DNA from: a bacterium
Lineage (GTDB): Bacteria > Planctomycetota > UBA1135 > GCA-002686595
DNA length: 36,751 bases
Assembly: GCA_030426785.1 (NCBI GenBank)
Contig: JAUHXY010000009.1
Coordinates: 1-36,751 of the forward strand
Direction of reading: 5' to 3'
A program made the position numbers and the translations under genes. Below are positions 1-36,751 of the stretch, piece by piece (position 1 is the stretch's first letter; every line of letters begins with the position of its first letter). Below the pieces are notes generated by a model. The model made no database searches. It had not been told where the DNA came from and worked only from the letters and a program-made list of their open reading frames with translations.

Positions 1-44
1 CCGGCCGCGCCGGCGCTTTCGTCGTGGTGCGTTCAGGAGTGCGT

Positions 45-128
45 CCAGTGCACGAAGCGTTCGAAGCCCGCCCGCAGGCGTGGCGCGAGCCACGTCGAGG
101 ACCCGGGCGAGATCGCTTCGTGCGCTGG
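45..128. other. Long nested hairpin downstream of the radical SAM gene
   Basis: Bases 45-59 pair with 114-128 as a 15-bp stem with one G-T wobble. Inside it GCCCG (66-70) pairs with CGGGC (104-108). At the tip GTGGC (80-84) pairs with GCCAC (89-93) around a GCGA tetraloop (85-88). The structure lies 33 bases beyond the stop codon of the minus-strand radical SAM gene, so it would form in that mRNA's 3' end. No T-run follows on either strand, so it is not a standard intrinsic terminator. It could be a 3' UTR stabiliser, a palindromic extragenic repeat, or part of something left of the window. The pairing is directly visible; the role is unknown. Confidence 0.5.
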
Positions 129-160
129 GCGCGCTCCTGGACGTGCCACGGCGGAAGCGC

Positions 161-1702
161 TCAGTCCATGTGGGCGACTACTCTCTCGTCCCCCATCTGC
201 AGCCGCAGCGACATCTTGGAGACGACTTTCGCACCCACCATTCCGAGCACCCGAATCGTCCCTTTGCGCACCACGCGCAACGTGAAGTCGATCGGCGCCC
301 AGGTCAAGATCCCGCGGTTGCCTTGGGCTTTGTTGTAGAGGATGTTCTGCTCGGTCACGAGCCACTCGGAGTACAGCATGTACATCCAGAGCAGCGGGTA
401 GCGCAACCAGCGCTTCTTCAGAGTCCACTTGGCGAAGCCCATCATCCAGGGGAAGCGCACGAGGATCGGGAACCACTTGTGCAGGTTCTCGATGGCGTGC
501 TTGTCCTTGATTTCGATGGTGCCTTCCCGGTTGAAGTGGGTCGGGAAGTTGTCGTACTCGGCGACGGCGATGCCCATGTCCTTCGTGATCTTGTTGATCT
601 CGAATTCCGGATAGGGCTGCACGATCGAGCACAACGGGTGATCCACCTTGCACTCGATGTTGAGGCGCACGGTGTCCAGATCGTCCTCGAGGGTGCCGCC
701 CGGTCCGCCCAGCATGTTGAGGGAGCCGAGGCGAATGCCATGTTTCTTGATCCAACCGGACACGTTGACGAGTTGCTCGCGCTGCGTGTTCTTGCGGTAG
801 ATCGTGTTGCGCATGTGGTCGTTGGCCGCTTCAAACGCGATGCGCGCGTAGATGCAACCAGCCGCCTTGAGCTGCTTGATGTGGTTCTCGTTGGTCATGT
901 TGGCCATCAAGATCACATCGAAGGGCAAGCCGACCTCTTTGGGCCAGCGCTCGCAGAATTCGGTGAGCCACTTGCCGGAGATGTTGAAGATGTCGTCGAC
1001 GAAGTGCACGAAGTCGAGCGGGTACTTGGACTTGATGTCCAAGGCTTCGGCGATGACGTGGTCGACGCTGCGCTTGCGCACGTATTCGGAGTTCTTCGCG
1101 TTGTAGACCTTTTCCTTCCAGGCGTGGTGGAAGCAGAAGGTGCACATCATGGGGCAGCCCCGCTGGCTGACCATGACCTTGCGGGGGCTGTCGCGGTAGA
1201 TGCTGTTGGCATCGTAGATGACCGAGCGATCGGGGAAGCCCAAGGCATCCAGGTCGCGCACCAGTGGGCGCAGCGGATTCTTGACGATGGTCTCGCCATC
1301 ATCGCAGTAGACGAGGTTTTGGATCTCGCGCCAGTCTTCGCCCTTTTCTAGAGCGTTGAGCAGATCCACGATCGCCCCCTCTCCCTCGCCCAAGCAGACC
1401 GCGTCGATGGCGGGGTCCTTGACTGCGTCCGGCAGGAAGGTCACGTGGGGACCACCGATGAGCGAGAAGAAGTCAAACTTGCCCTTCAACACGCGGTTTA
1501 CGTCGAAGATCTGACGGTGGGTCCCGGTCATCGTGGACCAGGTGATCACGTCAGGAGCGTACTCCTTGACCTTCGTCAACCAGGCCGCGTCCGGAAGCGT
1601 GAGGCACTTCATGTCGTGCCCCGCATCTTTGACGGCTCGGCTCAAGTACATGGGCCCCAGCATCTCCTGGGGCAGCGTGAATGTGATGTGTAGGACCTTC
1701 AA
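161..1702 (-). CDS. Cobalamin-binding-domain radical SAM enzyme (BchE/class B methylase-like)
   Basis: Product of 513 residues. The first ~130 residues resemble the B12-binding Rossmann domain of class B radical SAM enzymes, with a GGPHVTFLP segment near residue 83 that is typical of these proteins. The radical SAM core has the CxxxCxxC cluster motif at Cys183, Cys187 and Cys190, which ligates a 4Fe-4S cluster for cleaving S-adenosylmethionine. Family members methylate unactivated carbons or do ring chemistry; the substrate here cannot be told. I chose the TTG start at 1702 because GGAG lies just upstream and the homology begins there (LKVLHITF). An ATG at 1804 would add 34 low-complexity residues running through two stem-loops. 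The Ser/Thr kinase lies 250 bp upstream on the same strand. Sure of the family, unsure of the reaction. Confidence 0.85.
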   Translation of the reverse strand: MKVLHITFTLPQEMLGPMYLSRAVKDAGHDMKCLTLPDAAWLTKVKEYAPDVITWSTMTGTHRQIFDVNRVLKGKFDFFSLIGGPHVTFLPDAVKDPAIDAVCLGEGEGAIVDLLNALEKGEDWREIQNLVYCDDGETIVKNPLRPLVRDLDALGFPDRSVIYDANSIYRDSPRKVMVSQRGCPMMCTFCFHHAWKEKVYNAKNSEYVRKRSVDHVIAEALDIKSKYPLDFVHFVDDIFNISGKWLTEFCERWPKEVGLPFDVILMANMTNENHIKQLKAAGCIYARIAFEAANDHMRNTIYRKNTQREQLVNVSGWIKKHGIRLGSLNMLGGPGGTLEDDLDTVRLNIECKVDHPLCSIVQPYPEFEINKITKDMGIAVAEYDNFPTHFNREGTIEIKDKHAIENLHKWFPILVRFPWMMGFAKWTLKKRWLRYPLLWMYMLYSEWLVTEQNILYNKAQGNRGILTWAPIDFTLRVVRKGTIRVLGMVGAKVVSKMSLRLQMGDERVVAHMD

Positions 1703-1718
1703 TTTCGCTCCGGTAGAA

Positions 1719-1799
1719 CCCTGGGCTGAGGCAGGGAGTAGAGAACCGCGGCGTGCGTGCCGCGTTGTGCGTTGGACATGCCGGGGGCCCTGGCCCCCG
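1719..1799 (-). promoter_or_regulatory. Leader of the radical SAM gene with three successive stem-loops
   Basis: Between the kinase and the radical SAM gene three perfect stems follow one another: CGGGGGCC/GGCCCCCG (1782-1799), CGCGGC/GCCGCG (1747-1764) and CCCTG/CAGGG (1719-1736). In minus-strand RNA all three precede the TTG start at 1702. The 8-bp GC-rich one could end kinase transcripts, but there is no T-tract. I saw no B12 box, so a cobalamin riboswitch is not supported. A further 6-bp stem (1945-1962) straddles the kinase stop codon. Confidence 0.4.
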
Positions 1800-1952
1800 A
1801 ACATCCTGCGGTCAATCGTACCCCCCTTCGGGCTCGAAGGGAGCCCCTTCTGTGGTGCGCACCGAGAAAAGGTCCCGGATTCTACGGAAGGGGCACGTTA
1901 ACGCCCTTTGCAAGCCGTTAAGGCTCGCTTTCCAAGCACGTTGCGGAGCGCT

Positions 1953-4900
1953 CTAACGCTCCAAGGACTCGCTCGCCGCTAGCTCGACAGAGTACAGATC
2001 CAAAGGGCCCCGGCAGGCGAAACTCAGGGTAGGGGTTGTCGCAGGACGAGGCACAAAGGCCGGGCCCTTCAACTCGATCCCATCCAGCCGAATGGCCTTG
2101 AGCCGACCCCGTCGAGTCGAGGCCAAGGTTGAGACCTCGACCTCCAGGCGGTGGTAGCGTCCGGGCTCGAAACCACGGAAGTCGCCATAGGCCGAATCCG
2201 GCCCCTGTGCGAGGCGATCGATTAGGTCTTGGGGGTTTTCGAAGCCCCCGGTCATGCGGGAGGCCTTCCCATCGGAGAGGAAGACCAGCTGAAATCCGCC
2301 CACATGGACCAGCACGGGCTCCGCGGTGGCACCGTCAGGGATGCGGAACGTGAACGCAAAGCGCGTGGGCCGCTCCAATTCGAGCGGGCGCCCCAAGGGC
2401 AACACCATGCCGTGATTCCACCAATCGGCAGGAGCTTCGCCCTCGGGCGGCAGGCGGTGGCGTAGACGCCCTGGCTCGGCCTGGAAGGCACCCAGGTGCC
2501 AAGATTGCGGGTGGGCGTCGAAGCGCCAGCGCAGGCGCACGTCGCGCCTTGCAGCTAGCTCCGGCCCGCGATGCAGCACCTCGGCTTCGGGGTACAGGTC
2601 CGCCAGGGTGCGAATGCGCGGACTGGCGTGGATTTGCTCCCACAGGCCCTGCAAGTGGCCGCGCTGGGCCGCGGTCAAGCTGGGTTCGCGCAACAGGGTT
2701 CGGATCTCGCCTTTCCAGCGCTCCCGAGCGCCTCCACCACCCTCCACGTCGCGGGTCAGCGCAGCGATTTCGATCGCCAAGGCCTCAGGGCTCCGGCCGG
2801 TGCCCTGGGTGAGGTCGCGCAGAATCCGTTCGCGCAGATGAGCGACGAGCGGGTCCACGCTCGCCTCCCCCCTCGGCAGCGACTCCTGCGCCCATTTCCA
2901 CTCCCCCTCGTGATACAGGAAGAGCGACTTAGCCAAAGCGGCTTCGCCCGCGAGGACCTCGCTCTGCTCTGCCGTGCCGCTCGAAGGCATCCCATCGGCC
3001 AACCGCACCCAGTCTTCGGTCGCCAGCAGCGCGCCGCCCCGCTCGCGGGCTTGGCTCGGCAGCAGCCAGATTTGGGTGCGCTCTCCGCCGGCCCCATGAA
3101 GGAACGCGAAGCCCGAATCGAACACCTCCCCGGTCTGTACGAGCACTCCGCGCCGGCGGAAACCCTGCAGCAAGAACTCTTGCTCCCGACCGCTGTTCGA
3201 ATCGATGGCCCGGCGCACCAAGCCGGCGTATTGACGCAGGATCTGGGCTTCGCGTAGATCGCGCTGCATCTCGCCGAATACGGATACCCGCCAAGGGGAG
3301 TCCAATCGGTCGCTCCAGAGCTGCTCGGCTTGGGCGTACTGGCGGTCCCCCAGCAACTGCGCGGCGCGTTCCGCGTCTTGTTCGTATTTGTTGCGCGCGA
3401 CGGCGGTGCGCTGATGCTGCCCTTCTTGCTGCAAACGTGCTTTGGCGTCCGCCAGCCGACGCTGCCAATCGCGGGTCCAAGAATCGGGCACCTGCTCCCA
3501 GCGCAGATCCATACGCTCGGACGCCAAGTCGATGTCGGCCTGCAGAGCTACGTCCATGCCCTCGACGTGCTCGCTCTCGATGCGCTGCAACAGCGCCGGT
3601 TCGCGCTCTTCCAAAATGGTGATCAAACGCGTTTCCAAGCCTTGCCAACGGGCCTGCACCAAGTCCCGTTGCCCGGCGAGGCGTGGCAGGACCCACTCGC
3701 GCAAGCGCGCTTGCACCGTTTCCGGTGGCAGTCCGCGGGCGGTCTCGGCCATGGCGCTGAGGGCACCATCGATCTGCGGCGCCGCCAACTCCATCGCATC
3801 GCGGAAGCGACGCTGTTCCACGGCGAGGCGCACCGCCGGCTCGAGGGTTTCGGTCAACCATGTCAGGGTGCCTTGTTCGAGCACCTGCAGACGCCGCGCT
3901 AGGTCTTGCTCGACGAGGGCGGCCCGGTGGGCGTACCAGCGTTGGAATCCGCGCACCTCTTGCAGGTCCGGCAACTCGTTGGGATTGGGCAGGCCGACAA
4001 ACTGCAGCAGGCGGCCGGGAACCTCCTCCTCCAGGATGCGGTTGGCCTCCACCCAGGAACCTTCGCGCAGGGCCCTCTGCCAGCGCGGATCCAGCTCATC
4101 CATCAGGTCCTGCAACGCGGCGCTCAAGTCCCCCAAGACCTGAATGCGTAGGGTTTGGATGCGCCGTTCGGTTTGCGCGCGGGCGTTCGGATCCTTGGGT
4201 AGCGGCCACGTTTCCAAGCGCGAAAGGACCGCCAGCGGCTTGTGCCGGCCTTCGCGATAGGTTTCGGACAAAGCCTCCAGGGGGAAGCGTCCTGCGTTGG
4301 CATCATCGGGAGTTCCCGCGCGTGTCTCTCCTCCTCCACCCCAAAGGGCCCACGAACCGCCTCCTGCGAGCAGCAAGGCGGCCAAAGAGGCCAGCAACCA
4401 CCGGCGCCGCTGCTTGTGGGGATGGGCGAGCGGCTCCAGGCCCTCTCTGGTGACCTTGGGTGGACGGCGCTCCAACAAGCGTTGCAGGTCGGCCTTCAGC
4501 TCCTTGGGTTCCTGGTAGCGGCGCTCGAGATCGCGGGTCAAACAAGCGCGCAAGACGAGCACGAAAGAAGCGCTCAGGCCAGGGACGTGTTGGCGGGGAT
4601 CTTCGAGCGGGTCTTGCAGGACCGCGGAAAAGACTTCGGCCACGCTGGACCCGGAGAACGGCGGACGGCCGGTCACGGCGTGGTAAAGGGTCGCGCCCAA
4701 GGACCAGATGTCGGAGCGCACGTCCACTTTGGAGGAGTCGCGCGCCTGTTCGGGACTCACGTAGTGCGGCGTCCCCAGCACCCCCCCCGAACCGGTCAAA
4801 GACGGTTCATCGCGCGCGAAGGCCAAACCCAAGTCGGCGAGCAGGGCCCGTTCGCGCGGATCGATCAGGATGTTCGCGGGCTTGACGTCGCGGTGCACGA

Positions 4901-5321
4901 CGCCCACCTCGTGCAGGTGCTGCAGCGCGTCGGCCAGGGGAATGAACATGCGCAAAGCATCGCGCTCGTTCAAAGGGCCACGCTCCTCAATGCGCTCGGC
5001 GAGAGAAATGCCCTCGACGAGTTCCATGGCATACCACCAGCGCCCATCCGGCAGTTGGCCCATGTCGATCGGCGCGATGATGGCCGGGTGGGCCAAGCGA
5101 GCCGCCGTGCGCGCCTCGCGCCGAAAGCGCTCCACCGCTCGGGTGCTCTGCGCCAGGTCGGCACGCAAGACCTTGATCGCCACGGCGCGATCGATCACCT
5201 CCTGGACGCCGGAGTAAACCACTCCGCTCGCGCCGCGACCCAACATGCCCGCGATGCGATACCCGCCGATGTGCGGCAGGTCGATGGGTGCATCGGGCTT
5301 GCGACGAGTGTCCTTCGGCAT
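1953..5321 (-). CDS. Large membrane-anchored Ser/Thr protein kinase
   Basis: 1122 residues. The N-terminal eukaryotic-type (PknB/Hanks) kinase domain spans ~18-285, with a Gly-rich loop GRGASG (28-33), ATP lysine K50 in AIKVL, HRDVKPANIL (catalytic D145), DLG (metal-binding D163) and SPE (189-191). All key residues are present, so it should be active. One membrane segment (~308-327) follows a basic stretch, giving a cytoplasmic kinase and an ~790-residue exported part. That part is rich in charged helices (about 380-700, probably coiled coil). Its end (~930-1110) is beta-rich and resembles concanavalin/LamG-type sugar- or protein-binding domains, but this is a visual impression. There are no PASTA repeats. 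It probably senses something in the periplasm or cell envelope. Start is ATG at 5321. The radical SAM gene follows after 250 bp. Confidence 0.9.
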   Translation of the reverse strand: MPKDTRRKPDAPIDLPHIGGYRIAGMLGRGASGVVYSGVQEVIDRAVAIKVLRADLAQSTRAVERFRREARTAARLAHPAIIAPIDMGQLPDGRWWYAMELVEGISLAERIEERGPLNERDALRMFIPLADALQHLHEVGVVHRDVKPANILIDPRERALLADLGLAFARDEPSLTGSGGVLGTPHYVSPEQARDSSKVDVRSDIWSLGATLYHAVTGRPPFSGSSVAEVFSAVLQDPLEDPRQHVPGLSASFVLVLRACLTRDLERRYQEPKELKADLQRLLERRPPKVTREGLEPLAHPHKQRRRWLLASLAALLLAGGGSWALWGGGGETRAGTPDDANAGRFPLEALSETYREGRHKPLAVLSRLETWPLPKDPNARAQTERRIQTLRIQVLGDLSAALQDLMDELDPRWQRALREGSWVEANRILEEEVPGRLLQFVGLPNPNELPDLQEVRGFQRWYAHRAALVEQDLARRLQVLEQGTLTWLTETLEPAVRLAVEQRRFRDAMELAAPQIDGALSAMAETARGLPPETVQARLREWVLPRLAGQRDLVQARWQGLETRLITILEEREPALLQRIESEHVEGMDVALQADIDLASERMDLRWEQVPDSWTRDWQRRLADAKARLQQEGQHQRTAVARNKYEQDAERAAQLLGDRQYAQAEQLWSDRLDSPWRVSVFGEMQRDLREAQILRQYAGLVRRAIDSNSGREQEFLLQGFRRRGVLVQTGEVFDSGFAFLHGAGGERTQIWLLPSQARERGGALLATEDWVRLADGMPSSGTAEQSEVLAGEAALAKSLFLYHEGEWKWAQESLPRGEASVDPLVAHLRERILRDLTQGTGRSPEALAIEIAALTRDVEGGGGARERWKGEIRTLLREPSLTAAQRGHLQGLWEQIHASPRIRTLADLYPEAEVLHRGPELAARRDVRLRWRFDAHPQSWHLGAFQAEPGRLRHRLPPEGEAPADWWNHGMVLPLGRPLELERPTRFAFTFRIPDGATAEPVLVHVGGFQLVFLSDGKASRMTGGFENPQDLIDRLAQGPDSAYGDFRGFEPGRYHRLEVEVSTLASTRRGRLKAIRLDGIELKGPAFVPRPATTPTLSFACRGPLDLYSVELAASESLER

Positions 5322-5637
5322 AGGAGCGAATCCGGGGGCAGGCGCCCCTCACGAATCTCTGAAAAACGTGGGGAAAGCGTAGCTACAGAGTACCCCACCG
5401 AGAGGTTGTCGCACGAGCGGACACAAACGGTTCCCGAGATCGACTCCGAACGGGCACAGGGATGAGACCGCGAGCACGACTTCCTCGCTCATCCTTAGAC
5501 GCTCGCGTGCAAAGGATTGCCAAATTTTGAAGGAAGGATTGCGGGAAATGCGCCCTGTGCTGTGAGGGACGGACCGGGAGTCGATCCAAGTGGATCGTGC
5601 CGGCCATTCCCACGAACCTCACTTCTCCATGCGAGCT
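5322..5637. promoter_or_regulatory. Divergent intergenic region between kinase and protease 1, with stem-loops
   Basis: No convincing gene in these 316 bp. They must hold the promoters of the minus-strand kinase and the plus-strand protease. Visible structure: GGATGAG/CTCATCC with an inner CGAG/CTCG stem (5460-5494), GGGGC/GCCCC (5335-5349), and a 6-bp stem CGATCC/GGATCG with an AAGT loop (5582-5597) about 40 bases before the protease ATG. An A/T-rich patch near 5520-5540 may be the protease promoter, but I could not identify clear -35/-10 boxes. Confidence 0.4.
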
Positions 5638-8600
5638 ATGAAATCCAAATATGCCTACCCCCTGGTGGGGATCCTGTCCCTGGCCGCGGCCGCATGGGCG
5701 CAGGAAGCGAATTCGGCGGACGAGGCCATCCCCTCGACCGCCAACCGCACTCTGACGCCTGTTACGGTAACTGCCGGCGCATCGCTCGACGATGCGCAAG
5801 CGACCGCTTTGGACCGCTTTGACACCGAAGAGTTGGAAGCCAAAGTGGCCCCTGTCCAACTCGATGACAGCGTCCCGCTGCCGATTCGCGCCGTCGTCGA
5901 AGAGGGCGTGGACGGAGACCGCATCGTATCTCCGGCCAAAGGCGATCCCTTTTTCCTGTCCTTCATCGCCGGTCCCTACACACCTCCGGCGAATGAGTTG
6001 GCCGACCCGTCGATGCTGACCGTGCAGGATCGCATCACCGATGCGCGCCCGGGCAACGAGACTTACGGCATGGTGATGTTCCAAAAGCGCATCACCGAGG
6101 AGCGCATCGCGCAGCTCAAGCAGATGGACTGCCGCATTTTGGGTTTCCACCCCCACTACACCCTCAAGGTCGCGATCCCCATGGACCGCATTCTGGACGT
6201 GTCGACCCTCGACTTCGTCCGCTGGGTTGGCACCCCGCGCGACTGGCAAAAAGTGCACCCCTCCTTGCGCAGCGCAACCGCCGGCAAAGCCTCGAACGAG
6301 CTCCAGGACATGTACATTTCGGTGTACGAGTCGGACATGAATGAGAACTCGACGGTCGAGCGCTTTGGGACCTACCAATCGATCACGCCGGACCACCCCG
6401 AGGGATTCGTGGACGAGAGCGAAGGGGATTTGCGTTCCAAGCGCTTCCAATCCAATGGTTGGATGCACCAACACTTGGAGTCCCTGGGGTTGATCATCCG
6501 CGAGTATCGACCGGACATCGACGTGTTCGTGGTTTCTGCTCCGGTGGCCTCCATCGAAGCCATCGTGGCCCAGGACTACGTACAGTTCGTGGAGGAAGTC
6601 CCCCACGACGAAATGCACGCCGCGCCGGTCCACGATGAGTCCATCCCGATGGTCGCCGGGGACCAAACCCGCATCAACTACGACGGCTCCACCAACTCGG
6701 TGGCTCATGTGGGCATCGTCGATTCCGGCGTTGAAACCGCCCACACCGACATCAACGTCTTTGGACGTGGTTGGAACTGCACCACGGAATCCTCCCCCTG
6801 GGATGACAACGCCAACGGCGGAGGCGGACACGGTACGCACGTGACCGGTACCATCCTGGGCAACGGAACGGTAGAAGCCGACCATGCTGGCATGGCCCCG
6901 GGTCTCGCCACCTGGAGCCTAGATCAGGCATACTACAACTACCGGCGCTTCCCGAACCCGTGCAGCGTTTCGCTGAGCACCATCCTCAATCAGATGGACA
7001 CGGTCGTGGGAGCCGGCACGGTGCCGCACGTGGTCAACCACTCTTGGGGTTCGACCCTGTCCGGCGGCGCGGTCCCCACGGGAACCGAAGCGGACGCTCG
7101 CACGGTTGACAACCACGTCTTCAACACGGGTCAAGTGCAGGTTTGGTCGGCGGGCAACACCCCCACCACCCTCGGCATCCAGTCCGCGGCGAAGAACGCG
7201 TTGACCGTCGGGAACGCGCTCGATTACTTCGAGGGCACCCTGGGCGAGCCGGAACCCGGCGACATGTGGACGACCTCGGGTCGCGGCCCGACCTCGGACA
7301 ACCGCTGGAAGCCGAACCTCAACGCTCCCGGGCGTATCGTCAGCAGCTGCGCGGCCAACAACAACTCCGGCTACTTGGGTTACAGCGGCACCTCGATGTC
7401 CGCACCCCACGTTACGGGGTTGATTGCCCAGCTGGTCGATCACTACGCGTTCTTGCAGGACCGCGAGCCGGCCGAAATCGCCGCGCGCTTGATGGCGACG
7501 GCCCAGACGAACGACAACGTCGCCATTTCGGTCGCCAGCGATGCGCACTTGGATAACTTCGGAGCCGGTCGTATCAACGCCTACCGGGCCCACTGGGACT
7601 CGAGCGGTTGGGACTCCCTCAACTGGAGCCCCGTCGTGAGCTCGGGCAACTCGACGTTCGGTGACTTCACCGTCCCCGCCAACACGAGTCGCCTGGTGAT
7701 CGTGATGCACTACAACGAAGTCGCCGCTTCGGCGGGCGCGGGCTCGGCCCTCGTCAACGACTGGGATTTGTGGATCGACCGTGATCCCATCGACCCCGCG
7801 TCGAACACCGGCGAATACTTCGTGCAGCAAAGTTCGGTGGACAACACCGAAATGCGCATCATCACCAACCCCGCAGCGGGTCCCTGGCGCTGGAAGGCCC
7901 ACCCCCAAAGCACCACCAGCAGCATGCATCTGGGCGTGACCGTCCTGATGGTGACCGACGACGTCACTCCCACCAACACGGTGACCGTGACCGCGTCGGA
8001 CATGTACGTGCAGCCGGGCGAGCAGCTCGACGTGGACGTGAACGTGGCCGCCGGCGACTACTTCTCGGCCGCGACCTTCCTCGACATCGACGGCAACGGC
8101 CGCACGGTGCACTCCAAGGCCACCACCATGGCCGACGGCACCGCTTCGGACCTGTCCGCATCGGCCAACCCCGACGACTACATCACCTTGGGTGACGTGC
8201 GCGTCGGACAAAGCCGCAACGCGACCTACACCATCTCGTTCCCGACGGAAGGCAACAAGACGCAGACCATCCAAACCCGTTCGGAGAACGCGGCGGAGGT
8301 CAACCCGTCCGTGGCAATCGTCGTCGACGGAACCGAACCCGGTGCGGTGTCGAACCTGACCTCGACCAGCCATACCCCCAGCGTGTGGAGTAACGATCCC
8401 ACGGTGGACATGACCTGGACGGCAGCCAGCGATGACCGCTCGGGCGTGCAAGGCTACGGCACCTTCATTAGCGGCACAGCAACCGGTTCCCCGGGCGCGG
8501 TGTTGGACATTGGGGCGGTGACCAGCGACACGACCCCGGCCCTCGCGACGACTTCCGGGGGTCACTACTACAAGATCCGCACCGTGGACAACAGTGACAA

Positions 8601-9369
8601 CTGGGATGCCGACTTCGTGGCGGCCGGTCCGTACCTGATCGATACGATCGACCCGAGCAACCTGACCTTGGTCTCCTCGACCCTGACTCCTGGCGATTCG
8701 CAATGTGGGGTCGGTGTGACCGTGACCTGGTCTACGGGCTCGGACGCCCATTCGGGCATTGCTGGGTACGGGGCGAGTCTGAACACGAATCCGACCGCTG
8801 CGGCTCCGGCTGCTGTGACCACCACTTTGACTTCAGCGAACATCAATCTCCCGGTGGGTGGCAATTACTACCTGCACGTGCGGGCGATCGACAACGCTGG
8901 AAACGCGGGAGCCACGCTGCACTTGGGTCCCTTCACGCGCACGGCGGTATGTGGCGTGGCCTACTGCGCTGGCAACCTCAACTCGACCGGTTTCCCGGCC
9001 ACCCTGTACATCACGGGTAGCGATCGGGTCTCCGACAACGACTTGACCCTGAACGCGGAGAGCATGCCGCTCAACAACTTCGGGTACTTCATCTGCGGGA
9101 CCGCAGAGGGTCCGCCCATCGTACCTCCGGGCAGCCAGGGCACCTTCTGTTTGGGTGGAGCCTTCGGCCGCTACAACGCGATCTCCGAGATCAAGTTTAC
9201 CGGCGCGACCGGGGCCTTCGACCTGGACATCGACTTGACCTCGATGCCCACGAACCCCAACCAAGCCGTCATGGTGGGCCAATCCTGGAGCTTCCAGGCC
9301 TGGCACCGGGATCAGAACCCGTTCAACACCTCGAACTTCACCAACGGGGTCACCGTGACTTTCAAGTGA
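5638..9369 (+). CDS. Secreted S8 (subtilisin-family) serine protease, paralogue 1
   Basis: 1243 residues from the ATG at 5638, chosen because the paralogue at 12771 also begins MK and goes straight into a signal peptide (GILSLAAAAWAQ, cleavage after AWA). An ATG at 5629 would add only three residues. Residues ~110-325 form a long propeptide-like part with two similar alpha/beta modules. The S8 catalytic domain (~345-640) has the full triad: Asp362 in IVDSG, His398 in GHGTHVTG, Ser586 in GTSMSAPHVTG, with oxyanion Asn507. A P-domain-like beta region follows, then two Ig/FN3-like repeats (~905-1110), each with a VDNxxNW or IDNAGNAG signature. It ends in a ~130-residue Cys-containing domain shared with the paralogue. 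It should act outside the cytoplasm as an endopeptidase; substrate unknown. A terminator follows. Confidence 0.93.
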   Translation: MKSKYAYPLVGILSLAAAAWAQEANSADEAIPSTANRTLTPVTVTAGASLDDAQATALDRFDTEELEAKVAPVQLDDSVPLPIRAVVEEGVDGDRIVSPAKGDPFFLSFIAGPYTPPANELADPSMLTVQDRITDARPGNETYGMVMFQKRITEERIAQLKQMDCRILGFHPHYTLKVAIPMDRILDVSTLDFVRWVGTPRDWQKVHPSLRSATAGKASNELQDMYISVYESDMNENSTVERFGTYQSITPDHPEGFVDESEGDLRSKRFQSNGWMHQHLESLGLIIREYRPDIDVFVVSAPVASIEAIVAQDYVQFVEEVPHDEMHAAPVHDESIPMVAGDQTRINYDGSTNSVAHVGIVDSGVETAHTDINVFGRGWNCTTESSPWDDNANGGGGHGTHVTGTILGNGTVEADHAGMAPGLATWSLDQAYYNYRRFPNPCSVSLSTILNQMDTVVGAGTVPHVVNHSWGSTLSGGAVPTGTEADARTVDNHVFNTGQVQVWSAGNTPTTLGIQSAAKNALTVGNALDYFEGTLGEPEPGDMWTTSGRGPTSDNRWKPNLNAPGRIVSSCAANNNSGYLGYSGTSMSAPHVTGLIAQLVDHYAFLQDREPAEIAARLMATAQTNDNVAISVASDAHLDNFGAGRINAYRAHWDSSGWDSLNWSPVVSSGNSTFGDFTVPANTSRLVIVMHYNEVAASAGAGSALVNDWDLWIDRDPIDPASNTGEYFVQQSSVDNTEMRIITNPAAGPWRWKAHPQSTTSSMHLGVTVLMVTDDVTPTNTVTVTASDMYVQPGEQLDVDVNVAAGDYFSAATFLDIDGNGRTVHSKATTMADGTASDLSASANPDDYITLGDVRVGQSRNATYTISFPTEGNKTQTIQTRSENAAEVNPSVAIVVDGTEPGAVSNLTSTSHTPSVWSNDPTVDMTWTAASDDRSGVQGYGTFISGTATGSPGAVLDIGAVTSDTTPALATTSGGHYYKIRTVDNSDNWDADFVAAGPYLIDTIDPSNLTLVSSTLTPGDSQCGVGVTVTWSTGSDAHSGIAGYGASLNTNPTAAAPAAVTTTLTSANINLPVGGNYYLHVRAIDNAGNAGATLHLGPFTRTAVCGVAYCAGNLNSTGFPATLYITGSDRVSDNDLTLNAESMPLNNFGYFICGTAEGPPIVPPGSQGTFCLGGAFGRYNAISEIKFTGATGAFDLDIDLTSMPTNPNQAVMVGQSWSFQAWHRDQNPFNTSNFTNGVTVTFK

Positions 9370-9451
9370 TGGATAGGGAACGGTCCATGATGCGCGAGCC
9401 AAGCTTCGGACAAGATTCCTTAGCCTAGCTCCGCTGGGCGGACCTTTCGAA

Positions 9452-9505
9452 GGCCCCCGCAGCGTCGCGCCATCCGGGGTGGCGGTGCGGGGGCCTCCTC
9501 TTATT
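9452..9505 (+). terminator. Intrinsic terminator after protease 1
   Basis: GGCCCCCGCA (9452-9461) pairs perfectly with TGCGGGGGCC (9486-9495). An inner 5-bp stem CGCCA/TGGCG (9468-9472/9480-9484) closes the loop. A pyrimidine tail TCCTCTTATT follows. It lies 83 bp after the protease stop and before the converging sbtB end at 9545, so it may stop transcripts from both sides. Confidence 0.75.
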
Positions 9506-9544
9506 GAGAGCCTTGTCCGCTAGGGGTGCTCGTTGGGAACACGC

Positions 9545-9838
9545 TCAATGCTTGAGCCAATGGGCATCGCTGATCAGGCACATGCCCCCATGGCGCGCCA
9601 ACACCGGACGCAAGTCCGCGACGAGAGCGTCCAACGCGTTGGGTTCACACGTGGTGATGAACACGACGTTGGAGGCTACGCCGGTCAACTCGTCGTCGCG
9701 ACGCAAGCCACGATCCCCAGAGCCGGAAGCCCCGCGAATGCGCGTCCAGCCCTGCAGCCCATGCTGGGCGAGCAGGTCGGTGACCACTTCGCTCCTAGGA
9801 GCTTCGATCACAATCTCGAGGCGTTTGACCGGAATCAT
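9545..9838 (-). CDS. sbtB: PII-like signalling protein, SbtB type
   Basis: 97 residues from the ATG at 9838. A start at 9850 would add four residues, but 9838 gives an ATGA overlap with the stop of sbtA, typical of translational coupling. The sequence shows the ferredoxin-like PII pattern: an N-terminal strand (KRLEIVIEAP), helix and GLQGWT turn, a flexible Gly/Arg-rich T-loop region (GASGSGDRGL), then VVFITT and a final helix and strand. In cyanobacteria SbtB binds adenyl nucleotides and blocks or tunes the bicarbonate transporter SbtA. The neighbour supports the same role here. The C-terminal Cys pair (CGPxGC) of some SbtB proteins is absent, so no redox C-loop is expected. It is the last gene of purE-purK-sbtA-sbtB. 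Confidence 0.75.
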   Translation of the reverse strand: MIPVKRLEIVIEAPRSEVVTDLLAQHGLQGWTRIRGASGSGDRGLRRDDELTGVASNVVFITTCEPNALDALVADLRPVLARHGGMCLISDAHWLKH

Positions 9839-10818
9839 GAAACCCTCCAAAGGCTTTCGATCACGCTCATGTACAGGGGAATCCCCAGCGCGATGTTAAA
9901 GGGAAAGGTCACCGCCAGCGCCATGGGCAAGAAGATGCTGGGGTTGGACTGCGGCAAAGCGCCACGCACGGCAGCGGGCACCGCGATGTAACTGGCGGAG
10001 GCGCACAAAACGGTGAAAAGCAGGGCGTCCCCAGGCTGCAGCGACATGACCATCGCCAAGGGGATCGCCAGGGAGGCCAAAACCAAGGGCGCGATCAAGG
10101 CGAACAAAACCAACAGGAGGCCCGACTCTCGGAACGCGCTGAGGCGCCTCGCAGCGATCAATCCCATGTCCAACAGGAAAAGACACAGGACACCCTTGAA
10201 GGGTTCTTTGGCGAAAGGAGCGATGCTCACCCAGCCTTCTTTGCCCACGATGGCGCCGATGACGAGGGAGCCCAAGAGCAGAAACACCGAACCGTTGAGG
10301 AAGGACTCGCGCAGGAGCGGCCCGAGCGCGTGCGCGCCCTGTCCCGAAGATGAGGACTGGCCGGCCCGGCGCGCCAACACGACGGCGGCCAAAATCGCCG
10401 GGGACTCCATCAGGGCCATCGCAGCCACCATGGACCCGGACCATGCGATCGCGCGGTCGTCGAGGAAGCTGCATGCCGTGACGAAGGTCACCGCCGAAAT
10501 GGACCCGTAGGTGGCCCCGACCGCGGCAGCGTCCGAGATCCCAAGCCGCTTGCGCAGTAGGAAAAACACCGCGATCGGGACCAGGGCGCTCAATGCGACC
10601 CCAGCGATCAGGGGTTGAAAGGTCTGCCAATCGAGGCCGGCTTGCGACAACTCCACGCCCCCGTGCATGCCGATCGCAAACAGCAGGTACAAGGAGAGCG
10701 TGCGCGTCATCGCCTGGGGAAACTCCAAGTCCGAGCGCACCAGCGTCGCCACCATCCCCATCACGAAGAAGAGGATGGACGGGGTCATCAGGTTTTCCGA
10801 TACCGCCCCCCAATCCAT
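9835..10818 (-). CDS. sbtA: Sodium-dependent bicarbonate transporter, SbtA family
   Basis: 327 residues, almost entirely hydrophobic, with about ten membrane segments in two inverted halves and a hydrophilic central loop (RRAGQSSSSGQGAHA). Family signatures recognisable against cyanobacterial SbtA are GSISAVTFVTA in the first half and SNPSIFLPMALAVTFPF in the second; these are the pseudo-symmetric Na+/HCO3- binding segments. It should import bicarbonate with sodium across the inner membrane. The ATG (10818-10816) shares its A with the TGA of purK (TGATG), and its own TGA overlaps the sbtB start (ATGA). Co-translation with both neighbours is therefore likely. The purK neighbour uses bicarbonate as a substrate, which suggests the purpose of the operon. 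Confidence 0.85.
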   Translation of the reverse strand: MDWGAVSENLMTPSILFFVMGMVATLVRSDLEFPQAMTRTLSLYLLFAIGMHGGVELSQAGLDWQTFQPLIAGVALSALVPIAVFFLLRKRLGISDAAAVGATYGSISAVTFVTACSFLDDRAIAWSGSMVAAMALMESPAILAAVVLARRAGQSSSSGQGAHALGPLLRESFLNGSVFLLLGSLVIGAIVGKEGWVSIAPFAKEPFKGVLCLFLLDMGLIAARRLSAFRESGLLLVLFALIAPLVLASLAIPLAMVMSLQPGDALLFTVLCASASYIAVPAAVRGALPQSNPSIFLPMALAVTFPFNIALGIPLYMSVIESLWRVS

Positions 10819-11972
10819 CAGCGCACCCCCTTAGCCGCCGCCAACGAGTCGCGTGCGGCGAGCACGCGCCTTTCCGCCCCTTGCACGGAGGAATCGGTCA
10901 CCACCAGGTGACCCATTTTTCGTCCCGCGCGCGCCTGCCCCTTACCATACAGGTGGAGGTGCACCCCCGGATCCTGGAGCGCGGCGGCCCAGTTCGGCTC
11001 GCCGCCCTGCCACAGGTCGCCTAAGAGGTTCGCCATGGCCGCAGCGGGCACCTTGCGCTCGGTCGAGCCCAACGGCAAACCGCAGATCGCACGGACCTGT
11101 TGTTCGAACTGACAGCACGCGTGCGCATCGATGGTCAAGTGCCCCGAGTTGTGCGGCCGGGGAGCCAACTCGTTCACTAGCAGGCTGCCATCTCGTTGGA
11201 CGAAAAACTCGATGCACAGGACCCCGACCACTTCCAACTGGGTGAGGATCTGCCGAGCCATGTTGCAGGCGTCCGACAACACTGCCTCCGGCAACGGAGC
11301 GGGTGACAGCGAGACGTCGAGGATGTGATGGCGGTGGTGGTTCAAGCTGGGCTCGAACAAGGCGACCTGCCCGTCCAGCCCGCGGGCGCCGACCACCGAA
11401 ATCTCGCATTGGAAGTCGATGAATTCCTCGAGGACGGTGGGGCGTTGCCCTAACTCCGAGAAGGCGGCTTCGAGATCCGCAGCGCTCTCGACGCGACGTT
11501 GGCCCTTGCCGTCGTACCCCCAAGCGCACGATTTGAGGACCCCAGGAAAGCGCGCTTCTTGGGCGATCGCACCAAGATCCTCAGCGGACTCCACGAGATG
11601 AAACGGCGCGACCGGAATGCCCAAGGACCGCAGGGTTTGCTTCTCTCGGGCGCGGTTTTGCGTCGTATGCAACAGGGCGCCCGCCGGCCGAACCGGAGCC
11701 CACTCAGCCGCCGCTTCGAGGGTGGCCGAGGGGATGTTTTCGAACTCAATGGTCAGGACATCGCACGTTTGCGCAAAAGCGCGTACGGCATCTAAGTCGT
11801 CGTAGTCAGCGCGATGCACGCGCGAAGCGACCTCTCCGCAAGGGTGGCTTTCCTCGGGAGCGAAGACGCTCACCCGATAGCCCATGCGTAGGGCAGCCAG
11901 GGCAAACATGCGCCCAAGTTGCCCCCCTCCGAACATGCCCAGGGTCGCCCCCGGAAGTATGGGAGCGCTCAT
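10818..11972 (-). CDS. purK: 5-(carboxyamino)imidazole ribonucleotide synthase PurK
   Basis: 384 residues, an ATP-grasp enzyme. It makes N5-CAIR from AIR, ATP and bicarbonate in de novo purine synthesis. Visible signatures: the N-terminal nucleotide fold [17 protein letters not shown], the ATP-grasp lysine segment [13 protein letters not shown], the metal/ATP segment [13 protein letters not shown], and the C-terminal [15 protein letters not shown] typical of PurK. The start is the ATG at 11972, whose ATGA overlaps the purE stop. An upstream in-frame extension would run backwards through purE and is not credible. Length and motifs are normal, so it should be active. Confidence 0.96.
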
Positions 11973-12463
11973 TCCAGTTCCGAATTCAGTGCGGCGTCCC
12001 TCTGCTGATCGTGGAACGCTTGGAGGCGTGTCCGCAATTCCGCATCGCGCGTCGCCAGCAGGCGCACGGCGAACAGCGCGGCATTCTTGGCACCTGCCTC
12101 CCCGATGGCCATCGTGGCCACCGGCACGCCCCCCGGCATTTGCACGATCGACAGCAAGGAATCGACGCCTCGCAGAACGCGGCTTTCCACAGGGACCCCA
12201 ATCACAGGCAGCGGAGTCCATGCCGCCAACATGCCGGGCAGGTGGGCCGCCCCTCCCGCCCCGGCGATGATCGCTTGGATTCCCCGGCCTTGCGCTTCCT
12301 GTGCGAAGGACCGCAGGAGTTCAGGGGTGCGGTGGGCCGAGACGACCCGCGCCTCCCGAGGGACCTCGAAGTCATCGAGCAGCTCGGCAGCGTGGCGCAT
12401 GGTCGGCCAGTCCGACCGGCTACCCATCACAATGGCAACCTGGGGCGGCGGGTTGGGGTTCAT
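11969..12463 (-). CDS. purE: N5-carboxyaminoimidazole ribonucleotide mutase PurE (class I)
   Basis: 164 residues from the ATG at 12463. It converts N5-CAIR, the unstable product of PurK, to CAIR. Motifs: [10 protein letters not shown] near the N-terminus, VSAHRTPE (the active-site His), [11 protein letters not shown] and [11 protein letters not shown]. The presence of PurK shows it is the mutase (class I) and not the direct AIR carboxylase. A longer frame begins at 12550, but its extra 29 residues are Pro/Arg-rich and unlike the family. It is the first gene of the purE-purK-sbtA-sbtB operon, and its 4-base overlap with purK suggests coupling. Confidence 0.95.
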
Positions 12464-12770
12464 CGGGGCTGGGGGCTCGGGTTTTGGTCTGGGGCGCACG
12501 CGAGGGCTCGGAAACGTAAGGCACGGTCGATGGCCGGAAAAGCAAACCATGCAAAAACCGCTTGGAGCTGCGTTGAGGAACGGGTCGAGCCCCTTTCTTG
12601 ACCATGCAGTCCACTATCCTCCGTGCGTCCTTGGAATGACTCCCATTTCTCGGCTCGCACGGCCCCCTCAACATTTTCGGCCTTTTCTTGAGAGGATTTT
12701 CGGGCGCTTTCCGCGGTCAGGATAGAGGGTCGATTTCCGACCCGCCCTACCTCTGCCATTCCATCCAGAC
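12464..12770. promoter_or_regulatory. Divergent promoter region of purE operon and protease 2
   Basis: No convincing gene in 307 bp. It separates the start of the purE operon (minus) from the second protease (plus), so it should contain both promoters. The stretch 12670-12710 is T-rich compared with its surroundings. No clear -35/-10 pair, purine-type riboswitch core or PurR-like palindrome was found by eye. Confidence 0.4.
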
Positions 12771-15700
12771 ATGAAACCTCTCGCTACCGCCCCGTTCGTC
12801 GGGGTTCTCTCCCTCGCCGCGATGGCCTGGGCGCAAGAAGGCTCGGAGCCGAATCCGCCCACGCCGATCAAGAGCGTCACCCCCATCACCACCTCCACCC
12901 AGGACCCGGCCCAAGAACGACCGACCCGCCCCGACCAACCCTTCGGGGAGGCGGAAGCGGAAATCGTCCCCGGCAAGCCCTCGGACAGCGTTCCGCTTCC
13001 CAACGTGGCGGTCACCGAAACCGGTCCCGATGGCGACCGCATCGTCACCCCGGCGAGCGGCAACCCCTACTTCCTTTCCTTCGTGGCCGGACCCTACAGC
13101 CCGCCCGAATCGGAACTGGTTGACCCGAACATGTTGGTCCAACGGTCTTGGACCGACCTGCGGCCGACCAACCACACCTACGGCATGGTGATGTTCCAAA
13201 AGCGCATCACCGAGGAGCGTCTCAACACCCTGAAAGGCATGGGTTGCCGGGTGCTGGAGTTCCACCCCCACTACGCGGTGAAAGTAGCGATCCCCGAAAA
13301 CCGCATTCTGGATGTGTCGACGCTGGACTTTGTGCGCTGGGTGGGGCAACCGCGCGAATGGCAAAAGATCCACACGGCTTTGTCCGTGGATCTGGAAGAT
13401 TTGGCGGACAACGATGCGATCGAGATTTACCTCTCAGTTTTTGAGTCCGATCTGAATGAAGACTCCACCTTCACCCCCTTTGGCTCCGTGACCCACATCG
13501 GCCCGGGCATCGAAGGGGAAATCGCCTACGAAGGGGAAGACGATCCCCGCTCGAAAATTGTGCAGTCCAACGGTTGGATGCAGCAGGCGCTCGAAGCCCG
13601 AGGCGTGACCATCCACGAGTATCGCCCGGACATTCACACATTCCGGGCTACCATCACGAAGGCGCAATTGGCGGACTTGACACCGCTCGACTTCGTGCAA
13701 TTCATCGAACCGGTTCCCACCGACGGCGTGTTCGCCACGCCGATCCACGATGAGTCGATCCCGATGGTCTTCGGGGACGTGACCCGTGCCTCCTGGGACG
13801 GCTCAGCCAACTCGCGCGCTTCGGTCGGTATCGTCGACTCGGGCGTGGAGAATGCCCACCAGGACATTTCCGGCATCTTCGGATGGGGTTGGAACTGCAC
13901 CACCGAAACGTCTGCGTGGAACGACACCGAGAATGGCACCAACGGGCACGGAACCCACGTGACCGGCACCATCCTCGGCGATGGATCCGTAGAAGCGGAT
14001 CACACGGGCATGGCGCCTGGCGTGGCTCGCTTTAGCTCGAACTACAGCTACTACAACTACCGCAAGTACCCCAGCCCGTGTTCGGTGGGTTTGAGCAGCA
14101 TCACCAGCACCATGTCCACCCCGGTGGGCTCTGGGGTGATCCCGCACGCCGTCAACAACTCCTGGGGTTCTTGGTTCACCAACGGCACCTTCCCGAGCGG
14201 AACGGAAGCCGATGCGCGTACCGTGGACAACGTGGTCTACAACGAAGGCCAAGCCTGGGTGTTCTCGACGGGCAACTTCTCGACCCGCAACATCTCGATC
14301 CAATCCGCCGCCAAGAACTCCATCGGCGTCGGCAGCATCGTGGACTACGACGAGTCCTCGGTCGGCACGGTCGGTGATGTTTGGTCGAGTTCCGGTGCGG
14401 GACCGACGGCGGACGGCCGTTTCAAGCCGAACGTGGTCGCTCCGGGTCGCTGGGTGAGCAGTGCGCTCGCGAACAACAACACGGGCTATGCCGCCTACAA
14501 CGGTACCTCGATGGCCTCCCCCCATGTGACGGGACTCATCGCTCAGTTGGTGGACCACCACGCCTTCTTCGACGGCTACTTGGCCCATCGCTTGAACGCG
14601 CACCTGATGGCGACCGCTACCGCTCGCGACGACGCGGCCATCCGCACGCCGAGCAGCGCTGTGGGTAGTCACCTCAACACGCAAGGTGCCGGTCGGATCA
14701 ACTCCTACCGGGCCCACAACGCGAACTCCAACTGGGGTTGGTTGAGCTGGTCCTACACGCAAGGTAGCGGCCAGTTCGCCGGCGCGAACTTCACCTTGCC
14801 CGCCAACACCACCCGCTTGGTGGCGGTGATGCACTACACCGAAGCGGCCGCTTCCTCCGGAGCCGGCCAAGCGCTGGTCAACGATTTCGACTTCACCCTG
14901 GACCAACCCCCCATCGACCCGGGCAACGACACCGGCGAGTGGTTCGCCCAGCACAGCTCCGTGGACAACACCGAGATTCGCGTGCTGACCAACCCGCTCG
15001 AAGGGGAATGGCGCTGGAAGATCCACCCGGACTCCACCAGCAGCTCGGTCCTCGTCGGCGTCACCATCCTGTGGCACGTCGGCGACACCACCCCGACCGC
15101 GAACGTGAGCTTGTCCGCTTCGGACAGCTACGTGCAAGTGGGCGAAGTCTTTGAAGTGACCGCCACGGTCGACCCCAACGACCAACTCGCCTCGGCGGTG
15201 CTGGTCGATCTGGGCGGCTCGATGTCGTACGACGGTCGTTCGCGCACCCTCGGCGATGGCATCGTGTCGGACCTGTCGCAAAGTGGCAACTCCACCGACA
15301 AGATCACCCTCGGCGATGTGTATGAATTCCTGCCCCGCTCGGGTTCCTGGGACATTCACTACAACTCCCAAGGCGTGAAGACCATCAGCCTGAGCGCTAC
15401 CTCGGACAACATGGTCAATGACACCGACTCCATCCAGGTGACGGTCGACAGCACGCAACCCACCGCGGTGAGCAACCTGACGTCTCCGAGCCACACCCTC
15501 AACCAGTGGAGCAACGACCCCACCATCCAGTGGACCTGGACGGCGGCGAGCGATGCCCTTTCCGGTTTGCAGGGTTACGGCATCTTCGAGAGCACGACGG
15601 GCGGCGAACCCGGCAATTTCTTGGATATCGGCACCGTGACCTCCTACACGAGCGCTGCCTATGCGAGCTCGACCTCGGGTCGTTACTTCGCCATCAAGTC

Positions 15701-16487
15701 CGTGGACAACGCGGACAACTGGGATACCGATTGGGAAGTCGATGGACCCTACTTCATCGATACCGTCAACCCGGGCATTCCGGCCTACGTCGACTCGACG
15801 GTTCCCCAAGGCGCGTCCACTTGTGAAGATGCCTTCACGGTCCAATGGTCGGTCCCGACGGACATCCACTCCGGAGTGGCAGGCTACTCGCTTGCAGTGA
15901 CGAGCTCCCCGGGCACGATCCCGAACGCCTCCATCGACGTGGCAGTTCCTCAATCGATGCTCAACTTGGTTCCTGGCACTTGGTACTACCACGTGCGCGC
16001 GGTCGACAACGCCGGGAACGTGGGAGACACGGCCCACTTCGGACCTTTCATTCGGACTGCGGACTGTGGAACTCCGTTCTGCAACCCCGGCAACCCGAAC
16101 TCGACGGGCTTCCCCGCGAACCTGTACATCACGGGTAGCGATATCGCTTCGGCCAACGACCTGACCCTCAACGCCGAGGGCATGCCGTTGAACAACTTCG
16201 GGTACTTCATCTGTGGAACCGCGCAAGGTCCGCCGATCACCCCTCCGGGTAGCCAAGGTGTCTTCTGCTTGGGCGGAGCCTTCGGGCGCTTCAACGCGAT
16301 CCCGCAGATCAAGTTCACCGGCGCGACCGGGACCTTCGATCTGACGATCGACTTGACGAGCATGCCGACCAACCCGACCCAGGCGGTGATGGCCGGTCAA
16401 TCTTGGAGCTTCCAGGCTTGGCACCGGGACCAAAACCCCTTCAACACCTCGAACTTCACCAACGGGGTCACCGTGACCTTCAAGTGA
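12771..16487 (+). CDS. Secreted S8 (subtilisin-family) serine protease, paralogue 2
   Basis: 1238 residues, with the same architecture as the protease at 5638. It has a signal peptide (GVLSLAAMAWAQ), a Pro/Thr-rich linker, a propeptide-like part with two similar modules (~135-325), and an S8 domain with Asp356 (IVDSG), His393 (GHGTHVTG), oxyanion Asn502 (STGNFS) and Ser580 (GTSMASPHVTG). A beta region, two Ig/FN3-like repeats and the shared C-terminal ~130-residue domain follow. All catalytic residues are present. The catalytic regions of the two paralogues look roughly two-thirds identical by eye, but the terminal domains differ at only about 16 of ~132 positions, and the last 25-30 residues are identical. 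The ATG at 12771 fits the signal peptide well; no strong ribosome-binding site is visible. A terminator follows at 16549. Confidence 0.94.
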   Translation: MKPLATAPFVGVLSLAAMAWAQEGSEPNPPTPIKSVTPITTSTQDPAQERPTRPDQPFGEAEAEIVPGKPSDSVPLPNVAVTETGPDGDRIVTPASGNPYFLSFVAGPYSPPESELVDPNMLVQRSWTDLRPTNHTYGMVMFQKRITEERLNTLKGMGCRVLEFHPHYAVKVAIPENRILDVSTLDFVRWVGQPREWQKIHTALSVDLEDLADNDAIEIYLSVFESDLNEDSTFTPFGSVTHIGPGIEGEIAYEGEDDPRSKIVQSNGWMQQALEARGVTIHEYRPDIHTFRATITKAQLADLTPLDFVQFIEPVPTDGVFATPIHDESIPMVFGDVTRASWDGSANSRASVGIVDSGVENAHQDISGIFGWGWNCTTETSAWNDTENGTNGHGTHVTGTILGDGSVEADHTGMAPGVARFSSNYSYYNYRKYPSPCSVGLSSITSTMSTPVGSGVIPHAVNNSWGSWFTNGTFPSGTEADARTVDNVVYNEGQAWVFSTGNFSTRNISIQSAAKNSIGVGSIVDYDESSVGTVGDVWSSSGAGPTADGRFKPNVVAPGRWVSSALANNNTGYAAYNGTSMASPHVTGLIAQLVDHHAFFDGYLAHRLNAHLMATATARDDAAIRTPSSAVGSHLNTQGAGRINSYRAHNANSNWGWLSWSYTQGSGQFAGANFTLPANTTRLVAVMHYTEAAASSGAGQALVNDFDFTLDQPPIDPGNDTGEWFAQHSSVDNTEIRVLTNPLEGEWRWKIHPDSTSSSVLVGVTILWHVGDTTPTANVSLSASDSYVQVGEVFEVTATVDPNDQLASAVLVDLGGSMSYDGRSRTLGDGIVSDLSQSGNSTDKITLGDVYEFLPRSGSWDIHYNSQGVKTISLSATSDNMVNDTDSIQVTVDSTQPTAVSNLTSPSHTLNQWSNDPTIQWTWTAASDALSGLQGYGIFESTTGGEPGNFLDIGTVTSYTSAAYASSTSGRYFAIKSVDNADNWDTDWEVDGPYFIDTVNPGIPAYVDSTVPQGASTCEDAFTVQWSVPTDIHSGVAGYSLAVTSSPGTIPNASIDVAVPQSMLNLVPGTWYYHVRAVDNAGNVGDTAHFGPFIRTADCGTPFCNPGNPNSTGFPANLYITGSDIASANDLTLNAEGMPLNNFGYFICGTAQGPPITPPGSQGVFCLGGAFGRFNAIPQIKFTGATGTFDLTIDLTSMPTNPTQAVMAGQSWSFQAWHRDQNPFNTSNFTNGVTVTFK

Positions 16488-16548
16488 TGCTTCGTTCTTA
16501 GTCGAGCGGCCAACAACCTGGTTCTTCAGGTGCGGCGCCGCTCGCCGC

Positions 16549-16600
16549 GCGCCCTCGCTCCCCCTCCCTGGAGGTCAGAGCGAGGGCGCCTCCATTCTCG
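16549..16600 (+). terminator. Intrinsic terminator after protease 2
   Basis: A perfect 12-bp inverted repeat, GCGCCCTCGCTC (16549-16560) with GAGCGAGGGCGC (16578-16589), is followed by a pyrimidine-rich tail (CTCCATTCTC). It stands 62 bp after the protease stop, in the same relative place as the terminator of paralogue 1. Confidence 0.7.
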
Positions 16601-16689
16601 GTAGGTCGAAGCCCCCGAAAGTGAACGACCAGGGACCGGAAGGGCCCCTGCCGGCGGTTGCGGGCATCTCTCAAAAAAAAACAAGGAAA

Positions 16690-16795
16690 ACTGAGGCCTC
16701 GATGCCTCGCTTTGCGCATGTACGTGTGCTGGAGGACTTGCGTTCTCCAAAGGCGGGTGGCGTATCTTGGCAGGGCGTCGTCCGCCTTCTTTTTG
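16690..16795 (+). ncRNA. Candidate small RNA made of four hairpins ending in a T-run
   Basis: Four stems follow one another: GAGGC/GCCTC (16693-16708), GCGCA/TGTGC with one wobble (16714-16729), GGAGGAC/GTTCTCC with a TTGC loop and one G-T pair (16731-16748), and AAGGCGG/CCGCCTT (16750-16756/16782-16788). The last is followed by CTTTTT, as in an intrinsic terminator. An A-rich tract precedes the set. No reading frame here looks coding. It is not a known RNA class that I recognise. It lies beyond the protease 2 terminator, so its own promoter would be needed. Confidence 0.4.
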
Positions 16796-16800
16796 TCTCC

Positions 16801-17059
16801 ACACAACCGTGCGCGGGGCGGCTCTTCTCCACCGGCTCCCAAGAGCGCGCCCGCGGTTTCGAGCCCCCAGGTCTCGTTGGGCTCGTCCAATTTCTTGGAC
16901 AATCCTGGGGGGCGAGAGGGCCTGGATTGCGCTGAAGGTGTTGGCGGGAGAGATTTCCGACCTACCCGGTGGCTCGCCAAGTTCCTCGGGCTCTCAGATC
17001 GGCCCTTCGCCAAGGATTGGATAGAAGCGCCCCCCGCAGCGATGCGGGGGGCTTTTTTT
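16801..17059 (+). ncRNA. Candidate structured RNA with long-range closing stem and terminator
   Basis: Successive structures: a 14-bp hairpin with two single-base bulges (16812-16855), GAGCCC/GGGCTC (16861-16884), and GTCCAA/TTGGAC with a TTTC loop (16885-16900). A long-range stem then joins 16901-16922 (AATCCT plus GGCGAGAGGGCC) to 17001-17018 (GGCCCTTCGCC plus AGGATT), about 17 pairs with one bulged A and a small internal loop. Inside it TTGGCG (16941-16946) pairs with CGCCAA (16975-16980), leaving an open bubble of roughly 18 and 20 bases. A strong terminator closes the unit. Closing stem, central bubble and apical stem recall 6S RNA, but I cannot identify conserved 6S sequence. tmRNA, RNase P and SRP RNA signatures are absent. 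Confidence 0.4.
17029..17059 (+). terminator. Textbook rho-independent terminator
   Basis: GCCCCCCGCA (17029-17038) pairs with TGCGGGGGGC (17043-17052) around a GCGA tetraloop, followed by seven T (17053-17059). It is the clearest terminator in the window, yet no plus-strand gene lies within 540 bp upstream. This is the main reason to suspect a non-coding transcript here. Confidence 0.9.
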
Positions 17060-17100
17060 GGCGTTCTCGGTTCAGGCGGGTGGCGATACCGCCAGCCAAC

Positions 17101-17117
17101 GGGGAAGGCCCTTCCCC
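17101..17117 (-). terminator. Palindromic hairpin just after the sigma54 activator gene
   Basis: The 17 bases 17101-17117 form a near-perfect dyad (GGGGAAGG, C, CCTTCCCC), starting 10 bases past the activator stop codon on the minus strand. There is no T-run, so termination is only a guess. Confidence 0.35.
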
Positions 17118-17126
17118 GGGATCGGG

Positions 17127-19106
17127 CTAGGAATCGAGAACGATGCCGTACTTCTCCAACTTGCGCTGCAGGGCAAAGCGAGAGAGCCCCAAACTGCGAG
17201 CCGCGCGGCTCTTGTTGCCGCCCGATTCTTTGAGCGCAGCTTCGATGGAGCGCTTTTCCAGGTCTGCCACAAGCTCACGGATGTCGCCCCCTTCTGCCGC
17301 CAGCAAAGCCGCCGCTTGGGCGGTATCGGAGCTGTCGCCCCGAGACCCTTCTCGCACGGCCAAGGATAGATGCTCGGGCAAAACCACATCGCTGGCGAGC
17401 ACCACTAGCCGGCGCATTTCGTTCTCCAGTTCGCGGATGTTGCCCGGCCAAACGTGGCGATCGAGCACTTCCAGCACCTCATGGGGCAGGTGCGGGACGG
17501 AGCGCTCGGCCTCCTTGGCCGCGCGGGCGAGCATATGCTGCGCTAGGAGGGGCACGTCCCCGCGCCGATCGCGCAGGGGCGGCAGCTTCAAGGAGAGCAC
17601 GGCGATGCGGTAGTACAGGTCTTCCCGGAACTTGCCGGCCGAGACGAGTTCTTGCAGGGAACGGTTGGAGGCCGCGACCAAGCGCACGTTGACCTTGCGC
17701 ACCTCCTCGCTGCCCAAGGCGCGCACCTCGCCCTCTTGGAGCACCCGCAGAAGCTTCTTTTGCATCTCCGGGCTCATGTCCCCCACCTCGTCGAGGAACA
17801 GGGTGCCCCCGTCCGCTTGCTCGAGCAGCCCGCGCTTGTTCTTGTAGGCGCCGGTGAAGGCCCCGCGCACGTGACCGAACAGTTCGGACTCCAGCAGGGT
17901 GTCGGGCAGCGCGGCGCAGTTTTCGGTCACGAAGGGCCGGGACTTGCGAGCGCCGTTGAAGTGCACCGCTCGCGCAAAGAGCTCCTTCCCAGTCCCGCTC
18001 TCCCCCTCGATCAAGACGGGCAGGTCGCTTTCGATAAAGCGATCGAGCTGGGCAAACACCGTCACCATCGCTTCGCTCGACCCGACGATCGAGGAATAGT
18101 CGTAGCGTCCCCGCTCACGATCCAACTCCGAGCGCACGACGTCCAGGGCGTTGCCTTGCTCTTGCACGCGCCGGCCGAGTTCCTCGTTGAGCTTCTCCAC
18201 CTCTTGGTGGGCGGCTTCCAAAGAGCGCGCTTTCTCCTTGAGGGCCTCGCGGATGCGCGCGTTGTGGATGGCGGTCGCGGCATGGGAGGCCAAGAGCTCC
18301 CCCGTTTCGATCTGGATCTCCCCGAAAGCTCCGTCGGTCAGGCGGTTGTCGATGAACAGCACGCCTTCGATACGGCCATCCACCGCGATCGGCAGCCCCA
18401 TGACGGAGCGCAAGCGTAACTCCTCAACGCTGGCCATCGCATCAAAACGCTCGTCCTGGGAGGCATCCACCGACACCAGTGCGCGCCCCTCGGACAACAC
18501 CTTGTTGACCAACCCCATGGACATGCGGCCTTGGGGAACCACGATGTCGCTTCCGTCGAATCGTCGGGCGACGCGGACCTGAATGTCTTCCAACTCTGCA
18601 CCGATCTGGTCCGGTTGATCCTCCAGCAAGACCAAGAAGCCGCGCTCCCCGCCAACCAGGGCCAGCGCCGAATCCACGATGCGACGCAGCAACGGCTGCA
18701 GCTCCTCTTCTTGGGCCAACGAGCGCGCGATGTTGGAAAACGTTCGCAAGCGTTCTTCGGGGCCTTTGGGTTCTACGGACAAAGTGTCCAACCCGGACAG
18801 AGAGGCCGCTTCCCCCGATGTGCCCTCCCAAGATTCCAGTACGAGGCGCACGCCCCCAATCTCGACCTGGTCCCCCACGCGCAGGCGGGCTTCGCGGGTC
18901 GGGCGGCCATTGATCCGGCTGCCGTTGGCGCTGTTTTGGTCGACGTACCAAACCTCTTGGCCGCGCAGCTCGACCCGGCCGTGATGGCGGGAGACCTTGG
19001 GCACCTTCAGGCTAATTTCGCATTCGGTGGCTCGACCGATGTGGATGGGGGTCTCGGAGAACTCCAAGGAGGAGGCGCCTTGGTCCTGATAGACTGTCCA
19101 TTTCAT
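17127..19106 (-). CDS. Sigma54-dependent transcriptional activator with FHA and GAF domains
   Basis: 659 residues from the ATG at 19106, which begins directly before the FHA domain; a frame continuing to 19253 adds 49 unlikely residues. FHA domain at ~20-90 with GRATECE, SRHHG and NSANGSRING, the set that binds phosphothreonine. GAF domain ~125-285, then a coiled coil ~285-335 and the AAA+ domain ~340-575: Walker A GESGTGKE (368-375), GAFTGA loop (415-420) that contacts sigma54, and Walker B GGTLFLDE (433-440). A Fis-type helix-turn-helix lies at ~628-655. It should open sigma54 promoters when a phosphorylated partner or a GAF ligand signals. The FHA domain suggests input from a Ser/Thr kinase such as the one at 1953-5321. 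Targets are unknown; I saw no -24/-12 promoter by eye. Confidence 0.95.
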   Translation of the reverse strand: MKWTVYQDQGASSLEFSETPIHIGRATECEISLKVPKVSRHHGRVELRGQEVWYVDQNSANGSRINGRPTREARLRVGDQVEIGGVRLVLESWEGTSGEAASLSGLDTLSVEPKGPEERLRTFSNIARSLAQEEELQPLLRRIVDSALALVGGERGFLVLLEDQPDQIGAELEDIQVRVARRFDGSDIVVPQGRMSMGLVNKVLSEGRALVSVDASQDERFDAMASVEELRLRSVMGLPIAVDGRIEGVLFIDNRLTDGAFGEIQIETGELLASHAATAIHNARIREALKEKARSLEAAHQEVEKLNEELGRRVQEQGNALDVVRSELDRERGRYDYSSIVGSSEAMVTVFAQLDRFIESDLPVLIEGESGTGKELFARAVHFNGARKSRPFVTENCAALPDTLLESELFGHVRGAFTGAYKNKRGLLEQADGGTLFLDEVGDMSPEMQKKLLRVLQEGEVRALGSEEVRKVNVRLVAASNRSLQELVSAGKFREDLYYRIAVLSLKLPPLRDRRGDVPLLAQHMLARAAKEAERSVPHLPHEVLEVLDRHVWPGNIRELENEMRRLVVLASDVVLPEHLSLAVREGSRGDSSDTAQAAALLAAEGGDIRELVADLEKRSIEAALKESGGNKSRAARSLGLSRFALQRKLEKYGIVLDS

Positions 19107-19239
19107 AGGGCGTGTCGGGGGGCAGTCCGCCCACGCGAGGGGGAGAAGGGCGGGATGTTCCGGACGAGGCGGTCCTAACACGGCAGCCTGCCCCCTCCCA
19201 CGATACCGGCCGCTACCCCCCAAGTTACACACCAATCGA

Positions 19240-19863
19240 ATGGAGCCAGGCAATCCGCAGCCCCCGTCTTCGAACGAGAAGGACCTCCCCAGGGGTCCCC
19301 AACCCGATCAACAGCCCCCGATGGCTGGAGGCTCTGGGATGGCGGAAGGCTCTGGAATTCCTGGGGGCTCTGGCCCGGCAGAGAAATCAGGGCAGGCTGG
19401 CCCGGCAGGGCAGCCCTGGTACCGGAATGGCCTGCGCTTCGCCTGCACGCAGTGCGGGCGCTGCTGTCAGAACCATGGCGAGTATGAGTACCTCTACCTG
19501 ACCACTGCCGATGTGCACGCCATGGCGGCGGAGCTGGGCTTGAGCGAAGCCGCCTTCCGCAGCCGCTACACCGCCCCTTCCGATGGCTGGACCATCCTGC
19601 GGGTGGAGGGCCCCCACTGCACTTTCCTAACCCCGGAGGGCCAGTGCTCGGTGTACGAAGCGCGCCCCATGCAGTGCCGTACGTGGCCCTTCTGGCACGA
19701 AAACCTGACCCGCGAGGCCTGGACCGGCCCAGTGCAAGCGATCTGCCCGGGTCTGAATCAGGGGCCGCTGCACTCGCGCGAAGAGATCGAACGCATCGCC
19801 GACGCGAACGAAACGTGGTACGCCACCGATGGCGGGCACGAACCCGCTGCGGAGCCGGAATAG
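19240..19863 (+). CDS. YkgJ-type cysteine-cluster protein
   Basis: 207 residues. The core begins with FACTQCGRCCQNHG (Cys69, Cys72, Cys75, Cys76) and continues with PHCTFL, GQCSVYEARPMQCRTWPF and AICPG. Together these supply the seven or eight cysteines of the zinc- or iron-chelating YkgJ (UPF0153) family, whose biochemical role is not firmly known. The first ~58 residues are not part of the family: they are Pro/Gly/Ser-rich and contain a three-fold 18-bp direct repeat (19327-19373) encoding GSG units. The true start may be internal, but no better ATG lies close to the core. It is transcribed divergently from the sigma54 activator, 133 bp away. Confidence 0.85.
   Translation: MEPGNPQPPSSNEKDLPRGPQPDQQPPMAGGSGMAEGSGIPGGSGPAEKSGQAGPAGQPWYRNGLRFACTQCGRCCQNHGEYEYLYLTTADVHAMAAELGLSEAAFRSRYTAPSDGWTILRVEGPHCTFLTPEGQCSVYEARPMQCRTWPFWHENLTREAWTGPVQAICPGLNQGPLHSREEIERIADANETWYATDGGHEPAAEPE
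19327..19373 (+). repeat. Three-fold 18-bp direct repeat encoding Gly-Ser-Gly units
   Basis: The core GGCTCTGG recurs with an exact 18-base period inside the N-terminal extension of the YkgJ-type gene. This gives a six-residue repeat of the form (G/A)(E/G)GSGxx, likely a flexible linker that can vary in length by slippage. Confidence 0.7.
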
Positions 19864-19916
19864 GTCCCGGCTCCCGTCCGCGTGGAGGACCCGCGATCAC
19901 GCAGGCCAGGAACGGT

Positions 19917-20738
19917 CTAGGCCCCGGTGAAACGCGGTTTGCGCTTTTCAGCAAAGGCGGCCAGCGCTTCCAAACGGTCCTGCGTCGGCAAAACCCGTTC
20001 GTAACAGCGGGCTTCGATCTCCAAACCCTCGGACTGGGGACACTCCAAACCCGCGTCGATGGCGTGCTTCGCGGCGCGCACGGCGACCGGACCGTTGCTC
20101 GCGATCTGCTCCGCTACCTCGCGGGCCATGGCGCCGAGCTGCGCAGCCGGGGCCACCCGGTTGACCAAGCCGATGCGTTCGGCCTCCGCCGCATCCAACT
20201 TGCGGCCGGTCAGGATCAAGTCCTTGGCGCGACTCTTACCGATCAAGCGCGGCAAGCGTTGGGTGCCACCCGCCCCGGGGATGATCGCGAGGGTCGTTTC
20301 GGTCAGTCCAAAGACGGCGCTCTCCGCAGCGACGCGCAAATCACAAGCCAGCATCAGCTCGGTGCCGCCCCCAAAAGCGAAGCCCCCCACCACGGCGAGG
20401 GTCGGCTGGGGCATGGCCTCCACGTCGTCCATCAGCGCACGGATGTTGCGCACGAAGTCGGGGACGCGTTCGGCGGGCATGGACTTGCGCTCCTTGAGGT
20501 CGGCGCCGGCGCAAAAGGCCCGCTCGCCAGCCCCCGTGATCAGGATGCAACGGACCGAGAGGTCTTCCCGCAAGCTCTCCAGCAAGGTCCGAAAGCGCCG
20601 CAAGGTCGGAAACGAGAGGCAATTCATCACCTCGGGGCGTTCGATCGTCAGGGTGACGAGATCACCCTCTCGCTGCATAGAAACGAGTTCGGGCTGGTCG
20701 GGGACGTCGGCGGGGAATTGGCTGGCTACGGTACTCAT
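19917..20738 (-). CDS. Enoyl-CoA hydratase, methylglutaconyl-CoA hydratase (AUH)-like
   Basis: 273 residues, crotonase fold. FCAGADLKERKSM forms part of the oxyanion-hole and CoA site. FGGGTELMLACD and GLTETTLAIIPGAGGTQRLP carry the two catalytic glutamates. The run ADLKER plus AIIPGAGGTQRLPR and the C-terminal PTxDRLEALxAFxEKRxPRF pattern are closest, from memory, to AUH, which hydrates 3-methylglutaconyl-CoA in leucine breakdown. A short-chain enoyl-CoA hydratase is the alternative. The start is the ATG at 20738; the same frame stays open far upstream to 21509, but that part overlaps the Kdo-kinase-like gene and is only its shadow. Confidence 0.88.
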   Translation of the reverse strand: MSTVASQFPADVPDQPELVSMQREGDLVTLTIERPEVMNCLSFPTLRRFRTLLESLREDLSVRCILITGAGERAFCAGADLKERKSMPAERVPDFVRNIRALMDDVEAMPQPTLAVVGGFAFGGGTELMLACDLRVAAESAVFGLTETTLAIIPGAGGTQRLPRLIGKSRAKDLILTGRKLDAAEAERIGLVNRVAPAAQLGAMAREVAEQIASNGPVAVRAAKHAIDAGLECPQSEGLEIEARCYERVLPTQDRLEALAAFAEKRKPRFTGA

Positions 20739-20833
20739 GGTTGCTCGCGGGCCAGGGTACGCTTTTCGCCAGGAGGCACCAAGGCTTGCTCCGGTCGCGT
20801 GGCACGAAGCGGCCGCTCCTACGGTCTTTGCCG

Positions 20834-21757
20834 CTAGGCCAAACCCTCGGGCGCCGGAGAGTCCTCTTCTCCAAAACGCGGCCGGTGGGCGGCCATGCGC
20901 GCGCGCCGCGCTTCGATGCGACGGGCCCAAGCGAACAAGCGCTGGCGCCGCTGGGACCGCGATAGGCGGGGGCCCTTGCGCTGCAGGTAGGCGCTCAACC
21001 AAGCCAATCGCGCCGCCGGCCCGACGGTTTCCGGGCAGGACAAAGCCAAAGCCGCAAGGTCCTTTTCCAACCAACGCCGGCGCAGCTTGGGCCGGACCAA
21101 GAGGCGCCCCACGTCGATCAGGCAGAGTGAACGGGCCTCCCCCGCCAACAACAAGTGCTGCAAGTACAGGTCCCGGTGCGCGGCCGGGTGCCCCTTTCTG
21201 GGGGCGTGCAAGCGCAACACGAGTTCCATCAAAGGGCCTCGCCGCACGCACCACTCTTGCGGGCGCGCTCGTAAGGCTGCGCGCAGGGTGGAGGTGTGGG
21301 GAACCCTTTCCATCACGACCAAGGAACGCTCTCCGCAGCGCCACCAGCCGATGGGCCGCGGTACGAGGACGCCCCGGCGGGCCAACTCTACGAGGCTGTC
21401 GAACTCCCGCTGTCCAGGACAGCGTCGATCCGGACGCCACCAGCGGCGGTACCAGCGTTCCCCGGTCAGCGGTCCGATGAAGCGTTTGATGATGACGGGG
21501 CGACCCCAACCATCGTCCGGGGCGCCCGTCCTATCCACCGCAAACGTCTCCCGACCTGGAACCGAGCGCAGCAAGGGCTGGGGCAGGTGTTCCGTCGGAC
21601 AGGTCAACCACCCTTGCGCCGCACGTCTCGCCTCGGCGCTGTCCTCTCCGGACGCCCAAGCCCCCTCACCGTTTCCTGAGGGATTCGGCCCAATGGGAAT
21701 CGGCCCGGAAGGATTTGGCGGGGAAGGATGGGCGGGGGTCGATCGCGGGCTGCGCAC
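20834..21757 (-). CDS. Kdo/WaaP-family lipopolysaccharide kinase-like protein
   Basis: Up to 307 residues. The C-terminal two-thirds show the small protein-kinase-like fold of LPS core kinases: VIIKRF (ATP lysine), VMERVP hinge, HRDLYLQHLLL (catalytic Asp in the HRD-like motif), LIDVGRL in place of DFG, and RRRWLEKDLAAL, a segment seen in WaaP and KdkA/InaA relatives. It probably phosphorylates heptose or Kdo of the LPS inner core at the cytoplasmic membrane face. This agrees with hldE, lpxK and lpxL nearby. The start is doubtful: the GTG at 21757 gives a Pro/Gly-rich N-terminus encoded by imperfect repeats (about 21680-21730). A TTG about 50 residues further in is possible. Confidence 0.75.
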   Translation of the reverse strand: MRSPRSTPAHPSPPNPSGPIPIGPNPSGNGEGAWASGEDSAEARRAAQGWLTCPTEHLPQPLLRSVPGRETFAVDRTGAPDDGWGRPVIIKRFIGPLTGERWYRRWWRPDRRCPGQREFDSLVELARRGVLVPRPIGWWRCGERSLVVMERVPHTSTLRAALRARPQEWCVRRGPLMELVLRLHAPRKGHPAAHRDLYLQHLLLAGEARSLCLIDVGRLLVRPKLRRRWLEKDLAALALSCPETVGPAARLAWLSAYLQRKGPRLSRSQRRQRLFAWARRIEARRARMAAHRPRFGEEDSPAPEGLA

Positions 21758-22124
21758 GGGGTCATGCTACTCGACGGGCCGCGGACCCGACAGCGACGCG
21801 AGCCCACCGTCCCCGCACGCCAAGCCGTCGCGCAGCTGCCCGGGGTTGCTTGGATGGGCGGCACCTAACGGTTCGTTCCAGGTAGGACTTTCGGACGCGC
21901 CGGCCACGCTTCTGTGGCGGATTCGAGACCGGTTTCGAAGCCTGCGTCCCGAAGCGAACAAATCCGCGGATGGGCGTGTTGCGCGAAGGGAGACATGGCA
22001 CCAATAAGAAGCGAAGGAACCCCTTGTGGGGCCCTGAATCCGGCTATCATGCTCGCCGAACATCCCTCCCCAACCCCTTGGCAGGCTCCCCTGGAGCGTG
22101 CAACCCAACCTCGACAGCGCTTCC
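21758..22124. promoter_or_regulatory. Divergent region upstream of gdh, with an 18-bp dyad
   Basis: No convincing gene in 367 bp. At 21922-21939 an 18-bp palindrome (TTCGAG, ACCGGT, TTCGAA) has one mismatched pair, about 190 bp before the gdh start. It looks like a possible operator. TATCAT (22045-22050) with TTGTGG (22024-22029), 15-bp spacer, is a weak candidate gdh promoter. Confidence 0.35.
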
Positions 22125-23411
22125 ATGTCTAGCGGACACGCCCTCGCCAACGATCCGGCGATGCAAGAAGAGTGCAACCCGTTTTTGTCCATGGCACGCG
22201 GCTTCAATACGGCCGCGGACCACCTGGAACTCGATGAGGGCTTGCGCGACGTCCTGCGCTCCCCCGATCGGGAATTGAAGGTTTCCCTGCCGGTGCGGAT
22301 GGACGACGGTCGGGTCAAAGTCTTTACCGGCTATCGGGTCCAGCACAACACCCTACGCGGTCCGTGTAAGGGCGGCATCCGCTTTGCCCCGGACGTGAAC
22401 CTGGATGAGGTGCGCGCCTTGGCGGCGTGGATGACCTGGAAGTGCTCGGTCGTCAACCTGCCGTTCGGCGGCGGCAAAGGCGGCGTGATCTGCGATCCGC
22501 GCACGATGAGCAAAGGCGAGCTCGAGCGTCTTACCCGCGCCTACACCATCGCCATCATGGACATCCTCGGTCCGGATCGCGACGTGCCCGCGCCGGACAT
22601 GAACACCAACGAGCAGACGATGGCGTGGATCATGGATACCTATTCCATGCACGCCCGTCGGACCACGACCGCGATCGTCACGGGTAAGCCCCTTTCGATC
22701 GGCGGCTCCCAAGGCCGCCGGGAAGCTACCGGCCGCGGCGTGATGATCAGCGCGAACCAAGCGCTCAAGATCGTTGGCCTGCGCCCCGAAGACACCCGCG
22801 TCGTCGTGCAGGGCTCTGGCAACGTCGGCGGCATCGGCGCTTTGCTGATGCACCAAGAAGGCTATCGCATCACCAGCCTGAGCGACATGTACGGCTGCAT
22901 CTACAACGAGAACGGCCTCGACGTGCCCGCGGTCATGCTGCACCTGAAAGAGACGGGTCGTCTGGAGGGCTACGCCGAAGCCGAACACATCGAGAGCTCC
23001 ACCCAACTGGAACTCGATTGCGACGTATTGGTGCCTGCGGCCACCGAGAACCAAATCACTTCCCGCAACGCGGATCGCATCCAAGCCAAGCTGATCGTCG
23101 AGGGCGCCAACGGCCCGACCACTGCGGTGGCTTCCAAGATGCTGGAGGATCGCGGCGTCGTGATCGTGCCCGATATCCTGGCGAATGCTGGGGGCGTGAC
23201 CGTTTCCTACTTCGAGTGGGTGCAAGACCGGATGGGCTACTTCTGGACACAAGAAATCGTCAACTCGCGCCTCGAGCAAATCATGGTGCAGGCGTTTGAC
23301 GAGGTGGCGGAGACCGCCAAGCGCTACCAAGTGGGCTTGCGCACCGCCGCGTACATCCTCGCGATCGACCGCGTTGCCACCGTCTACCGCATGCGCGGTC
23401 TGTTCTCCTAA
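22125..23411 (+). CDS. gdh: Glutamate dehydrogenase, catalytic
   Basis: 428 residues. It interconverts glutamate and 2-oxoglutarate plus ammonia. By comparison with the clostridial enzyme the active-site residues are all present: K82 in [10 protein letters not shown]106 in TWKC, K118 in GGGKGG and D158 in PAPDMNT (numbered from the ATG at 22125), plus the serine in VTVSYFEW. The Rossmann motif is GSGNVGG. The sequence belongs to the ~420-residue hexameric family. A GTG at 22098 would add nine residues, but GGAG is only one base from it; the ATG at 22125 is preferred. A second GDH-like gene follows after 24 bp, very likely in the same operon. Cofactor preference (NAD or NADP) was not determined. 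Confidence 0.95.
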
Positions 23412-23435
23412 GGCCGAACTCTGCCCGCTCGTTAT

Positions 23436-24779
23436 ATGGAATCCGCTCCGAACCAAGCAGACCCGGCCGCCGGCGTGGTGTCCGAAGAGACGGCTCCCGA
23501 TCGGGGGGCCATGCCCAACACTCCGATCCTCGACGAGGAGACCCCGTTCGCCACGATGATGGCGAGCTTCGACCAAGCGGCGAAGCGTTTGGGCCTGCGG
23601 ACCGAGGAATACGAAGTGCTGCGCAAGTCGGACCGCGAAATCGTGGTTTCGGTGCCAGCGTACCTCGATGACGGCAGTTTCCACGTCTTTGAGGGCTACC
23701 GCATCCAGCACAACCAAGGTTTGGGTCCCTTCCTGGGTCCCCTGCGTCTGACCGCCGACCTACGCATCGACGAATTGCGCGCTCTGGCGGCTTGGATGAC
23801 CTGGAAGTGCGCTCTGCTCGGCATCCCCTTCGGGGGCAGCGCGGGTGGCATTCGTGTGGATGCTTCCGCGGTCACCAACGCCGACTTGGAGCGTATCGTG
23901 CGTCGCTATACCGCCAACATGATGGGCGACGTTGGCCCCGAACGTGACGTGTTCACGCCGGACCTGTACGCGGACGAGCGCGTCATGGGTTGGATCATGG
24001 ATACGATCTCGACCCACCACCGCAGCACGACCTCGTCGGCGGTGACCGGCAAGCCCCTCCCCATGGCGGGCAGCATCGGCAGCCCCGATGCCGTTGCCCA
24101 AGGATTGGCGATCATCCTGCGGCTCGCCTGCGCCCACCAAGGCTTCGCGCGACGCACGAACAAGATCAACATCCAAGGCTTCGGAACGGTGGGCGGCAAC
24201 CTGGCCCGCATCCTGCACGAGGACGGACAGATCATCACCGGCATCGCGGATGTCGAGGGCGCGATCTACAACCCGAACGGCTTGGATATCCCTTCCCTCT
24301 TGGCCTACCGGGCCAAGCACGGACACGTATCCGACTTCTTGGGAGACTGCGAACACCTGGACAACCGCGAATTCATTACGCGGCCCTGCGACGTGCTCAT
24401 GCCTTGCGCCGTAGCCAACGCGGTGCACTCGGGCAATGCCGTGAAAGTGCAAGCCAAGATGATCGTGGAAGGCGCCCACGGCCCCGTTTCGCAACGGGCC
24501 GATCGCATCTTGGAGCAACGGGATATCCCGGTGATCCCCGATATCCTCGCCAACGGCGGTGGGGTTTTGCTTTCCTACTTCGAGTGGGTCCAAAACCGGA
24601 CGGGGCTCGGTTGGTTCGAGGAAATGGTGGCGACCCGCCTGCGCACCAAAATGCGCGAAGCCTGGAACGCGGTGCGCAGTGCCCAGGAGCAACACTCCAT
24701 TCCCATGCGCCAAGCCGCCCACCTGGTGGCCGTGCAACGGGTGGCCGAAGCGGACCAAGCCCGCGGCATCTTCGCCTAG
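23436..24779 (+). CDS. Glutamate dehydrogenase-like paralogue lacking catalytic lysines
   Basis: 447 residues, colinear with the GDH just upstream over the full fold. Two of the active-site lysines are replaced: GPxKGG has become GPFLGP (Leu100, codon CTG at 23733), and GGGKGG has become GGSAGG (Ala136, codon GCG at 23841). The latter is the catalytic lysine of GDHs. K124 (TWKC), D176 (FTPDLYAD), the VLLSYFEW serine and the Rossmann GFGTVGG remain. The fold and the dinucleotide site are thus kept while glutamate binding and catalysis should be lost. The frame is intact and well conserved, so it is not a decaying pseudogene. A regulatory subunit of a hetero-oligomeric GDH is the best explanation, as known for GdhA/GdhB of Thermus. 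The first ~30 residues are an extra acidic extension. Confidence 0.88.
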   Translation: MESAPNQADPAAGVVSEETAPDRGAMPNTPILDEETPFATMMASFDQAAKRLGLRTEEYEVLRKSDREIVVSVPAYLDDGSFHVFEGYRIQHNQGLGPFLGPLRLTADLRIDELRALAAWMTWKCALLGIPFGGSAGGIRVDASAVTNADLERIVRRYTANMMGDVGPERDVFTPDLYADERVMGWIMDTISTHHRSTTSSAVTGKPLPMAGSIGSPDAVAQGLAIILRLACAHQGFARRTNKINIQGFGTVGGNLARILHEDGQIITGIADVEGAIYNPNGLDIPSLLAYRAKHGHVSDFLGDCEHLDNREFITRPCDVLMPCAVANAVHSGNAVKVQAKMIVEGAHGPVSQRADRILEQRDIPVIPDILANGGGVLLSYFEWVQNRTGLGWFEEMVATRLRTKMREAWNAVRSAQEQHSIPMRQAAHLVAVQRVAEADQARGIFA

Positions 24780-25615
24780 CCGCGGCGCCGCAGGCTCCAA
24801 CCTTCTTTCACGTCCCACGCAAAGCGCAGGGCGGCGACGCACAAGACGCCGCCCATCAGGACTTGCGCCACGGCCGCTACGCCCTCCCAGTGCACCATCT
24901 GCACACCGAGGATCGCTCCGGCGAATGCGCCAACGGCCAGCCAGCCTCCCGTTCGCTTGTCCAGCTCGCCGCGGCGCGCATACAGCCACAAGGAACGGGT
25001 CGAGATGATAGCCGCCACCGCCATGCTGGTGGCGCGAGTGCCGAGGTAGCCGATTTCCGGCACCAAAAACAGCAGCCCGGGCACCATCACCAATCCGCCA
25101 CCGATTCCTAGCAACGGAACCAAGATGCCAGCGATGACGCCCACCCCGACCACGGAAGCATAGTCGCCCCACAGGAGCTCCACGTCTTGCGCGCTCGGAC
25201 CGCCCCCACCACCGAGCATCACGCGCAAGCCCACCACGAGCAAGATCACGACGAAGGCCAACTTCAACCAGTGGATCGGAATGCGCGGCACCAACAGGAA
25301 GCCGATTTGGTTGCCCAACAAGGCCGTCACGGTGAGCACCGCTACGAGGCCCAGATAGATGGAATTGTCTTCGTGCAGCGCTTCCGTCAGACTCGCGAAG
25401 ACCGTGCCGGTTGCGACGGTGCACAGGGAAACCGCCACGGCGCGGCGCAACCCGAAGCGGAAGCCATAGTGGGCCAATGGGGTGGTAAACAGACCGCCAC
25501 CGATGCCGCACAGGGCACCCAACGTCGCGATGGCCCAACCGCACAGGCTCAGGATGGGCGCGGGAACGAAGCGCTCCAGCGGTCCCGGTAGGGTGGGATC
25601 TTCGACCGCGCTAAT
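24776..25615 (-). CDS. TauE/SafE-type (TSUP) membrane permease
   Basis: About 279 residues with roughly eight membrane segments in two halves. Each half carries the Gly-rich signature of the family: ALCGIGGGLFTTPL in the first, PLLGIGGGLVMVPGL in the second. Members export or import sulfite, sulfoacetate and other small organic or sulfur anions; the substrate is unknown here. The start is unusual. There is no ATG, GTG or TTG between the hldE stop (25611-25613) and the first membrane segment. An ATT at 25615 lies 5 bases after a GGGAGG and overlaps the hldE stop, so I propose it; an upstream start inside hldE cannot be excluded. Its stop codon shares CTAG with that of the converging GDH paralogue. 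Confidence 0.8.
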   Translation of the reverse strand: MSAVEDPTLPGPLERFVPAPILSLCGWAIATLGALCGIGGGLFTTPLAHYGFRFGLRRAVAVSLCTVATGTVFASLTEALHEDNSIYLGLVAVLTVTALLGNQIGFLLVPRIPIHWLKLAFVVILLVVGLRVMLGGGGGPSAQDVELLWGDYASVVGVGVIAGILVPLLGIGGGLVMVPGLLFLVPEIGYLGTRATSMAVAAIISTRSLWLYARRGELDKRTGGWLAVGAFAGAILGVQMVHWEGVAAVAQVLMGGVLCVAALRFAWDVKEGWSLRRRG

Positions 25616-27128
25616 GCCCGCCTCCCGGCGGTTGCGCGCTGCTGGCGGACTCGCCGCTCTTGGCTCGGGCGAGGATGTTGGTCGTCGAGCGACCGGCCAT
25701 GACCGGGGCCAGCACGACCTGTCCGCCGTGGGACTCCACCCATTCGCGCCCCACCACACCTTTGTCGGCCCAATCCTCCCCCTTCACCAAAACATCGGGG
25801 GTCACCGCTTCGATCAGAGCTTTGGGGGTGTCGCCTTCGAATGAAACGACGGCATCCACCATCTCCATGGCGGCCAAAACGGCTAGTCGGTCGCTCAAAG
25901 GGTTGACCGGCCGGCTCGGCCCTTTGAGGCGGCTGACGCTCGCGTCGCTGTTGACGCCGACCAACAAGACATCTCCGCGCTCCCGGGCAAAGCGCAGGTA
26001 ACTCACGTGTCCGGCATGGATCACGTCGAAGCAGCCGTTGGTGAAGACGACGCGCTTGCCCTGCCGACGCCAATCCTCCACGGCGCCACTCAGGTTGGAT
26101 TCGTCGAGCACCTTGCCGCGCTTGGGCTGGGCCGCCCGCAAACGGGCCATCAATTCTCCGCGCGTCACCGAATGGGTCCCGAGACGCTCCACCACCACCC
26201 CTGCGGCGTGGTTTGCCATCGCTACAGCTTCGGAGATCGGCCAGCCCAGCGATAGGTACAGGGCTAACTGACTCACCACCGTGTCGCCGGCGCCGGTCAC
26301 GTCGTACACGGCCCGCGCCATAGCTGGCACGCGCCCTTCGAGACCCGGCTCGCGGCGCGAGCGAAAGTAGATGCCCTCCGCGGAGAGCGTGATCACGATC
26401 AAGTCCAACTCCGCCCGCTGGTTGAGTTCGTCGGCGGCGGCGGGTAGGTCCTCAAGGGTGGGGATCGGGCGGCCGAGCGCATGCTCCGCTTCCTTGCGGT
26501 TGGGGGTCACGAGGGTGGCCCCACGATACTTGGTGAAGTCGCTGCCTTTGGGGTCCACCAACACCGGGATGTTGCGCTCGCGAGCCGCCGCGATGACCGC
26601 GGAGAGGATGGCCGGGGTCAAGAGGCCCTTGCCGTAGTCCGAAAGCACGACCCCTTCGCAGCGCGCCACGCTGGCGAGGGCGGCTTGCTTGACCGCTTCT
26701 TCTACGGCTCCGCCGATGGGTTTTGCGATCTCACGGTCCACGCGCAGCATCTGCTGCACGCCGCTCATCATGCGAGTTTTTTCGATGGTCGGCCGATCCG
26801 GATCGATGATCAAGCCGTCTACGTGCACGCCTTGGCTATCGAACATTTCGCGCATCGCGCGGCCCAAGCCATCGTCCCCCACCACGCCGACGACCTCCAC
26901 CTGGGCCTCCATGGCGACGAGGTTCGCCACCACGTTTCCCGCTCCTCCCAAGCGCAAATCGTTCGACTTGACCGCCAACACGGGGATCGGCGCTTCCGGA
27001 GAGATGCGGCTCACGTCGCCGAACATGTAACGATCCATGATCAGATCGCCGATGATCGCCAGGCGCGGATGAGGGACAGCCTCCAAACGCTCTTGCAGCC
27101 AGGCGGTTTGTACTGCGGGTGTGTTCAT
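25611..27128 (-). CDS. hldE: Bifunctional heptose-7-phosphate kinase / heptose-1-phosphate adenylyltransferase
   Basis: 505 residues, two domains. The N-terminal ribokinase (PfkB) domain (~20-330) has LGGAGNVVANL (~60-70) and DVTGAGDTVV (276-285, catalytic Asp282). The C-terminal nucleotidyltransferase domain (~358-500) has TNGCFDVIHAGHVSYL (363-378), including the HxGH motif. It makes ADP-heptose precursors for the LPS inner core by phosphorylating heptose-7-phosphate at C1 and later adenylylating heptose-1-phosphate. Length and motifs match typical fused RfaE/HldE. It starts 7 bp after the deoxyhypusine-synthase-like gene and overlaps the next gene, so the three are probably co-transcribed. 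Confidence 0.95.
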   Translation of the reverse strand: MNTPAVQTAWLQERLEAVPHPRLAIIGDLIMDRYMFGDVSRISPEAPIPVLAVKSNDLRLGGAGNVVANLVAMEAQVEVVGVVGDDGLGRAMREMFDSQGVHVDGLIIDPDRPTIEKTRMMSGVQQMLRVDREIAKPIGGAVEEAVKQAALASVARCEGVVLSDYGKGLLTPAILSAVIAAARERNIPVLVDPKGSDFTKYRGATLVTPNRKEAEHALGRPIPTLEDLPAAADELNQRAELDLIVITLSAEGIYFRSRREPGLEGRVPAMARAVYDVTGAGDTVVSQLALYLSLGWPISEAVAMANHAAGVVVERLGTHSVTRGELMARLRAAQPKRGKVLDESNLSGAVEDWRRQGKRVVFTNGCFDVIHAGHVSYLRFARERGDVLLVGVNSDASVSRLKGPSRPVNPLSDRLAVLAAMEMVDAVVSFEGDTPKALIEAVTPDVLVKGEDWADKGVVGREWVESHGGQVVLAPVMAGRSTTNILARAKSGESASSAQPPGGGH

Positions 27129-27135
27129 GGAGAGA

Positions 27136-28098
27136 TCAACAAGCCAACTTGGCCAGAGCGGCCATGCGGAACAGGGGTAACAGCAGTTCGTGTTGCCCCA
27201 CCAAGGTAAGGCCCAATCCGGGGGGCCGGCGGACCACGTTGGTCTCGGCCCGGTATTGGCGAATCATGTCGAGGTTCGCCGTGGTCATTTGGCTCAGGTC
27301 GTGCCCCAAGTTGATGGCGACCGAAACGGCTTTGAGGAAAATCTCGGGCAGGATCACGGCGCAGCCCACGTTGATCCAAACGCCGCCGTCCAGCTCGGTG
27401 ACCAGCTTGCACACGTGCTGGAAGTCGGCCAGTGCCGCCGCACCCAAGTCGGCTCCGTCGCAGGCGGGGTGCATGTGCACGATGTCCGCGCCAACAGAAA
27501 CGTGGCAGGTCACGCCCAGTCCCAGCCGTACAGCGGCCGCCGGGACTGAGAGATGGACGTTGGGTGCTTTCGCGTCGAGCAAATTGCGACCCAGGGCGCG
27601 CCCAAAGCCAACCGTTTCCCCTTCCGGCGGGTGTGCGCCACGGTGGGCGGCGGCGGCGATGGCCTCACCGGTTTCCGCAGCAAACCCGAACTCTCCTTTG
27701 GGCAACTGCGTGTCGACTCGCTCGGAGGTGCGCCCTACCGTAGCGATCTCAAAGTCGTGGATAGCACCCGCCGAGTTCAAGGCCACGTCCGTGACCACAC
27801 CTCGCTCCATCAGGTCGATCACGAGAGGTGCCAAACCGACTTTGAGCACGTGCGCTCCCATCGCCATCACCACCGGCTTGTGGTTGCGGCGCGCCGTCAC
27901 CACGCGTTCGATCAGTTGCTTGAAGTGCGTGCCCGCGTAGATGTCGGGCAAGGCGTCCACGAACCCCGCAAACCCGGGCAGCGGGTCGGGCACTTGGCAG
28001 AAATCTTGGGTGGTCACCAAGGACTCCCGTTCGGCCAGGGGGTACAGGTGCACGCCCTTCATGGCTTCGAAGGGGTGAGGGGTAGGGGTAGAACTCAT
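27136..28098 (-). CDS. Conserved protein, possibly deoxyhypusine-synthase-like
   Basis: 320 residues, soluble, not of assigned function. Segments such as VMAMGAHVLKVGLAPLVIDL, NSAGAIHDFEIATVGRTSE and GADIVHMHP give an alternating alpha/beta Rossmann-like pattern. They recall the NAD-binding deoxyhypusine/homospermidine synthase fold. This is a judgement from memory and not certain. The catalytic lysine region of true deoxyhypusine synthase is not recognisable, and bacteria mostly lack eIF5A, so that reaction is unlikely. The 7-bp spacing to hldE suggests a role in sugar or LPS precursor metabolism. Conserved His and Asp residues (GAIHD, HMHP, CDGAD) suggest metal or sugar binding. Start ATG at 28098. 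Confidence 0.6.
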   Translation of the reverse strand: MSSTPTPHPFEAMKGVHLYPLAERESLVTTQDFCQVPDPLPGFAGFVDALPDIYAGTHFKQLIERVVTARRNHKPVVMAMGAHVLKVGLAPLVIDLMERGVVTDVALNSAGAIHDFEIATVGRTSERVDTQLPKGEFGFAAETGEAIAAAAHRGAHPPEGETVGFGRALGRNLLDAKAPNVHLSVPAAAVRLGLGVTCHVSVGADIVHMHPACDGADLGAAALADFQHVCKLVTELDGGVWINVGCAVILPEIFLKAVSVAINLGHDLSQMTTANLDMIRQYRAETNVVRRPPGLGLTLVGQHELLLPLFRMAALAKLAC

Positions 28099-28326
28099 GG
28101 AGAGCGCAGGCGGGTGCGGACGGGCGCCTCGCGGCCCGGCGGGACGTTCGGCGATCCCCGGCCGTGCGGGCTTCGCAGGCTGGCTGGAGGATACGCCTTC
28201 CCCAAAGTCGAATCACCCCGCGAGCCCACGGGGAACCCAAACTCATGGACACCGTCCTGATTTGGATCCCTCAGCGCGTCCGAAGGTGCTGGCCGGTGCC
28301 GATCCCCCTGCAGCGCGCTCGCGAGC
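28099..28326. other. Intergenic gap between lpxL and the deoxyhypusine-synthase-like gene
   Basis: 228 bp without a credible gene. It contains CCCCG/CGGGG (28216-28233) and a GCTCGCGAGC palindrome (28317-28326) directly after the lpxL stop. A promoter for the downstream pair ending with hldE may lie here, but no clear boxes were seen. Confidence 0.35.
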
Positions 28327-29448
28327 TTAAGCCGGTGGGATCGCCGGATCCGGGGCGAACGGGCCGGCGTCCTCGCCCAGTTCCGCCCAGTCGGCGGGTG
28401 TCTTGCGGAAGCGATCGTGCAGCCAGAAGTACTGCTCGGGGGCCCGGCGAATCATGGCTTCGAAGCGGTGATTGATGACCGCGCTCAAACCGGCGCTGGA
28501 CAGGCCGGTGAGGTCTTCCGGCTCGAGTACGGGCCCTAAGCGCAACTCGTAGGGCACAGGACCGTCGCTCTCGTAGCACGCCAAGAAGCAGATCGGGACC
28601 TTCGTGCGCTTGATCAGGACGGACGCGCTGCGCTCGCAGGCCGCCGGTCGTCCAAAAAACGGCGCATACACGGGTTTGCTGCGCGAACGGTGGTCGAGCA
28701 AGAACAGCACCGAACCTCCGCCGCCGAGCACTCGCGGCACGCTCTTCATGGCTTCTTTGCGCGGCAACAGTCGCCCCCCCTGGTTTTCTCGACTGCGCTG
28801 CATGTAGCGAGAAAGCGGATCGTTGCGCGGAGCCTTGGCCACCGCATAGACCGGAGCGAACCCAAGGGTCGCCAAGGCGATGCCTGCCACTTCCCAATGC
28901 CCTACGTGGGCGGTCACGAACAACACCGGGGCTTCCGCTGCGGCTAGCTCGAGCGCCCGCTCGGTGGCATGCACGCGAAAGCGCGCACCCAGGTCTTGGT
29001 GCAGCAGATCCTTGGCCGCGTAGGGCGAGCGCAGGCTCAGCTCCCACAGGTGCAACCAAGCGGCACGCACGAGTCGCTTATGCTCTGCCGCACTCGCTTC
29101 GGGGTAGGCCGCTTGCACGAAGCTTAGAGCGGCGCGGGTGTGGCGGCGATCCAAGCGTCCCACCACGGCCGCGAGCACATGGCCACAAGCGCGGCGCAGG
29201 CGCCGAGGCAAGCGCCCCAAGGTCGCCTGTGCCAACCGGATGACGCCGTAGCCGATCCATGCGATGGGCCCGCGGCGCGGATCGCGCACCTCCACTCGTT
29301 CGACCGGATACTCCACGTCCGGATCCGGTCGCAACACCCGTTCTCCCCAAGCCGACGGAGCGGGCGCAAACCCAGCACGATCGAGACGCTCGTTGAGCGC
29401 ATCGATCGCTTGCCTCTCCCCCGACGCTTTCATGGTTTCGGATTGCAT
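28327..29448 (-). CDS. lpxL: Lipid A acyltransferase, LpxL/HtrB family
   Basis: 373 residues. It transfers a secondary acyl chain to the lipid A precursor at the inner membrane. The family's catalytic HX4E motif is His181-Glu186 in AHVGHWEVAG. Other family marks are DHRSRSKPVYAPFFGRPA, VPICFLACYE and, near the end, RRAPEQYFWLHDRFR, a strongly typical C-terminal signature. It is longer than the usual ~300 residues because of ~60 extra N-terminal residues. I chose the ATG at 29448 since GAGG sits eight bases upstream, giving a 10-bp gap after lpxK. An ATG at 29466 would overlap lpxK slightly. Confidence 0.92.
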   Translation of the reverse strand: MQSETMKASGERQAIDALNERLDRAGFAPAPSAWGERVLRPDPDVEYPVERVEVRDPRRGPIAWIGYGVIRLAQATLGRLPRRLRRACGHVLAAVVGRLDRRHTRAALSFVQAAYPEASAAEHKRLVRAAWLHLWELSLRSPYAAKDLLHQDLGARFRVHATERALELAAAEAPVLFVTAHVGHWEVAGIALATLGFAPVYAVAKAPRNDPLSRYMQRSRENQGGRLLPRKEAMKSVPRVLGGGGSVLFLLDHRSRSKPVYAPFFGRPAACERSASVLIKRTKVPICFLACYESDGPVPYELRLGPVLEPEDLTGLSSAGLSAVINHRFEAMIRRAPEQYFWLHDRFRKTPADWAELGEDAGPFAPDPAIPPA

Positions 29449-29458
29449 GCGATGCCCC

Positions 29459-30556
29459 TCAGCCATGCAAGCCCGCGTGCAGGGCGTCGCGGAATCCTTT
29501 CCCATCGGGAAAGCACAAGGAGTCCAAGTCGGTCTCCAACTCCTCCCGACCCGCGTGCCAGCGCAAGCTCACTTCCAGCACCCAGGGACGATCCAACCCC
29601 AAATCCACCGTCTCGGCGAGAGCGTGCCATTTGGGCGCGTCTTTCGCCGTCGTCCAGATCGGGCGGGCGCCGAGCCCTGCGAAGTCCTCCGCCCCGTATT
29701 CGTGGTGGTCACCCAAAGCGCGGTGGCTGTGCACCCGCACCCCCAAAGCCTCTACCGAGCGAGTAAAAGCTTCTGGATTCCCGATGCCCGAAACCAAGTC
29801 CACCTCCCGTCCCCGCCAAGCGTGCGGGTCTTCCGGTTGGGTGGGGTCTTGCCACAGCCGGTCGGGAGCGTGATCGGTCAGCGCCCATCGCGCCTGGGGC
29901 GCGGCGCGCCGCAGCGTGGACAACAGGGTTTGGATCGCGGGCGCTTCCGGGTCCGCACAGCGGGTCACGATGATCCAATCGGCTCGGCGTAGCGCGCCTA
30001 AGCCTTCGCGCAAAAACCCGCGCGGCAAAGGCGCGCGCACGGGCGCTTCACCTTCCGACGCAGGCGGCAGACCATAGGGACGGGTCGCATCGATCAAGAC
30101 GATATCGCGATCGCGATGCAAACGCCGATGTTGAAACCCGTCGTCCAGCACGATGCCCTGCACGCCCTCGTTGACCAAGCGCAGCGCCGCTTGCACGCGA
30201 TCGGGATCTTGGGCTTGCGGCAAGCCGGGGAAGCGTTCGGCCAACATGCGGCCCTCTTCGTTGAGTTCTGCTCCCGGTTCGCGCCCGTATCCGCGTGCGA
30301 CGACCCCGATGCGCACCCCGCGAGCCTGCAGGTGTTCCACCAAGAACCCCACGAGCGGCGTTTTGCCCGTTCCGCCTACGGATAGGTTGCCGACACTGAT
30401 GACCGGCACCGGCACGGCTTGCACGGGCAAGCAACGATGGTCGTACAACCAACGGCGCGAGCGTGCGACCGCGCCGAACGCGAGCGCGGGCAACCACAGA
30501 GCTTCCGCCCAACCGCCGCGACGGGCGAGCGTTTGATCCACGCGGCGACGAGCCAC
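29459..30556 (-). CDS. lpxK: Tetraacyldisaccharide 4'-kinase
   Basis: 365 residues, starting with GTG. It phosphorylates the 4' position of the lipid A disaccharide at the inner membrane. The N-terminal hydrophobic helix (~16-30) is followed by VISVGNLSVGGTGKTPLV, with the P-loop GGTGKT at 61-66, then VARGYGRE and LDDGFQHRRL, the hallmark of LpxK. It lies 28 bp after rpoZ and 10 bp before lpxL, so the three form a unit. No fusion or missing motif is apparent. Confidence 0.95.
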   Translation of the reverse strand: MARRRVDQTLARRGGWAEALWLPALAFGAVARSRRWLYDHRCLPVQAVPVPVISVGNLSVGGTGKTPLVGFLVEHLQARGVRIGVVARGYGREPGAELNEEGRMLAERFPGLPQAQDPDRVQAALRLVNEGVQGIVLDDGFQHRRLHRDRDIVLIDATRPYGLPPASEGEAPVRAPLPRGFLREGLGALRRADWIIVTRCADPEAPAIQTLLSTLRRAAPQARWALTDHAPDRLWQDPTQPEDPHAWRGREVDLVSGIGNPEAFTRSVEALGVRVHSHRALGDHHEYGAEDFAGLGARPIWTTAKDAPKWHALAETVDLGLDRPWVLEVSLRWHAGREELETDLDSLCFPDGKGFRDALHAGLHG

Positions 30557-30584
30557 AACAGGGCCCCGAGGGCCGCAAGCGAGC

Positions 30585-30812
30585 CTAAGGGCGCGAGGAC
30601 GGCGGACCGCCGGGGATCTCTTCGTCAGGGATCAACTCGATCAAGCCACGCTCCATCTCCAGGAACGCGATCTTGATGGGATTCGTTTCGCGAGATTCCA
30701 CCAGGGGAGCCGCGCCGCGAATCAATTCGCGCACGCGCTTTTGAAGCAAGGCGGTCTTGTGGAAGGAGCCTTGAACGGACTGCTGTAGACGCTGGGGAAG
30801 GGTCAGGTCCAT
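30585..30812 (-). CDS. rpoZ: RNA polymerase omega subunit
   Basis: 75 residues. The pattern KTALLQKRVRELIRGA, then LVESRETNPIKIAFLEMERG, matches the omega core: helix, NP turn and the helix that wraps the beta' subunit C-terminus. Omega helps beta' folding and enzyme assembly. In proteobacteria rpoZ is usually next to gmk and spoT, whereas here it heads a lipid A operon. ATG at 30812; no obvious ribosome-binding site. The short length and divergent sequence leave some doubt, but I know no better match. Confidence 0.75.
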   Translation of the reverse strand: MDLTLPQRLQQSVQGSFHKTALLQKRVRELIRGAAPLVESRETNPIKIAFLEMERGLIELIPDEEIPGGPPSSRP

Positions 30813-30908
30813 GGCGGATCAAATGGGCGTCGCGGGACGCAGCGGGTTGGCGCCGGCTCCGACCCTGTCGGGTCCAGGAGGACTTCAGCGCTCGAATGCG
30901 AACTGGAC

Positions 30909-30938
30909 AATATAGGGTCCCCATTGCCCGAGGGGCAA
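30909..30938 (-). promoter_or_regulatory. Putative sigma70 promoter of rpoZ-lpxK-lpxL
   Basis: On the minus strand TTGCCC (30938-30933) and TATATT (30914-30909) are separated by 18 bases. The predicted start of transcription is about 90 bases before the rpoZ ATG. The -35 box falls in one arm of the hairpin at 30921-30941. Confidence 0.4.
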
Positions 30939-30941
30939 TGG
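30921..30941 (-). terminator. Perfect 9-bp hairpin after the HAD fusion gene
   Basis: CCATTGCCC (30921-30929) pairs with GGGCAATGG (30933-30941) around three bases. It lies 25 bases past the HAD-fusion stop on the minus strand and is followed by GGACCCTATATTG, which is not a clean T-run. It may be a weak terminator, an operator over the rpoZ promoter, or both. Confidence 0.45.
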
Positions 30942-30965
30942 CTTGAGGGCCGGGATTCGCGAATT

Positions 30966-32246
30966 CTAGGCGGAAGAGGCCCCTTCTACCCCCCTCGGAG
31001 TGGGCCCCAAGGCGTTGTTCCCGTCCAGCACCGCGTGGGCGATGGCGGCAGGGGGGTAACGGTCCTGGAGGTCCCGCTCCAGCCGGTCCAGGATCCCCCA
31101 GCGCTCGGCCTGCTGATCCCGCTCCGCCCGGGGCAAAGCGCGTAGGCATCCTTGGCGCCGGCGCTGGGCCACCTCGGGCGAAACCTCCACCACCAGCACT
31201 CGATCGAGATGCTGCAGGGCTTCCGGTTGGTGCAGCAAAGGGCCATGCACGATCGTCCACCCAGCGGGCTGCCCTGCAGCGAGCGCCCCTAGGGTTTCCT
31301 CGGCGCCCAGCAGCCGGCAAGCCACCCCTTCGGAGTCTTGCGAAAAGAGGTGGGCGTGCGCAGCGGAGGGTTGCCCGTGTTCAAGCCCTCCTGCTGCCGT
31401 CCAACGCAAGCTCGCCTCGCTGGACGTTCGCTGCACCGGGACGCCCTGCGCTTCCAAAACGCGCGCCAAATCCTGCGCCACCCACTCGTGATCCGAACCC
31501 GGCGCGCCCAATACGCCGAGCATCCCCCGGTCCCCGAGGGCCAGCGCTGCCAAGGCCTCGTCGATCCATCGGGACCGACGCTCGAGCCGGGGCAAGAGCT
31601 CATCCATGCCGGCCAATACCGCCTCCGCGACGACCCGCTCCCCGGGTTGGGCGTATCCGCGGGTCAAGTGCACGTGCGGCAAACCGTTGGCCCACGCCGA
31701 CCAGCGGTCGCCTTCGCGGTCCCCCACCATGAGCGCGCGCCGTGTGCCAAACTCGATCAGCAGTTCCTCGACCATATCGGCTTTGTCGCGGATTCCAGGG
31801 GAGTGCAGGCAACGGGCGGCTCGCACCCAGCGGCGCAACTCGGTGCCTTGCCACATCGCATCCAGGTAGCCCTGGGAACAATTGCTCGCCACCCCAATCG
31901 CCAAACCGCTTTCTGCCAGGGCGGCTAGGGTTTCCGCCACCCCAGGCAAAAGACCTGCGCGGCCTTCGGCCAACAGCCGGTGTTCCTCCTCCACGCAAGC
32001 CTGCAGGACCCTCGCCCGCACGACCGGGTCCAGGTCCGCAAAGAGTGCGTCAAATCCTTGCTCCAGGGGCAATCCCACGAGCGACATCCATTGCTCGGTG
32101 GAGGGCAGCTCGCGTTGCAGGCCCTCCGCTGCAAATGCCTTCAGTGCCCCGGCCCGCGCCGCGTCCGGCCAAAAGCGATCGGTCGCCACCAAAGTGCCGT
32201 CCAGGTCGAACAATACGGCCTCAAAAGGGTGTAGGGCGTGCAGCAT
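30966..32246 (-). CDS. HAD phosphatase fused to a uridine-kinase-like domain with degenerate P-loop
   Basis: 426 residues. Residues 1-225 are a HAD hydrolase of the phosphoglycolate phosphatase/beta-phosphoglucomutase type: DLDGT with nucleophile Asp14 and acid Asp16, GVASNCS (motif II), and GDREGD (175-180, motif IV). The phosphatase part should be active. Residues ~240-426 look like a P-loop nucleoside kinase: a first strand and loop GVLGAPGSDHEW, IVHGPLLHQPE, VSPEVAQRRRQGCL, a RD..RD-type lid and a C-terminal AHAVLDGNN as in uridine kinases. In the P-loop the usual GKT or GKS is replaced by Asp252-His253-Glu254, so ATP binding in the usual way is unlikely. The ATG at 32246 is preferred to a TTG at 32255. 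The divergent M28 peptidase starts 195 bp away. Confidence 0.8.
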   Translation of the reverse strand: MLHALHPFEAVLFDLDGTLVATDRFWPDAARAGALKAFAAEGLQRELPSTEQWMSLVGLPLEQGFDALFADLDPVVRARVLQACVEEEHRLLAEGRAGLLPGVAETLAALAESGLAIGVASNCSQGYLDAMWQGTELRRWVRAARCLHSPGIRDKADMVEELLIEFGTRRALMVGDREGDRWSAWANGLPHVHLTRGYAQPGERVVAEAVLAGMDELLPRLERRSRWIDEALAALALGDRGMLGVLGAPGSDHEWVAQDLARVLEAQGVPVQRTSSEASLRWTAAGGLEHGQPSAAHAHLFSQDSEGVACRLLGAEETLGALAAGQPAGWTIVHGPLLHQPEALQHLDRVLVVEVSPEVAQRRRQGCLRALPRAERDQQAERWGILDRLERDLQDRYPPAAIAHAVLDGNNALGPTPRGVEGASSA

Positions 32247-32441
32247 GGCGCTCAAGGTACGCTTTGCGAGCGGTTGGGCAAGCCACGGAGCAAGAGGAGC
32301 GCTGGGGCGCGGATGCTAGGCTCCGGGCCGTGGCTCTCGCCGATGGTTCCCTTCCCAGACTCGTTCGGTGCGGAGCTCTCGGCGGTCAAGACTTGCCTTG
32401 CCCGATGCGCTAAGCTGGGCCCGTCCGCACCCCCCTTCCCC

Positions 32442-34421
32442 ATGATTCGACCCCTCGCCCTCGCGCTATTGGCCGCTTGGCCCGCCAACGCGACCGCGCA
32501 AGACAGCGCTCCCCCCTCCCGCGAAATGCTGCACGAGTTGTGCCGCCACCCGCGCTTGGCCGGCACCCCCACCTCGCGGCGCGCTACGGACATGGTGGCT
32601 CGCACCCTGCGGGAAGCGGGTTGGGAGGTCACCCTCGATGAACGGGAAGTCCTGCTGTCCTTGCCGCGCCGGCAGTCCTTGCAGGTCTTCCCCGAAGCGG
32701 GGGCCGAGATGCCTGCGCTCTCGCGACTGTGGACCTACGACCCCGATGCGATCCCGGCCGGCGACGTGCCGCCCTTCAACGCTTGGACCGCCAGCGGTTT
32801 GGTCAACGGTCCCTTGCTCGATGTGGGCTACGGCATGCGCGAGGATTTCGAACGGCTGAAGAAGGAACGCATCGCGATCAAGGGGTCGATCGCGTTGGCG
32901 CGCTACGGCAAGGGCTACCGAGGCGTGAAGGTGGCTATGGCCGAGGAGTACGGCTGCGTGGGCATCCTGCTGTTTAGCGACCCCAGCGACGATGGCGCTC
33001 TGAAAGGCAAGACTTGGCCGAACGGACCTTGGAAGCCCGGCTGGGAGGCGCAACGGGGTTCGATTGGCAGCTTTGGACGCACTCCTGGCGATCCGTCGAC
33101 ACCGGGCTTTCCCTCGCCCGAAGTCGGTCGACCGGTGATGGATGGCAAAGCCCGTCTCTCCGACTTGGCCCTCGCCCAAGCCCTTCCCAAGATCCCGTGC
33201 ATGCCCATCGGCGCCTCCGATGCGCAGGCCTTGTTGTCCAACCTCGCCCGTCACCGCATGCCCGATCCGAACGGCGGCGTGCGGTCCGAGGCGATCGGTC
33301 CGGGCCCCGCGGTCGCGCGCCTGGAGATCGATGCGCCCCGCGAGTACCGCCCCATCGTCAACGTGATCGCGCGCCTGCAGGGGCGCTCGGGTACCGCGGT
33401 CATGGCGGGCAATCACCGGGATGCGTGGGTGCGCGGCGCGGCGGACGCGGGTGGCGGAACGGTCGCCCTGCTGCGTGCGGCACAAATCTTGGGGGCCAAG
33501 GTGAAGGAGGGCTGGGTCCCCCAACACACGCTCTTTCTGGGCTTTTGGGACGCTGAAGAGTCGGGTTTGATCGGCAGTGTCGAGTGGGTGGAGAAACACG
33601 GAGGAGTGCTCGCCCGCGCCTTGCACCTGTACATCAACGCGGACGTAGCCGTGAGCGGATTGCGCTTCCGGGCCAGCGGAACGCCGGGCCTCGAAAGTTA
33701 CTTGGCAGAAACCCTGGCGGAAATGACGTTGCCGCCGGGCTTTTCGGGAACGCGTCCCGCGTGGCCGTCCAAGCAGGGAACGCTCGAGCCCTTCGCCCTG
33801 CCGGGGTCGGGCTCGGACTTCGCGCCCTTCCTGCACCACTTGGCGATCCCTGTGATCGACATGGGGTACACCGGAAACTCCGGCGGGCACTACCACACGG
33901 CCTACGATGACATCGGCATGGTCGAGCGCTTCCTCGACCCGAACTACGAAGGACATGAGTTGGCTGCCTACACCTTGGCCGCCATGCTCGAAAAGGCCTC
34001 GGACCGTGGCCGCTCGGTGCTGGACGAGGTTCGCGCCGCCCAGGAAATGGCGCGCCAAGCCGTCGAGGCCAAGTCGTGGATGGGAGACTCCCACGGCCAA
34101 GCCATCGCCAACGCCTTCCGGGATTTGGCCACGGTCATCGAAGAAACCCGCCGCTTGCGCTCGCCCAACGCGGCCCTGCCACCGCCGTTTTACCAGAGTT
34201 TGTTGCGCGAAGAGGGCTTGCCGGGCGATCGTGCTTGGTACCGCCACATCCTGTGGAGCCCCGACCAAGCGACCGGGTACGGCTCGGAGACTTTCCCCGT
34301 CATGCGGATTTGCGTGCAAGCGAACGCGCAAGGGGCCTTGGATTTTGAAGTAGGTCGCCTAGTTCAGGAGATCGACAACCTCAAAAGCGCCTGGAAGCTC
34401 GTACCTAGGCGCAAACCGTAG
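32442..34421 (+). CDS. Secreted M28 zinc peptidase, glutamate carboxypeptidase II-like
   Basis: 659 residues from the ATG at 32442, chosen because it opens a signal peptide (IRPLALALLAAWPANATAQ). The frame upstream to 32238 has no family resemblance. The arrangement is that of PSMA/NAALADase: a protease-associated domain inserted at ~100-280, the M28 domain at ~295-540, and a helical dimerisation domain at the end. The di-zinc ligands can all be matched: His325 (GNHRD), Asp335, Glu373 with catalytic Glu372 (WDAEE), Asp401 (NADVA) and His485 (GGHYHTAYDD). It should trim C-terminal residues, possibly acidic ones, from peptides in the periplasm or outside. The specificity is inferred only from similarity. 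Confidence 0.92.
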   Translation: MIRPLALALLAAWPANATAQDSAPPSREMLHELCRHPRLAGTPTSRRATDMVARTLREAGWEVTLDEREVLLSLPRRQSLQVFPEAGAEMPALSRLWTYDPDAIPAGDVPPFNAWTASGLVNGPLLDVGYGMREDFERLKKERIAIKGSIALARYGKGYRGVKVAMAEEYGCVGILLFSDPSDDGALKGKTWPNGPWKPGWEAQRGSIGSFGRTPGDPSTPGFPSPEVGRPVMDGKARLSDLALAQALPKIPCMPIGASDAQALLSNLARHRMPDPNGGVRSEAIGPGPAVARLEIDAPREYRPIVNVIARLQGRSGTAVMAGNHRDAWVRGAADAGGGTVALLRAAQILGAKVKEGWVPQHTLFLGFWDAEESGLIGSVEWVEKHGGVLARALHLYINADVAVSGLRFRASGTPGLESYLAETLAEMTLPPGFSGTRPAWPSKQGTLEPFALPGSGSDFAPFLHHLAIPVIDMGYTGNSGGHYHTAYDDIGMVERFLDPNYEGHELAAYTLAAMLEKASDRGRSVLDEVRAAQEMARQAVEAKSWMGDSHGQAIANAFRDLATVIEETRRLRSPNAALPPPFYQSLLREEGLPGDRAWYRHILWSPDQATGYGSETFPVMRICVQANAQGALDFEVGRLVQEIDNLKSAWKLVPRRKP

Positions 34422-34475
34422 CCCCTTTTTGATGTCCCCCGCCCTCCCGTCGCCCTGCGACTCCAAAAGGGGAGG
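34422..34475 (+). promoter_or_regulatory. Inverted repeat overlapping the ribosome-binding site of the ABC operon
   Basis: CCCCTTTT (34422-34429) pairs with AAAAGGGG (34465-34472) across 35 bases. The second arm overlaps the strong Shine-Dalgarno GGGGAGG (34469-34475) of the GTG start at 34485. If the stem forms, the site is hidden. The first arm follows the M28 stop by one base. Confidence 0.4.
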
Positions 34476-34484
34476 AAGCGCCGC

Positions 34485-36236
34485 GTGAAGGCCCTGTGGC
34501 CCTATTTCCAGCGCTTCCTGCTCTACAAAACCCGCCTCCTGGCGGGTTTGTTGTGTATTCCCTTGGGGCAGTTGGCGGACGTGGCCATGACGGTCATGAT
34601 CGGCAACGCGATCGAGCGGGCGCGCACCTCGGACGACGCCGCGTGGATGCGTTGGGTCATCCTGTACCTCAGCTTGTTCGCGATCGGGCGAGCGGTCTTC
34701 CGCTATCTGCAACGCTGGTTCATCGTGGTGGTCTCCCGCGAAGTCGAAACCGACCTCAAGCAGGACACCTTGGAGAAGCTCACCTCGCTCTCCTTCGACT
34801 TTCACAACAAGAGTCGCTCGGGGGACGTGGTCAGCCGACTGACCAGCGACGTGGAGAACGTACGCATGTTCCTGGGCCCGGGCATGATGTACACGGTCGG
34901 TGCGTTGGTGGTAGTGCCCATCTCGCTGGCGGTGCTCTTCGCCCTCAGCCCTTGGGTGACCTTGGCGATGATCGTGCCCATGGCGGCCATGGGATGGATC
35001 ATGAAAACGCTCACCCCGCGGGTGCACCGGCATTCGGTCGAGGTGCAGGAGAGCTTGGCGGACATCAGCCACCGCGCGCAGGAAAACTTCGGGGGCATTC
35101 GCGTCGTGCAAGCCGCCGGCATCGAAGACGCGCAGGCCGAGCGCTTCGCCGCGTCGAGCCGCAAGAACCGTACGAACCAAATCGCCATGGGCAACGCTCG
35201 TGGGCTGATGCACGCGGCGGTCAACGGGGCTTTCGATCTGGCCTTCGTGGTGATCCTGGTGATCGGAGGTTTGGCGGCGATCGATCGCACGTTGGCGGTC
35301 GGCGATCTGTTCAAGTTCATCGATCTAACGATCAAGGTCTTCTGGCCCCTGATCGCCCTGGGCTGGATCGCGGGCATGTACGCGCGTGCGGTGGCTAGCG
35401 CGGAGCGCATCACCGACCTGTTGGCGGAGGTGCCGACCATCCAAGATCCCCCGGATGCCTACCGTGCAGATCCCTTGCGGGGTTCCTTGCGGTTCGACGG
35501 GGTGAGCTTTCGGTATGGGCCCGAAGCCCCCAAGGTCCTGCGCGACATCGATTTGGAAGTGCCGGCGGGCTCGACCTTGGGCGTGGTCGGCCCGACGGGG
35601 TCCGGCAAGTCAACGTTGCTGTCTTTAGCGGGGCGTCTGTTCGACTGCGACGGCACTCTCTCGATCGACGGCGTCCCCATCCAACGCTGGTCCTTGGAGA
35701 GTTTGCGCACGCAGCTCGGGTATGTGCCTCAGGATTCGTTCCTGTTCTCGGCGCCTTACGACGAGAACATTCGCTTTGGGGCCGATCGCGAGCTGAGCGA
35801 CGAAGAAGTCGCCCACTACGTGCGTCGGGCCGCGATGGAGAGCGAGGTATTGTCCTTCCCCGGCGGCTATCACCAACGGGTGGGCGAGCGGGGCGTGACG
35901 TTGTCCGGGGGCCAGCGCCAACGCACTTGCATCGCGCGCGCCCTGGCCAAAGAGCCGCGCATTCTGATCTTGGATGATTGCTTGTCCGCGGTGGACACGG
36001 AAACCGAGCGCGCGCTGCTCGACAGTTTGCGCGAGGCCGGTGACGAGCGCACCGTGCTGGTGTCCGCGCACCGTTTGTCGAGCGTGGTGGAAGCCGACCA
36101 AATCTTGGTTTTGGCCCCGGACGGCTCCCCCGCCGCTCTCGGGACCCACGAAGAACTCGTGAACCAACCCGGCTGGTACCGGGATACCTGGGAGCGGCAG
36201 CAACGCCGGGCAGAGATCCTGGGAGGTGAAGCGTGA
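34485..36236 (+). CDS. ABC exporter half-transporter with degenerate ATP site
   Basis: 583 residues, starting with GTG after a strong GGGGAGG site. An N-terminal six-helix exporter domain (~1-310) is followed by a nucleotide-binding domain (~335-575): Walker A GPTGSGKST (369-377), Q-loop PQDS, signature LSGGQRQR (473-480), Walker B ILILDD and H-loop SAHR. The residue after Walker B, normally the catalytic Glu, is Asp498. In heterodimeric exporters such as TM287/288 one subunit carries this Asp and has a non-hydrolysing site. The next gene overlaps and encodes another half, so a heterodimer is expected. The substrate is unknown; lipid-like or drug-like molecules are typical. Confidence 0.93.
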   Translation: MKALWPYFQRFLLYKTRLLAGLLCIPLGQLADVAMTVMIGNAIERARTSDDAAWMRWVILYLSLFAIGRAVFRYLQRWFIVVVSREVETDLKQDTLEKLTSLSFDFHNKSRSGDVVSRLTSDVENVRMFLGPGMMYTVGALVVVPISLAVLFALSPWVTLAMIVPMAAMGWIMKTLTPRVHRHSVEVQESLADISHRAQENFGGIRVVQAAGIEDAQAERFAASSRKNRTNQIAMGNARGLMHAAVNGAFDLAFVVILVIGGLAAIDRTLAVGDLFKFIDLTIKVFWPLIALGWIAGMYARAVASAERITDLLAEVPTIQDPPDAYRADPLRGSLRFDGVSFRYGPEAPKVLRDIDLEVPAGSTLGVVGPTGSGKSTLLSLAGRLFDCDGTLSIDGVPIQRWSLESLRTQLGYVPQDSFLFSAPYDENIRFGADRELSDEEVAHYVRRAAMESEVLSFPGGYHQRVGERGVTLSGGQRQRTCIARALAKEPRILILDDCLSAVDTETERALLDSLREAGDERTVLVSAHRLSSVVEADQILVLAPDGSPAALGTHEELVNQPGWYRDTWERQQRRAEILGGEA

Positions 36237-36751
36237 GCGCGTACACCGAACAGAACGAAGTCATCGCCACGCGGGCTTGGGACCATCGACTCTTCCGCCG
36301 CCTGCTCGCTTACGTCAAACCCCACTGGCGTTTGTTCGTGCTTTCCTTCGGGATTTTGGCGCTGCTCTTCGCCGGAGAACTGATGGGGCCTTACATCTGG
36401 CGGCGCGCGCTGGACGGCCCGGTGCAGGGTGCCCTGGATGCCCCGGTCGGCGCTGACAAGACGCCCTTCCGCGACGCCATGCTCGGTTGGGTGGGCCTGT
36501 ATCTGGGGATCATCGCGGTGGTGACCCTGCTGCGCTATTGGCAGGTAGCGGTCTTGAATCGCACCGGTCAAACCGTGATTCACGACCTGCGCACGCAACT
36601 CTTCCGCCACATTCAGCACCTGGATTTGGCCTTCTTCGACAAGCGGCCGACCGGGTCCCTGGTGACGCGGGTGACCACGGACATCGAGCACCTCGCGGAG
36701 CTGTTCACCTCCGGCGTGGTGACCTTGGGCTTCGACTGCCTGAAGGTGGTG
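36233..36751 (+). CDS. ABC exporter half-transporter, partner subunit (truncated by window end)
   Basis: The first 173 codons are inside the window and the frame is open to its end. It starts with GTG at 36233, which overlaps the stop of the first half-transporter (GTGA), indicating coupled translation. Visible are a basic amphipathic start (LFRRLLAYVKPHW), a first membrane helix (LFVLSFGILALLFAGELMG), a short extracytoplasmic loop, a second helix (LYLGIIAVVTLL) and the coupling-helix region FFDKRPTGSLVTRVTTDIE, which is typical of type I exporter domains. The nucleotide-binding domain lies beyond the window, so I cannot say whether it has the normal catalytic Glu. Confidence 0.9.
   Translation, partial: MSAYTEQNEVIATRAWDHRLFRRLLAYVKPHWRLFVLSFGILALLFAGELMGPYIWRRALDGPVQGALDAPVGADKTPFRDAMLGWVGLYLGIIAVVTLLRYWQVAVLNRTGQTVIHDLRTQLFRHIQHLDLAFFDKRPTGSLVTRVTTDIEHLAELFTSGVVTLGFDCLKVV

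What the first reader, a model, noticed from the sequence alone, without database searches (positions are those of the whole stretch)
16801..17059. Structured RNA with a 6S-like outline between protease 2 and the sigma54 activator
A perfect terminator with a T7 tail has no gene in front of it. Upstream lie a 14-bp hairpin, two 6-bp hairpins, and a ~17-bp long-range stem joining 16901-16922 to 17001-17018 that encloses a bubble and an apical stem. Such nested pairing over 260 bases is unlikely by chance. The outline resembles 6S RNA, but the size and sequence do not let me name it.
Basis: partly seen in the sequence, partly recalled or inferred. Interest (0 to 1): 0.55.

Follow-up and report, generated by a model that had tools for sequence, protein, structure and literature searches.

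The report
New two-hairpin planctomycete small RNA
The 260-base structure that was flagged folds no better than chance and is not 6S RNA, but a few bases before it lies an apparently unnamed small RNA of roughly 70 bases, with two hairpins and an unchanging loop, found once in each of the four genomes examined from this planctomycete genus.

Summary
The terminator at 17029-17059 is genuine. Without it the region has no excess structure (z +0.38, 127 of 200 shuffles fold as well). It is not recognisable in the three same-genus genomes and reaches no Rfam gathering score. It is not 6S: three of four genus genomes carry a 154-155-nt 6S-like RNA elsewhere.

The real structured RNA lies just upstream, at 16728-16796 (+). 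It is 69 nt: an 8-bp hairpin, then an 11-bp hairpin with an invariant 13-nt loop UAUCUUGGCAGGG, then a U-rich tail. It occurs once in each of four genus genomes. All 76 pair cells are standard on this strand, 64 of 76 on the other. Identity is 86% inside and 28% just after it. A promoter-like block precedes it. Among 154 genomes of the class only these four reach E 1e-4.

Most likely it is a Hfq-independent small RNA acting through its invariant loop. Conservation and structure are shown; transcription, partner and function are inferred. Target tests were negative.

The parts
16692..16719 (+). promoter-like block: TGAGGC (TGACGG in the three other genomes), 16-nt spacer, GCGCAT; the spacer length is the same in all four genomes
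   Evidence: ungapped identity 64% in the 20 nt before the RNA, 45% in the 21 nt around the first box, 36% further upstream. No sigma-70-like site by consensus scan. The -35/-10 reading is inferred
16728..16796 (+). conserved two-hairpin small RNA (core)
   Evidence: z -3.7 to -5.7 in the four genomes; model R1 (built from these four) scores 91.7-98.3 bits in them, next best 30.0
16730..16749 (+). hairpin 1: 8 bp (16730-16737 with 16742-16749), 4-nt loop
   Evidence: 32 of 32 cells paired, three pairs change on one side
16752..16786 (+). hairpin 2: 11 bp (16752-16762 with 16776-16786), terminator-like stem
   Evidence: 44 of 44 cells paired, three pairs change on one side and two on both sides
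16763..16775 (+). invariant 13-nt loop TATCTTGGCAGGG of hairpin 2
   Evidence: identical in 4 of 4 genomes
16787..16796 (+). T-rich tail of the RNA (probable intrinsic terminator)
17029..17059 (+). second intrinsic terminator with T7, not seen at the same place in relatives; probable back-up terminator
   Evidence: the back-up role is inferred
17127..19253 (-). FHA-GAF-sigma54 activator-Fis HTH regulator, convergent neighbour of the RNA
1953..5321 (-). Ser/Thr kinase, 51% identical to the kinase that stands beside the RNA in G001 (G002 and G003 copies are 67% and 69% identical to that of G001) but 11.4 kb from the RNA here

Best explanation
Window 16728-16796 (+) is a small non-coding RNA gene of about 70 nt, with its own upstream promoter and an intrinsic terminator formed by hairpin 2. 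Its 13-nt apical loop, exposed on the terminator hairpin, is the recognition site and most likely base-pairs with trans-encoded mRNA; hairpin 1 protects the 5' end. It acts without Hfq. Shown: conservation, single copy in each genome, structure, strand, sharp edges. Inferred: transcription, start point, loop pairing, targets, role of hairpin 1.
For: The loop-plus-closing-pairs pattern occurs once in each of the 4 genus genomes; of the 97 other genomes examined one has a 1-mismatch match, without the flanking stems. Folding z is -3.74, -5.68, -5.34 and -5.05, with 0 of 200 shuffles as good in each. 76 of 76 pair cells are standard, with 11 further pair types and two pairs changed on both sides. 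The opposite strand keeps only 64 of 76, so the selected molecule looks like a plus-strand RNA with G-U pairs, not a DNA cruciform and not the kinase leader. Mean ungapped identity is 86% inside, 100% in the loop, 80% in the hairpin-2 stem, 64% in the 20 nt just upstream, 29-36% further upstream and 25-28% in the 100 nt after it. A TGACGG/TGAGGC - 16 nt - GCGCAT-like block precedes it in all four. Hfq and CsrA were found in 0 of 4 genomes while the controls rang in 5 and 3 of 14. The RNA is kept although the kinase beside it in three genomes lies 11.4 kb away in the window, which argues for a function not tied to that gene.
Against: Only four sequences, all from draft genomes. Covariation is modest: 28 of 500 shuffles reach the observed percentage paired and score, 50 of 500 the count of double changes, 146 of 500 the number of pair types, and every change in paired columns is a transition. 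No transcript data. No sigma-70-like promoter. The loop complement is not enriched in the four genomes: 9 one-mismatch sites other than the RNA genes versus 7 for the reversed control. The loop does not pair with the kinase start regions better than simple shuffles (28 to 92 of 300 as good). No accepted homologue outside the genus.
Confidence: 0.55

Rival explanations
1. The RNA is a protein-binding RNA: its invariant loop, not an mRNA match, is held by an unknown RNA-binding protein, which it sequesters or guides.
For: The loop is invariant, extra pairs inside it (U-G, U-G, C-G, U-A) are predicted in all four, and no enriched antisense sites were found.
Against: The classical partners CsrA and Hfq were not found in 4 of 4 genomes. 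No protein candidate was tested.
Confidence: 0.22
2. It is a cis-acting element of the activator/kinase locus: a convergent or antisense RNA that ends or dampens transcription between the activator, the thioredoxin-like gene and the kinase.
For: In G001, G002 and G003 the RNA is encoded opposite to the kinase, loop 334-592 bases from its start codon, and in G001 and G002 also opposite to the activator; activator and kinase lie on the same contig in many family members.
Against: In the window the kinase lies 11.4 kb away and the RNA is kept; the stretch between RNA and activator is not conserved; an antisense role needs no invariant loop. The RNA was not found in 23 kinase loci of other genera nor beside activator relatives.
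Confidence: 0.12
3. The reader's element 16801-17059 is itself a species-specific structured or 6S-like RNA ending at the T7 terminator.
For: A strong T7 terminator with no known gene in front of it.
Against: No excess structure without the terminator (z +0.38); not recognisable in relatives; no Rfam hit at gathering score; 6S-like RNAs elsewhere in 3 of 4 genus genomes.
Confidence: 0.05
4. Both hairpins at 16728-16796 are merely the tail of a longer 3' UTR (of the subtilase in the window), acting as terminator only.
For: A hairpin followed by T-rich sequence downstream of a plus-strand gene.
Against: In G001-G003 the large ORF on that side is the divergent kinase, so no upstream gene on that strand was seen to terminate. 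A terminator needs no invariant 13-nt loop and no first hairpin; a promoter-like block precedes it.
Confidence: 0.08

Closest known systems
6S RNA (Rfam RF00013)
   Same: Non-coding, structured, single copy.
   Different: 6S is a 150-200-nt long stem with a central bubble (recalled; the model has 187 positions); this is 69 nt with two hairpins. The genus has 6S-like RNAs elsewhere (G000 C212:2345-2498, G001 C671:17414-17568, G002 C40:1725-1879; 32-40 bits, below the 46.4 cut-off).
Trans-encoded bacterial sRNAs with an exposed conserved recognition segment and intrinsic terminator, such as AbcR1/AbcR2 of alphaproteobacteria (PMC5461406, search listing and start of abstract only) and the C-rich-loop staphylococcal RNAs (recalled)
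   Same: Short intergenic RNA, own terminator, conserved unpaired segment.
   Different: No match to any Rfam sRNA family over 16728-16796; the loop is G-rich rather than C-rich, so it would not simply mask ribosome-binding sites; no Hfq gene found.
CsrA-sequestering RNAs (RsmY/CsrB type; recalled)
   Same: Hairpins with conserved loop sequence.
   Different: CsrA not found in 4 of 4 genomes; the invariant hairpin-2 loop has no GGA.
Rhodopirellula-1 motif (Weinberg 2010, PMC2864571; table row seen)
   Same: Listed as a candidate RNA of Proteobacteria and Planctomycetes.

Membership tests
6S RNA (RF00013) | Covariance-model score at or above 46.4 bits | tested here: not met
   No match in the window at gathering score; the only match in the own genome at E 0.001 is on C212, 32.2 bits.
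6S RNA (RF00013) | Long closing stem, central bubble mimicking an open promoter, about 150-200 nt (recalled) | tested here: not met
6S RNA (RF00013) | RNA polymerase binding and pRNA synthesis | not testable with these tools
   Needs an experiment.
Any Rfam 15 family | Match at gathering score | tested here: not met
   0 matches in the window and in four loci around the RNA. At E up to 5 there are 10 matches: nine cover the 17029-17059 terminator, one (PreQ1) lies at 16654-16690; none covers 16728-16796.
Intergenic trans-acting small RNA | Conserved structured RNA with compensatory or pair-preserving change | tested here: met
   76 of 76 cells paired, two double-changed pairs, strand-specific; support limited by four sequences.
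Intergenic trans-acting small RNA | Own intrinsic terminator | tested here: met
   11-bp stem followed by T-rich tail in 4 of 4; termination itself not tested.
Intergenic trans-acting small RNA | Own promoter | tested here: inconclusive
   Conserved block with constant 16-nt spacing in 4 of 4 but no sigma-70 match.
Intergenic trans-acting small RNA | Base-pairing targets | tested here: inconclusive
   No enriched or shared loop-complement sites; no genome-wide target prediction was possible.
Intergenic trans-acting small RNA | Expression | not testable with these tools
   No transcriptome is held.
Hfq-dependent sRNA | Hfq encoded in the genome | tested here: not met
   PF17209: 0 of 4 genus genomes (64-89% complete), controls rang in 5 of 14.

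The most novel reading that the evidence does not exclude
A genus-specific small RNA that works in a lineage without Hfq and CsrA, through a strictly invariant 13-nt loop carried on its terminator hairpin, with a dedicated non-sigma-70 promoter, and that was born beside (and may tune) a kinase / FHA-sigma54 activator signalling locus. It would be a lead to the unknown RNA-regulation machinery of these planctomycetes.
Probability: 0.2. Interest if true: 0.6.

Novelty: new member of a known kind. Interest (0 to 1): 0.38.

Why it matters
Few small RNAs seem to be catalogued for the PVC group: a table passage of one review gives 8 for it against 345 for Proteobacteria (PMC9029176, passage; the table header was not shown and I take these as numbers of sRNAs). 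This one is a compact RNA with clear borders, a fixed strand and an invariant loop, in bacteria where neither Hfq nor CsrA was found, so loop recognition can be tested directly. It also corrects the reading of the flagged region.

Tried and rejected
6S reading: rejected.

Region 16801-17059 as decayed thioredoxin gene: the HMA-thioredoxin protein of G002 matched a remnant in G001 (28 aa, E 0.001) but nothing there in the window. A DNA comparison with the three relatives gave only short scraps, best 16 bases, E 0.026. Region as protein gene: three ORFs, no Pfam match up to E 0.1; other protein libraries were not tried.

DNA element, REP or mobile repeat: single copy per genome, strand-specific G-U pairs, no match in phage or plasmid records. 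25 viral contigs contain the 15-mer, but in those 25 loci the model finds only two matches of 14.0 bits that cover the loop alone.

Homologues in other genera: 15 weaker matches of 20.3 to 30.0 bits (two of them lie in genus genomes G000 and G002) were looked at. Many are GC-rich terminator-type hairpins. Three share part of the loop: L137 (UGGCAGGG), L140 (UCUUGGCAGGG) and L141 (CUUGGGAGGG, one change, two hairpins and a T-rich tail); L139 shares much of hairpin 1. Their per-genome E-values are 0.0038 to 0.018, so with 81 genomes searched about one such match is expected by chance. In the six loci tested (L226 = contig of L141, L137, L140, L139, L135, L145) no relative of the activator, kinase, thioredoxin or subtilase lies nearby. 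I do not accept them, but distant kinship of these is not excluded; sister genomes could not be searched, the cap being used. L059 and L058 (15.2 and 13.5 bits), downstream of activator relatives, do not fold into the two hairpins. In 27 kinase loci only the G001, G002 and G003 copies score, plus one 12.1-bit match.

Promoter regulon: the block was found at the RNA in three genomes (the window's own copy is too diverged for the pattern) and at three other places, two of them near-identical in G000 and G001; not followed up. Loop targets: nine one-mismatch complement sites, none looking to me like a shared start-region target; only the pair with the same site was compared for orthology. Kinase start regions: no better than mononucleotide shuffles; activator start regions were paired in two genomes without a shuffle control.

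Literature: searches 'Planctomycetes' with '6S RNA', 'small RNA / covariance model / noncoding RNA', 'sRNA / intergenic / transcriptom', and 'invariant loop' with sRNA terms listed no paper whose title or abstract start names this RNA. These are listings of a partial library, in part capped; only passages of PMC9029176 and PMC2864571 were read.

Full report
WHAT WAS CLAIMED. The terminator is real (17029-17052 stem, T7 to 17059; z -4.88). The nested structure is not more than chance: z -1.18 with 24 of 200 shuffles as good for the whole, z +0.38 with 127 of 200 once the terminator is left out, z -0.72 with 41 of 200 for the long-stem part. The minus strand is similar (z -1.43, 14 of 200). The arm 16900-16909 has three possible partners. 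Rfam gives nothing at gathering score. At E up to 5, nine of ten matches cover the terminator and the tenth lies at 16654-16690. Three ORFs across the region have no Pfam match.

NEIGHBOURHOOD AND ORGANISM. The window's nearest named relatives are planctomycete MAGs. The activator at 17127-19253 is 75-79% identical in the three other genomes of the genus, and 58% and 53% (best segment) in Poly30 and Pla86. It carries FHA, GAF, sigma-54 activator and Fis-type HTH domains; the gene to the left is a subtilase.

WHAT IS THERE. The 17-base loop pattern occurs exactly once in each of the four genus genomes; of 101 genomes searched with one mismatch allowed, the only other match (G049) lacks the stems. 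The aligned core is 69 nt without gaps, window 16728-16796. Each copy folds on its own into the same two hairpins, z -3.74 to -5.68, 0 of 200 shuffles as good in each.

STRUCTURE EVIDENCE. All 76 cells (19 pairs x 4) are standard pairs, 8 pairs vary, two are changed on both sides; sliding the partner by 1-3 columns drops pairing to 43-59%. The shuffle control is only moderately exceeded (28 of 500 for percentage and score, 50 of 500 for double changes, 146 of 500 for pair types), as expected with four sequences. Random transitions in the same number would keep all pairs in 4057 of 200000 trials for G000 against G001; the other five comparisons, which are not independent, give 5357 to 64158 of 200000. 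Read on the other strand only 64 of 76 cells pair, because many tolerated changes are G-U: selection appears to act on a plus-strand RNA. Mean ungapped identity is 0.86 inside, 1.00 in the loop, 0.80 in the hairpin-2 stem, but 0.28 and 0.25 in the two 50-base stretches after it. Upstream it is 0.64 in the 20 bases just before, 0.45 in the next 21, then 0.36 and 0.29.

PROMOTER AND TERMINATOR. Immediately upstream the genomes have TGACGG (TGAGGC here), 16 nt, then GCGCAT, CCGCAT, GCGCAT or GCGCAC. No sigma-70 consensus site is found. I infer an own promoter for another sigma factor. Hairpin 2 is followed by T-rich sequence in all four, so it is probably also the terminator.

DISTRIBUTION. Model R1, built from the four copies, scores them at 91.7-98.3 bits; in 81 genomes of the family the next match has 30.0 bits. 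I looked at all 15 weaker rows and accept none, though three (L137, L140, L141) share part of the loop and distant kinship is not excluded. In 154 genomes of the class only the four reach E 1e-4 (stricter filters, can lose weak matches). No phage or plasmid record matches.

SYNTENY. In G001, G002 and G003 the loop lies 592, 385 and 334 bases from the start codon of a Ser/Thr kinase and the RNA is encoded opposite to it; the activator lies on the other side in G001 and G002, while G003 has contig breaks. In the window the related kinase (51% identical over its length) is 11.4 kb away, with other genes in between, and the RNA is kept. In G002 a thioredoxin-like gene stands between RNA and activator, in G001 a scrap of it, in the window none that I can detect.

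6S. RF00013 rings below its cut-off at one place in G002 (40.0 bits), G001 (36.2) and G000 (32.2) and not in G003. The three are alike and share a long interrupted stem in which 5 of 46 pairs are changed on both sides. The genus thus probably has a 6S RNA on another contig.

MECHANISM. Shown: a conserved, strand-specific two-hairpin RNA, one copy per genome, with an invariant loop. Inferred: that it is transcribed alone, and that the loop is the contact site. A loop kept letter for letter while the stem below it differs by 20% on average (27% at most) points to sequence-specific contact. Hfq and CsrA models hit 0 of 4 genomes, the genomes being 64-89% complete, so I favour Hfq-independent pairing with mRNA (about 0.55) over an unknown protein partner (about 0.22). 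Results against: complement sites are not enriched (9 versus 7 in the control), and kinase start regions pair no better than shuffles.

VERDICT. The flagged structure is largely ordinary spacer plus a terminator. Beside it lies a small RNA that I did not find in Rfam or in the paper searches. It is a new member of a known kind of molecule, with function unproved.

Noticed in passing
G000 C212:2345-2498 (-), locus L016; also G001 C671:17414-17568 (L155), G002 C40:1725-1879 (L154): Sub-threshold 6S RNA candidates (32-40 bits, cut-off 46.4), conserved in three genomes with five doubly changed pairs; probably the genus' real 6S RNA, below Rfam's cut-off.
   Followed up: partly
window 1953-5321 (-) and 5383-16487: The Ser/Thr kinase that neighbours the small RNA in three relatives lies 11.4 kb away here, with a bicarbonate-transporter-like gene, a PurK-like gene, a subtilase and two ORFs without Pfam match in between: a rearrangement or insertion beside the RNA.
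   Followed up: partly
window 16549-16589 (+): Perfect 12-bp inverted repeat shortly after the subtilase stop codon with only a weak T tail; probable terminator of that gene. The stretch 16480-16727 folds better than shuffles (z -2.71, 0 of 200).
   Followed up: no
G001 C197:6108-6139 and G000 C346:5881-5912: Near-identical copies of the promoter-like pattern at another place in two genomes, not checked for whether they lie in a coding region.
   Followed up: no
L141:1501-1572 (G074 C69:2092-2163), L140:1501-1580 (G081), L137:1501-1533 (G103): Weak model matches in other genera (22.5-25.1 bits) whose hairpin loops share 8-11 bases, or 10 with one change, with the invariant loop; L141 also has a first hairpin and a T-rich tail. 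Chance or distant relatives.
   Followed up: partly
genus genomes G000-G003: No Hfq (PF17209) and no CsrA (PF02599) match in any of four genomes, 64-89% complete.
   Followed up: partly
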